Part shown: positions 1 through 64,000 of the stretch, piece after piece
Numbering within the stretch: position 1 is the first letter of the stretch
Layout of the letters: every line of letters begins with the position of its first letter
Source of the DNA: Hirudinaria manillensis
Taxonomy: Eukaryota > Annelida > Clitellata > Hirudinida > Hirudinidae
Assembly (NCBI GenBank): GCA_034509925.1
Contig: CM067535.1
Coordinates: forward strand, 2,980,501-3,044,500
Length of the DNA: 64,000 nucleotides
Direction: 5' to 3'
Notes under the pieces: generated by a model
What the model saw: only the letters and a program-made list of their open reading frames with translations
Database searches by the model: none
What the model was told of the DNA's origin: nothing
Program-made: the position numbers and the translations under genes

Positions 1-799
1 CAAAATAGAATTTTGTATTACTCCCAAAATATTTTATGCTGTAGTCTAATATCTATCATTGGATAATCTCATATAGCTGAATAATTACTTTGTCTTTTAA
101 ATTTGCGAAAAATAGTAAAATAAAAGTCGTCTGAAGAGAAGTGTCATCAGACCACAGTCATTTTTGATTCAACTTCCAAGCCATCTGAACACTTTCAATA
201 AACCTGACCTTTCATAATTAGTTTGAAGACCCCGGGTTTTACAAATTACGTTTGAAGGCGGTGGACTCCTGGATTTCTGTCCAAGGTGGAGTAATAAAAA
301 ACATGACTGCGCTTGAAAATAATTATTTTCGTTATACACAAATACATTTACAAATTTGGATGTATTTGATCCTAGTACATTAAAATTTGTGACTTTATGA
401 TTTTGAATAATTGTTAAATCACGTAATTATAAAACAAATGTGTATATTATGTTCTGTGAAGGGATTGTAAAGTGACAAGCAAAACTATAATAGTACAATC
501 GTTGTTGAAGGCAACCAACGGCTTTAATTTGGTGGAAATGTGAAATAGATTAAATTTTAAGCCTAGAATATAATTATATAACTACAATTTTGAAACTGGC
601 CTTGTATATTAAGTTTGAAATAAATGTCTACGTTCGTAATGTAATAACTCTTGTCTAGAACCACACGCCACCATGCATAGTCTTATGTAGGGTGTAATTG
701 TTGCACATGTTTCAAAATCAATGTTCACAGAGTAAGTCCTGTCAATTTTGAAGTAGATTTCACTCTGATCAGTTTTACAAGCTAAATTAGCTGAAAGGT
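1..799. other. Non-coding spacer, part of a duplicated segment
   Basis: I see no gene here. Bases of about 50 to 165 resemble 38330-38450 (same order of short blocks, for example the GAAGAGAAGTGTC stretch), so this is a copy of the spacer that follows the gene family elsewhere in the window. The LTR fragment at 172-243 lies inside it. The open frame on the minus strand near 609-896 has no domain character and no paralogous support. Confidence 0.5.
172..243 (+). repeat. 3' end fragment of the short LTR family
   Basis: The stretch from CTTCCAAGCCATCTGAAC to the CCCGGGTTTTACA end matches the last 70 bp of the short LTR family seen complete at 16934-17215 and 46301-46584. The 5' part of the LTR is missing. 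Confidence 0.8.
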
Positions 800-867
800 T
801 TATATAGCGTGCGTCGGTACCGTATTGTCGCCCAGGCGAAAAGCGTACCGCGTGGCTCTTGTGTGTC

Positions 868-1506
868 TTTATGTGTTCTTCAACTAGTAAAACCAAGTCA
901 CTCTACATGGCTCAAGCGAAGTACTCTCGGAGAGATCTCCTCTGCATCATCCCTCCATCTGCACTCGCCCGCTCGCTGGTTCTATCTCGCCTCGACTACT
1001 GCAACTCTCTTCTATATGGATCATCTGCTTCCCTGATCCAATCCCTTCAACGCATTCAAAACAAGTTAGCCAAGCTCCTACTACTCAACCCGAGTCTTGA
1101 CAGCTTTGAGTGCCTGGGAGAACTGCATTGGTTACCCATCACCGCCCGAATCTCCTTTAAAATATCAACCATCACATATCGCATACACGCGACGTCAAAT
1201 CCGCCATACCTCCATCGCCTCATACAGCGCCACCGCCCACCCTCGAGCCTTCTCTCCTCTGCCACCATCAGGCGGTTCACAGAGCAACCATCGTCAACAG
1301 AGGTTTTTCACACGCCGCTCCTGCCGTCTGGAACGAGCTACCCCCATCTGTGAGAGCCCAGCCATCCCTGGAGCTCTTCAAGTATCACCTGAAGACTCAC
1401 CTCTTCAGGAAATACCTTCTAGACTAGACCAGAGACACAAGATCACACAAAGCGCCTCCGACGCTATGCATATGGCGCTATATAAATCAACTATTATTAT
1501 TATTAT
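868..1506 (+). mobile_element. CR1/L2-like LINE, 3' end fragment
   Basis: The stretch is much richer in G+C than its surroundings. Its plus-strand frames give the C-terminal part of a non-LTR reverse transcriptase: a SRLDYCNSLL motif, then LQRIQNKLAKL, then LHWLPITARI, followed in a shifted frame by an FKYHLKTHLF-like end. These motifs are typical of the region after the catalytic core in CR1/L2-type elements. The fragment ends in a GCGCTATATAAATC tail and an (ATT)n microsatellite at about 1489-1506, as these clades do. At least one frameshift separates the two coding pieces, so it is a dead 5'-truncated copy. Confidence 0.85.
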
Positions 1507-2440
1507 GGGTTTTAGGACTTTTACGTTTAGGAGTTCAAATAATTCAATTTTTGAATAATAAATTCAAACGAAGAATTTATCTCATATAAATAATTACACA
1601 ATTTTCTCAAGGAAACATCATTTAATTTAATCTAATTTAATCCAGCTTATATCGGGTTTTAATGTGTATTCAATAAGTATGGTTTACCTCATCCAATCAA
1701 ACTTCAATTACAGCATTTACTAACGTGATCTTCCACCTGAGTTCACTTTCATTTCACAAAGAATAAGGAATGTTCTTTTCAGACCTCCAATTCTCTTAAT
1801 AGTAACAAAATTACCGAGGGAAAGTTTGGTACATTTTAAGTGGATTTTTCTTTCAAACAAATTTGAAGAATATGATGGGATTAAAGAATACCGTGTTGAA
1901 ATAACTATGTAGGTATTAACGATATCATAAATTTAGATATTTCTTTATGACAATTTTTAAGGTGTTGAACGAATATGCTCAACCCTGGATCTTGGGATTA
2001 CAATCAAAACCTAGTTAATTAGTTAAATGCCAAAAGTTTGATAATATTGAGAGTCCAATTTAATGCAGACTCATTTATCATGTCTTTATCAAATTATTAT
2101 CATTAAAGTACCTAGTACTAATAATTAATAACGAGATTTGACACATCATGCAAACATAAACATTATAAAAAGTTTGCCCATAGGTATATGGCCGAGCATT
2201 TTATTGCACATATTTATTTAGTTGTAAAATGCTTAAAATGATACAATTTTAAATACAAATCAAGGTGGTTGTTTATATCAAAGAATGATGTAATCTTCCT
2301 ACCACGATACCCTGTTCCTTTAAATTATATATCTGTATTTCTTTTATGATTTTATTCAAATGTCAAAGCAACTGAAGCAATCAAAATCGCAAATTAAACA
2401 TGTACCATATTAAATAAAGAATTATGTACATAACAGAATA
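1507..2440. other. Non-coding spacer
   Basis: No coding region is visible. Around 2080-2160 the sequence resembles 14763-14830 and 47375-47450 (shared TTTATCAAATTATTATC and GATTTGACACATC blocks), so it belongs to the repeated spacer between gene copies. Confidence 0.45.
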
Positions 2441-2444
2441 AAAC

Positions 2445-2530
2445 AAATGGACCTAAAAAAGCAAGCACAAATAAAATCGTAGGGTAAGTCTCAAGGAAGC
2501 ATAGGCTTCCGCTAGACAGAGTGATACTGA
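2445..2530 (-). repeat. Old LINE 3'-UTR relic with conserved hairpin
   Basis: This short stretch is a diverged copy of the 3' untranslated region of the LINE at 9226-13610. The stem GGAAGC/GCTTCC (2495-2500 and 2505-2510) is preserved, but the loop is ATAG instead of GCAA. No coding sequence of the element remains. Confidence 0.6.
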
Positions 2531-2770
2531 AAACATACAAAATAAAATAGCTTCACAATGATAAATTTCCCCACCCTTCATTTAAATTTAAAATCCCGAC
2601 CAAACCTTTGAGAAAAAAGTATTTGTTTTCTTATGTTTAAGTTTAAACCAAATGTGACTGAAGTTCTAAATTAATTATGCAAGGATTCAATTGTAAATTG
2701 CAATGTAATTTATAATTATAAAATATGTTAAAGGTCGAATTGGTGTTTCATATAAGCACCTTTTATTTTA

Positions 2771-3561
2771 TTTTATTTTTTTATTTTTTTTTGAGAGTTT
2801 AGAGTTTATTGAACAAACAATTGAACAAACAATAATGTACATAAGTACACCAACGAAACAAATTAAACTTAAAATACAAAATAAACTCATAGGGTCAGTC
2901 TTAAGGAAGCGCAAGCTTCCGCTAAACAGACTGGCCCTAAAAATCATAATATATATAATACAACCATGTAAATTCAAACAACCCTTACTAAATGAGACTT
3001 ATACAATTTCTTAAACAACAGAAACAATAACTCAAAAGGACATGAATGAAAACAAGTTAATTCCCTAACTGAATCTGGAATTGAAGTATATAATCTGGGC
3101 CCATAACATTGTATAGAAAATAATTTCAAAGTAGATTTAGCAAAGGTAGGACTGTATTCGTGAGTGTTACGTAAGAAATAAGAAGGATTGTTATAGGTAT
3201 TGCTTGTTATGAAAAAATCTGAAAATATTTTAGGAATAGAATTGAAGTGATAGGCAAACATAAAAAGGGCAGTTTGGAAGTCATGAATTTGGGTTACACT
3301 TAGTAGATTATTGTTTGTAAAGGCAGAGACAGTCGATGATAGAGGCGGCAGCAGGAAAATGACACGCACAATCCGTTTTTGTAATAATGATAACTGATGT
3401 AAGTGTGTCTTGTAAATAGAAGCCCATATGATATTACAGTAAGTTAGGTAGGGATAGACAAGTGAAAAATATAATGAAAGTGCTATTTTTGTGTTGATAA
3501 AAGGCCGTATCCTTGATATTATTCCAATATTTCTGGAGATGCGATTTTGTAAATAAGATAT
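2771..3561 (-). mobile_element. 5'-truncated LINE copy (reverse transcriptase C-terminus and 3' UTR)
   Basis: This minus-strand copy is nearly identical to the last 730 bp or so of the LINE at 9226-13610. It keeps the coding end after the reverse-transcriptase core (about 2974-3560 on the minus strand, SYLQNRISRNIG onward), the 3'-UTR hairpin (2905-2920) and an A-rich tail (T-rich on plus, about 2770-2792). Truncation at the 5' end is normal for target-primed reverse transcription. It interrupts the 3' region of gene copy A, whose uninterrupted counterpart is at 15890-15930. Confidence 0.9.
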
Positions 3562-3840
3562 AGCTTCACAATGATAAATTTCCCCACCCTTCATTTAAAT
3601 TTCAGTTTCTATTGTCAATTCTTGTTGGAAAACTAATAAAATCTAAAACTCTTGTTAGTAATTTAACATTAAACATCAATTTACATTAAAATAACCTTTA
3701 TATATGAAATCCAAATATGGATCCACATTTGTGTAAAAGCTCAATAGCAAATCAAACCTCATTTGTCACGAGCAGCAGATGTTGTCATACTAAGTAATGT
3801 CCATATTCTACCATCGTCTTTACAAACCACCACTATCCCC
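3562..3840 (-). pseudogene. Copy A: broken catalytic-serine exon of the lectin-protease family
   Basis: Read on the minus strand, about 3678-3840 aligns with the last exon of gene B (15976-16149). The residues around the catalytic serine are damaged: one base is lost just after the splice acceptor and six more after the GG of the active-site motif, so the frame shifts and soon stops. The first 40 bases (3562-3603) duplicate 2549-2590. The exon is separated from the preceding exon (6885-7010) by a LINE. It is a clear pseudogene exon. Confidence 0.85.
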
Positions 3841-3860
3841 TGATATCGAATATAGAATGG

Positions 3861-6777
3861 ATTTCATATATTGATAGAAACTCTTGAACGAGCGTTCTGA
3901 CAGGGATCTTCAGAGGAATGGCCCCTTCTACGAGTGTTTCGGCCCTGAATCCTGACACTCTCGGGGGCTGGGCCGCATCCGTTGATCAAGCGGATGTCCC
4001 TGCCAGATACTTTCTTCCGATAACCAGACAACGACTTCCGACAAACAAACAATACTCGCACCGCCATTTTACGAAAAATTCCGCGAGGGCTCCGCCGTCC
4101 GAAAAACCGTCAAAGTAGCCATTACGGCACTTCTTATATCACTTTGGTGTGAATGCCGTCCGGGGTGTCTCTTTCCTGGTCTTACACTGGAGTCCCTGTT
4201 TTGGTGGAGTGGACAGGGACGACTAGCCTCGCCGTGTCTGAGGCTTACCTTCGGTCCTTCGTTGTCCAGATCCAGTGAGAAGCCGATTCTGCGGACTCGG
4301 CTATTTTCTGGACGAACTGTTTGGTTTGCCTGTTTGAAAGGCCTATCTTCCTGAGAAAGGCGTATGTAGACTTGCCTACCAGCCCTCTCGCTCCGACTTC
4401 TATTGGTAACACACGGGCGCTATAACCTTTCCCCTCTAAATCCATCCTCAGCTCTTCATAACGGTCGCTCTTCAGAGCATTGCTGACATCAATTCGGTCC
4501 TCCCATGGGACCGTCAGCTCTACGATAATGACGGAATCGGTTGCTGCCGACGCCAGCACCAGATCAGGCCGCTTGCCGCTCTCTTGTAGCACCTGGTGGT
4601 AGTGCCTTTCTCCCTGCAGGACTGCCGCAACTGTCCAGTCTTTGGCTGTGGACAGCAAGTCCCTCATTTGGGCCATGTTCCTTTTGCGGTGCTGTGTTGA
4701 GCCCTCTCTTAAGAAGTACATTCTTCTTGGTGCCGCGATTTCTCGGGCATTCGCCTGGGAGCATGCCGTCTTAGCCGCTTCGACCACGACCTGCAGGACT
4801 TGGTTATGTCGCCAAGTGTAGCGACCGTGAGCAAGGGCGTACGTGCATGATGAAAGCACGTGCCGGAGTGACTGTTCACCTCCGCAGAGCTCGCAGCTGG
4901 CGTCTTGAACCATCCCCCACTTCTGTAAGTTGGACCCGGAAGGGAGCACGTCGTAGACCGACCTTATGAGGAATGCCAAGCGGAGGGGAGACTTTTTCCA
5001 AATGTCTTTCCATGTGATGGATCTTTGGATGACGTCTTCCCAGGTTGTCCACTGTCCTTGCTGGCTTTGCTGCACTGCCAGCGCTTTCCTTTCGGTCTCC
5101 ATCTCTCGCCTTCTCTCTTGGATTATCATGGCGGCTTTTGTCTGCACATTCGCTGTGGACCATCTTGGAAAATGGTTCCATCCAACTCCATGGCGGTCTA
5201 CCTGCACGGGTCCTCTTTTCTCCTCGAAGGCTAGGATTGCCTCGGATTCCTCAATTTCTTCCTGGGCTCTGAATTTCCTTCCTGAGCGGAGTTGCGGCAT
5301 GACGTCGCGGACCCTGCTGTCACTGGAGTTGTTGAGCGACCATTGAGTTCTGATTTTGCTAATTTTATATTCTTCAACGATGGATCTGAGGGGCAGCCTC
5401 AACCGTGTGCTTCTGCTGTACAGGGCGATCGACGATAGCGAAGGCGGCAACCCGAACCATTTCCTCGTACACCGATTTATTTTCCTTTCCATCTCTTCTA
5501 CCGACTGCAGGCCTATTTCGTAGATGGTCAATGGCCACAGCAGTCTTGGTAGCAGGACGAACTGCAGGAGCCAGACTTTGAATCTGCCCTGTAGCGGCGA
5601 TTCTGCAATCGCTCTCAGACCGTCGGTCATCCTACTGACAGTGGCTGCCTCCTGGTTTTTGTCGCGGAGGGACACGTCAAAAACTCTTCCCAAGCTCTTT
5701 ACTGGCTCTTCTGAGACCGTCGGAATGCGTTGTCCTCCGGCGGTGAAGCACACGTCGCTGCGAACTCTCCCTCTTGTGAGAGAAAGACTCCGGGATTTTG
5801 CGGGCTTCAGAGCCATGCGACACCATTGGAGTAGATCATTGAGCTTGTCAAGGGCTCTTTGGACAATCTGCTGCCTGTTTAGAACGATGGTGGTGTCGTC
5901 CATGAAAACCTTTACTGAAGGCATAAACACCCCTTTACCCAAACGCATCTCGGGGATCTCAGCTCCTACTGCATTTAGAACGACTTGAATGGCAAGCACA
6001 AACAGCGATGGAGAAATGGCACATCCCATGGCTATGCCGATCTGCAGAGGGATCCAACACGTGGTGCAATCTTTTGTGGAAAAACGCATCACGAAACCGT
6101 TGAAGTATTCCTTGAGTACCTCAATCACCGTTCCAGGAACATGGTGGATCTCTAACGTCTTCCAGAGGAGTTGATGGGGCACCGATCCATAGGCGTTGGC
6201 CAGGTCGAGCCACACGACGTGTAGACTGAGTTGGTTCCTTTTTGCGTTCTGGATCGCCTCCCATATCATTGCGGTGTGCTCAATGCACCCCGGCACACCT
6301 GGGATGCCTCCCTTTTGAACTGCTGTGTCGATGTACTTGTTTGTTGTCATGAACGTAGTCAGCCTTGCCGCTAGACATGAGAAATAGATTTTCCCTTCGA
6401 CATTCAACAACGAAATAGGCCTGAAATGGCTTATGTGCTTAGATTCCTTTTCTTTCGGAATGTACACACCTTCCGCTACTTTCCATTCGTTGTCGACTGC
6501 GGCATTGGCCCAGGTGGAAACTATTATTGTGTGGAGCAGCTTGAGCGTTCTTGGGCATCTCTTGTAAAGCAGATATGGGATCCCGTTGGGCCCGGGCGCG
6601 GAGCGGTTTCTTGCCTTCTTCACGACTCCCTTAACCTCCTCGATCGATGGAGCTGCCTCTTGAAATGGATGATCCGGGAAAGGTGCTTCCAGAATCTCAG
6701 TTCTCTGAGGAAGCGGTGTGCTGCGAAGAGCATCGGTGTACGTCTTGGTGAGGTGTGCTTCTAGCTCCGTCTTTGAA
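3861..6777 (-). mobile_element. R2/NeSL-group LINE, 5'-truncated
   Basis: This minus-strand non-LTR retrotransposon carries a C-terminal restriction-like endonuclease rather than an N-terminal APE nuclease. The coding part is 4245-6777 and about 380 bp of 3' UTR follow. It is richer in G+C than its surroundings. It sits in the short intron between the last two protease exons of copy A; the intact intron is visible at 16150-16215. The 5' end joins host sequence next to an (AT)n tract. The exact 3' boundary, near 3861-3880, is uncertain. Confidence 0.85.
4245..6777 (-). CDS. Reverse transcriptase / restriction-like endonuclease (R2/NeSL-type), 5'-truncated
   Basis: The frame is open from the truncation point to its stop, about 840 codons, without an internal stop. 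No start codon is claimed because the 5' part is missing. In order I see the RT fingers (ARNRSAPGPNGIPYLLYKR), the LRPISLL-type block in the form FRPISLLNVEGK, the VWLDLANAYGSVPH block, a GIAMGCAISPSLF block, and the catalytic MDD (FMDDTTI). Then come a long thumb, a CCHC-type finger (CELCGGEQSLRHVLSSC) and a C-terminal nuclease with RPDLVL followed by IIVELTVPWED, the PD-(D/E)xK pattern of R2-like elements. The domains lie in the usual order for R2, NeSL, Hero and Utopia-like LINEs; I cannot choose among these clades without a tree. The protein would copy element RNA at a nicked target. Confidence 0.9.
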
Positions 6778-6785
6778 GCAACAAT

Positions 6786-6800
6786 TATATATATATATAT

Positions 6801-6871
<71 letters not shown>
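6786..6871. repeat. (AT)n microsatellite
   Basis: A run of AT dinucleotides of about 85 bp, interrupted once near 6803. In the intact paralogous intron (about 16180-16205) the same place reads CAACAATTATATGCAAAG, so the tract looks like an expansion at, or next to, the LINE junction. Confidence 0.95.
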
Positions 6872-6872
<1 letters not shown>

Positions 6873-6884
6873 CAAATACAACCT

Positions 6885-7010
6885 CCAAAATATTTATTCC
6901 ACCAATAGTGGGAGATGAGTCACCACAAAATGTCTAAGCCGATATATAATCCAAATAAGCTGCGGTAATATCGATGGGCCCCAGAGTAAACAATTCTTGT
7001 AAACATTTCG
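6885..7010 (-). pseudogene. Copy A: penultimate protease exon, degraded
   Basis: The minus strand matches the exon at 16216-16394 of gene B around the FCGGSSPTFHG segment that precedes the active-site serine exon. Many substitutions and frame breaks are present, and the 5' half of the exon is unrecognisable. Together with 3562-3840 it marks the 3' end of copy A. Confidence 0.75.
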
Positions 7011-7039
7011 TGTTACCAGAATTTGTAATATAAGAATAT

Positions 7040-7307
7040 TGTAGGATGCCTGAATCCAAATAATTAATGAACAATTAAATTCTATTTCTAATTAATTAAT
7101 TTAATAATTCATTAAAATTCAGGGTACTATTCAGAGTCTTTGGTTATGAACCTCGACAAATAGAGTTATCTAAAAAAGTAGATCGAAAGCAAAAGAAACA
7201 ACAGTCCAAGTGTTAGACAATTAGACATTGTATATCTTTCAAGCCCAATGAACACTTTCAATAAACTTGACCTTAAATAATTAGATTGAAGACCCCAGGT
7301 TATTTCG
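7040..7307 (+). repeat. Solo LTR, short family, old copy
   Basis: It starts TGTAGGATGCCTGAATCC and ends in a degenerate TTATTTCG instead of TTATTACA. It is flanked by ATAT at 7036-7039 and 7308-7311. The interior keeps the GGTTATGAACCTCGACAAATAG and AACACTTTCAATAAAC blocks. Many differences from the other copies suggest that it is old. Confidence 0.85.
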
Positions 7308-7449
7308 ATATTAATGGGAAAAGCAACGTTTGTACAAATTTGCTCAATAGTGTTTTAAATAACTAGAATATCATTTATTATTAAGTGATAGTAGCAATAA
7401 AATTGATTGAATTGTATTTGTTAAACCAAAATAACGATTATCGGCACTT

Positions 7450-9190
7450 GCCAAGTCTAGCACAAACATCAACACTGCTTTACTTTCCAACCTCGAGAGC
7501 AAATGTAATGATCTCCCTTATATATTGCTTTGAGAAGATGGTATTTGATTCAACTTGAACTGAATTAGGAAAACGTGTTAGTAATTAATATCGCATATGT
7601 TTTTTAGCATTTTACTTTAAAATATAAATATGATATAAATTCCCTACAAAAGCCTTGTTCATCAGAATAGTCTGGACAGTTCACAACGCCATCACTTCTA
7701 CTTGTATAGTCGACGCATTGGTCTCGTCTTACGTATTAAAACTGACCATCTTTGCAATATTTTCCTAGAAACAATTGTATTTCAATAACATTTATCTTGA
7801 AAACAAATCGCGAAACGAAAGTGAAAATACCTTAATTAATTCTAAATGCCAATGCTTATAAAATTACTGCATGACTGCTTAATCGTCTCTTTGTGGACAA
7901 TCATCGGTTCCATCGCATAAAAATTTCCTTGTGTATGCAGCTGTCTTGGAAACATCTAAATTCAAACTCACTTCAATTCCCCACAACGCGTTGACACCTG
8001 TAAAATTACAGAATTATCTAAACAAAATTACCATTTGCACTATAAATGTTTTTCATAATTATTCTTTTGAATCTGAATAATGATTAACCATTAGGATCGT
8101 CTTTTGAATAAACGTGCAAATCACATAGTACCATCCATCTTGGCCATGCCCCGTTAATCTTTGTAATTGTGACCGAACTTCCGAAATATGGTAATAAGTA
8201 ATGTTAATTGCTCCTCCTAAAAACAATTTTGACTGCTTATCTTGAACCAGTCTTTGGTCCAACACATACAGGACAAACTCACTTTCGCCAACTCAATCAT
8301 GAGGATATTCGGTATCACCGCATGTGTGTATCAAGGCGATTGTCCTCGTTTGAAGCATATACGTATTTCAAACGAACTTCACATAAAATGAGCTTATTCC
8401 TTATCGGTCCCCTGATTCTTTCAATCATAAGAAATTTGCCATAGTAAGGATCTTCATCATAATATTCCACTAAAATGAAATATTAAAATGTAATCTCAGC
8501 TCCTATTACTATGATATGTTTACAAAATAGGTTTTGTTCACGTTAAAGTGGAAATTCAAGTTCTTTTCGGCATTCGAAAATACTATTTTCTTGGATGTAT
8601 ATTTATCTAAGTACATTTTCTCACAGCCATGACTTGAATTATTTAGCTTCTAATGCAGCAATTGATTCCGGTTTCGACTATGAAACGTGGCGAATAATTT
8701 TATTAAAATTATAAAATTAAAAATAGGTAAAGTACATATGTTTGGAATGAAATATTTGTGTTATGCAATGAGGCCATACCGAATGAACTCACCAGAAAAT
8801 TGGTTTGGCTTTATCATTGTGGCACGTAAGTGTTCTTTCAAGTTTAATTTGTTGCCTGAAACAAAGACTTTCAAATTTCGGATTAAATCCCCATCTGGAA
8901 ATAAGCAGTCTAAACAGCAAATGCAAAATTATGAAGGAAATTTTATATACCGAAATGGGTTATAATTCTTAGATAGAAATATATCTTCGAAGTTATTAAC
9001 GGACAAAATTTCATATATATTATTCTGCTGCATCTTAAATCTATTTTTATTAATTTAGTTAATTTTACAAACACATAAAATTTGCGACATGTAAGTTAAT
9101 ATCCTTTATGTGATAAAATCCGTCGAGTTCCAAAAGCCACCAAGGATTTTTGCCAGGTTCTAATTCTATTTTAGTAATCGAACAGGTGCT
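7450..9190 (-). pseudogene. Copy A: SRCR, LDLa and F-type lectin exons, degraded
   Basis: Homologues of seven gene B exons follow in the correct order: SRCR part 1 (about 7455-7570), LDLa2 (about 7648-7765), LDLa1 (about 7868-8000), lectin-2 second half (about 8085-8330), lectin-1 third part (about 8345-8470), lectin-1 second part (about 8800-8915) and lectin-1 first part (about 9085-9190, cut off by a LINE). LDLa1 has a GAT-TAA stop, LDLa2 has a TAA in place of a lysine codon, and SRCR part 1 has a frameshift. The first-half exon of lectin 2 is missing, as are the histidine and aspartate exons of the protease. It is a pseudogene. Confidence 0.85.
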
Positions 9191-9321
9191 AAGTTTTATT
9201 TTTGGATTCTTATCTCATTATTTTAATTTTTTTTTTTTTTTGAGTTTATGAGTTTATTGAACAAACAATTATGTACACCAACGAAACAAATTAAACTTAA
9301 AATACAAAATAAACTCATAGG

Positions 9322-9367
9322 GTCAGTCTTAAGGAAGCGCAAGCTTCCGCTAAACAGACTGGCCCTA
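9322..9367 (-). other. LINE 3'-UTR nested stem-loop
   Basis: The inner stem GGAAGC/GCTTCC (9333-9338, 9343-9348) with a four-base loop sits inside an outer 11-bp stem formed by AGGGTCAGTCT and AGACTGGCCCT (one T-G pair). It is shared with 2881-2935, and the inner stem is kept with a changed loop at 2495-2510. In some LINE clades the 3'-UTR hairpin is the recognition site for the reverse transcriptase; this role is inferred here. Confidence 0.65.
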
Positions 9368-9401
9368 AAAATCATAATATATATAATACAACCATGTAAA
9401 C

Positions 9402-12400
9402 TCAAACAACCCTTACTAAATGAGACTTATACAATTTCTTAAACAACAGAAACAATAACTCAAAAGGACATGAATGAAAACAAGTTAATTCCCTAACTGA
9501 ATCTGGAATTGAAGTATATAATCTGGGACCATAACACTGTATAGAAAATAATTTCAAAGTAGATTTAGCAAAGGTAGGACTGTATTCGTGATTGTTACGT
9601 AAGAAATAAGAAGGATTGTTATAGGTATTGCTTGTTATGAAAAAATCTGAAAATATTTTAGGAATAGAATTGAAGTGATAGGCAAACATAAAAAGGGCAG
9701 TTTGGAAGTCATGAATTTGGGTTACACTTAGTAGATTATTGTTTGTAAAGGCAGAGACAGTTGATGATAGAGGCGGCAGCAGGAAAATGACACGCACAAT
9801 CCGTTTTTGTAATAATGATAACTGATGTAAGTGTGTCTTGTAAATAGAAGCCCATATGATATTACAGTAAGTTAGGTAGGGATAGACAAGTGAAAAATAT
9901 AATGAAAGTGCTATTTTTGTGTTGATAAAAGGCCGTATCCTTGATATTATTCCAATATTTCTGGAGATGCGATTTTGTAAATAAGATATATGGTTTAGCC
10001 AAGAAAGGTGTTCATCTATTGTGATCCCTAAATATCTAATACTTGTGACTCTATTTAGGGAAAACTTATCTATGTAGAGAGAGGAGTTACATGCAATGAC
10101 CTTTCTGGAAGAGTGAAAAACCATAAAATTTGATTTATAAACATTGATAGATAAGCAATTACTCGCAAACCAATTTTTCAAAAAAGTTAATTCATTATTG
10201 AATAAAGTAATAAGACTATTTATGTTTTTCCCTAATGCATAAATAACAATATCATCAGCATATATTAATACTTTGAAAAGATCAGAAGAACATTGAAAAT
10301 CATTAATATAAATAAGAAATAAAAGGGGACCCAGTATAGAACCTTGAGGAACACCATAATCAATAAGAACATCAGAAGAACACACACCATTAAACATAAC
10401 CCTTTGACTTCTGCCACACAAATAATTTTTAAACCAACACAAAACGACACCTCTGACACCATACAATTCAAGCTTACGAAGCAATATTTGATGATTAACA
10501 GTATCAAAAGCCTTTTGTAAATCAAGAAACAAAGCCAATACAACATCACCATCATCAAAAGCATTGTAAACATCAGTTTGAAGCAACAATAGAGGCATAT
10601 AAGTTGAATGATTCTTTCTGAAACCAAATTGAGAATCATTAAGTAGGTTAAATTTATCAAAGTAATCATATAGTCTGGAATGTACAATTTTTTCTAAAAA
10701 TTTGGAAAAGTATGGTAAGATAGATATGGGCCTGTAGTTTTCAACCTTGTCCTGCTCACCTGATTTGAAGAGAGGTATAACTTTAGCAGATTTAAGTTCT
10801 TTTGGGATGAGACCAGTACGGAAGGAGGAATTGAAAATAGAAGATAAAGGATCTGCTACTAGTGATATAAATTCATGTGCTATGCAAGGGTCTATGTCAT
10901 CGACACCACAACTATGGGATTTGTTGAGGGCACTGGAAAATTTGATGATCTCGAAAGGACTGGTTGGTGTGAGACTCATGGACTGTAATTGGGAAAATCC
11001 ACTCAGCATATCCGAGATGTTCCTGTCTGTTGTGGGAATAGTGCTGGCAATGTTATTTCCAATACCAGAGAAATAGCGATTGAATTGGCTAGCAGTTTCA
11101 TGTGGAGTAAGCAAATCACCATTGTCATTCACAAAGAAACCAGAGTTATTTCTGGTACTGGTCTGACATCCCATCAAAGATTTAATGATATCCCAGGTTC
11201 TGTGCATATTGGATTTATGTTTTATAAAGAGTTTATCATAATATGCCTTTTTAGTAGCTAATTTGGATTTCCTAAAAGCATTTCTGAAATTAACGAAGGC
11301 CAGTTTATTTTGGTCTGTGGGGTATTGAAGGAAAGTTCTATATAATTTATTTTTTGTATTGGAAGACTTCAGCAGGGATGCATTCATCCAAGGTTGTTTG
11401 AAATTTCTGATTGGCCTATGTTGGTCAGGCACTAGGGGAAAAGCTTCATTGTATAGAGTTAAGTAAATAGAAATAAATTCTTTGTAAGCCGAACAGGGAT
11501 CATCATTTATGCAATGATTTGATACACAAGACCAGTCACATAATGTAAGTGCATTTTGAAATTTATTTTTGGAATGGGTGTTAATCTGTCTATATTGTCT
11601 AAGCTTTGTATTTGCTCGATCACATTTTATAGGAATCTGTAGAAATATAGGAAAGTGATCTGAAATATCTACTATCAGGATTTTGGATAAGCAATTATGG
11701 AGAGGAAAATTTGTCAGGATATTGTCAATTGTAGTTTGAGAGGTAGGAGTAATTCTGGTAGGTTTAGTAAAAACAGGTAACAAAGAGCAGGATGCAACAT
11801 TATTATAGAACTGAGATGATGATTTATGAGAAGAAGCTGTTAGTAGATCAACATTAAAATCCCCAAATATGAAAATAAGTCTATTAGCAAAATAATTTAA
11901 GAAACTGAAAAACTCCAAATTAAATTGATTCATATTACAATCTGGATGTCTATATACAACTCCAACATAAATATCCACAGATTTACGTTGAACAACCTTT
12001 AAAAATAAAATCTCGAAAGAGGTAACAGAAATATTAAGTGTTTCTAATTCAACAACTTTAAACAAAATATTATCAGAAACAAAAAATCCAACACCTCCTC
12101 CCCTATCTACATCAGCACATTTAGAAATAAAATTATAACCTGCAATAGAAACAGAGCCCTCGTTATTTTCATTTAGCCAAGTTTCTGTTAGTGCAACTAT
12201 ACTGGCCTCGCATTGTTCTATGAGAAGCTGTATGTCATGCATTTTATGTATGATACTGCGGCAATTTAAATGAAGGAATGTAAATTTATCTTCAGTCCTT
12301 GGTAGGGGAGAGGGTGATGTGTAGATATTGTCACATAAAAGAGATAAGTCAAATAAATTATCAGGTGAGAAATCATAATCGAAATTTTCTTCACTACAAA

Positions 12401-12536
12401 TTGTATGGTAGCCTGGTTTTGAGTACTCCGGATTGCTATGAGTAAATGCCGTGGGGTTGGGGCTGGGCAAAGTCTCTAAATTCTGATGCTCTAGTGTTGT
12501 TCCATCCACTGGTCTGAGAAAACTTGAATTGGGCAA
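9402..12536 (-). CDS. LINE ORF2: APE endonuclease and reverse transcriptase
   Basis: About 1044 codons, uninterrupted. The endonuclease (residues about 85-310) shows FLHLNCRSI, ALTETWLNE, YRHPD, FGDFNVDLL and the SDHFP motif with the catalytic His/Asp. The reverse transcriptase (about 510-780) shows KVIPLFKSG, YRPISILPYFSKFLEK, GFRKNHST, LDLQKAFDTVNH, GVPQGSILGPLLFLIYIND and the catalytic IYADDIVIY. A C-terminal tail follows, with LLQKRIVRVIF. No RNase H or zinc knuckle is visible. The frame opens only after a TAG near 12556 and contains no ATG before the endonuclease. The first potential initiation triplet is TTG, three bases after the ORF1 stop, so ORF2 is probably made by reinitiation or readthrough. 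Confidence 0.93.
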   Translation of the reverse strand: MPNSSFLRPVDGTTLEHQNLETLPSPNPTAFTHSNPEYSKPGYHTICSEENFDYDFSPDNLFDLSLLCDNIYTSPSPLPRTEDKFTFLHLNCRSIIHKMHDIQLLIEQCEASIVALTETWLNENNEGSVSIAGYNFISKCADVDRGGGVGFFVSDNILFKVVELETLNISVTSFEILFLKVVQRKSVDIYVGVVYRHPDCNMNQFNLEFFSFLNYFANRLIFIFGDFNVDLLTASSHKSSSQFYNNVASCSLLPVFTKPTRITPTSQTTIDNILTNFPLHNCLSKILIVDISDHFPIFLQIPIKCDRANTKLRQYRQINTHSKNKFQNALTLCDWSCVSNHCINDDPCSAYKEFISIYLTLYNEAFPLVPDQHRPIRNFKQPWMNASLLKSSNTKNKLYRTFLQYPTDQNKLAFVNFRNAFRKSKLATKKAYYDKLFIKHKSNMHRTWDIIKSLMGCQTSTRNNSGFFVNDNGDLLTPHETASQFNRYFSGIGNNIASTIPTTDRNISDMLSGFSQLQSMSLTPTSPFEIIKFSSALNKSHSCGVDDIDPCIAHEFISLVADPLSSIFNSSFRTGLIPKELKSAKVIPLFKSGEQDKVENYRPISILPYFSKFLEKIVHSRLYDYFDKFNLLNDSQFGFRKNHSTYMPLLLLQTDVYNAFDDGDVVLALFLDLQKAFDTVNHQILLRKLELYGVRGVVLCWFKNYLCGRSQRVMFNGVCSSDVLIDYGVPQGSILGPLLFLIYINDFQCSSDLFKVLIYADDIVIYALGKNINSLITLFNNELTFLKNWFASNCLSINVYKSNFMVFHSSRKVIACNSSLYIDKFSLNRVTSIRYLGITIDEHLSWLNHISYLQNRISRNIGIISRIRPFINTKIALSLYFSLVYPYLTYCNIIWASIYKTHLHQLSLLQKRIVRVIFLLPPLSSTVSAFTNNNLLSVTQIHDFQTALFMFAYHFNSIPKIFSDFFITSNTYNNPSYFLRNNHEYSPTFAKSTLKLFSIQCYGPRLYTSIPDSVRELTCFHSCPFELLFLLFKKLYKSHLVRVV

Positions 12537-12538
12537 AT

Positions 12539-13507
12539 CTACAAATTTTGCCTTCTATATGCGACAACGTGGAAGTTTCCAGGCTCCCCTCTTATTCTGA
12601 CAATCCATTTACTGCTATCACCTTTTGAATCAATTTCACCTTTTTTGTTCATCAGTAGTCTCTTGCATTCCTCACGGTCTTCCTTGCATAGGTCCTGGCA
12701 CAGGATTATTTTGTTGAAAGCTTCAAGCTTCTTGAGTTTATAACAATTTTCCAGTACCAGGTTCCTTTGGAATTGGTTTTGAAATCTGACAAGTATTGGT
12801 CTAGGTCTTTGAATTAATTCTGTTCTTCTTCCCATCCTGAAGATTTCGATGACTTCCTTCTCCATATCCACAGTGGTGATCTCCTTCAGAAGCCTCAGGA
12901 TGTTTTCTTTATCCTTTAGTTTGGAGTTGTTCTCATTCTCTGGGACATTGTAAGCAACTATGTTATTTTTCCTTCGTGTTCTCTCAGTATTGAGCTCAAG
13001 GTTTGTCTTAGTATCAACCACAGACTTTTTGACATCAGTCACCATTACTTCTACTTTGTCTTTAAATAAACTTGACCAATCCTTTGTAGCTTGTTGGTTT
13101 TCTTCTATTTTTTTAATGGAGCTTTGGATTAGATAAGTTTCAGTTGCATTTTCCTTTAGCATTACTTCAATTTCAGTCATTTTACTGCACATTTGTTTCA
13201 AATCATCCAGTTTATTTCTCAGTTCAGCCATCTCTACTTTATATACATCCAGTTCAGTTTGCCTCAATTCTTTCTCTTGCAGCATCTGTTTGATTTCACG
13301 AATTTCAATCAAGGCTTCCTTATCAACTTTGACTTTCAGAATGTCTTTTATTTCTTTTACTTCGGTACTCAACTCGTCAACATGTTCTTCAATTTTACAA
13401 CAATTTAATAGCTTTTTCATCACTTCAGCATTGTCTTTTTCACACCTATCGCACAGGTGCAGTCCTAATTTTGACCCGGTACCCCGGTGTCTTAAACCTT
13501 CCGCCAT
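12539..13507 (-). CDS. LINE ORF1: coiled-coil nucleic-acid-binding protein
   Basis: 322 codons with a true ATG. The N-terminus has HLCDRCEKD, which may bind metal. Residues about 30-175 form long heptad-rich helices (coiled coil). From about 185 onward there is an RRM-like core of the ORF1p type: NNIVAYNVPENE, EIFRMGRR, RPRPILVRFQN and ILCQDLCKEDREECKRLL. The C-terminal end has WIVRIRGEPG. Such proteins bind element RNA and act as chaperones in the ribonucleoprotein. The gene ends immediately upstream of ORF2 with almost no spacer. It is intact, which fits a recently active element. Confidence 0.88.
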   Translation of the reverse strand: MAEGLRHRGTGSKLGLHLCDRCEKDNAEVMKKLLNCCKIEEHVDELSTEVKEIKDILKVKVDKEALIEIREIKQMLQEKELRQTELDVYKVEMAELRNKLDDLKQMCSKMTEIEVMLKENATETYLIQSSIKKIEENQQATKDWSSLFKDKVEVMVTDVKKSVVDTKTNLELNTERTRRKNNIVAYNVPENENNSKLKDKENILRLLKEITTVDMEKEVIEIFRMGRRTELIQRPRPILVRFQNQFQRNLVLENCYKLKKLEAFNKIILCQDLCKEDREECKRLLMNKKGEIDSKGDSSKWIVRIRGEPGNFHVVAYRRQNL

Positions 13508-13799
13508 TTCGAACTTTTTCTTTCAAGAACAAAGAAAAATAATTATTTGGCAACGTAATTAGACAAAATTAGACTTGAAACGTTTGTTTTAAGTCGAAAA
13601 AAACACGTCTGATTTGATGTATTACTACTGATAAACCCAATTTGATTTTGAATTGAGGCTATTAAATTTATTTTATATCTATAAGATTGATTTTATTGAC
13701 TTTATTTCGATGTAAAATGTAATGTCTATATATGACCTTTGGATTGGCAATATATAATACGTACATATGACTCAATTACATCTTCTGTATTATTGATAT

Positions 13800-14064
13800 T
13801 GTTGGATCCTTGGATCCAGGTAATTAAAGAATAATTAAAATTGTATTTAATTAATTCAATAATTAATTAATGGTCAGGGTACTATTCAGATTCTATGGTT
13901 ATGAACCTCGACAAAAAGAATTATTTCGAAAACTAGAGCAAAAGTAAGAGAAACAACAGATTCCAAGGCTTAGACAATTGAGCATTGTATATGCTCCAAG
14001 CCATCTGAACACTATCAATAAACCTGACCTTCCATAATTAGTTTGAGGACCCAGGGTTATTACA
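13800..14064 (+). repeat. Solo LTR, short family
   Basis: It starts TGTTGGATCCTTGGATCC and ends CAGGGTTATTACA, flanked by ATAT at 13796-13799 and 14065-14068. The empty paralogous site is at about 35320-35345 (GTATTATTGATATTCATTGG), so the boundaries are exact. Confidence 0.95.
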
Positions 14065-14068
14065 ATAT

Positions 14069-15070
14069 TCATTGGCAATACCAAATCATTTGCAATTTAT
14101 AATTGCTTAATTTAAGTTTTGTATCTCATTCATTGGAATGATGTATTTTTGTTGATAAATACATATTAATATCGAATTATCTCTTCCAAAGAAATGTTGT
14201 TGCTAGAAGTTATCATGACCATTTGACTTGACAAAGTCAAGTGCATAGCCTTAGCTATATTTAGTGGACCATGAAGACTACATCGCAGTGTTACTTATCT
14301 GAATTTATATTGGTTATTACTCTATGACAGTTTGATGTATTTGTATGTAGGAATGGTTGACATAAAATCATAATATTAATAATTAAAATGTGCTTGTTCT
14401 AATGCTTAAGATATATATCCATAACCTTCATTTCCAAATGAAACATTTCCAAATGAAACAATTCCAAATGATCTCCACATTTTGTCTGAGAACATAAATA
14501 TTGCAATGATAATATTGATGAAAGAGATAGGTTTGAAAGTAAGATATTAATTGTAATATAACAAGCAGCAGATCATCGCCAAGAAATTGCGGCAATGTCT
14601 TTAAATTAGTATGTAAATATGTCATAGGTGCATACCTAAGCAATGTTAGATTCTTTTTAACAAATCTACATCTGTATTAACGTTATCTTGGAAAAGTAAT
14701 CTGAGTGATTTGTAAACTTGATTTCCATGATGGGTCGTGTCGCATGTCACTGATTTATGAATGTCTTTATCAAATTATTATCTTAGTATTAATAATTAAT
14801 ATTCAGGAAAGATTTGACACATCATACAAAAATAAACACTATTTTATCTTTAGAAAATTTTATTCTGCCTGAGGAGATATGATTCATTAACAATGTCGAA
14901 CTCACTTGATTTATTAGCAAATTTTCTAAATGCTCATCAAAATTGTGATCTTTCGTTGAAATTTAGATTTCCAAATTGTTTAAGAAAGATTTGCCTGGAA
15001 TATTTCAAGAAATTTATATACATTATATACAAAAGTAATTATGCTAAGGTTTAAATATTCTTCGAATTTA
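14069..15070. other. Duplicated non-coding spacer
   Basis: There is no convincing gene. The stretch is repeated at 35340-35790 (first part), 37640-38075 and 38570-38960 (middle, around GCAGTAGATCAT and GCATACCTAAGCAATG) and 47000-47690 (second part). These copies are in direct orientation and belong to the spacer downstream of the lectin-protease genes. A minus-strand frame at 14428-14643 has no domain and is not kept open in the other copies. Confidence 0.6.
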
Positions 15071-15077
15071 CACTGTT

Positions 15078-15195
15078 TTTTCAAAGATAAGCTTATATCC
15101 GTTATGTTGTAAATTCTGTCCACCAATTTTGGCACGCCACCATGAATGTACATTATTTACTGGATTTTTCTCAGCATCAACATTCAAAGTGCTAT
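15078..15195 (-). pseudogene. F-type lectin exon relic (WW half)
   Basis: On the minus strand a frame of about 35 codons contains VDAEKNP, then SWWRAKIGG, then NGYKLIFE. This is the end of the first half of an F-type lectin domain, as in the exon at 22520-22717. The 5' half of the exon is missing because of a deletion of about 235 bp relative to 47770-48010, where the complementary half survives. A possible donor site follows. It is probably what remains of another family member located downstream of gene B. Confidence 0.6.
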
Positions 15196-15199
15196 ATAC

Positions 15200-15975
15200 A
15201 ATAATTGCGTCGTGTTTTAATAACTATGTTAGAAAAAAATTAAACAAAATCAATAGAGCATATTGAAGAAAATGCGTTAATCTTAACATTAGAAGAATTC
15301 ACTATGTAATATACTAACTATTATTGGATAATTTTCATCAAATATAATAAATTATCAAACTTCTTAGAAGATTTGTGCTTTTTGTTAAAAATGTTAACAA
15401 TTTCTAATTGCTAATCGTCTGTTAATGTTATCTTGGAAAAACGAAAATCATATCTAAATTGCAGTGAACAAGTAATGTGACTAATTGGTAAACTTGATAT
15501 TTAAACAGGGCCCTGTCCTGTGTTCGTATGGACATCACAATTTATAAATTTGTAAAATCTAAAAAACATGAAAATTTAAATTGTTCAAATTGATGCCCAT
15601 GTAACTCAGCATGATTACCATTTATGCATCTCTTAATTGATCAAATACACAAAATAAGATTCACAATGATGAATTTCCTCGATCCTTCCTTTAAATTTTA
15701 AATTCTTTAAATATAAAGCACTCGTTTTCTCACTTTTAAGTTTTATTCAAGTGTAATTAAAGTTTTAAATATTCAAGTTAATTATGATATTTTATTGTGG
15801 TTGTAAACCACATAAACATTCAAACGAAAATTTCAATGTAACATATCATTATAAAATATGTTAAAGGTTCGAATAGGTGTTTCATACAAGCACCTTGGAT
15901 TTGGGTTTCTATTGTCAATTCTTGTTGGAAAACTAATAAAATCATAAACTCATGTAGATAATTTAACGTTAAACT
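15200..15975. other. 3' flank of gene B, duplicated
   Basis: I see no coding exon. The stretch is almost the same as 48005-48803, downstream of gene D, and parts match 2540-2760, 39120-39260 and 40041-40225. It would include the 3' UTR of gene B and the spacer to the next copy. Confidence 0.5.
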
Positions 15976-18900
15976 TCAATTGATATTAAAATAACCTTTA
16001 TAAATGAAGTCCAAATATGAATCCACTTTTGTGAAAAAGCTCAATGTGCAAGGCAAACCTGATGAATCTTGAGCACCAGATGTTGTTATACCAATTAATG
16101 TCCATATTCTACGATCATCTTTGCAAACGTAAGGGCCACCGCTATCTCCCTAACATCAAATAATTATTCAATTGTAACAACAATTATATGCAAAGATTAC
16201 AGGTTCAAATACAACCGTGCAAATATTTATTCCATGAAAAGTGGGAGAGGAGCCACCACAAAATGTCTCAGGCGATATGAAGTCCAAATAAGCGTCAGGA
16301 GGTTTGGATCCCAGATTAGACAATTCCCTTAAACAGTTGTAGTCAGTAAGCAGATTTAATCGTCCTTCTTGCAAATATTTCGGTCTAGATTTATCTGCAA
16401 ATTGTAAAACTTGATTTTGTTTTCTACCTATTTTGGAACATCTAAATTCTACCGATTTATTATTTACTAGCTTGCCCAGCCACGCGTTGCTGTGGCTCAT
16501 TCCGATTTATTTTAAAGGAAAGAAATTTAGCACACATTTTCTAGTATTTTGATTTTTACTATTTACACGATCCTTGAGGGTTACGATATTTTATGTTTTT
16601 TCGTTCTCTATATAAATGTAGACATTATCAGTATTGGAGATTGCGAAAAATAAACATATCTTCACTTTTTATAGGTCTTGTCAAGAGCATTTCTTCTAGT
16701 ACTTATTGCTCATTAATGTTTTACTGCAAGCCGCGTACCGTACAAAGCTTTTGTTGGTTGAAATTTCGCAATATGGCTCGCCGACTTTCAGTTGCGATAT
16801 CTGCGGTGGAATCCCTGGCAGATCAATTGAAGTAAACAATTCTGTTGGATATATACCGCTTCATCTGCTTCCATAACAGTGTTGATGGACTTAAAAGTGA
16901 CTACCTCTCTTTGAATGTCGGAATGATTAATATTGTTGGATCCCTGGATCCCGATAATTGAAGAATAATTAAAATTATATTGCTGATTAATTAATTTAGT
17001 AATTAATTAAATTTAAGGGCAATATAATTTTGTATTTTTAATTACTATTCAGACTCTTTGGTTATGAACCTCGACAAATAGATTTATCTCGGAAAGGAGA
17101 GCGAGAGTTAGAGAAACAGCAGATTCCAATTCTTAGACATTTGAGCATTGTACATCTGACAACTTTCAATAAACCTGACCTTCTATATTTAGTTTGAGGA
17201 CTCCGGGTTATTACATTGGTGTCAGGAGTGGGATTTAGAGTTAAAGGGATCCAAGAGTAACTAAGGTAGAAGCTTGTTTAGTTGAAAAGTAAAGGATGCC
17301 GCGGAAAACACAGCGGTTCCGTGTCAGGATGTCTTGCTGCTTTCGGGTGAAAACTCTACCGAGAAGAGTCCTGATGGTTCTTTTGACGAGAGCAAAGTGA
17401 TGCTTCCATCTTGCGAGGAACAAGAAGAGGAACTCTGCAAAAAGGTTACCAACGAAGAACAAATCATGTCCGTTGTTCCAGGTACAGTTTCTGGCAGCAT
17501 TGGAATGGAGTCATTAGAAGACACATCCGACCACAGTGCGTGCGTGTCTCCAGAAACGCTGTGCGTGATGGCGGACTCAGAGGACTCGCCGTTGGTGCCC
17601 ATAGAGTCACCAGATCAGGTCGAGATGTCAGCAGGGCCCAGAGAGCTCACGGAGGTGTTAGTGAAGTAAGTGGAGCTTTCGGAAGAGCCCGTGAATTTAC
17701 CGGGAGAGTCTGTGAAGTTATTATTACCGCCCGAGGAGTTACCAGTGAAGCACACGAAGTTGATGGTGGAACAAGTAGAGTCTACAGAACAGCCCATGGA
17801 TTTACCAGCAGAGCCTGTGGAGTTCTTAGTGCAGCCCGAGGAGTTACTGAAGAAGCACATAGAGTTACCAGTGGAACACACGGTGTTAGTCCTGGAACAA
17901 ATGAAGTCTTCGGAGAGGCCATGGATTTACCAGCGGATGTTTCGGTTCGATTGGAGATAACAGAAGGGAGTGCTCGGGATTTCGGGAGAGCGCCTAGCAT
18001 GGAAAGTGGAGCAGGTAATCCTGTAGAGAGTTTGAGATCTGGCGACATGGTGGAGCAGGAGGGCGTACATGGAAGTGGCGACGTTCAGCGACTGAAAGTT
18101 GCGGGGCGCAGGAGCCAAAGGGAGGAAACAGAAATCTCAGAAGAGGACCAAGCAAAAGGATCTGAGATTCGCAGCCATGAGATTGTTAGAAGACAATCGG
18201 ATCCTATTCCTAGAGTAAAAATGAAAATGGGAATAGATGTCTGTTCGGGACGAACAGATTTAAGGAGGGGGCAGCGTTGGATCCCTGGATCTAGATAATT
18301 GAAGAATAATTAAAATTATATTGCTGATTAATTAATTTAGTAATTAATTAAATTTAGGGGCTTTATAATTAATTAAATAATTAATTACTATTCAGACTAT
18401 TTGGTTATGAACCTCGACAAATAGATTTATCTCGGAAAGGAGAGCGAGAGTTAGAGAAACAGCAGATTCCAATTCTTAGACATTTGTGCATTGTACATCT
18501 TCCAAGCCATCTGACAACTTTCAATAAAACTGACCTTCTATAATTAGTTTGAGGACCCCGGGTTATTACAATATTTTTCAGTTCATAGGCGTATTCTTGG
18601 ACTCGAAGAATAACTCGTTCACTCAGCCAATCATGATTCTAATGTTTTGATTATTTGGAAGTACTTTGTCAACCAATTCTTTTGTCGTCACGAAATTACA
18701 GAAATTATGTGGCAACGAAATTCGTCCTGAAGTCAGATAAACCATTTCGCGTTTGGGTTACTGCTAAGTTGCCTATATCTTCTGTTGATCTTCAGTATAA
18801 ATAATATCCATCATATCCTGTAAATGTGGTTAGAGAACAATTATGATGTTCTGTTTTATCCTTTGTCTATCAACATTGTTTAAAATCTTAGATTTCATGT

Positions 18901-20736
18901 TAATAAATGTTAATTTTGTTGAACCCTAAACTTTTCCTACACCAGTTTTAACTTTGTTTTGAAACAAATTACTCCATTGCTTTGTTTCTTCCCTATTTTC
19001 TTCCAGCTTTTGGACGGAGAGTGTGTTTAATTCCTTCAGGTTTTGTCGCAGAACATTTATTGGCTTTCCTTGATCTCTGATGGTTTGGCACAGGATATAT
19101 GTGTTATAATAGTTGTCTTTTGTATTCTTTGAATTCCTTTCAACAAATTTATTGGGACCACTTTCGCACAGGTGAAACCTAAGAAGTTCGGCCTTAATTC
19201 TGATTTCGCAATTGGCCTTGGCATAAAGACTTTCGCAAACTTTATTTTTATATTTACAAATTCACAATGCTTAGTTTGATCAGCATTGATAGTTTCTAAA
19301 GGAAACAAACCAAAGATGAATTTAATATCGTTTAATGATATTTATATGAAACCTATGTAAAAACACTCATCTATTCGATTTCTACGGTGTGCCAAAATTT
19401 CATAGCAATTGGTTAAGAACTTTCAAAGAACATTAATTTGATGCAAACACACATTGCATTTTTATTTATATAGAAGATTATAAAGAAATGAAATAAAGAT
19501 ATTAAAAATTATTTCGACGGATTAATTTAGACTAATTTCGAACTGCTATATGTAATTCACAAATAAACGTTTCAAGAGGAAGCAAAAAAGGAATTTCGAA
19601 CTGCTTAGACCATTGTCATTCAATTGATACAGAATCAGATTATTTTATTTTAAATTATATTAAATTAATGACATTAATTATTTTAATTAATTTTAGTTTT
19701 AAAATGTGTTTTTAAATTTAATTTATATTTATAAGGAAATGAAATAAAAAAATTAAATGTTCGCCTTTTTTCACGTCCATGGCAAGATGGCAGGATTTTA
19801 GAAAAAGCGTATTCTTACATGATATAGTTGTGGCTTATATATGAAACCTACACAAAAACACTCCTCTAATCGAACATTATGATGTTTCAAAATTTCAAAG
19901 CAATTGGTTAAATACTTTCCGAGAACATTTACATGATACAAGCACACATTGCATTTTTATTTATGTAGAAGATAGATTTCATGCATTCAAATATATATTA
20001 CAAACATATAAAATTACAGATTGCTACCAAAATATTTGCTAGAACTGACAGTTATAGAAATTCTATGCAAAACATGTCTATACATACTTCTATCAATGTG
20101 ACCAAATCCAGTCGCTAAGCAATATCGATAAGACATAAACATTTCCGTGTCTAATTTTCCTCTAGGCAAACAAACTGGCCTCACATGTTTTGAATAGATT
20201 ATCGGTGACTTAACTCTGAGTAATGCTATGTCGTGATAAGAATCAGGGTCTTCTTTATCATATCTTGGATGAGTAATGAGATGGGAAGCAGGAAGTATTT
20301 TTCCACTGGGATCATTTCGAATAATTGTATCAATCATAACGTGAACTGATCTATAATTACCATTCCTTGAAGGATATCAATATATGGAACAAATTCAACC
20401 ACATATCAACGTACTTTGAAAAAATTCTAATTGCATTAATTGCAATAAGTTCAACAGAATAACTGTATTTAACAATTTTACTTTTGGAATGATTATATTT
20501 TAGTTACGTTGAACTCTATAATCAAGAAAAACAAAGCGTATATTTATACCCAAAGCAATGAGCCGAAGTAAGTATCCAATTTTCTTTTATAATACTTGCT
20601 CCGCATGCATATTGTCCGTCGATGATTATTTGTGCGTGCCATGGCCAGGCACCGTATTTTGATTCAAACCCATTGATAATATAAGGTTCAAAATCGGCGT
20701 CAGGTGATCCACGTGTACCGCAAATGCTTTCAGTTT
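15976..20736 (-). CDS. Gene B protease domain (four exons)
   Basis: Exons 20550-20736, 20088-20365, 16216-16394 and 15976-16149 form a complete S1 fold. The histidine lies in TSAHC, the aspartate in YHDIALL and the serine in GDSGGP. All five expected cysteine pairs can be placed, including the link between the SICG cysteine and RPVCLPRG that ties the light chain to the protease. Two features are odd. The zymogen junction reads EPY-IING, with tyrosine where arginine or lysine is usual. The position equivalent to residue 189 is asparagine (FCGG ... INICT-GDSGGP). The C-terminus (FFTKVDSYLDFIYKG) is the usual final helix. The aspartate and serine exons are separated by 3.7 kb containing an LTR element, but only by 188 bp in gene D. 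Confidence 0.88.
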
Positions 20737-23700
20737 CTGTGGGTCACGCATATGAAGCTAATGATTTGAACATTCCACAAATATAAATTGAATAAATTTA
20801 GGTTCAATATTATTAGATTAAAATAAGTGAATTAAAAACGCATTGTAAAATGAATTTACCAAAAAAGTAACCATTTACTTACCGTTTTTCTCAGTAAGCT
20901 CGCAATGAAGTTTTACCACTAGGCCAGATGGACATTGTGAACTTAAAGGCATTAAATATTAAATTTAAAAAAAAGTTATTCTGATATTATTGAAAATCTC
21001 TGATAAAATGTTAACATAGTTTTCAGATATCTCATAAATGGTAAATCTTCTCTTTCAATATTCCTTTTAGTTAGAAATTTTCGCATTCTATTTGATGTTG
21101 GCTTTAAGGTAGTGTTTGTATATCGTCTGTTCATACCAATAAATAGAACGTGAAGAAAGTTTTAAATCTGAATATTAAATGTTATTAACTATTCTTTTTA
21201 ACGCTCCAAAATATTAATATGAAGTCATATCGTTGCAAAAAAAAAAACATAATCTGCAATAGACAAAAGAATAATAAATGTTCCCAGATTTTTGAAATAT
21301 CAACAGGACAAACAATTTTATAACCAAATTGCTTAATATTGTTTTAATAACTCGAATATCATTTAAAATTAAATGATAGATGATGTAAAATTGATTGGAT
21401 TGTATATTTAAAATAAAAACTTTCGGCACCTGCCAAGTTTAGCACAAACATCAAAACTCTCTCTTGGTTTCCAACCTCGAGAGCAAATGTAGTAATCTGA
21501 CTCTCCCTTATATATTGCTTTGAGAAGGTTAGTATTTGATTCAAATTGAACTAAATTAGGAAAACGTGTTAGTAAATGATATGGCATTTGTTTTTTAACA
21601 TTTTATTTTAACATAAAAATATGATATAACTTCCCTACAACAGCCGTGTTCATCAGAATAGTCTCGACAGTTCACAACGCCATCACATCTACTTGTATAA
21701 TCGACGCAGTAGTTACGTCTTAGGCATTTAAACTGACCTTCTCCACATTTAATTCCTATAAACGATTGTATTTCGATAATATTAATATTGAAAACAAATC
21801 GCGAAACGAAATTAAATATTTATTAATTCTAAATGCCAATGCTTATAATATTACTGCATGACTGTGCTTCATCGTCTCCTTGTGGACAATCTTCTATCCC
21901 ATCGCATACAAAGTCCTTGTGTATGCAACGGTCTTCATAACATTTAAATTCATAATCACTACAATTCCCCACTCGGGACGCGTTGACACCTGTAAAATTA
22001 CAGTATTATCTAAACAAAATTACCATTTGCATTACAAATGAATTTCATAATTATTATGTTTATTCAGAATAATGATTAACCTTTCGGTTCGTCTTTTGAG
22101 TAAACTTGCACATCACATAGCACCATCCATCTTGGCCTTGCCCCTGTAAACTTTCTAATCGTGACCGAACTTCCGAGATATGGCCTTTTACAAGTAATGT
22201 TTATTGCTCCTCCTAAAAGCAATTTTGATTTTAAATATTTAACCAGTCTTTGTTCCAACACATACAGGACAAACTCACTTTCGCCAACTTTGTCATGAGG
22301 ATATTCGGTATTACCGCATGTGTATGTTTCATGGCGATCTTCCTCGTTTGAAACATATACGTACACGTGTTTTTTAGCAAATTGACCTAATAATAATGTT
22401 TTAATAATAACAATAATTATTAACGAGTCTTAATATAATTTATAAGTTTGTCACAATAATTCCCTCATGAGTCGAAGTCACTTGGTAGGTGTAATAAGCC
22501 TGAGAGGACATCATAGTACCTGTTGAATTTGCCAAAAAATATATAGTCACTTTAGTGACATAATAACTATCATCAAGAATCACTCTCCACCAGGCAAACT
22601 CATTGCTAAAAGATCTGATTATGGTACAAGTGTCCAAATTTCCGTCTACTGAATATTGAGATGTATTTTGGAAAAATACTCCACTTTGTTCGGTTGGTCT
22701 ATTAAAAGCCAAATTAACTAAAAGCAATTTAATAAATTTTCAAATTAAACTCTAAGTAACTCAGTTTTCAAAATGTATTGCAAACCTGTATCTTTATCGG
22801 CGTTCAAACGAACTTCACATAAAACGAGCATATTCATTATCGGTCCCCTGATTCTTTCAATCATAAGAAATTTGCCATAGTAAGTATTTTTGCAAGCTAC
22901 CTCATAATATTCCACTAAAATGAAATATTAATATGAAATGTTTACAAAATAGGATTTGTTCACATTAGAATGGAAATTCAAGTTCTTTTCACCATTCGAA
23001 AATACTGTTGGATCCCTGACATTAATTATTTAATTAAGTTTAGTTAATATTCAGAATCTTTTATCTCGAAGTCGTATCTAGCGATTCCAGTCATTAGGCA
23101 GTTCCGATCCGGACAGCAATTGCAATAGACCAAATCGTCCAGCCGTATTTGCCATTTGTTAATTCCAATAAAGATATCCTTACGTTAATTAATTCATCAG
23201 TACCCGGGTTACAACATTGGTGTCAGGAGTGGGATTTAACGTCGTAAAGGGATATCGATTCACTAGAGGTAAAGACAGCGAGTTTTAACAACAGAAATGG
23301 GACTTAAGATACTGGACGAGTTGCGCGTTCCCGATTTAAAACGGGAACTAAGGAATCGAGGCCTGGATGCAAATGGCCTAAAAGCCGAACTACAAGAACG
23401 GCTCGAGAAATGGCTTTTGGAAAATTGTTTTGGATAGTGTAATAATATTGTAAGAATTTATTATTACTTAAAGTTTATTATTATAATATTCAGTATCTTT
23501 TTGAGGTTAGTGCAGTGGCACATTCTTGGTAATAAAATAGCTTAGTATCTCCAATTCCCAAAGTACTCCTTAATTATATAGCAAGTAATTCAAGATACAA
23601 CAAAAATAATCATGATCCATCAGAGTATGAATTTGAGGATCCAAAAAAGAAAGAAGATTCTGAAGCCCTTCGGTCAGATATGAAATCCGATATGATTTGC

Positions 23701-26700
23701 GGCATGGATGCTTTGCGGTCAGATATGAAATGCGACATTGATGCTTTGCGGTCGGATATGAAATCCGATATAGCCATCTTCCAAGTAGCCATGGATGTTT
23801 TACGGGAGCAGGTAAAAACTGATGCAGCCAAATTCCAGACATCCATGGATGTTCTACGGGAAGAGGTAAAAACTGACGTAGCCAACCTCAGATCATCCAA
23901 GGAGATGGCCGACCTTAGAAAGGTTAAAGCAGAATTAGATGCACTAAAAGAAGAACAGAAGAAGGAAATAGAGAAGTTTAAGAAATACAATGAATCAAAA
24001 AGACATCAGTTTCAAAGCTTTTGCAAACAATGCTTCACTGAATAGCCTATTCAGAAATAACAGAAGCAATGGAAAGAAGATTTGGGAATGGCCACATGCT
24101 GGAAGTACATAAAAACGAATTAAAAAACCGTACGCAAAAACAGGGCCACTCCAAGAATTAGAGGCTGATGTCAGAAGGCTCGCATACCTACCACCCAGGA
24201 CAGTCAACAGATTTCATTGAAAACATTGTAACTGACGCCTTCGTTTATGGGATAAGGGATGCGGAAACCAAAATGGCACTAAAAATTCATGGAAAAAAGG
24301 CCAGCCATGAAGCATTGGCGTTTGCAATCTCCATTGAAGCGGCAAGAGCCTCAATCCAAAAAAGCTTGAATGTAAAGAAAATTGAAGTTCAGGAAGACAA
24401 AGACAAGGAGAAAGATAAAGATAAAGACAGAGAAATGATTAAAAAAATAGTCCGACAAGTCAATGACCTCAGCAAGCCCCAAAGAAACTTAAGATTCCAG
24501 GTAGTAGATAGAAGACCAAGGTGCTTCAGGCCCTAACAAGCCTGGCCATTTAGCCCGAGCATGTAGAACGACCTTCTCCCAAAAACAGCAGCACTGGATA
24601 GAACCCTATAAATCAGAAAAACCTGAAGCTACTAATTTTAGGGGGCAAAGATCGTTTCAGCAAACTCGAAATGCCCCACTCGTCTTTCACGTTACAGCAT
24701 TAGGAAAAGGATCATCACTAGAAGTTAAAGGGAAAATTGGAGGGAAAGAATATAATCTTGTAATAGACACAGGGGCATCTACATCTATTGTCCAACCAAA
24801 GTTGGAAAGAAACAGTAAATTAACGACCAACAACTACAAGCTAAAAACAGCCACCGGAGAATTAGTGCCAGTTCAAGGAACTAAAACTATTACGGTGGAT
24901 TTAGGAGGCAAGTCATTCGAACAGGAATTTATGATAGCCAATATAACAGATGAATGTATACTGGGATTGGATTTCATGCGACGCTATGGAATTTCCATTG
25001 ACATGAAGGGCGGCACCCTTCAACAAGGAACGATGGAGATTCCTCTACACTACGGAGGTACAGAAGTCAAAGAAACGTTTGTAAAGGTATTACAAAACGA
25101 GACCATCCCGGCACAGTCGAAAAGTTTATTAGTCAAGAGCATTAGTCAAGCTAAACACCGGCAGAGTTCCACTGAGGGTAATGAATCTATCTGACCAGGA
25201 ACAACAGATCAAAGCAGGAACACCTATCGCACTTTGCAGGAACGTGGAACGCATATTAACATTAGATGGAAGTGGAAATAAGCATATCAAAAGGGATACC
25301 ATGTCTAAACCATTAATGGACAATCTCCTGAAAGATTTAGACAAAACTCTACAAAAAGAAGATTATCAACAAGCGGAAAAGCTGCTTAGCGAATTTCAGG
25401 AAATAATGGCTGAACAAGACAGCCCTTTGGGTAGGACTAACCTCGTGCAACATCAAATAAATACGGCCGGTGCTAAACCCATTCGACAAAACCCCCGTCC
25501 ACTTCCTTTAGCTACAATAGCAAACTCCAAGGAAATGATAAAAGAAATGCGAGACCAAGGGGTTATTGAACCGTCAAAGAGCCCCTGGAGTTCACCGGTG
25601 GTGAAGAAAGATGGATCACTTCGTTTTTGTGTCGACTATAGAAAGCTGAACGAAATGACACTTAAGGACAGCTACCCCTTACCTAGAATCGATGATACTT
25701 TAGACACTCTCTCGGGATCAAAAATTTTTTCCACATTAGATCTCAAAAGTGGTTACTGGCAAGTGGAGTTACATCCTGAAGATAAAGAAAAAACGGCCTT
25801 CTCGACAGGTGAAGGATTATGGCAATTCACTGACATGCCGTTCGGGCTATGCAATGCCCCCGCGACGTTTGAAAGATTAATGGAACATATACTGTGGGGA
25901 CTCAATTGGGAAGTATATTTGGATGACATAATTGTTGTCGAAAAAACATTTGGAGAACATTTAGACAACCTCCGAGAAGTATTTAGTAGTATTAGAGAGG
26001 CAGGCATGAAACTGAGTCCAAAGAAATGCTCACTCTTTAAAAAAGAAGTCAACTATTGCGTGACCAGGAGAGAATTATTAGCAGCAGTAGAATCCATGAA
26101 ACATTTCCATAAATATCTTTTGGGCCAGCCGTTTTTGCTAAGAACGGATCACGCCTCTCTGAGGTGGCTGTTAAACTTTAAAAACCCAGAAGGTCAGATG
26201 GCGAGGTGGATTGAAAAACTACAGGGTTTTCAGTTCAATATCGAACACAGGAAAGGTCAAATACATAACAACGCTGATGCGCTATCACGACGTCCTTGTC
26301 AACTTAACTGCAGACACTGCAACAATGCAGAGAAAAAACAGGAAACCGAAGAATGTCGACAAATTCGTATCACGGCTCCCGAACCCTGGACGGAAAGCGG
26401 GTTACGAGATCTACAATTAAGAGACGAAGCACTTGTACCCATACTACAGTGGATGGAGGCCGGGGTGAAACCAGATTGGCAACAGATAGCGGAGCACGGA
26501 GAAGTCCTATTGGGTACAGTGGGATTCATTGAGAATTAGTAATGGACTCCTACATAGGAAGTGGGAAACAGAGGTTGGCACCGACTATCACCTTCAAATA
26601 GTACTTCCGAGATCTTGCGTCACTGAGATGTTTCAAGAATTCCATAACGGAACCTCAGGGAGTGAATAAAACCATCAGGAAGGTGAGGGAGAGGTTTAAC

Positions 26701-28031
26701 TGGTTGCACTACAAACAAGACGTTGAGGAGTGGTGTAGAAATTGCAATAATTGCGCAACCAGTAAAGGTCCTCAAAAGAAGACTAAAGGTCTAATGCAAC
26801 CTTATAATGTGGGAGTACCTTTTGAAAGAATAGATTTATATATTGCCGGACCATTCCCTGCATCAAAGAAGGGAAATCGGGACATATTAGTGATCAGCGA
26901 TTACTTCACCAAATGGACTGAAGCGTTTGCACTGCCAAATCAGGAGGCGGAAAATGTAGCTGATGCTCTCGTAAATTATTGGATTAGTCGATTCGGGGTG
27001 CCATTAGAGTTACATTCGGACCAAGGAAGGAATTTCGAGTCGAAAATATTGTTGTAACCCGGGGTCTGATGAATTAATTAACGTAAGGATATCTTTATTG
27101 GATTTAACTAATGGCAAATACGGCTGGACGATTAATTAATTAAGTTTAGTTAATATTCAGAATCTTTTATTTCGAAATCGTATCTAGTGATTCGAGTCAT
27201 TAGTTCAGCTCCGATCGGGACAAGCAATCAACCAAATCATCCAGCCGTATTTGCCATTAGTTAAATCCAATGAAGATATCCTTACGTTAATTAATTCATC
27301 AGACCCCGGGTTACGACAATACTATTTTCTAAGATGTATATTTATCTAATTTTTTGGATATTATGGCATATTTAAATTTTCTATAAGCAATGATTTGAAT
27401 TATTTAGCTTATAATGCAGCAAATGATTCCGGTTTCGATTTTGAAACGGGCGAATAATTTTATTAAAATTATTCAATTAAAAATAGTTAAATTACATATG
27501 TTTGGAATGAAATATTTGTGTTATGCAATGAGGCCATATTGAATGTACTCACCAGAAACTTTATTTGGCTTTATCATTGTGGCACATAAGTGTTCTTTCA
27601 AGTTCAATTTATTGCCTGAAACATAGACTTTCAAATTTCGGATTAAATCCCCATCTGGAAATAAGCAGTCTAAACAGCAAATGCACAATTAAAAAGGAAA
27701 TTTTTTATAACGAAATGCGTTATAATTGTTAGATAGCAAATATATCTTCAAAATTATTAACGGACAAAATTTCATATATATTATTTTGCTGCATCTTAAA
27801 TCTATTTTTATTAATTTAGTTAATTTTACAAACACATCAAATTTGCGACATGTAAGTTAATATCCTTTATGTGATAAAATCTGTCGAGTTCCAAAAGCCA
27901 CCAAGGATTTTTGCCAGGTTCTAATTCTATTTTAGTAATCGAACAGGTATCTGTGTTTCCATCGATCGCCAAACTAGAATCATGGTCCGTGTAAGTGAGA
28001 CTTTGAGATGTTTTTGAGTTAGTCAAAGGGA
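15976..28031 (-). CDS. Gene B: F-type lectin / LDLa / SRCR / S1 serine protease, 14 exons
   Basis: Proposed exons on the minus strand, from 5' to 3': 27834-28031, 27553-27669, 22786-22914, 22520-22717, 22081-22386, 21855-21989, 21639-21755, 21430-21550, 21016-21126, 20883-20941, 20550-20736, 20088-20365, 16216-16394, 15976-16149. All boundaries are AG...GT and every phase fits; with one base from an upstream exon the total is 770 codons including the stop. No exon contains a stop. The order is two F-type lectin domains, two LDLa modules, one SRCR domain and a chymotrypsin-fold protease. No ATG or signal peptide lies directly upstream (28032-28310); a first exon may lie beyond the retroelements at 28.3-34.8 kb, or may be lost. 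The predicted product is a secreted or membrane-attached recognition protease. Two LTR elements lie in its introns. Confidence 0.85.
16460..16930. repeat. Repeat block with AGCCAC/GTGGCT palindrome, in an intron of gene B
   Basis: This block is found again at 50580-51052 with few changes. Near its edge it carries AGCCACGCGTTGCTGTGGCT (about 16478-16497), a 6-bp stem with an 8-base loop. An open frame at 16593-16835 is also open in the second copy (50773-50958), with an in-frame 9-base difference, but I recognise no domain. I do not call it a gene. Confidence 0.5.
17217..17234 (+). promoter_or_regulatory. Primer binding site, tRNA-Leu
   Basis: TGGTGTCAGGAGTGGGAT lies one base after the 5' LTR. 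Its complement, ATCCCACTCCTGACACCA, is the 3' end of animal tRNA-Leu (CAG/CAA type, from memory of the tRNA family) including CCA. The same site is found in the gypsy elements at 23218-23235 and 63195-63212. Confidence 0.85.
17280..18298 (+). pseudogene. Gag-like ORF remnant of element i
   Basis: Three overlapping frames (17334-17669, 17670-17960 and 17411-18298) together cover what is one frame of about 340 codons in element iii. The shared stretches include VSGSIGMESLE, HSACVSPETLCVMAD, a run of degenerate LPVE-type acidic repeats, and RSGDMVEQE. Frameshifts and a TAA separate them, and the SAP-like N-terminus is missing. It is broken; the function of this protein in the element is unknown. 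Confidence 0.75.
18241..18274 (+). other. Hairpin and polypurine tract before the 3' LTR
   Basis: CTGTTCG-GGA-CGAACAG (18241-18257) is a perfect 7-bp stem with a 3-base loop, followed by the purine tract AAGGAGGGGGCAG that ends at the LTR. The same arrangement is found at 28631-28664, 36094-36127, 56044-56077 and 63431-63464 (reverse). It is used in different reading frames in the two LTR families, so it is conserved at the nucleotide level. Confidence 0.75.
18575..19975. repeat. Intron block of gene B duplicated at 51057-52470; contains a LINE ORF1 relic
   Basis: No host exon is seen. The minus strand at about 18930-19160 shows KLEENREETKQWSNLF and a nearby ILCQTIRDQ, similar to segments of the LINE ORF1 at 12539-13507 (EENQQATKDWSSLFKDK, ILCQDLCKED) but in a different order and frame. 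I read it as an old, rearranged LINE ORF1 fragment. The same relic lies at about 51420-51650 in the duplicate. Confidence 0.5.
20883..21550 (-). CDS. Gene B SRCR domain (three exons)
   Basis: Exons 21430-21550, 21016-21126 and 20883-20941. The first ends with YYICSRGW, then DVCAKLG, the conserved SRCR pattern of a cysteine, a tryptophan and CxxLG. The second starts RYTNTTLKP. The third carries CPSGLVVKLHC, the typical end of the short SRCR domains that precede the protease in TMPRSS-type enzymes. The order LDLa-SRCR-protease is the same as in that vertebrate family. The middle exon is lysine/arginine-rich and unusual. Exon lengths (121, 111, 59) are the same in gene C. Confidence 0.75.
21639..21989 (-). 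CDS. Gene B LDLa modules 1 and 2
   Basis: Each module is one phase 1-1 exon (21855-21989 and 21639-21755), the arrangement expected for shuffled LDLa domains. Module 1 shows NCSDYEFKC, RCIHKDFVCDG and DCPQGDDE with six cysteines. Module 2 shows QFKCLRRNYC, RCDG and DYSDEHGC with six cysteines plus one extra. The acidic calcium-binding residues near the end of each are present. Module 2 has a nonsense codon in copies A and C but is intact here. Confidence 0.9.
22081..22717 (-). CDS. Gene B F-type lectin domain 2
   Basis: Two exons (22520-22717 and 22081-22386). The first carries NLAFNRPTEQS, YSVDGNLDTC and FAWWRVILDDSYYVTKVTIYF, the signature of the fucolectin/tachylectin-4/pentraxin (FTP) fold. 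The second carries VYVYVSNEE, CGNTEYP, then INITCKRPYLGSSVTIRKF and MVLCDVQVYS, the end of the fold. The canonical fucose motif RxD followed by a basic residue, normally just after VTI, is absent, as is the adjacent cysteine pair. Ligand binding therefore cannot be assumed. Confidence 0.88.
22786..28031 (-). CDS. Gene B F-type lectin domain 1 (three exons, split by a gypsy element)
   Basis: Exons 27834-28031 (SLAIDGNTDTCSI, NPWWLLELDRFYHIKDINLHV), 27553-27669 (CLFPDGDLIRNLKVYVSG, HLCATM) and 22786-22914 (CKNTYYGKFLMIERI, MLVLCEVRLN). Together they form one FTP-fold domain. A 4.3-kb gypsy insertion (23006-27318) occupies the intron between the second and third exons. The RxD fucose motif is missing here too. 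The next in-frame bases upstream of 28031 reach a stop without an ATG. Confidence 0.82.
23218..23235 (+). promoter_or_regulatory. Primer binding site, tRNA-Leu
   Basis: The same 18-base site as at 17217-17234, one base after the LTR end. Sharing it links this family to the short non-autonomous LTR elements. Confidence 0.85.
23297..24536 (+). pseudogene. Gypsy gag, broken
   Basis: It begins MGLKILDELRV, a SAP-like DNA-binding motif (LKRELRNRGLDANGLKAEL), and is cut after about 43 codons by a 177-bp insertion. It resumes at 23603 with a coiled-coil region of repeated LRSDMK and VLREQVKTD units. A deletion of about 190 bp near 24000-24045 and a base loss near 24148 shift the frame. The zinc knuckle near 24520-24570 is destroyed by a local change after the first cysteine-phenylalanine. 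Confidence 0.85.
23426..23602 (+). repeat. Small solo LTR of another family nested in gag
   Basis: The intact gag at 62980-63010 reads without this insert. The insert starts TGTTTTGG and ends TACAACA, contains AATAAAA, and is flanked by AAAAT on both sides (23421-23425 and 23603-23607). TG...CA ends with a 5-bp duplication fit a short solo LTR of a different family from the 4-bp families in this window. Orientation is assumed from the AATAAA. Confidence 0.65.
24690..26539 (+). pseudogene. Gypsy protease and reverse transcriptase, with internal deletion
   Basis: The protease active site DTGAS is at about 24768. RT blocks follow in order: RFCVDYRKLNEMT, FSTLDLKSGYWQV, FGLCNAPATFERLM and YLDDIIVV. 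After KKEVNY the frame jumps directly to CVTRRELL, so about 430 bp holding the RT thumb and the first part of RNase H with its DTDAS motif is missing compared with 57700-58130. The frame also shifts between the protease and RT parts near 25150 and stops at 26539. It cannot make an active polymerase. Confidence 0.9.
26540..27049 (+). pseudogene. Gypsy integrase, truncated
   Basis: The minus-10-kb sister copy (56055-59100) shows the full integrase. Here the zinc-binding domain lost part of its HH half (FHNGTSG joined to VNKT by a deletion near 26658), and the core runs to HSDQGRNFESK, where a reversed LTR begins. The glutamate of the DDE triad and the C-terminal module are gone. Confidence 0.88.
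27050..27318. repeat. Head-to-head LTR remnants forming an inverted repeat
   Basis: 27050-27133 is the end of the gypsy LTR in reverse orientation, preceded by AATAT. It is joined directly to 27134-27318, the rest of the element's own forward 3' LTR. About 80 bp at the two ends are reverse complements. It looks like a nested reverse insertion followed by a deletion that removed the end of pol, the purine tract and the start of the 3' LTR. Confidence 0.75.
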
Positions 28032-29132
28032 CTGAAATTAATATATCGATATATTTATTTTAATATTTTTTAGCGATATAATATTGTTCTAATTTAATTA
28101 TTAATCAGAGATGAATGTAGCACACTTGTAAGTAGCCGTATGTTGATTATTATCGTTCAATATGTTATAATATCTATTATGTCATGCATTATAATATTTA
28201 ATCTGCGTTATCTAATTATTTATATTAAAAATCGATTAAGGAACCCTAATTTAAATTTAATTTTATGAAAATGTGTTAATGTAATAGCAAATATTAATTA
28301 ATCTAAATATTTTAATAACCCCGGGGTCCTCAAACTAATTATGGTTGGTCAGGTTTATTGAAAGTGTTCAGATGGCTTTGGAAGCTAATCAATGCATAAT
28401 TGTCCAGGTCTCGGAATCTGCTAATTCTCTCGCTCTCTGCTTTCGCTCCCCTTCCTTTTTCTGATTACATAATTTGTTAAGGTTCCTAACCAAACCTAAC
28501 CAAAGGCTATGAATAGTTCTAAACATTATTTAATTACTAAATTAATTAATCGGCAATATAATTACTAAATTAATTAATCACCAATATAATTTTAATTATT
28601 CTTCAATTATCTGGATCCAGGGATCCAACACTGCCCCCTCCTTAAATCTGTTCGTCCCGAACAGACATCAACTTTCAGTTGCGGAACATCGCCACTTCCA
28701 AGTTCACCCTCCTGCTCCACCATGTCGCCAGATCCCAAACTCTCTACAGGATCACCTGATCCACCTTCCATAGGATGCACTGATCCCTAGTTCCTAGTTC
28801 CTAGTTAGTGAATTCGTTTATTCAAAAAAAAATTTGAAATATACACAAATCATGCCAAAAAAAAATCACAAATTCATCAATGGTTTATCCCAAGGGAATT
28901 TAATTCCCGTCTAGGGGATAGGCTAATTCATATTGACAAAGTTGAAGGGGCGTATGAAAGGGTCTTTACATAAATGATAAACTGAGATTTTGATGACAAA
29001 ACTTCTAAACTTCTGAACGCGATGGGAACAACGAACACCTGATAATGAGAGATATAGATTAACCAGGGAGGTGCTGTGACAGAAGACCAAGGATAACGAA
29101 AGGAATGATGAAGTGATGAGGAAATGTGCGGT

Positions 29133-32100
29133 TCAACAACTGGAGAGAATGTGTTTTTTAAGAAGGGATTTAAACAGAGAGGAACTGTTTAAAGAAGTAA
29201 GGGATAATGGCAGAGAAGAGAACAAAAATGGACCTTTACAACATATGGATAATTTTTTGAAGGTGGTACGGGAAAATTCAGATCTAAATTGATTGGATGA
29301 TCTAAGATTGTAAGAGTGGATATCTGAGGATTTGGAAAGCATATTACTAAAGGCAGAAGGCAGCAAGTTATGTTCATAATTATACGTAAAGAGGCAAGTT
29401 TGGAATTTATTGATCTGATAAATATTCAAAAAACCATTTGAAATGAAGAAGTCCTTTGTGTGAGCACGTGGATGGAGGCGAAACATAATCCTGATTATTC
29501 TTTTTTGAAGAGTGAGTAGATGGGTGAGTTTAGAGGGATAGCTAGATGCCCAAGCTATATTACAATAGATGAGATAGGGATAGATTAATGAATAGTACAG
29601 CATAGTAAGAATTTTTCTATCAACAAATGAACTGATTTTTGATATGACTCCAATGTTTTTTGAAATTTTGGTGGCAACATAATTGATGTGGAAAGACCAG
29701 TTTAATTTCTCATCGATAATAATGCCGAGGAATTTGGTGGACGTAACATGTTTAATCTGTTCTATCCTTGTTCTTTGAACAAAACAGCATAAAGTTTTTT
29801 CAATATTTAAAGATAACTTATTGGCGCGAAACCATATGTCAACATTAGTTAACTCCCTATTAATGGTAATAATCAATTCATTAAGATTTTTGCCAGAGGC
29901 AAATACATTAGTATTGTAATATCCCGGGGTCCTCAAACTAATTATAGAAGGTCAGGTTTATTGAAAGTTGTCAGATGGCTTGGAAGATGTACAATGCTCG
30001 AATGTCTAAGTCTTGAAATCTGCTGTTTCTCTAACTCTCGCTCTGCTTTCCGAGATAAATCCATTTGACGAGGTACATAACCAAAGAGTCTGAATAGTAC
30101 CAATTAATTAATTATAAAATTATATTAAATTTAATTAATTACTAAATTAATTAATCGGCAATATAATTTTAATTTTTCTTCAATTTACTGGATCTAGGGA
30201 TCCAACAGTATCATCCGCAAATAACAAAAATGAAAGCAATGATGAGTAATTGTGTAGGTCGTTAATATAAATGATAAATAGTGAAAAAATGAGAAAAATG
30301 AGTGAAAAATGAAAAAGGACCAAGAATAGAACCTTGGGGAACACCACAAGTTACGTCACTGAACAACGATCTAGACCCATTAAATTCTGTCAATTGTTTA
30401 CGACCCGCCAAATAACTTGCAAACCATTTGAAAACGCAGCCACGCAAGCCATAATAATAGAGTTTTGACAAAAGTATCTCATGATTTACGGTGTCAAATG
30501 CTTTAGATAGGTCAAGAAACACACCAATGGTGAACTCACCACGGTCTAGAGCGTCAGCGATTCTGGAATGAAGTAACAACAAAGGCATATATGTAGAGTG
30601 ATTTTTTCGAAATCCGAATTGTTTGTTGTTAAGGAGACTGAACTTTGATAAGAAGATTTCCACTCGACGATATACTGCCTTTTCAAAAATTTTAGAAAAA
30701 TATGGCAGGATTGAGATAGGTCTGTAATTGCAGATCTTGTTCAAATCACCAGATTTATGCAATGGAATCACTTTGGCCAATTCTAAGTCATCAGGAACAT
30801 TCCCCGTTAACAAAGAACAATTAATTAGAGAGCTGAGGGTGTCCGAGATCAATGAGATGAATTCACCAGCAATGCAAGGATCAACACCATCAAGACCACA
30901 ACTATGGGAGGTCTTCAATTCTTTGAGTATTTGAATGATCTCATCTGCCGAAACAGGGAAAAAAACATTGTGGGGGTGGAAGATCTCGTGAGGAATTTAT
31001 AGAAGGACTTGGATGAAGGAATGATTTTCTTTGCCAAGTTTGGTCCAAGATCGGAAAAATATTTGTTGAATTTTTCGGCTATTGCAATTGGAGAGTTTAT
31101 TTCGCACCCGTCGACCGAGTAAAATATGTCGGGAGCTACAGCTGGTTTGCTCCCTCTGGACAAAATACTTTTTATGATATTCCAAGTACCCTTTGGATTT
31201 CCTTGATGACTCTGGAATCTTGATGAGAAGTGCTGACGAATTATGGCCTGCTTGATAGTTTTGAATTTGTTTCTGTAATTTGAAAATTTGATTTTATTTT
31301 CTGGAGTTGGATTCTTTAGATATGTCTTGTACAGATTTCTTTTTACTTTACAAGATTTTAGGAGAGCAGGGGTCATCCATTCCTGTCTTTTCATTCCCGA
31401 TCGGGAGCCGACGATTTCCAAGGGAAAACAATGATTATATAGATTTTGATATTTCGATATAAAAAGTTGATAGGCGTGAGATATATTTTGGGATTCACAC
31501 TCTATGGTCACATCGGACCAATCCTCCGCAGTCAAGCTTTCTTTAAATTTCAGTTTAGCTTGTTTATTCTGTCTTCTACGCAGTATTGGGGGCCCCACTA
31601 TTTTTACAATCTCATGCAGTTTAATATTGATGTAGAGAGGGAGGTGATCCGAAATGTCATCAATAACTATTTTGGGAAAGCATTTGCTGAGGGAGATATT
31701 TGTGAAGATATTGTCTATGAGAGTGGCAGATGAGGGTCCAATTCTTGTGGATTTGAGGAATGCAGGCATCATGAGAAAAGAGTGGAGGATGTTTAAAAAT
31801 TCATTGGTGGGTTGACTGCTTTCAATTGCTAATAGGTTAATGTTAAAGTCGCCCATTATTATTGCCTTTCTGTTGTCTTTGATTGTGTAAGAAAGGAATT
31901 CTGAAAATTCTTTGTTAAAAAATTTTAAGCTGTTTCTAGGTGGGCGATAGATAATGGCTACAATGATGTTCTCTCCTCTGCGTTGGCTGATTGAAATTAG
32001 AAGATATTCAAAGCTTTCAAATTTCCAGTAACTCGTGTCAATGAGATTAAATTTAATGTTGTCTTGGAGAAAAAAGCCAACGCCTCCTCCTAGGCTCCGA

Positions 32101-32381
32101 TCCCTGTTTTTCGAAACAAATTTGTAACCATTAATAGCAGGTACAGGATCACACTCTTTCAGCCATGTTTCACTGACACCCAGGATCTCTGCATGACAAG
32201 AAGACAACAACAATTCCACTTCCTGGAGTTTATTTGAGATGCTTCTGCAGTTAATATGCATCAAAGAAAAGTCTGATTTACATATTTCGGCCATATCTTT
32301 GGTTGTGACATAATTTGAAACCTCGTAAAACTCCGGCAAGTATGCATCCGGGTCAGATGAAGAAAAATCAAAATCCGCCAT
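29133..32381 (-). pseudogene. LINE ORF2, frameshifted and LTR-disrupted
   Basis: The endonuclease part (30915-32381) shows LMHINCRSI, GVSETWLKE, YRPPR, IMGDFNINLL and SDHLP. The reverse transcriptase starts after a frameshift near 30915 (SHSCGLDGVDP, YRPISILPYFSK, LDLSKAFDTVNH, GVPQGSILGPFS). The catalytic segment LFADDT at about 30208-30228 is split by the solo LTR 29915-30207, and the C-terminal part continues at 29133-29914. A second frame problem lies near 30262-30330. It is inactive. Confidence 0.88.
29915..30207 (-). repeat. Solo LTR inserted in the LINE catalytic motif
   Basis: Minus orientation, TGTAATATCCCGGGG ... GGGATCCAACA, flanked by GTAT at 29911-29914 and 30208-30211. It separates the FADD catalytic residues of ORF2 from the downstream coding part, so it arrived after the LINE. 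Confidence 0.95.
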
Positions 32382-32599
32382 TTTTCATACTTTCTTGGTA
32401 CTTGTTGATGAATCTACAGTCTTTCCAGACAAAGAATGCATTATAAGACTTACTTATATCATCCAAAACTGTTGAAACATAGTCTAAATTGCCGGGGTTA
32501 ATAATGGAGACGAATGAAACTGAAAATAAATCCTCAAAAAAAAAAAACCCCAAGATGAGAGGAAAAGAAAAATAAACCACAGACATCAACCAGATGAGG

Positions 32600-33319
32600 T
32601 TAGTATTTCTCCAAATCCATGAGGTTGTGAACTCGAGTTGGCCCCGAGTTTTCACTTCTCTTGAAATAAACTTGACCACTCCATGTCCATGTCGATGATA
32701 ACTTTTTATCCTTTACAAGTCTCCTGGCTTTGGCAAAGATCTCTGAGTTTGACTTGGTTAAGTGCTCGTTGATGTAAATCTTTGACGATTTCTTTTTGTG
32801 CAGGGATTTTCTCAGAGCAAATACTCTGTCTCTGACCATCTTTGAAGCGAAGGTGACAACTATTGGACGAGGTCCACTTTTGCTGGGGATCCTGTACCCA
32901 GAGTGAATGTCGCTCTCTGAAATATCTACGCCGAGTTTTGACTTGCAGCAATTGACAACTGCCCGGACTGTGTCTCTTCGATTCATACCTTGATCCCGAC
33001 TTGGCTTCTCGCCTGAGGAAGTAGCGACCACCCCGGCCAAAGAAGCATCAGGTATTCCGTGGAATACCAGATTGTTGGCTCTCAGCTGGGTTTCGACTGC
33101 GTCTATCCTCGCCTTTAGGCGATTGTTGTCCTCGCTGAGCTCGTTCACCCTTCCAATCAATGCATTCATTTCTTCTTTGACCGCAGATTTAACCAGTCCA
33201 GGCATCTCCTCTCTGATCAACTCCCTTATGGACTTCAAAATCTTTGCCTTTATTTTGTCAGCTAAATTATCAATTGTGGCCTCTTCGAATTCCTCGCATT
33301 TTACGTTCTTTCGTGACAT
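32600..33319 (-). CDS. LINE ORF1 (second subfamily)
   Basis: 239 codons from ATG (MSRKNVKCEE) to a stop, intact. Residues about 15-95 form a helical coiled coil (EEMNALIGRVNELSEDNNRL, QLRANNLVFHGIP). A region of the ORF1p RRM type follows, with RDTVRAVVNCCKSKLGV, GYRIPSKSGPRPIVVTF and KIYINEHLT. The C-terminal WTWSGQVYFKR resembles the final domain of such proteins. It should bind element RNA. It does not overlap ORF2, which begins about 220 bp downstream. Confidence 0.85.
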   Translation of the reverse strand: MSRKNVKCEEFEEATIDNLADKIKAKILKSIRELIREEMPGLVKSAVKEEMNALIGRVNELSEDNNRLKARIDAVETQLRANNLVFHGIPDASLAGVVATSSGEKPSRDQGMNRRDTVRAVVNCCKSKLGVDISESDIHSGYRIPSKSGPRPIVVTFASKMVRDRVFALRKSLHKKKSSKIYINEHLTKSNSEIFAKARRLVKDKKLSSTWTWSGQVYFKRSENSGPTRVHNLMDLEKY

Positions 33320-33530
33320 TTTACAGGGGAGTGTCGTGAATACTAAACAACGGAACAAACGAAGGCCATGCAAAACAATCACTTGTCTCGAAAATTTAAG
33401 CACCGGCAAGAAGCGAAAAACGACGACGAGTCAAACAATATAACTGTTATCGAGTTTTTTCAATGAAAAACACCAGAAAAAACCGAATTAGTAGCAAGCC
33501 ACAACATTTGACCCTTCCCACTCGCTTGCT

Positions 33531-34480
33531 CGCTCACTCTCGAAATCCCGAGCACTCCCTTCTTTTTATCTCCAATGGAGCCAAAACATCTCCAGGCTCC
33601 ACTGACAGCTGATTCCATGGGCTCCGCTGGTAAATCCGCGGACTCCTCCGAAGACTCCATAGGTCCATTTGATCTCAAGGGCGCCGCCGGCAAATCCACG
33701 GGCTCCTCGGAAGACTCCACCCGCTCCAGTACCAAATCCGTGCGCTCCATCGGCAACTCAACGTGCCTCATCAGTAACTCCTCGGGCTTCACCAACAATC
33801 CACAGGGTCCACCGGCAAATCCATGGGCTCCTCCGAAGGCTCTATTTTATCCACTAACACTTCCGTGAGCTCTCTATGCCCTGATGACGGCTCGACCTGA
33901 TCTGATGATTCCATGTGTTCCAATGGCGACTCTTCTGACTTCGCCATCACGGACAGAGTTTCTGGAGACACGCACGCACTGTGGTCGGATGTGCCTTCTA
34001 GGGACTCCATCTCAATGCTGCCAGAAACCGAATCCTTAACCATGGATTTGATTTGTTCTTCGTTGGGATCCTTTTTGCAGAGTTCCTCTCCTAGTTCCTC
34101 GCATCACGGAAATATCTTTTTGCTCTTCTCGGTAGAGTTTCCACCCGAAACCAACGAGGCATCATGACACAGAACCGCTGTGTCTTCCAAAACGCCCCTA
34201 ACACTCCTCCTTAACTCATCTCTGGTCTTTTTCATAAAATTACAAAATTCTTTAATTTCATCCAGTTTTGCGACAAATATTTTCTTGAATTCATAATCCT
34301 CCGGGTCATGGCCATTCTCTGTCAGCCATGCCCCAAGTCGCTCCTGCAAATCGGCTTTTCGGCCTTTCTAATCCAGGCCTCGATTTCTCAATTCTTGTTT
34401 CAATTGAGACACTTCCAATTCTTCCAAGTACAAGATCATCTTTCACTTTTAAGTAATAAAGCCTATACCTTAGTTTGCTC
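33531..34480 (-). pseudogene. Gag-like ORF remnant of element ii
   Basis: Minus-strand frames at 33460-33798, 33789-34043, 34104-34349 and about 34250-34450 correspond to successive parts of the element iii ORF. They contain a SAP-like N-terminus (QELRNRGLD, then a stop), a DELRRSVRG repeat, SGSIEMESLEGTSDHSACVS, and the acidic LPVD/LPAE repeats. Several frameshifts and stops interrupt it. Confidence 0.75.
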
Positions 34481-34812
34481 TTGGATTCCCCTTCAACTCT
34501 AGATCCCACTCCTGACACCAATGTAATAACCCGGGGTCCTCAAACTAATTTTGATAGGTCAGGCATATTGAAAGTGTTCAGACGGCTTTGGATGCTATTC
34601 AATGCCTAATTGTCCAGGTCTTGGAATCTGCTAATTCTCTCGCTCTCTGCTTTCGCTCGCCTTCCTTTTTCTGATTACATAATTTGTTAAGGTTCCTAAC
34701 CAAACCTAACCAAAGAGTATGAATAGTTCTAAACATTAATTAATTTTTAATTTATTTTATTCGCCATATAATTTTAATAATTCGTTAATTATCTATATTC
34801 AGGGTTATAACA

Positions 34813-35794
34813 TTATTATACAATTATTTTTGAAGCTCTTCGGAATTTCTAAATTTAGGTTACACATTTAATAGGATTTATACTATGTTGCACTAAAATC
34901 ATAATTTAGATCAAAAATAAATTTGATCCCATTATTTAATTTGTCATATTATTCATATAATAAAGCGTAAACCTACTTCGCAAAACTGCTACAGTCTGTA
35001 TTGACAAAATAATTACATAAATATGTCTCGAATACATTCTCTTTAATCTGATTAAATTTATTGATACCAATTGGGGAGTCCGATCAATTTTGAAATTTAT
35101 AATTGCTAAGTGTTATTTTTGGATTCTTATCTCATCATTTAAATTTGATGTATTAGTAGAGATAAAGCCAATTTGATTTTGAATTGACGCTTTTGAAGTT
35201 ATTTTATTTCTACAAAATTTATTTTATTGATTTTATTTCGATATAAATTATAATGTTTATATCTAAAATTTTGATTGTCAATATATAGCACATACAAGTG
35301 ACTCAATTATATCTTCTGTATTATTGATATTCATTGGCAAGACCAAATCATTTGCAATTTATAAATGCTTGAATTAAATTTTGTTTCTCATTCATTAGAT
35401 TGATGTATTTTTGTTGATAAATCCGTATTAATCTCGAAGTATCTCTTCCAAAGAAATGTTGTTGCTAGAAGTTATCATGACCATTTGACTTGACAAAGTC
35501 AAGTGCATAGCCTTAGCTATATTTAGTGAACCATGAAGACTACATCGCAGTGTTACTTATCTGAATTTATATTGGTTATTACTCTATGACAGTTTGATGT
35601 ATTTGTATGTAGGAATGGTCGACATAAAATCATAATATTAATAACTAAAATATGCTTGTTCTAATGCTTAAGATATATATCCATAATCTTCATATGCAAT
35701 TGAAACAATTCCAAATGATCTCCACATTTTGTCTAAGAATATAAATATTGCATTGATAATATTGATGAAAGAGTTAGGTTTGACAGTAAGATAT
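34813..35794. other. Duplicated non-coding spacer with an empty LINE and LTR site
   Basis: There is no gene. 35105-35345 matches the flanks of the LINE at 9226-13610 and of the solo LTR 13800-14064 without either insertion. 35345-35790 matches 14069-14550. 34960-35070 is found in inverted orientation at about 54200-54600. Confidence 0.7.
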
Positions 35795-37637
35795 TGTAAT
35801 AACCCGGGGTCCTCAAACTAATTATAGAAGGTCAGGTTTATTGAAAGTTGTCAGATGGCTTGGAAGATGTAAAATGCTCGAATGTCTAAGTCTTGAAATC
35901 TGCTGTTTCTCTAACTCTCGCTCTACTTTCCGAGATAAATCCATTTGTCAAGGTACATAACCAAAGAGTCTGAATAGCACCAATTAATTAATTCTCAAAT
36001 TATATTGCCACTAAATTTAATTAATTATTAAATTAATTAATCGGCAATATAATTTTAATTATTCTTCAATTTATTGGATCTAGGGATCCAACACTGCCCC
36101 CTCCTTAAATCTGTTCGTCCCGAACAGACATCTATTCCCATTTTCATTTTTACTCTAGGAATAGGATCCGATCTTCCAACAATCTCATGGCTGCAAATTC
36201 CAGATCCATTTGCTTTGCCATCTTCTGGGATTTCTGTTTCACCCCCTTTACTTCTGCGTCCCGCAAGTTTCAGTCGCGGAACATCGCCATGTCTATGCTC
36301 AACCTCCTGCTCCACCATGTCGCCAGATCTCAGACTCTCTACAGGATCACCTGCTCCATTTTCCTTGCTAGGCACTCTCCCGAAATCCCGAGCACTCCCT
36401 TCTGTTATTTCCAATGGAGCCGAAACATCAGCTGGTAAATCCATGGGTTGTTCTGTCGACTCTACTTGTTCCACCATCAAATCCGTGCTCTCCACCGGCA
36501 ACTCCACGTGACTCATCAGTAACTCCTCGGGCTGCACCAACAACTCCATATGATCCACCGGCAATCCCACAGGCTCCTCCGAAAGTTCCACTTGCTCCAC
36601 TAAAACCTCCGTGAGCTCTCTGGGCCCTGCTGACGACTCGACCTGATCTGAAAACTCTATGGGCGCCAACGTCGAGCTCTCTATGTCTGCCATCACGCAC
36701 AGAGTTTCTGGAGACACGCACGCACTGTGGTTGGATGTGCCTTCTAATGACTCCATCCCAATGCTGCCAGAAACAGAACTTGGAACATCAGAACTCTTCT
36801 CAGCAGAGTTTCCACCAGAAACCAAAGAGGCATCCTGACGCGGAACCGCTGTGCCTTTCAAATCGCCCCTAATAATCCTCCTAGAGTCCTCTGCTAACTT
36901 TCTCCGAAACTTACTATATTCGGACTCGAATTCAAAAGAACCAACAGGACTCTTCTCGGTAGAGTTTCCATCAGAAACCAAAGAGGCATCCTGGCGCGGA
37001 ACCGCTCTGCCTTTCAAATCGCCCCTAATACTCCTCCTCAACTCATCTACGGACTTTTTCATAAAATCAAGAAATTTATCCATTTCTTAATGGAATGGAT
37101 CCTCGAATTCGTATTCCTCCGGGTCATGGCCATTCTCTGTCAGCCATGCCCCAAGTCGCTCTCGTATCTCAGCTTTCGTGCCTTTCCAATCCAGGCCACG
37201 ATCTCTCAATTCTTGTCTCAATCGAGGCACGTACAATTCATCCAAGTACTTCGGCATCCTTCACTTTTCAACTAAACAAGCTTCTACCTTGGTTACTTTT
37301 GGACACCCTTTAACTCTAAATCCCACTCCTGACACCAATGTAATAACCCGGGGTCCTCAAACTAATTATAGAAGGTCAGGTTTATTGAAAGTTGTCAGAT
37401 GGCTTGGAAGATGTAAAATGCTCGAATGTCTAAGTCTTGAAATCTGCTGTTTCTCTAACTCTCGTTCTACTTTCCGAGATAAATCCATTTGTCAAGTTAC
37501 ATAACCAAAGAGTCTGAATAGCACCAATTAATTAATTCTCAAATTATATTGCCACTAAATTTAATTAATTATTAAATTAATTAATCGGCAATATAATTTT
37601 AATTATTCTTCAATTTATTGGATCTAGGGATCCAACA
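35795..37637 (-). mobile_element. Non-autonomous LTR element iii, complete and young
   Basis: LTRs 35795-36093 and 37339-37637 are both 299 bp and differ, by eye, at two positions, so the insertion is recent. ATAT duplications lie at 35791-35794 and 37638-37641. The empty site is visible at about 47000-47025. The primer site is at 37320-37337 (reverse) and the hairpin and purine tract at 36094-36127. It has no pol. It is the reference copy for the short family. Confidence 0.96.
36055..37083 (-). CDS. Element iii acidic-repeat ORF (Gag-derived?)
   Basis: 342 codons on the minus strand, ending inside the 3' LTR. It is preceded in the same frame by 37084-37260, which encodes a SAP-like segment (YLDELYVPRLRQELRDRGLD, KAEIRERLGAWL); a single TAA at about 37087 separates them. 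Within the ORF, a block ending SLVSxGNSxEKS is present twice, each after an RGDLKG/AVPRQDA stretch. Then come SGSIGMESLEGTS and HSACVSPETLCVMAD, followed by about six degenerate repeats of EP(V/M)LPVxxxELLVQPEELL type, and a basic C-terminus. The SAP part resembles the Gag start of the gypsy element at 63000-63133. I recognise no enzyme. It may package the RNA, but this is inference. Confidence 0.7.
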   Translation of the reverse strand: MDKFLDFMKKSVDELRRSIRGDLKGRAVPRQDASLVSDGNSTEKSPVGSFEFESEYSKFRRKLAEDSRRIIRGDLKGTAVPRQDASLVSGGNSAEKSSDVPSSVSGSIGMESLEGTSNHSACVSPETLCVMADIESSTLAPIEFSDQVESSAGPRELTEVLVEQVELSEEPVGLPVDHMELLVQPEELLMSHVELPVESTDLMVEQVESTEQPMDLPADVSAPLEITEGSARDFGRVPSKENGAGDPVESLRSGDMVEQEVEHRHGDVPRLKLAGRRSKGGETEIPEDGKANGSGICSHEIVGRSDPIPRVKMKMGIDVCSGRTDLRRGQCWIPRSNKLKNN

Positions 37638-37641
37638 ATAT

Positions 37642-39268
37642 TAATGTTAATTGTAATATAACATGCAGTAGATCATTCCAAGTAAATTGCGACAAAGACT
37701 TAAAAAGTAAGTTGTCAATGTATCTTAGGGGCATACCTAAGCAATGTTAGATTCTTTGTAACAAATTTAGAATATCGCGACTAGAGAAAATTTTTACTTC
37801 AAACAATATTAACCATCTCATACCCACTCCATCAAACAATGGCGTAAGCTTCCTATCTTATACATTGTACATTGACCCTCCTCTGACAGAAGCATTTTTA
37901 CAAATCAGTTCAAAGACATGACATTAAATATTATAAATTGCTCATCATCTACATCTGTATGAACGTTATCTTGGAAAATGCAAATCAAACCTAAATTACA
38001 GTGTACAAGTAATCCGAGTGATTTGTAAACTTGATTTCCATGATGGGCCGTGTCATAAATAAATTTTAGTTTGTCAAAATAGAATCTTCAATTATTTGCA
38101 ACGTGTTTTATATTGTAGTATATATTATCTGTTGGTGATGACCGTGATGACGATGGTGATAATGATGATAACTTGATAACTTGATTGAAGAATAAAGGAG
38201 TCAACTTATTTTTAATCGAAGAGCGAATTGATGGCTGAGCTGTCGAGAAACACATTTTAAAACAGCCGATGACTGGTTGCATAAATCACATCATCAATCA
38301 CAACAAGAGTGATTGTCATTGAATAATATCTGTCATTTGATAATCTCATATATTTAAATTACATTACTTTCATACGTTTAAAATTGCTCAAAACCGTCGT
38401 CATTTAAAATGTCGCCCGAAGAGAAGTGTCCTCGGGCCACTGCCAGCTTGATACAACATCTACAAGATAAGTATCAAAAGATTTATGTATAAATTATCAT
38501 TTATTGAAAAATCAACATCTCGTATCTGAGTCCAACATTATTTTATCTCCACTTTTTTCCTGCGGATATCAATATTGCATTGATAATATTGATCAAAGAG
38601 ATAGGTTTGACAGTAAGGTATTAGCATTAATTGTAATATAACATGCAATAGATCATTGCAAAAACAAAGTCTTATAAATTAGTATGTAAATATGTCGTAG
38701 GTGCTTACTTAAGCAATGCTAGAATCTTTGAAGCAAACTTAAATCACGCTTAGAGAAAATTTCTACTTCACAAAATATTAGCCATTTCAAACCACTCCTT
38801 CATAGTTCCATATATATTAAATTATGATGTAAGCTTCCAATCACATATTCTTACTCCGCTCTTCTATGCAAAAACATTTATAGAAGCAATTCCAAACCTA
38901 TGACATTAGATTAAATTATTTAAACTGCTCATAGTCTAATAATGTTATCCTGGAATATGCAAATCACACTATACAATATACAAATAATTTCAGTTATGGT
39001 ACACTTGATATTTATACTGGGCCCTGCCATGTATTGTTCATGAGGTCATCATAATTTTTTAATTGATGACAGCTTAAAGAACTGCATATTCAAATTATTC
39101 AAAATGATGCCTCCCTAGTTCAGCATGATTTCCATTTATGCATCTGATATTTCATAAATCATACAAAATAAAATTGCTTCACGATGATAAATTTCCGCGA
39201 CCCTTACTTTTATTTCAAAATCCTGGTCAAACCTTATGCTAAACTTTTTTTCTTTTCATAGGTTTTAC
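37642..39268. other. Non-coding spacer, multiply duplicated
   Basis: No gene is visible. 37642-38075 resembles 14555-14750 and 47020-47345; 38330-38450 resembles 50-165; 38570-38760 is a second copy of the GCAGTAGATCAT/CTTAAGCAATG block; 39100-39260 resembles 15590-15720. A minus-strand frame at 38088-38282 is unsupported. Confidence 0.55.
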
Positions 39269-39272
39269 ATAT

Positions 39273-40041
39273 TGTAATAACCCGGGATCATCAAACTAAT
39301 TATGTTAATTATTTCATCTCCATCTCATTGTTGCCAGAAACTGTATCTGGAACCACGGATATGATTTGTTCTTTGTTGGGACCCTTTTTCCAGAGTTCCT
39401 CTCCTAGTTCCTCGCAACATGGAAGTACCACTTTTACCACAATATAACCATCAGAATTCTTCTTGGAATAGTTTTTACTCGAAACCAACGGGCATGCCGA
39501 CACGGAATCGCTGTGTCTTCCAAAATGCACCCAAAACTTCTCTTCCACTCATCTCTGCTCTTCTTCAGAAATTGACTAAACTCATCCATTTTTTATAAAA
39601 TCGATCCTCGAATTCGTATTCCTTTGAGTCATGGCCATTCTCTATCAGCCATGCCCCTAGTCGTTCCCGTATCTCAGCCTTCGTACCTTTCCAATCCAGG
39701 CCTCGAACACTCAATTCTGGTCTCAATTGAGGCATATACAATTCATCCAAAATCAATCTCACTCCTGACACCAATATACTAACCCGGGGTCCTCAAACTA
39801 ATTGGGGAAGTTCAGGTTTATTGAAAGTGTTCAGATGGAAGAAGATATACAATGCTCAATTGTCTATGTATTGGAATCTGCTATTTCTCTTACTATCGCT
39901 CTCCTTTTCTTGATTACACTATTTGTCGTGGTTCACAACCAAAAACTCTGAATAGACTCTGAACATGAATTAATTATTAAATTAATTAATTATCAATACA
40001 ATTTAATTATTCATTAATTATCTGGATCCAGGGATCCAAAA
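39273..40041 (-). mobile_element. Non-autonomous LTR element iv, internally deleted
   Basis: ATAT flanks at 39269-39272 and 40042-40045. The 3' LTR is reduced to about 30 bp (39273-39303), followed by the N-terminal part of the Gag-like ORF (39309-39774, SAP-like LRPELSVRGLD and KAEIRERLGAWL). The primer site is at about 39756-39773 with one mismatch, and the 5' LTR is 39775-40041. Most of the interior and of one LTR is deleted. Confidence 0.88.
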
Positions 40042-40227
40042 ATATTCAAGTTAATTATAACATTTTTCTTGCAATAGTATAATACATTAAATATAATTAC
40101 ACATTGCAATGTTACATATTATTATAAAATATGTTAAAAGATCGAATTGATGTTTTATGCAAGCACCATTGATTTCAGTTTGTATTGCCAATTCCTGTTG
40201 GAAAACTAATAAAATCGAAAACTCTTG

Positions 40228-43200
40228 TTAGTAATATCGATAAGACATAATCATTTCCATGTCTAATTCTCCTCTAGGCAAACAAATCGGCCTCACATGT
40301 TTTGAATAGATTATCGGTGACCTAAGTCTTACTAATGCTAAGTCGTGAAAAGAATCATCGTCTTTTTTATCGTATTTTGGGTGCATAATGAGATGGGAGG
40401 CTGGAAGTTTTATTCCACTTGGATCATTTCGTATAGTTGTATCAATCATAATGTGAACTGTTCTAAATCTACCATCCCTTGAAGAATATCAATATATGGA
40501 TTAATAAGTTGAAAAATTCAACCACATATCATATAAGTTCTATGATATAATTACATTTAATGATTATATTTTTGTGGTGATTATATTATAGTTACACTTA
40601 TCTCTATAATGACAATACTGCACCAAGAAAAAAAAACATATTTTTATACCTAAAGCAATGAGCCGAAGTAAGTATCCAATTTTCTTTTATAAGACTTGCT
40701 CCGCATACATATTGATCGTTTAATAATACTTGAGCATGCCACGGCCAGGCACCGCTTTTTGATTGGAATCCATTAATAATGTAAGGTTCAAAATCGGCGT
40801 CAGGTAATCCACGTGTACCGCAAATGCTTTCAGTTTCTGAGGGTGAAAATATGAAACTAGAAAGATTTGCAAATTGCACAAATATAAATTGTATAAAGTT
40901 AGCTCAATATTACTAATTTAATATAATTGATTTGAGAACGCGTTGGAAACGGCATTCATCAAAAATTTAACCATTTACATACCGTTTCGTTTCGTATGCT
41001 CGCAATGAAGTTTTATCACTAGGCCAGATGGACATAGTGAACTTAAAAAGAATAAATATGAAATTTTAAAAAAAATATTCAGAGTTTATTGAAAATCTCT
41101 AAAAAAAAAATAATAAAACGTTAACATGGTTTGAAAGTATCTCATAAATGGTAAATCTTCTCTTTCAATTTTCCGTTTATAAAGAAATTTTCGCATTCCG
41201 TTTGATATTGGCTCCAAAGAAATGTTTGAATAATATCTGATAATATTTGATCACACAAATAAAAAATATTAGCATGTGAGGCAGGTTTTAATCTGAATGT
41301 TAAATGTTATTAACTATATTTTTTATTGTTGCAAAAGTTCATAAGTAAAAAAGGAATAATTTTTGTTAACAGAATTTGTAATACTAATGGGAAAAACAAC
41401 TTTTGAGCAAATTTGCTCATTATTGTTTTAAATAATTAGAACATCTTTTAATATTAAGTGTTAGTTGCAATAAAATTGATTGAATTGTATTTGTTAAACC
41501 AAAATAAAGATTATCGGCACCTGCCAAGTCTAGCACAAACATCAAAACTCTGCTTTAATTTCCATCCTTGAGAGCAAATGTAATGATCTGACTGTCCCTT
41601 ATATATTGCTTTGAGAAGGTCAGTATTTGATTCAAGTTCAACTGAATTAGGAAAACGTGTTAGCAAATGATATCGCATTTAATTTTGAACATTTTACTTT
41701 AAAATATAAATATGATATAAATTCCCTACAGCAGCCTTGTTCATCGGAATAATCTGGACGGTTGAAAACGCCATCATATCTACTTGTATAATCGACGCAA
41801 TAGTTACGTCTTAGGCATTAAAACTGACCTTCTCCACATTTTATTCCTATAAACAATTGTATTTCGATGACATTAATCTTGAACACCAATCGCGTACCAA
41901 ATTAAATATTTATTAAATAATTCTAAATGCCAATGCTTATAAAATTACTGCATGATTGTGCTTCATCATCTCCTTGAAGACAATCTTCAGTTCCATCGCA
42001 TACAAAGTCCTTGTGTAAGCAACGGTCTTCATAACATTTAAATGCGTATTCACTACAATTCCCCACTCGGGACGCGTTGACACCTGTAAAATTACAATAT
42101 TATCTAAACAAAATTACCATTTGCATTACAAATGTATTTCATAATTATTATGTTTATTCAGAATAATGATTAACCTTTCGGTTCGTCTTTTGAGTAAACG
42201 TGCACATCACATAGCACCATCCATCTTGGCCTTGCCCCGGTAAACTTTCTAATCGTGACCGAACTTCCAAGATATGGCCTTTTACAAGTAATGTTTATTG
42301 CTCCTCCTAAAAGCAATTTTGATTTTAAATATTGAACCAGTCTCTGGTCCAACACATACAGGACAAACTCACTTTCGCCAACTTTGTCATGAGGATATTC
42401 GGTATTACCGCATGTGTATGTTTCATGGCGATATTCCTCGTTTGAAACATATACGTACACGTGTTTTTTAGCAAATCGACCTAATAATGATGTTTTAATA
42501 ACAACAATAATTTTCAAGGAGTCTTTTAACGATTTACAAATTTATCATAATAATTCCCTCATGAGTCGAAGACATTTTGTAGTTGCAATAACCCTGAGAA
42601 GTCATTATAGTATTAAACCGACATTAATTTGTAAGATATACATCTTAAAAAATTTGTATTATTAAATGAAAAAGTAAATATGGCATGCATTCCGAAGATT
42701 GGTACGAGTAGCAGTAGAAAAACTACATGTAGTTTTGAATTCAGACACAAAATAATTAAGTATGTTATTGATTATTCTTTTGAGTTTTTGGCGCTCACTA
42801 CTAATATCCAGCAAATCGTTACGAAAGCCATTCTAAACATACCTGTGGAATTTGATAAAAAATAAATGGTCACATTAGTAACATAATAACTATCATCAAG
42901 AAGCACTCTCCACCATGCAAACTCATTACTAAAAGATCTAATTATGGCACAAGTGTCCAAATTTCCGTCTACTGAATATTGAGACGTATTATGGAAAAAT
43001 AATCCACTTTGATCGGTTGGACTATTCAAAGCCAAATTCACTGAAAACAATTTGTCAAGTTAGACAATTAGAAAAGAGATATTCTAAATATCTAGCAAAC
43101 CTGTATTTAAAGCAGCGTACAAACAAATTTCACATAGAACGAGCATGTTCCTCAGAGGTCCCCTAAATCTCTCAATCATAACAAATTTGACAAAATGAGG

Positions 43201-44195
43201 ATTTTTGCAAGTTATATTATTATATCCCGCTAAAATACAATTATAATATGAAAAACATGCATTGTATGATACTATAATTATTATTGTGTTCCAATAAAAT
43301 TTTGAAGTCCTTTGTTACATGTCATCATGTTCTTGTATTCATATGTAAAAGATGATGAGAAAATTTTGGAATGTCTTCAATGTTGCTTAACGTGTGAATT
43401 GAATTTTGTCAATATTCTATTAAATTATTTATTTGGAACAAAATTTCTGAACAATTTCAACAAGCAGAAAAGATGACACATGATGATGCAGAAAGGGATG
43501 GTATATTGAAATTCTTTAAATTATCATATCTCGAATTCAAATATTAAATTCTTAGTACTTGTCAAATAAAATGATTGAAATTATAAATAGATGAACTACA
43601 CAACAATGCAGTAAATAAACTGTTAAATGAAATTACGCAACATATAATCTCTCTAAATGTAACTCAACATTATAAATAATGATTGCACTCACTGGGATCA
43701 TTAGTTGCCTTTTTAAATGTGGCGCATAAGGAATGATGGATTCCCCCTTGTGTTCTTCCAGCATAGATATTCAAATTTTTGATGAAATCTCCATCTGGAA
43801 ATAAAAGTCCTAAAACTAAATTTGAAATTGCAAAAGCAATTTTCTATCATAAAACTGTGGAAATTATATCTTAAATTTATTAACAGTCAACGGTCAGATA
43901 TATTATAGTGTTACGTCTCATTAAATGCAGAATTTACAATTTTACAAACACGCATCAGATGCAACGAATATTTTAACATCCGTTATTTTATAAAGTGTGT
44001 CGAGTTCCAAAAGCCACCAAGAATTTTCCGCAAGTTCTGGTACTGGATCGGTAATTGAACATGTCTCTGGGTTTCCATAGATTGCCAAACTAGAATTATG
44101 GTTGAAGAAAGGACGGCTTTGAGACGTATTTGAGTGAATCAAATTGACTGAAATTAAGAAACAAATCAAACCATTAAAATGATGTACTTTCATTT
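40228..44195 (-). pseudogene. Gene C: lectin/LDLa/SRCR/protease copy, 3'-truncated
   Basis: Exons at 43950-44147, 43693-43809, 43101-43229, 42843-43040, 42175-42480, 41949-42083, 41730-41846, 41521-41641, 41126-41236, 40983-41041, 40650-40836 and 40228-40477 (cut). Every complete exon has exactly the same length as in gene B. The first exon reads on without a break into an ATG at 44193-44195, giving MKVHHFNGLICFLIS, a plausible signal peptide. Two defects make it a pseudogene or a truncated product: LDLa2 has TAA in place of the AAA of gene B, and a deletion joins the middle of the aspartate exon to 3' flank near 40228, removing both serine exons. A product ending at LDLa2 would be a two-domain F-type lectin with one LDLa. 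Confidence 0.85.
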
Positions 44196-44199
44196 AAAT

Positions 44200-46296
44200 T
44201 TATAAATTGAAGGTGGATTTTTTAATCTACTTCTTTTGTATTAAGACATTTGTTTGTTTATCATTATATTCTCTTTACCTTGAGATTGGACAAAAATTCA
44301 TTCTCAAGGGGTTATTTTGCAATTTTTTAAGTATTTTATAAAAATTCAGTTGAAATTATTTCATGCCTGACATACCATTTCTTTTAAAAATTCTTTACAT
44401 AATTATATATCCATTCTATAATCATATCTATAATTTATAATCATTATCATATCCATTCTATATTTACATTTGGAGAGAAACACTTTTATTTCGGATTAAT
44501 TAAAATTAATTAGATTGTTTTTATTAAATGTAGTTTTATTAAATTCAACTGTTATTATAATTTATTTAAATTGCAAATTTGAAACCCACTCCGCACAACT
44601 GCTACGCTGTGGATTGACAAAATAATTGCATAAAAATTACTCGAATGCATTACTTTAAATTATAATTATAATTAAAGAAATCCTGTCAGAACTGTGAAGC
44701 CAACACATTTTTCTTTTATAACTGCTGCAAGTTATTAAGGATATCTTATCTCGTTCATTAAAATTGATGGATTAGTCCTGATAAACCAACATTGTCACGT
44801 CTAGGAGAATAAGTTTAATCCGCTGTAAATTATTAATGAAGAATCACTGCTTTTACCGGGATTTCAAAGAAGAAATGATCAGACATATTTAATGGTTCCC
44901 AATCTTAATACCATGTACATTAGTACGGAAGAATATTATTTTCTTATTGTATAACTAGCTTTGGCGATAATTACGAATCGTAATTCTTAATTTATTGTGT
45001 CACTACGACATTCCGAAACTGTTGCAACCTCATTTAATGGGATGATTTCTCAGGACTCGCGAAAACAAATTTGCTGACACATCAAGCTTTCATAAAAAGC
45101 TATTTACTCAATGTAATTTAATAACATTTTATTATTTGACCCAATTTAAGTCATTCGCACTTTATTTACTGCTTATAAACATTCGTTTGCACTTTTGGTT
45201 TATTTACTTGAGTTATATTTTCCGACATCTTTAAACGTTTTCATAAATAAGGTTATTATAACATTGAGCAAAATTAATTAATTAAGATATCAATGTAACA
45301 CCACATTACGATGGATGTGACTGGAATTTTTATTGTTTGGCTAGCTCTGCCGATTTCATATGTTGCTGTCATTTCTTGTTGAAATACTAAAGGAAAATTA
45401 ATTGTTAAGAGAAAAAAAGGACAGTATTTCTATTCTTGATATTTCCCTACAAAAGAAGACCGGAACCCATTGCCTCAGGAGGTGGAAGCAGAGGGTGTCT
45501 GCTGTTGTCGAACGTAGTCAAGAACGTGGCAACGTAGTGTTGTATTAGTAGATGAACAGAGTTCCAATACCAATGAGATCTTACTCAATCCATGAGGATT
45601 ATTATTTCATGCCTGGCATACCATTTCTTTTAAAAATTCTTTACATAATTATATATCCATGCTATAAGCATATCTATAATTTATAATCATTATCATATTC
45701 TTTCTATATTTACATTTGGAGAGAAACACTTCTAAATTTAATTATATTAACTTCAACTTTTATTTAAATTGTAAATTTTAAACCCACTACGCACAACTGC
45801 TACGCTGTGGATTGACAAAATAATTACATAAAAATTACTCGAATGCGTACTTTAAATTATAATTATAATTAAAGAAATCCTGTCAGAACTGTGAAGCCAA
45901 CACATTTTTCTTTTATAACTGCTGCAAGTTATTAAGGAGATCTTATCTCGTTCATTAAAATTGATGGATGAGTCCTGATAAACCCACATTAATTCTGAAT
46001 TGACGCGTCTAGGAGATTATGTTGAATACGCTATAAATTATTAATGAGCGCTGGTCTTAAAGCATTTTTATCAATCGTAGAATTAAGTTTCAGACACATA
46101 ATATGTTAACTTTGGTGAAATTGAAATTAGTCAACAAATAATTTAATTTATTTCATTGGATGAAAGTGAAGAATCACTGCCTTTACCGGGATTTCAAAGC
46201 AGAAATGATCAGACCGATTTAATGGTTTCCAGAAATGAAGGCTTAATTCCCTCATGAGTCAAAGATATTTGGTAGTTGTAAGCCTGAGAGGTCATC
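44200..46296. other. Non-coding region with a direct duplication
   Basis: About 44355-44912 is repeated at 45601-46232 (TTATTTCATGCCTG to GATCAGAC). An inverted copy of 44420-45125 is at 55005-55800. On the minus strand at about 45300-45400 a stretch FQQEMTATYEIGRA resembles a frame near 15900 just past gene B; I do not count it as an exon. No other coding signal is seen. Confidence 0.6.
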
Positions 46297-46300
46297 ATAA

Positions 46301-46584
46301 TGTTGGATCCCTAGAACCAGATAATTGAAAAATAATTAAAATTATATTGATGATTAATTAATTTAGTAACTAATTAATTTATTGACAATATAATTTGATG
46401 ATTAATTAAAGTCTTTGGTTATGAATTTCGACAAATAGAGTTATCTCGAAAAGCATGGCGAGAGTTAGAGAAACAGCAGATTTCAAGACTTAGACATTTG
46501 AGCATTGTACATCTTCCAAGCCATCTGAACACTTTCAATAAACCTGACCTTTTATAATTAGTTTGAGGACCATGGGTTATTACA
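46301..46584 (+). repeat. Solo LTR, short family
   Basis: TGTTGGATCCCTAGAACC ... CATGGGTTATTACA, flanked by ATAA at 46297-46300 and 46585-46588. The paralogous empty site is at about 42590-42620. Confidence 0.95.
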
Positions 46585-46588
46585 ATAA

Positions 46589-47690
46589 TATTAAAACGAC
46601 ATTAATTACTAAGATATACATCTTAAAACAATTTGTATTATTAAACGAACTTCACAGAGAACGAGCACGTTCCTTAAAGGTTCCCTAAATCTCTCAATAA
46701 TAATATTTTTGCCATAGTAAGGCTATTTTCAAACTACATCAAAATATTCTACTAAAATGAATTAAAATATAATATTAATATGAAATGTTTAGAAAATAGA
46801 TTTTGTTCATGTTAGAGTGGAAATTCAAGCTCTTTTCAGCATTCGAAATTAATATTTTCTTAGATGCATATTTATATAATTATTAGGATATTAGGCATAG
46901 TTACATTTTCTCATAGCGATGACTTGAATTATTTAGCAATAAAGCAATTGATTTCGGTTTCGACTTTGAAACGTGGCGAATAATTTTATTAAAATTATAA
47001 AATCAGTAAGATATTAATATTAATTGTAATATAACATGCAGTAGATCATTGTAAAGAAATTAGAGTTCTATAAATTATTAAGTAAATATGTCTTAGATGC
47101 ATACCTAAGCAATGTTAGATTCTTTGTAACAAATCTAGAATATCACCACTAGAGAAAATTTTTACTTAAAACAATATTAACCATCTCATACCCACTCCAT
47201 CAAACAATGGCGTAAGCTTCCTATCTTATATATTCCAAGACATGACATTAACTAATTTAAATTGCTCGTCAACTACATCTGTATTAACGTTATCTTGGAA
47301 AAGTAATCTGAGTGATTTGTTAACTTGATTTCCATGATGGGTCGTGTCGCATGTCGTTCACTGATTTATGAATGTCTTTATCAAATTATTATCTTAGTAT
47401 TGATAATTAATATTCAGGAAAGATTTGACACATCTTACATAAATAAACGTAATAAACATAAACACTATTTTATCTTTAGAAAATTGTATATTGCCTGAGG
47501 ATATGATTTATTAACAATATCGAACTCACTTGATTTATTAGCAAATTTTCTAAATGATTATCAAAATTGTGATCTTTCGATGAAATTTAGATTTCCAAAT
47601 AGTTTAAGAAAGATTTGCCTGGAATATTTCAAGCAATTTATATACATTATATACAAAAGTAATAATGCTAAGGTTTAAATATTCTTCGAA
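46589..47690 (-). pseudogene. Lectin-1 third-exon relic and duplicated spacer
   Basis: About 46630-46760 on the minus strand matches exon 22786-22914 (MLVLCEV segment) but has frame breaks. 46790-46985 matches the following intron. From about 46990 to 47690 the sequence is the spacer also seen at 14550-15070. No intact gene. Confidence 0.7.
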
Positions 47691-47875
47691 TTTACACTGT
47701 TTTTTTTTCAAAGATAAGCTTATATCCGTTATGTTGTAAATTCTGTACATTATGTGCTGGATTTTTCTCAGCATCAACACATGTCTCGACATTTCCATCG
47801 TAAGCCAAATGCGAATCCCCAATGGGATATATTTGGTTCTGAGACGAATTTGCACTTTGTGATCAACCGTAAAAC
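47691..47875 (-). pseudogene. F-type lectin exon relic lacking the WW core
   Basis: The minus strand encodes NSSQNQIYPIGDSHLAYDG, then NVETCVDAEKNP, then directly NLQHNGYKLIFE. Compared with 15078-15180, 30 bases in frame are missing, including both tryptophans of the lectin core. It is the same exon as the 15.1-kb relic with the complementary part preserved. Confidence 0.65.
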
Positions 47876-47879
47876 AGAT

Positions 47880-48803
47880 GCTAAAGTAGAATTATATTAT
47901 ATGTAGTACAGATAGTAGTTTTATAGTTTTCCAAATAAAACAAATATTTTGCAGTTTTGTTTATTATATTATAGTAAATTTGTCGTCTTTTGGACCCATA
48001 GCTTGAACTGCCATTCAAAGTGCTATATACAATAATTGTGTTGTGTTTTAATAACTATGTTAGAAAAAAATTAAACAAAATCAATAGAGCATATTGAAAA
48101 AAATGCGTTAATCTTAACATTAGAAGAATTCACTATGTAATATACTAACTATTATTGGATAATTTTCATCAAATATAATAAATTATCAAACCTCTTAGAA
48201 GATTTGTGTTTTTTGCTAAAAATGTTAACAATTTCCAATTGCTAATCGTCTGTTAATGTTATTTCGGAAAAATGAAAATCATATCTAAATTGCAGAGAAC
48301 AAGTAATGTGACTAATTGGTAAACTTGATATTTAAGCAGGGTCCTGTCCTGTGTTGTTCGTATGGACATCAAAATTTATAAATTTGTAAAATCTAAAAAA
48401 CATGAAAATTTAAATTGTTCAAATTGATGCCCATCAGCATGATTACCATTTATGCATCTCTTAATTGATCAAATACACAAAATAAGATTCACAATGATGA
48501 ATTCCTTCGATCCTTCCTTTAAATTTTAAATCCTTTAAATAAAAAGCACTCCTTTTCTCACTTTTAAGTTTTATTCGAGTGTAATTAAAGTTTTAAATAT
48601 TCAAGTTAATTATGACATTTTATTGTGATTGTAAACCACGTAAACATTCAAACGAACATTTCAATGTAACATATCATTATAAAATATATTAAAGGCTCGA
48701 ATAGGTGTTTCATACAAGCACCTTGGATTTGGGTTTCTATTGGCAATTCTTGTTGGAAAACTAATAAAATCAAAAACTCATTTTGGTAATTTAACGTTAA
48801 ACT
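47880..48803. other. 3' flank of gene D, duplicated
   Basis: No coding exon. 48005-48803 is the counterpart of 15190-15975 downstream of gene B, with very high similarity. Confidence 0.6.
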
Positions 48804-50483
48804 TCAATTGATATTAAAATAACCTTTATAAATGAAGTCCAAATATGAATCCACTTTTGTGAAAAAGCCCAATGTACAAGGCACACCTGATGTATCATGA
48901 GCACTAGATGTTGTTATACCAATTAATGTCCATATTCTACGATCATCTTTGCAAACGTAAGGGCCACCGCTATCTCCCTAACATCAAATAATTATTCAAT
49001 TGTAACAACAATTATATGCAAAGATTACAGGTTCAAATACAACCATGCAAATATTTATTCCATGAAAAGTGGGTGATGAGCCACCACAAAATGTCTCAGG
49101 CGATATTAAGTCCAAATAAGCCTCAGGAGGTCGGTATCCCAGATTAGACAATTCCATTAAACAGTTGTAGTCAGTAAGCAGATTTAATCGTCCTTCTTGC
49201 AAATATTTCGGTCTAGATTTATCTGCAAATTGTAAAACTTGAAGATTTTGTTTTCTACCTATTTTGAACGTCTAAATTCTACCTATTTATGATTTATTTC
49301 ATGCATTCAAATATATATTACAGACATATATAAAATTATAGATTGCTACCAACATTTTACTAGAACTGACAGATATAGAAATTCTATTCAAAAACATGTC
49401 TATAAATACTTCTATCAATGTCACCAAATCCAGTCGCTAAGCAATATCGATAAGACATAAACATTTCCGTGTCTAATTTTCCTCTAGGCAAACAAACTGG
49501 CCTCACATGTTTGGAATAGATTATCGGTGACTTAAGTCTGAGTAATGCTATGTCGTGATAAGAATTAGGGTCATCCTTAAATCTTGGGTGAGTAATGAGA
49601 TGGGAAGCAGGAAATATTTTTCCACTGGGATCATTTCGAATAATTGTATCAATCATAACGTGAACTGATCTAAAATCACCATGGCTTGAAGGATATCAAT
49701 ATATGGAACAATAAGTTGAAGCAAATTCAACCACATATCCAAGTTACTTTGAAAAAAATCATTTCTAATTGCTTTAAATGCAATAAGTTCAACAGAATAA
49801 CTGTATTTTATAGTATTATTTTTGGAATGATTATATTTTAGTTACGTTCAACTCTATAATGTTCACATCAAGAAAAACAAGTCTATAATTATATTCGTAC
49901 TCAAAGCAATGAGCCGAAGTAATTATCCAATTTTCTTTTATAATACTTGCTCCGCATGCATAATGTCCGTTGATGATTATTTGTGCGTGCCACGGCCAGG
50001 CACCGTATTTTGATTGAAATCCTTTAATAATGTAAGGTTCCAAATCGGCGTCAGGTAATCCACGTGTACCGCAAATGCTTTCAGTTTCTGTGGGTCACGC
50101 ATATGAAACTAATGATTTGAAAATTCCAAAAACATAAATTGAATAAGTTTAGGTTCAATATTATTAGATTAAAATAAGTGATTTAAAAACGCATTGGAAA
50201 TTGCATTTACCAAATATTTAACCATTTACATACCGTTTTGCTTCGAAAGTTCGCAATGAAGTTTTACCACTAGGCCAGATGGACATAGTGAACTTAAAGG
50301 CATTAAATAATAAATTTAAAAAAAATTACTATCATAATATTGAAAATCTCTAAAAAATGTTAAAACGTTAACATAGTTTCCAGATATCTCATAAATGGTA
50401 AATCTTGTATTTCAGTATTCGTTGTAATAAGAAATTTTCGCATTCTCTTTGATACTGGCTCTAAGGTAGTGTTTGAATAACGT
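48804..50483 (-). CDS. Gene D: SRCR end plus complete S1 protease (5' part missing)
   Basis: Exons 50373-50483, 50234-50292, 49911-50097, 49410-49684, 49044-49222 and 48804-48977, all open and in phase. Lengths equal those of gene B except the aspartate exon, which is 3 bases shorter (one residue, in frame). The triad is intact: TSAHC, YHDIALL, GDSGGP. The zymogen junction is EPY-IIKG, and the residue-189 position is again asparagine. The introns are compact, without transposons. No SRCR first exon, LDLa or lectin exon is found upstream before copy E, so either the gene is 5'-truncated or it splices over copy E to exons not in this window. Confidence 0.78.
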
Positions 50484-52576
50484 CTGTTCATAGAAATAAA
50501 ATAGAATGTGAGGAAAGGTTTTAATATGAATATTAAATGTTATTAACTATTCTTTTTATGCTCCAAAATACATCTAAATTCTGCCGATTTATTATTTACT
50601 AGCTTGCCCAGCCACGCGTTGCTGTGGCTCATTCCGATTTATTTTAAAGGAAAGAAATTTTGCATACATTTTCTGGTATTTTTATTTATACAATTCACTC
50701 GATCCTTGAGGGTTACGATATTTTATGTTTTTTCGTTCTCTGTATAAATGTAGACATAATCAATAATGGAGATTGCGAGAAATAATCATATCTTTACTTT
50801 TTATAGGTCTTGTCAAGATCATTTATTCTAATACTTATTGCTCATTAATGTTTTACTGCAAGCCGCGTACCATACATAGCTTTTGTTGGTTGAAATTTCG
50901 CAATATGGCACGCCGACTTTCAGTTGCGGCGGAATCCCTGGCAGATCAATTGAAGTAAACAATTCTGTTGGATATATACCGCTTCATCTGCTTCCATAAC
51001 AGTTTTGATAGATTTAAAAGTGACTACCTCGCTTTGAATGTCGGAATGATTAATATTGTTCAGTTCATAGGCGTATTCTTGGACTCGAAGAATAACTCGT
51101 TCACTCAGCCAATCATGATTCTATTGCTTTGAATATTTGGAAGTACTTTGTCAACCAATTCTTTTGACGTCACGAAATTACAGAAATTATGAGGCAACGA
51201 ATTTCGTCCTGAAGTCAGATAAACCATTTCGCATTTGTGTTACTGCTAAGTTGCCTATATCTTCTGTCGATCTTCTGTATAAATAATATCCATCATATCC
51301 TGTAACTGTGGTTAGAGACCAATTATGATGTTCTGTATTTTCCTTTGTCTATCAACATTGTTTTAAATCTTAGATTTCATGTTAATAAATGTTAATTTTG
51401 TTGAACCCCAAACTTTTCCTATACCAGTTTTAATTTTGTTTTGAAACAAACTACTCCATTGCTTTGTTCCTTCCCTACTTTCTTCCAGCTTTTGGACGGA
51501 GAGTGTTTATTTCCTTCAAGTTTTGTCGCAGAACATTTATTGGCTTTCCTTGATCTCTGATGGTTTGGCACAGGATATATGTGTTATAATAGTTGTCTTT
51601 TGTATTCTTTGAATTTCTTTCAATAAATTTATTGGGACCACTTTCGCACAGGTGAAACCCAAGAAGTTCGGCCGTAATTTTAATTTCGCAATTGGCCTTG
51701 GCATAAAGACTTTCGCAAACTTTATTTTTATTTTTACAAATTCACAATGCTTAGTTTGATCAGCATTAATAGTTTCTAAAGGAAACAAACCAAAGATTAA
51801 TTTAATATCATTTAATGATATTTATATGAAACCTATGTAAAAACACTCATCTAATCGATTTCTACGGTGTGCCAAAATTTCATAGCAATTGGTCAAGAAC
51901 TTTCAGAGAACATTCATTTGATGCAAACACACATTGCATTTTTATTTATATAGAAGATTATAAAGAAATGAAATAAAAATATTAAAAATTATTTTGACGG
52001 ATTAATTTAGACTGATTTCGAACTGCTTGGACTAATTATATGTAATTCACAAATAAACGTTTCAGGAGGAAGCAAAAAAGGAAATTCGAACTGCTTAGAC
52101 CAATGTCATTCAATTGACACAGAATCAGATTATTTTATTTTAAATTATATTAAATTAATGACATTAATTATTTTAATTAATTTTAATTTTAAAATGCGTT
52201 TTTAAATTTAATTTTTATTTATAAGGAAATGAAATAAAAAATTAAATGTTCGCCTTTTTTCATGTCCATGGCAAGATGGCAGAATTTTCGAAAAAAGCGT
52301 ATTCTTACATGATATAGTTGTGGCTTATATATGAAACCTATATAAAAAACACTCCTCTAATCGAACATTATGACGTTTCAAAATTTCAAAGCAATTGGTT
52401 AAGTACTTTCCGAGAACATTTACATGATACAAGCATACATTGCATTTTTATTTATATAGAAGATAGATTTCATGCATTCAAATATATATTACAGACATAT
52501 AAAATTACGGATTGCTACAAAAATTTTTGAACTGACAGTTATAGAAATTCTATGCAAAACATGTCTACATATATAC
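50484..52576. repeat. Duplicate of the gene B intron block, carrying the empty LTR site
   Basis: 50575-52470 corresponds to 16445-19975 without the LTR element i. ATAT at 51053-51056 is the unoccupied target. It contains the AGCCAC/GTGGCT palindrome (about 50612-50631) and the LINE ORF1 relic (about 51420-51650). No host exon. Confidence 0.8.
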
Positions 52577-53636
52577 TTCTATCAATGTGACCAAATCCAG
52601 TCGCTAAGCAATATCGATAAGACATAAACATTTCCGTGTCTAATTTTCCTCTAGGCAAACAAACTGGCCTCACATGTTTTGAATAGATTATCGGTGACTT
52701 AACTCTGAGTAATGCTATGTCGTGTTAAGAATCAGGGTCTTCTTTATCATATCTTGGATGAGTAATGAGATGGGAAGCAGGAAGTATTTTTCCACTGGAA
52801 TCATTTCGAATAATTGTATCAATCATAACGTGAACTGATCTAAAATTACCATTCCTTGAAGGATATCAATGTATGGAACAAAAAGTTGAAGCAAATTCAA
52901 CCACATATCATCGTACTTTGAAAAAATTCTAATTGCATTAATTGCAATAAGTTCAACAGAATAACTGTATTTAACAATTTTACTTTTGGAATGATTATAT
53001 TTTAGTTACGTTGAACTTTATAATCAAGAAAAACAAAGCGTATATTTATACCCAAAGCAATGAGCCGAAGTAAGTATCCAATTTTCTTTTATAATACTTG
53101 CTCCGCATGCATATTGTCCGTCGATGATTATTTGTGCGTGCCATGGCCAAGCACCGTATTTTGATTCAAACCCATTGATAATATAAGGTTCAAAATCGGC
53201 GTCAGGTAATCCACGTGTACCGCAAATGCTTTCAGTTTCTGTGGGTCACGCATATGAAACTAATGATTTGAAAATTCCACAAATATAAATTGAATAAATT
53301 TAGGTTCGATATTATTCGATTAAAATAAGTGATTTAAAAACGCTTTATAAAGTGAATTTACCAAAACTGTAACCATTTACATACCGTTTTTCTCAGTAAG
53401 CTCGCAATGAAGTTTTACCACTAGGCCAGATGGACATCGTGAACTTAAAGGCATTAAATATTAAATTTTAAAAAAAGTTATTCTGATATTATTGAAAATC
53501 TCTGAAAAAATGTTAAAACGTTAACATAGTTTTCAGATATCTCATAAATGGCAAATCTTCTCTTTCAATATTCCTTTTAGTTAGAAATGTTCGCATTCTA
53601 TTTGATGTTGGCTTTAAGGTAGTGTTTGTATATCGT
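52577..53636 (-). pseudogene. Copy E: SRCR end plus protease His and Asp exons
   Basis: Exons 53526-53636, 53385-53443, 53052-53238 and 52577-52854 match gene B closely, more so than gene D does. The aspartate exon has TAA in place of TAT one codon before the His-Asp of the catalytic YHDIAL motif, so the protease would be truncated. No serine exon follows before gene D begins. It looks like a duplicated internal piece. Confidence 0.85.
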
Positions 53637-53679
53637 CTGTTCATACCAATAAAAATTCTAAAAATTAATTCTTTAATTA

Positions 53680-54219
53680 AAATTCTATTTTAGTAATTGA
53701 ACAGGTGCTATGTTTTAATTCAATTATTCTTCAATTTATTGGATCTATGGATCCAACAATATAATTTTAATTATTCTTTAATTCTTTAATTCTTTTATTC
53801 TTTAATTATCTGGATCCAGGGATCCAACAATAGGATGCTTCCGTTGTTCTGTGACATTAATAGGCATCATAATTTGAGTTCCGTTGGAGAGTATATGGTT
53901 ATGTTTTCATCATATATAAAATCTGTCCTGAACATTGTCATTAATTAGTAGTTCTAGATATTGATAATATATTGGTAAAAGATATCATGGATTGGCATAA
54001 TCTGAATTGAAAGCTCAATATATCAAACTATTGGCAATTAAATTATTGATAAGATTTTGATCAACTACTTCAAAATTTCTAAACGTATTTTTTTCAAACG
54101 ACAATATTTTGAAACGCACTCATGTGCACTCTACATAACATGTAGCCTCGAAATATCGAACTTGGCATCAGTAAGTTCTACATAAATACTAGGAATTGCA
54201 CCGACTCCCCAATTGATAT
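53680..54219. other. Breakpoint region with LTR fragments
   Basis: 53680-53710 resembles a piece of lectin exon 1 (as at 9165-9190). 53720-53758 and 53759-53829 are two reverse LTR 5'-end fragments of the short family, each ending GGATCCAACA. The rest has no coding signal; 54150-54219 is an inverted match to about 35060-35100. Confidence 0.6.
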
Positions 54220-54506
54220 TGTAATAACCCAGGGTCCTCAAACTAATTATAGAAGGTCAGGTTTATTGAACGTGTTCAGATGGCTTGGAAGATGTACAAT
54301 GCTCAATTGTCTAAGTCTTGGAATCTGCTGTTTCTCTTACTATCGCTCAGCTTTTTCGAGACAACACTATTTGTCGAAATTCATAACCAAAGACTTTAAT
54401 CAATCATATCAAATTATATTGCCAAAAAATTAAATAATCACTAAATTAATTAATCATCAACATAATTTTAATTTTTCTTCAATTATCTGGATCTAGGGAT
54501 CCAACA
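54220..54506 (-). repeat. Solo LTR, short family
   Basis: TGTAATAACCCAGGG ... GGGATCCAACA, flanked by ATAT at 54216-54219 and 54507-54510. Confidence 0.95.
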
Positions 54507-54699
54507 ATATCAATAAATTTAATCAGAATAAAGAGAATGTATTCGAGACATATTTATGAAATATTTTGTCAATACACACTGTAGCAGTTTTGCGTAGTAA
54601 TTTTAAGCTTAATTAAATGAAAACTAAGATAAATTGAACAAAATAATCAAAAACATTTACAATTTAAACAATGATTTTAGTACACTTAAACATAAATAT

Positions 54700-54999
54700 T
54701 GTAATAACCCGGGGTCCTCAAACTAATTGTAGAAGGTCAGGTTTATTGAACGTGTTCAGATGGCTTGGAAAATGTACAATGCTCAATTGTCTAAGTCTTG
54801 GAATCTGCTGTTTCTCTTACTATCGCTCAGCTTTTTCGAGTTAACTCTATTTGTCGAGATTCATAACAAAAGACTCTGAATAATACCCACTAATTAATTA
54901 TCAAATTATATTGCCAATCAATTTAATTAATTACTAAATTAATTAATCAGCAATATAATTTAAAATATTCTTTAATTATCTGGATCCAGGGATCCAACA
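54700..54999 (-). repeat. Solo LTR, short family
   Basis: TGTAATAACCCGGGG ... GGGATCCAACA, 300 bp, flanked by ATAT at 54696-54699 and 55000-55003. It lies 193 bp from the previous solo LTR in the same orientation. Confidence 0.95.
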
Positions 55000-55003
55000 A
55001 TAT

Positions 55004-55821
55004 GTTATTAAATTACATTGAGAAAATAACATTTTATGGAAGCTTGATTTATTAAGAAAATTTGTTTTTACGAGTCCTGAGAAATCATCTCATTAAATGA
55101 GGTTACAATAGTTTCGGAATGTCGTAGTGACACAATAAATTAAGAATTACGATTCGTAATTATCGCCCAACGCAAGTTATACAATAGGTTGCAAAATAAT
55201 ATTCTTCTATGCTAATGTACATTAAGTCATGGTATTAAGCTTGGGAACCATCAAGTCGGTCTGATCATTTCTGCTTTGAAATCCCGGTAAAAGCAGTAAT
55301 TCTTCAGTTTCATCCAATGAAATAAATTAAATTATTTGTTAACTAATTTCAATTTCACCAAAGTTGAAATTATGTGTCTGAAACGTAATTCTACGATTGA
55401 TAAAATTGATTGAAGTGCTGATTAATAATGAACAGCGGATTAAACATATTCTCCTAGACGCGACAATTCAGAATTAATGTGGGTTCATCAGAACTAATCA
55501 ATCAATTTTAATGAACGAGATAAGAACTCCACAATAACTTGCAGCATTTATAAAAGCAAAATGTGTTGGCCTCACAGTTCTGACAGGATTTCTTTAATTA
55601 AAATTATAATTTAAAGTATGCATTCGAGTCATTTTTATGTAATTATTTTGTCAATCCACAGCGTAGCAGTTGTGCGGAGTGGGTTTCGATTTTACAATTT
55701 TAATAACAGTTGAATTTAATAAAATTAAATTTAATAAAAACAATCTAATTAATTTAAATTAATCCGAAATAAAAGTGTTTCTAATGATTATAAATTATAG
55801 ATAAGATTATAGAATTTATAT
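55004..55821. repeat. Inverted duplicate of 44420-45125
   Basis: Reading it in reverse gives the spacer upstream of gene C, including TCACTACGACATTCCG and the ACTCCGCACAACTGCTACGC stretch. No gene. It shows that the duplicated locus continues in the opposite orientation from here. Confidence 0.8.
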
Positions 55822-56043
55822 TGTTGTAACCCGGGGTCTGATGAATTAATTAACGTAAGGATATCTTTATTGGATTTAACTAATGGCAAATACGGCTGGA
55901 CGATTTGGTCGATTGCTTGTCCCGATCGGAACTGCCTAATGACTCGAATCGCTAGATACGACTTCGAAATAAAAGATTCTGAATATTAACTAAACTTAAT
56001 TAATTAATTAATTAATTAATTAATTAATGTCAGGGATCCAACA
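55822..56043 (-). repeat. Gypsy LTR (left)
   Basis: TGTTGTAACCCGGGG ... AGGGATCCAACA on plus, 222 bp. It is related in its terminal 10-12 bases to the short LTR family, but its body is different. Confidence 0.93.
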
Positions 56044-56077
56044 TTGCCCCCTCCTTAAATCTGTTCGTCCCGAACAG
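56044..56077 (-). other. Polypurine tract and hairpin (reverse)
   Basis: TTGCCCCCTCCTTAAAT followed by CTGTTCGTCCCGAACAG. The hairpin here encodes the last residues of Pol (PVRDEQI and stop), whereas in the short elements the same bases are read in another frame. Confidence 0.8.
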
Positions 56078-59000
56078 GCTGTTCTGTTTCTCCGTGATAT
56101 TTTGCTAATCGATTGCTGTGGACCACTTTCATTCTAGTCCTTGCTGATTTCTGTATGCGGTATACCACGTCGTTTATTTTCTTTATGATTCGGTATGGTC
56201 CTTCCCAATCTTTTTCTAACTTTGGCGACTTCCCTTTTTTTCGTTGGGGGTTGTATAGCCAGACTAGTTCATTTTCTTTAAAGCTTATATCATTGGCTTG
56301 CCTATCGTATCTCGCTTTGGCTTGATCGCTATTAACGCCTATATTTTTCCGGGCAACCTGGTGTGTATCGGCCAGTGTATTTCTTAGGCTTGAAACGTAG
56401 TCACATGCCGACTTAGGTTCCTCTGCTCTTCCGAACATCATATCGGCAGGAAGACGAATCTCCCTCCCGAATGTCATTTTCGATGGACTGATTCCTGTTG
56501 TTTTATGCACGGCTGTCCGGTAGGCCATAAGGAAAAGCGGCAGGTATCTTTCCCAGTCATCTTGCTGTTCACTTACCATTTTTGACAAATACTGTTCCAT
56601 GGTCCTGTTAAAACTCTCGACCATACCGTCCGGTTGTGGATGTAATGCAGTGGTTCTTGTCTTATGGATTCCAAGGTTTTCGCATAGCTCTTGAAATATT
56701 TTCGACTCGAAATTCCTTCCTTGGTCCGAATGTAACTCTAATGGCACCCCGAATCGACTAATCCAATTATTTACGAGAGCATCAGCTACATTTTCCGCCT
56801 CCTGATTTGGCAGTGCAAACGCTTCAGTCCATTTGGTGAAGTAATCGCTGATCACTAATATGTACCGATTTCCCTTCTTTGATGCAGGGAATGGTCCGGC
56901 AATATCCAAAGCTATTCTTTCAAAAGGTACTCCCACATTATAAGGTTGCATTAGACCTTTAGTCTTCTTTTGAGGACCTTTACTGGTTGCGCAATTATTG
57001 CAATTTCTACACCACTCCTCAACGTCTTGTTTGTAGTGCAACCAGTAAAACCTCTCCCTCACCTTCCTGATAGTTTTATTCACTCCTAGGTGTCCACCTG
57101 AGGTTCCGTTATGGAATTCTTGTAACACCTCAGAGACGCAAGATCTCGGAAGTACTATTTGAAGGTGATAGTCGGTGCCATCCTCTGTTTCCCACTTCCT
57201 ATGTAGGAGTCCATTACTAATTCTCAAGGAATCCCACTGTGCCCAATAGGACTTAGTAACTTCTCCGTGCTCCGCTATCTGTTGCCAATCTGGTTTCACC
57301 CCGGCCTCCATCCACTGTAGTATGGGTGCAAGTGCTTCGTCTCTTAATTGTAGATCTCGTAACCCGCCTTCCGTCCAGGGTTCGGGAGCCGTGATACGAA
57401 TTTGTCGACATTCTTCGGTTTCCTGTTTTTTCTCTGCGTTGTTGCAGTGTCTGCAGTTAAGTGGACAAGGACGTCGTGATAGCGCATCAGCGTTGTTGTG
57501 TATTTGACCTCTCCTGTGTTCAATATTGAACTGAAAACCCTGTAGTCTTTCAATCCACCTCGCCATCTGACCTTCTGGGTTTTTAAAGTTTAACAGCCAC
57601 CTCAGGGAGGCGTGATCCGTTCTTAGCAAAAACGGCTGGCCCAAAAGATATTTCTGGAAATGTTTCATGGATTCTACTGCTACTAATAATTCTCTCCGGG
57701 TCACGCAATAGTTCCTTTCCGCTTTAGACAGTGAACGGCTATAAAATGCTAGAACTTTTTCTTCATTTTCAACTAGCTGGGAAAGAACTGCCCCGATTCC
57801 ATAGTTACTGGCATCTGTATCGAGGATAAAAGGTAATCCGGGAATAGGATATGCCAGGATCGGTGCCGTTGTCATAGCTTCTTTCAGATCATCAAATGCT
57901 TTCTCACAGCTGTCGTTCCAGATAAATGGTTTGCCTTTTACAGTAAGCTCATGAAGGCTTTTTGCGATGTTTGAAAAGTTGGCAATAAATCGTCTGTAAT
58001 AGGTACAAAGTCCTAAGAAGCTTTGAAGTTCCTGGATATTTTTGGGTACAGGCCAATTTTTTACTACCTCGACTTTATCTGGATCTGTACTAACACCTTC
58101 AGAAGATACGATATGGCCAAGGTATTTGACTTCTTTTTTAAAGAGTGAGCATTTCTTTGGACTCAGTTTCATGCCTGCCTCTCTAATCCTACTAAATACT
58201 TCTCGGAGGTTGTTTAAATGTTCTCCAAATGTTTTTCCGACAACAATTATGTCATCCAAATATACCAGGCATACTTTCCAATTGAGTCCCCTTAGTATAT
58301 GTTCCATTAATCTTTCAAACGTCGCGGGGGCATTGCATAGCCCGAACGGCATGACAGTGAATTGCCATAATCCTTCACTTGTCGAGAAGTCCGTTTTTTC
58401 CTTATCGTCAGGATGTAACTCCACTTGCCAGTAACCACTTTTGAGATCTAATGTGGAAAAAATTTTTGATCCCGAGAGAGTGTCTAAAGTATCATCGATT
58501 CTAGGTAAGGGGTAGCTGTCCTTAAGTGTCATTTCGTTCAGCTTTCTATAGTCGACACAAAAACGAAGTGATCCATCTTTCTTCTTAACGAGTACCACCG
58601 GTGAGCTCCAGGGGCTATTTGACGGTTCAATAACCCCTTGGTCTTGCATTTCTTTTATCATTTCCTTGGCGTTTGCTCTTGTAGCTAAAGGAAGTGGACG
58701 GGGGTTTTGTCGAATGGGTTTAGCACCGGCCGTATTTATTTGATGTTGCACGAGGTTAGTCCTACCCAAAGGGCTGTCTTGTTCAGCCATTATATCCTGA
58801 AATTCGCTAAGCAGATTTTTCGCTTGTTGATAATCTTCTTTTTGTAGAGTTTTGTCTAAATCTTTCAGGAGATTGTCCATTAATGGTTTAGACATGGTAT
58901 CCCTTTTGATATGCTTATTTCCACTACCATCTAATGTTAATATGCGTTCCACGTTCCTGCAAAGTGCGATAGGTGTTCCTGCTTTGATCTGTTGTTCCTG

Positions 59001-59100
59001 GTCACATAGATTCATTACCCTCAGTGGAACTCTGCCGGTGTTCAGCTTGACTAGTGCTCGTCCTATTAGTAGTCCTTGGCCAATGCCCGATTGATCTTTA
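56055..59100 (-). CDS. Gypsy Pol: reverse transcriptase, RNase H, integrase
   Basis: Open from about 59100 to the stop at 56055, about 1010 codons, without interruption. Counted from the methionine at 59015: RT with RFCVDYRKLNEMT, FSTLDLKSGYWQVEL, MPFGLCNAPATFERLM and catalytic YLDD near residue 253; RNase H with LDTDAS near 398 and HNNADALSRRP; integrase zinc domain (H-x6-H, then CRNCNNC) near 640-675; DDE core with ALDIAGPF (about 700), LHSDQGRN (about 758) and DGMVESFNR (about 795); and a GPY/F-type C-terminal module near 940. There is no chromodomain. The frame matches that of the protease piece nearby, which suggests an original single Gag-Pro-Pol frame. Its N-terminal continuation is interrupted by a LINE. 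Confidence 0.95.
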
Positions 59101-59104
59101 ACGG

Positions 59105-60125
59105 TTATGAATTCGTTTATTCAAAAAAAAATTTTTTGAAATATACACAGATCATGCCCAAAAAAAAATCACAAATTCATCAATGGTTTATCCCAAGGGA
59201 ATTTAATTCCCGTCTAGGGGATAGGCTAATTCATATTGACAAAGTTGAAGGGGCGTATGAAAGGGTCTTTACATAAATGATAAACTGAGATTAGGATGAC
59301 AAAACTTCTAAACACGATGGGAACAACGAACACCTGATAATGAGAGATGTAGATTAACCAGGGAGGTGCTGTGACAGAAGACCAAGGATAACGAAAGGAA
59401 CGATGAATGATGAAGTGATGAGGAAATGTGCGTTTCAACAACTGGAGAGAATGTGTTTTTTAAGAAGGGATTTAAATAGAGAGGAACTGTTTAAAGAAGT
59501 AAGGGATAATGGCAGAGAAGAGAACAAAAATGGACCTTTACAACATATGGAGAATTTTTTGAAGGTGGTACGGGAAAATTCAGATCTAAATTGATTGGAT
59601 GATCTAAGATTGTAAGAGTGGATATCTGAGGATTTGGAAAGCATATTACCAAAGGCAGAAGGCAGCAAGTTAAGTTCATAATTATACATGAAGAGGCAAG
59701 TTTGGAATTTATTGATCTGATAAATATTCAAAAAACCATTTGAAATGAAGAAGTCCTTTGTGTGAGCACGTGGATGGAGGCGAAACATAATCCTGATTAT
59801 TCTTTTTTGAAGAGTGAGTAGATGGGTGAGTTTAGAGGGATAGCTGGATGCCCAAGTTATATTACAATAGATGAGATAGGGATAGATTAATGAATAGTAC
59901 AGCATAGTAAGAATTTTTCTATCAACAAATGAACTGATTTTTGATATGACTCCAATATTTTTTGAAATTTTGGTGGCAACATAATTGATGTGGAAAGACC
60001 AGTTTAATTTCTCATCGATAATAATGCCGAGGAATTTGGTGGACGTAACATGTTTAATCTGAAGGTTGTTAATGCTGGGTTGAATGATATGAGTTCTATC
60101 CTTGTTCTTTGAGCAAAACAGCATA
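59105..60125 (-). mobile_element. 5'-truncated LINE (second subfamily) inside the gypsy element
   Basis: Nearly identical to 28807-29790. The coding part at 59435-60124 is the ORF2 C-terminus (TSTKFLGIIIDEKLNWS, LLTLQKRIIRIMFRL), open to its stop. The 3' end GAATAAACGAATTC abuts gypsy pol sequence; the 5' end abuts gag sequence of the inverted piece. Confidence 0.9.
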
Positions 60126-61528
60126 AAGAGCAGAGGAGGGAAATAGAGAAGTTTAAGAAATACAATGAATCGAAAATAGAGACATATGGAAGAGATAAAA
60201 CGACAAGACCACCATTATTCGATGGACAAGGGCCATGGGCAGTGTTCAGACATCAGTTTGAAACTGCCGCTGAACGTAACAAGTGGACCGAAGAGGAAAA
60301 AGCAACAGAGCTGATAATGGTACTACGGGGAAGGGCAGCCGAGCTTTTGCAAACAATGCTCCACTGTAAAGCCTATTCAGAAATAGCAGAAACAATGGAA
60401 AGAAGATTTGGGAATGGCCACATGCTGGAAGTACATAAAAACGAATTGAAAAACCGTACGCAAAAACAGGGCGAAACACTCCAAGAATTAGATGCTGATG
60501 TCAGAAGGCTCGCATACCTAGCCCATCCAGGGCAGTCAACAGATTTCATCGAAAACATTGTAACTGACGCCTTCATTGATGGAATAAGGGATGTGGAAAC
60601 AAAAATGGCATTAAAAATACATGGAAAGAAGGCCAGCCACGAAGCATTGGCGTTTGCAATCTCAATGGAGGCGGCAAGAGCTTCAATCCAAAACAGCTTG
60701 AATGTAAGGAAAATTGAAGCACAGGAAGACAAAGACAAGGAGAAAGACAATGATAAAGACAGTGAGATAATTAGAAGAATAGCCCAACAAATCAACAACC
60801 TCAGCAAACCTCAAGGAAAACCAAAGTTCCAAGAAGTAGATAGAAGACCAAGGTGCTTCAGATGTAACAAGCCTGGCCATTTAGCCCGAGATTGCAGAAC
60901 GACATTTCCCCCAAAACAACAGTACTGGGGAAGATCGTACAATCAGGAAAAACTAGAAGCTACCGGTTTTGGGGGGCAAAGATCGGTTCAGCAAACTCGA
61001 AATGCCCCACTCATCTTTCATGTTACAGCACTAGGGAAAGAATCATCGCTGGGAGTTAAAGGGAAAATAGGAGGGAATGAATACAATATGGTAATAGACA
61101 CAGGGGCATCTGCATCCATTATCCAACAGAAGTTAGCAGAATGCAGTAAAATAACCGTAGCCAAAAATTACAAGCTAAAAACAGCCACAGGGGAATTAGT
61201 GCCAGTCCAGGGAACTACAGCTATTACAGTAGATTTAGGAGGCAAGTCATTCAAACAAGAATTCATGATAGCCAATATCACAGATGAATGTATACTTGGA
61301 TTGGATTTCATGCGACGTTACGGAATTTCCATTGACATGAAAGGCGGCATCCTTCAACAAGGAACGATGGAGATTCCTCTACACTACGGAGGTACGGAAG
61401 TCAAAGACACGTTTGTAAAAGTATTACAAAACGAGACCATCCCGGCACAGTCGGAAAGCTTAATTTGGGGCGGGCTAGAAGGCGACTATACAAAATTTGG
61501 TATAGGAGCAGTCGAAGATCAATCGGGC
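60126..61528 (+). CDS. Inverted gypsy gag-protease piece
   Basis: Plus-strand frame, open from KEQRREIEKF to the junction at 61528, followed by a stop. It includes the capsid-like part (FDGQGPWAVFRHQFETAAE, NKWTEEEKATELIMVL, RRFGNGHMLEVHKNELK), a lysine/aspartate-rich linker, a zinc knuckle CFRCNKPGHLARDC (60853-60894) and an aspartic protease with IDTGAS (about 61094-61111) and LGLDFMRRYG. The sequence belongs to a somewhat different subfamily from the minus-strand gag beside it. It is missing the SAP start and is fused to a LINE. Confidence 0.88.
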
Positions 61529-61529
61529 T

Positions 61530-63133
61530 AAATCCACTGTAATAGTTGTGGTTCCTTGAACTGGCACTAATTCTCCGGTGGCTGTTTTTAGCTTGTAGTT
61601 GTTGGTCGTTACTTTACTGTTTCTTGCCAACTTTGGTTGGACAATAGAAGTAGATGCCCCTGTGTCTATTACAAGATTATATTCTTTCCCTCCAATTTTC
61701 CCTTTAACCTCTAGTGATGATCCTTTTCCTAATGCTGTAACGTGAAAGACGAGTGGGGCATTTCGAGTTTGCTGAAACGATCTTTGCCCCTTAAAATTAG
61801 TAGCTTCAGGTTTTTCTGATTTATAGGGCTCTCTCCAGTACTGCCGATTTTTGGAGAAGGTCGTTCTACATTCTCGGGCTAAATGGCCAGGCTTGTTGCA
61901 CCTGAAGCACCTTGGTCTTCTATCTACTACCTGGAATCTTAAGTTTCTTTGGGGCTTGCTGAGGTCATTGATTTGTCGAGCTATTTTTGTAATCATCTCT
62001 CTGTCTTTGTCATTATCTTTATCTTTCTCCTTGCCTCTGTCTTCCTGAGCTTCAATTTTCTTTACATTCAAGCTTTTTTGGATTGAGGCTCTTGCCGCTT
62101 CCATGGAGATTGCAAACGCCAATGCTTCATGGCTGGCCTTTATTCCATGAAATTTTAGTGCCATTTTGGTTTCCGCATCCCTTATCCCATCAACGAAGGC
62201 GTCAGTTATAATGTTTTCAATGAAATCCGTTGACTATCCTGGATGGGCTAAGTATGCGAGCCTTCTGACGTCAGCTTCTAATTCTTGGAGTGATTCGCCC
62301 TGTTTTTGCGTACGGTTCTTTAATTCGTTTTTATGTACTTCCAGCATGTGGCCATTCCCAAATCTTCTTTCCATTGCTTCTGCTATTTCTGAATAGGCTT
62401 TACAGTGGAGCATTGTTTGCAAAAGCTCGGCTGCCCTTCCTCGCAGTACCATTATCAGTTCTGTTGCTTTTTCCTCTTCGGTCCACTTGTTACGTTCAGC
62501 GGCAGTTTCAAAATGATGTCTGAACACTGCCCATGGCCCTTGTCCGTCGAATAATGGTGGTCTTGTCGTTTTCTCTCTTCCATATGTCTCTGTTTTCGAT
62601 TCATTGTATTTTTTAAACTTCTCTATTTCCCTCCTCTGCTCTTCTTTTAGTGCATCTAATTCTGCTTTAACCTTTCTCAGGTCGGCCATCTCCTTGGATG
62701 ATCTGAGGTTGGCTACGTCCGTTTTTACCTCTTCCATGGATGTCTGGAATTTGGCTGCATCAGTTCTTACCTCTTCCCGCAGAACATCCATGGATGTCTG
62801 GAATTTGGCTACGTCTGTCTTTACCTGCTCCCGTAAAACATCCATGGCTACCTGGAAGTTGGCTATATCGGATTTCATATCCGACCGCAAATCATTAATG
62901 TCGCATTTCATATCTGACCGCAAAACATTTATAGCTGACTGAAGGGCTTCAGAATTTTCTTTCTTTTTTGGATCCTCAAACCCATACTCTGATGGATCAT
63001 GATTATTTTCCAAAAGCCATTTCTCGAGCCGTTCTTGTAGTTCGGCTTTTAGACCATTTGCATCCAGGCCTCGATTTCTTAGTTCCCGTTTTAAATCGAA
63101 AACGCGCAACTCGTCCAGTATCTTAGGTCCCAT
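61530..63133 (-). pseudogene. Gypsy gag and protease start, with one nonsense codon
   Basis: Starts ATG at 63133 (MGPKILDELRV). Residues about 5-45 are SAP-like (LKRELRNRGLDANGLKAEL). Residues about 70-165 are a coiled coil built of repeated LRSDMK and VLREQVKTD / FQTSMD units. Then comes the capsid-like part. A TAG at 62234-62236 stands where the sister copies have CAG, the only stop visible. After it the frame continues with the zinc knuckle CFRCNKPGHLAREC and IDTGAS, then breaks at about 61530, where the inverted piece begins. Confidence 0.9.
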
Positions 63134-63194
63134 TTCTGTCGTTGAAACTCGCTGTCTTTACCTTTAGTGAATCGATATCCCTTTACGACGTTAA

Positions 63195-63212
63195 ATCCCA
63201 CTCCTGACACCA
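63195..63212 (-). promoter_or_regulatory. Primer binding site, tRNA-Leu (reverse)
   Basis: ATCCCACTCCTGACACCA on plus, one base from the LTR at 63214. Confidence 0.85.
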
Positions 63213-63213
63213 A

Positions 63214-63430
63214 TGTTGTAACCCGGGGTCTGATGAATTAATTAACGTAAGGATATCTTTATTGGATTTAACTAATGGCAAATACGGCTGGACGATTTGG
63301 TCGATTGCTTGTCCCGACGGAACTGCCTAATGACTCGAATCGCTAGATACGACTTCGAAATAAAAGATTCTGAATATTAACTAAACTTAATTAATTAATT
63401 AATTAATTAATTAATGTCAGGGATCCAACA
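63214..63430 (-). repeat. Gypsy LTR (right, shared)
   Basis: 217 bp, almost the same as 55822-56043. It is preceded by a primer site on one side and by a purine tract on the other, so it serves as the 5' LTR of one copy and the 3' LTR of the next. Confidence 0.93.
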
Positions 63431-63442
63431 TTGCCCCCTCCT

Positions 63443-63776
63443 TAAATCTGTTCGTCCCGAACAGGCTGTTCTGTTTCTCCGTGATATTTTGCTAATCGAT
63501 TGCTGTGGACCACTTTCATTCTAGTCCTTGCTGATTTCTGTATGCGGTATACCACGTCGTTTATTTTCTTTATGATTCGGTATGGTCCTTCCCAATCTTT
63601 TTCTAACTTTGGCGACTTCCCTTTTTTTCGTTGGGGGTTGTATAGCCAGACTAGTTCATTTTCTTTAAAGCTTATATCATTGGCTTGCCTATCGTATCTC
63701 GCTTTGGCTTGATCGCTATTAACGCCTATATTTTTCCGGGCAACCTGGTGTGTATCGGCCAGTGTATTTCTTAGGC
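63443..63776 (-). pseudogene. Gypsy Pol C-terminus of the second tandem copy
   Basis: Matches 56055-56388 base for base by eye. It covers the GPY/F module and the end of integrase and breaks off at 63776 in host sequence. Confidence 0.92.
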
Positions 63777-64000
63777 AGGGTCCGATAATCTTTATTTTGG
63801 TTTAACAAATAAATTTCAATCAATTTTAATGCAACTATCAGTTAATTGCATATGATATTAGAGTAATTTAAGACGATATTAAGCAATTTTGTATTAAAAT
63901 TATTTTTCCTTTTGCTGTTACAAAATCTGGGATCATATATTATTTCTTTCTTTATTACAGATTAAGTTTTATTTTTCAGCGTTAAGACTTTATAGTCATA
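63777..64000 (+). other. Inverted host fragment: intron after SRCR part 1
   Basis: The start, AGGGTCCGATAATCTTTATTTTGG, reads on the plus strand like the donor site and intron that follow the SRCR-1 exon on the minus strand at 41521 downward. The gene family therefore probably continues in the opposite orientation beyond the window. No exon is seen in these 220 bp. Confidence 0.65.

Follow-up and report, generated by a model that had tools for sequence, protein, structure and literature searches.

What does a leech locus encode in which exons for F-type-lectin, LDLa, SRCR and S1 protease domains follow one another, and could the product be a protease that recognises a surface and starts a cascade? 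We analysed a 64-kb window of the leech genome (C10:2980501-3044500; feature positions given without a contig prefix are window positions), on the minus strand of which a sequence-only reading had joined 14 exons into one gene, here called gene B. That joining stands: exactly 14 exons can be joined between 28031 and 15976, with AG at all 14 acceptors, GT at all 13 donors, consistent phases, no internal stops and a frame open over 768 residues. The first of these exons opens at a splice acceptor, so the start was missing from the 14-exon model; what it had overlooked is a signal exon at 35037-34977. With this exon, the spliced model of gene B comprises 15 exons encoding an open protein of 789 residues; all 15 exons are open, every splice site is canonical, and the catalytic residues are present. 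The exons are as follows, with a slash marking a splice or cleavage point:

34977-35037, minus strand: exon 1, start codon and predicted signal peptide MYSRHIYVIILSIQTVAVLR, with phase-1 donor A/GTAGGT (from peptide similarity and the spliced model)
27834-28031, minus strand: exon 2, F-type-lectin domain 1 part a, FTP1a (exon joining; FTP profile against PDB)
27553-27669, minus strand: exon 3, F-type-lectin domain 1 part b, FTP1b (exon joining)
22786-22914, minus strand: exon 4, F-type-lectin domain 1 part c, FTP1c, with an LCEV motif (exon joining)
22520-22717, minus strand: exon 5, F-type-lectin domain 2 part a (exon joining; Pfam; FTP profile against PDB)
22081-22386, minus strand: exon 6, F-type-lectin domain 2 part b, FTP2b (exon joining; FTP profile against PDB)
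21855-21989, minus strand: exon 7, LDLa domain 1 (exon joining; Pfam)
21639-21755, minus strand: exon 8, LDLa domain 2 (exon joining; Pfam)
21430-21550, minus strand: exon 9, SRCR part a (exon joining; Pfam)
21016-21126, minus strand: exon 10, SRCR part b (exon joining)
20883-20941, minus strand: exon 11, SRCR part c, CPSGLVVKLHC (exon joining; Pfam)
20550-20736, minus strand: exon 12, S1 part a, with Cys1 (residue 523), activation site EPY/IING (Tyr536) and His57 (residue 577)
20088-20365, minus strand: exon 13, S1 part b, with Asp102 (residue 625) and Cys122 (residue 645)
16216-16394, minus strand: exon 14, S1 part c, with Asn at the Asp189 position (residue 729)
15976-16149, minus strand: exon 15, S1 part d, with GDSGGP containing Ser195 (residue 735) and the stop codon

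Exon 1 encodes 20 residues with one short hydrophobic stretch right at the N-terminus, which resembles a signal peptide. Similar peptides were found at 16 places (E ≤0.01) in the 250-kb region that we mapped for exons (C10:2880001-3130000), and ten of the 16 head complete gene copies, all ten of which have the signal exon with its phase-1 donor. A read-through start in a neighbouring copy, paralogue C (MKVHHFNGLICFLISV...), was considered as a signal peptide and dropped: several other copies do not retain its start codon and frame, the read-through stretch ends in a splice acceptor, and the better conserved signal exon lies further upstream.

Phase-1 introns between domains are the classical signature of shuffled modules, and in gene B they lie at all five domain boundaries (FTP1/FTP2, FTP2/LDLa1, LDLa1/LDLa2, LDLa2/SRCR and SRCR/S1). 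The FTP2-LDLa1, LDLa1-LDLa2 and LDLa2-SRCR introns are only 91, 99 and 88 bp long and therefore leave no space for a gene boundary between FTP2 and SRCR. These short phase-1 introns, together with the same order in ten complete copies, uphold the earlier proposal of a single gene whose domains run F-lectin, F-lectin, LDLa, LDLa, SRCR, S1.

Domain searches identify each of these modules, some of them near threshold. In the joined gene B protein, Pfam calls Trypsin (2.2e-44), LDLa (PF00057; 58.5 bits over two stretches, cut-off 24.1) and F5_F8_type_C_2 in two stretches. The SRCR_2 assignment (PF15494, cut-off 27 bits) is marginal, passing at 28.4 bits on the LDLa2-SRCR part alone and falling below at 25.1 bits in the whole protein. 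Scanned alone against F5_F8_type_C_2 (cut-off 27.8), FTP2 passes with 29.1 and FTP1 stays below with 24.7. Because this Pfam family is broad, we searched the PDB with a profile built from seven FTP domains of five gene copies, keeping matches at E ≤5. Of eight matches, the best were FBP32 (1.4e-9) and the eel lectin 1k12 (3e-6); ranks 3-6 were fucolectin-related proteins and Sm-hPAF (E 0.0015-0.0038), and the last two scored 0.82 and 1.6. The best six of the eight are thus all proteins that we take to be F-type lectins, and "F-lectin" is justified as a domain-family name.

With FBP32 (striped bass; tandem domains) and the single-domain eel lectin, the FTP domains share a common domain family, Cys50 and Cys146 (both present in 20 of 20 domains) and the WW motif. 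In contrast to these lectins, the FTP pair is fused to a protease and lacks His52 and Arg79 throughout: aligned with the eel lectin and FBP32, all 20 domains have Ile or Val for His52, in a column that is alignment-dependent and that the HMMER alignment puts elsewhere, and all 20 have Ala or Leu for Arg79. The Arg86 position holds Arg in 3 of the 20, otherwise Asp, Val, Gln or Glu. The classical fucose-binding motif of F-type lectins, which we take to be His52, Arg79 and Arg86 (eel numbering), is therefore not found in these domains, and since its His and first Arg are absent, fucose binding cannot be assumed.

The C-terminal part has different relatives. Residues 364-760 of the 768-residue model align to enteropeptidase 7wqx (E 1.2e-36), and a ranking of PDB entries by full layout places LRP2 first, enteropeptidase next and then TMPRSS2, in agreement with the proposed layout likeness to TMPRSS proteases. 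Enteropeptidase and TMPRSS2 share the order LDLa, SRCR_2, S1 with the gene B protein. It differs from them in having no evident transmembrane N-terminus, two F-type-lectin domains added in front, Asn for Asp at position 189, and Tyr for the basic residue before the activation cut. With ModSP/HP14 and Factor C it shares the idea of recognition modules preceding an S1 domain. ModSP, Factor C and MASP carry CCP, LCCL, CUB or EGF modules before S1, and neither these four nor C-type lectin are among the eight Pfam families that match the gene B protein (E ≤1). The suggested likeness to ModSP and Factor C thus extends to layout and stops short of the domains themselves, with no CCP, LCCL, EGF or C-type-lectin domain in the protein; and since the source is a leech, from a different phylum, the comparison with arthropod cascades is one of layout only.

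In another annelid, Olavius algarvensis, SRCR proteins are described as associated with LDL-receptor, trypsin or C-type-lectin domains (PMC5117596); the passages considered do not name F-type lectin as a partner and list the one fucolectin apart (PMC5117596). Protein searches that reached few animals gave three weak matches in one case and one in another, none with the same architecture, which is weak evidence of absence. Nor did we find a literature description of two F-type-lectin domains fused to LDLa-SRCR-S1, and an unnamed database entry is still possible. Within that reach, our searches agree with the earlier remark that this domain order was not known from any described protease. Separately, both LDLa-SRCR-S1 proteases and F-type lectins are familiar, and we rate their fusion, with two F-type-lectin domains, as a new variant of modular recognition proteases; the architecture of the gene B protein itself is well supported.

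As judged from its sequence, the S1 domain of gene B is that of an active S1A protease: the triad is intact (His57, Asp102 and Ser195 at residues 577, 625 and 735), and GDSGGP is present. In the 250-kb region, 13 of 15 S1d exons have GDSGGP, one has GDGGGP and one GDSGSA, and diverged members at C10:2.80 Mb carry GNSGNG and GDSGNG at this site. The GDGGGP motif, in which Ser195 is replaced by Gly, belongs to a full-length copy (C10:2968733-2976954; L017, L018) that is likely an inactive protease homologue, so some family members may be inactive decoys.

The activation site and the specificity pocket both depart from the tryptic pattern. In place of the Arg or Lys that precedes an IVGG-type N-terminus in tryptic zymogen activation, gene B has Tyr. 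The same holds for 24 of 25 S1a sequences, comprising 23 of 23 in the clusters and one of two intronless relatives, a count that omits one further pattern match, which has a stop in it and does not represent a protease exon. The exception is an intronless gene with KNSGGP, outside the clusters. Residue 189 of gene B, aligned to prostasin, is Asn and not the Asp of trypsin-like specificity. Asn189 recurs in all 15 readable sequences among 17 S1c matches, in three of four diverged S1c matches (the fourth has Ala), and in one of two intronless genes (the other has Gly). Given the Tyr before the cut and Asn189, a trypsin-like enzyme is not expected to activate this zymogen, nor is the enzyme expected to be trypsin-like itself. 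Gene B also has both Cys1 and Cys122, a pairing established for S1 proteases, and its binding arm should therefore stay disulfide-linked to the protease after cleavage.

Gene B belongs to a large tandem family. In a search of the genome (148.43 Mb, 23 contigs), the LDLa-SRCR-S1 part gave at least 138 matches, with 131 at C10:2.53-3.26 Mb, five near C4:10.6 Mb and two at C10:4.01 Mb. The FTP2 search gave 152, and among the matches listed all but one (C10:5.71 Mb) lie in the C10 and C4 clusters. Matches to F5_F8_type_C_2 occur on other contigs too, mostly C11 (49 matches), so the domain is neither tied to proteases in general nor confined to this family. A second concentration of such matches lies at C11:1.72-2.66 Mb (L031-L034).

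Within the 250-kb region we identified 32 exon chains, ten of which have the signal exon and all 14 following exons in gene B order; the other 22 are decayed, partial, truncated where the mapped region ends, or diverged beyond the reach of this search. Eight of the ten complete copies are open with canonical splice sites and encode 786-822 residues, and these eight are not independent, some being closely related. The remaining two are copy 3115, whose FTP1b acceptor has no AG, and copy 2965, which is broken in SRCRa. Three copies carry an additional short LDLa-like exon. The splice rule picked nearby AG and GT sites that avoid stops, which slightly favours openness; gene B needed no such choice. 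In 3053p and in six copies that were open elsewhere, a stop that appeared where FTP1a meets FTP1b is removed by using a second acceptor six bases upstream. Before modelling, a surplus partial S1a match was taken out of 3053p and a surplus SRCRa match out of 2965. When we substituted 5% of sites at random (substitutions only), the gene B frame stayed open in 1 of 400 simulated copies; with eight of ten complete copies open at median pairwise dS values of 0.15-0.35 by domain, the open frames are not a product of chance.

The window itself holds several relatives of gene B, and paralogues A, C, D and E had escaped the sequence-only reading:

599-1845, minus strand: fragments of an older copy with lectin domains, at the edge of the window
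3679-9187, minus strand: paralogue A, decayed, with FTP1, FTP2, LDLa, SRCR and S1c-d pieces containing stops
40234-44650, minus strand: paralogue C, decayed, running from the signal exon to S1b in gene B order, with a stop in LDLa2 and S1c-S1d lost
48807-50485, minus strand: paralogue D, consisting only of SRCRb-c and a full S1; directly upstream, lectin exons were looked for and not found
52578-53638, minus strand: paralogue E, decayed, comprising SRCRb-c plus S1a and S1b with a stop; over 1358 aligned bases it shares 95.4% identity with gene B

In paralogue C, the end of S1b jumps straight into the 3' flank. Copies E and D (48807-53638) repeat the SRCRb-S1b segment in tandem, a partial duplication such as unequal crossing over could produce.

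More distant members retain the layout to different degrees. A diverged gene at C10:2.57 Mb (L036) keeps the order FTP1, FTP2, LDLa, SRCR, S1, its exon matches each being 38-58% identical to the nearest query. Members at C10:2.80 Mb and C4:10.65 Mb, of which short stretches were read, show LDLa-SRCR-S1, with FTP2 in one at C10:2.80 Mb. Two intronless relatives (C10:4.014-4.018 Mb) combine three LDLa domains with S1 and show no FTP match, and Pfam calls no SRCR in the one scanned. They form an adjacent pair on the minus strand (501 and 477 residues): the gene at L029:4934-6439 has SSY/IING, GDSGGP and Asn189, and the adjoining gene at L029:2258-3691 has KNSGGP and no Tyr activation site.

Comparison of the copies points to both constraint and exchange. 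Over the 45 pairs of the ten complete copies, 3115 and 2965 included, median dN/dS was 0.64 for FTP1, 0.39 for FTP2, 0.35 for LDLa, 0.75 for SRCR and 0.54 for S1. Pooled over seven C-type copies, leaving out B, 3115 and 2965, codon bootstrap intervals lie below 1 for FTP2 (0.43; 0.28-0.65) and S1 (0.56; 0.44-0.72), which are thus under constraint; those for FTP1 (0.63; 0.39-1.00) and SRCR (0.73; 0.49-1.12) reach 1, so relaxed constraint is possible there. Between copies 2925 and 2907, identity is 98.3% across 5750 bp including introns, a stretch that starts at the signal exon and reaches into LDLa; past it, identity falls to 75-82%. In this pair dS is 0.010 in FTP2 and 0.330 in SRCR. The FTP1 of gene B shares just 48-52% identity with that of the other nine copies, its FTP2 79-94%. 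The abrupt shift in identity between copies indicates that lectin and protease halves have recombined.

Mobile elements make up part of the surrounding sequence. A Ty3/gypsy-like element (23000-27060, plus strand) lies inside the 4638-bp FTP1b-FTP1c intron of gene B, before exon 4, and a second occupies 56058-63157. Two non-LTR retrotransposon frames lie on the minus strand, one open over 1050 residues (9405-12554; 33-68% identity to database entries among the matches listed, 120 of 6931) and one in pieces (29133-32384). A repeated element at 16937-18570, found in other places as well (L035:59-770), has ends in common between its occurrences and carries a frame encoding repeats of valine, glutamate and proline. 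Since the corresponding intron in the E/D region lacks this element, it appears to be an insertion. In the 64-kb window, Rfam and tRNA scans found nothing. Searches for the cuticle (PF00379), GH6 (PF01341) and TTR-52 (PF01060) families gave no match either, a result of little weight since their controls matched nowhere.

From these data we infer a possible role for the gene B protein and a possible kind of ligand. We lean, tentatively and a little short of an even chance, toward an intact 15-exon leech gene for a secreted, surface-recognising zymogen that starts a cascade through non-basic cleavage, its two halves re-paired by duplication and recombination. A non-basic activation site is found in some initiators of the ModSP and Factor C type, and the idea of a surface-sensing initiator, which would remain an inference from sequence, gains support because the Tyr activation site is nearly invariant and residue 189 is non-tryptic. 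In this scheme the FTP-LDLa-SRCR arm would bind the surface of microbes, mucosa or host cells, probably by some means other than the classical fucose site, and crowding there would allow family members or a chymotrypsin-like partner to cut after the conserved Tyr. The simplest model would have a chymotrypsin-like enzyme perform this activation; self-cleavage within the family is a guess. The active enzyme might then cut a downstream substrate at a non-basic residue and trigger a local defence or clotting-type cascade, and tandem duplication with recombination of lectin and protease halves could supply new pairings of binder and enzyme.

Alternatively, and with a smaller yet appreciable probability, gene B may encode a salivary or feeding enzyme that the leech releases into its prey. 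There the arm of FTP and LDLa domains would attach to glycoproteins of host cells or plasma, the protease would cleave a substrate of the host, and expansion of the family would follow diet and not immunity. The leech lineage secretes many blood-active proteins, and this genome has hirudin-like and antistasin genes, with a hirudin match above the cut-off, two readable exons whose likeness to hirudin we assume, and 63 antistasin matches; these matches mark the source as a leech. The gene B protein, predicted to be secreted and bearing eight N-glycosylation motifs, would suit such a use. Typical digestive S1 enzymes, however, do not resemble a zymogen that is activated after Tyr and keeps a long binding arm tethered to it, and a term search for words beginning "lectin" drew none from the main text of three leech genome papers, which weighs weakly against a feeding role.

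It is unlikely that gene B specifies a developmental or matrix protease of the TMPRSS, corin or enteropeptidase kind, localised by its FTP pair and perhaps membrane-anchored through the N-terminal hydrophobic stretch. The LDLa-SRCR-S1 order fits that class, and enteropeptidase and then TMPRSS2 are the best full-layout PDB matches after LRP2. But the hydrophobic stretch, short and at the very start, looks like a signal peptide, and conserved developmental genes do not usually sit in large, recombining, partly decayed tandem families such as this one.

Could gene B instead be a dying copy, open by recency and unexpressed, so that only other cluster members matter? Its neighbours A, C and E are decayed, as are copies A and 3071, which hold the FTP1 sequences nearest to its own, and three of its introns contain transposon sequence; with such large, transposon-filled introns the gene could be poorly expressed. 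Against this stand its 15 open exons, canonical splice sites and intact catalytic residues, and we consider the proposal improbable. That two adjacent genes, one for a lectin and one for a protease, were wrongly joined is very improbable: protease copies D and E do lack adjoining lectin exons, but a 91-bp intron of matching phase 1 separates FTP2 from LDLa1, the order recurs in ten complete copies and in the diverged member, whose exon matches are 38-58% identical, and the signal exon stands before FTP1 in complete copies, with none found between FTP2 and LDLa.

Returning to the secreted, cascade-starting zymogen, we can extend it to a more speculative and rather doubtful form, in which the family would be a leech counterpart of lectin-complement initiation carried out by single polypeptides, with varied F-lectin/SRCR recognition halves shuffled among catalytic halves, and with surface-triggered, Tyr-directed cross-activation among members, independent of trypsin-like cleavage. 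Modular proteases that recognise surfaces and start cascades are known from arthropods and vertebrates, and a comparable annelid family would show how exon shuffling gives rise to such systems. A concrete prediction of specificity follows from Asn189 together with the nearly invariant Tyr at the activation site, and the identity break between copies displays binding and catalytic halves in the course of recombining. Leech proteins of this family are also of interest as possible secreted effectors.
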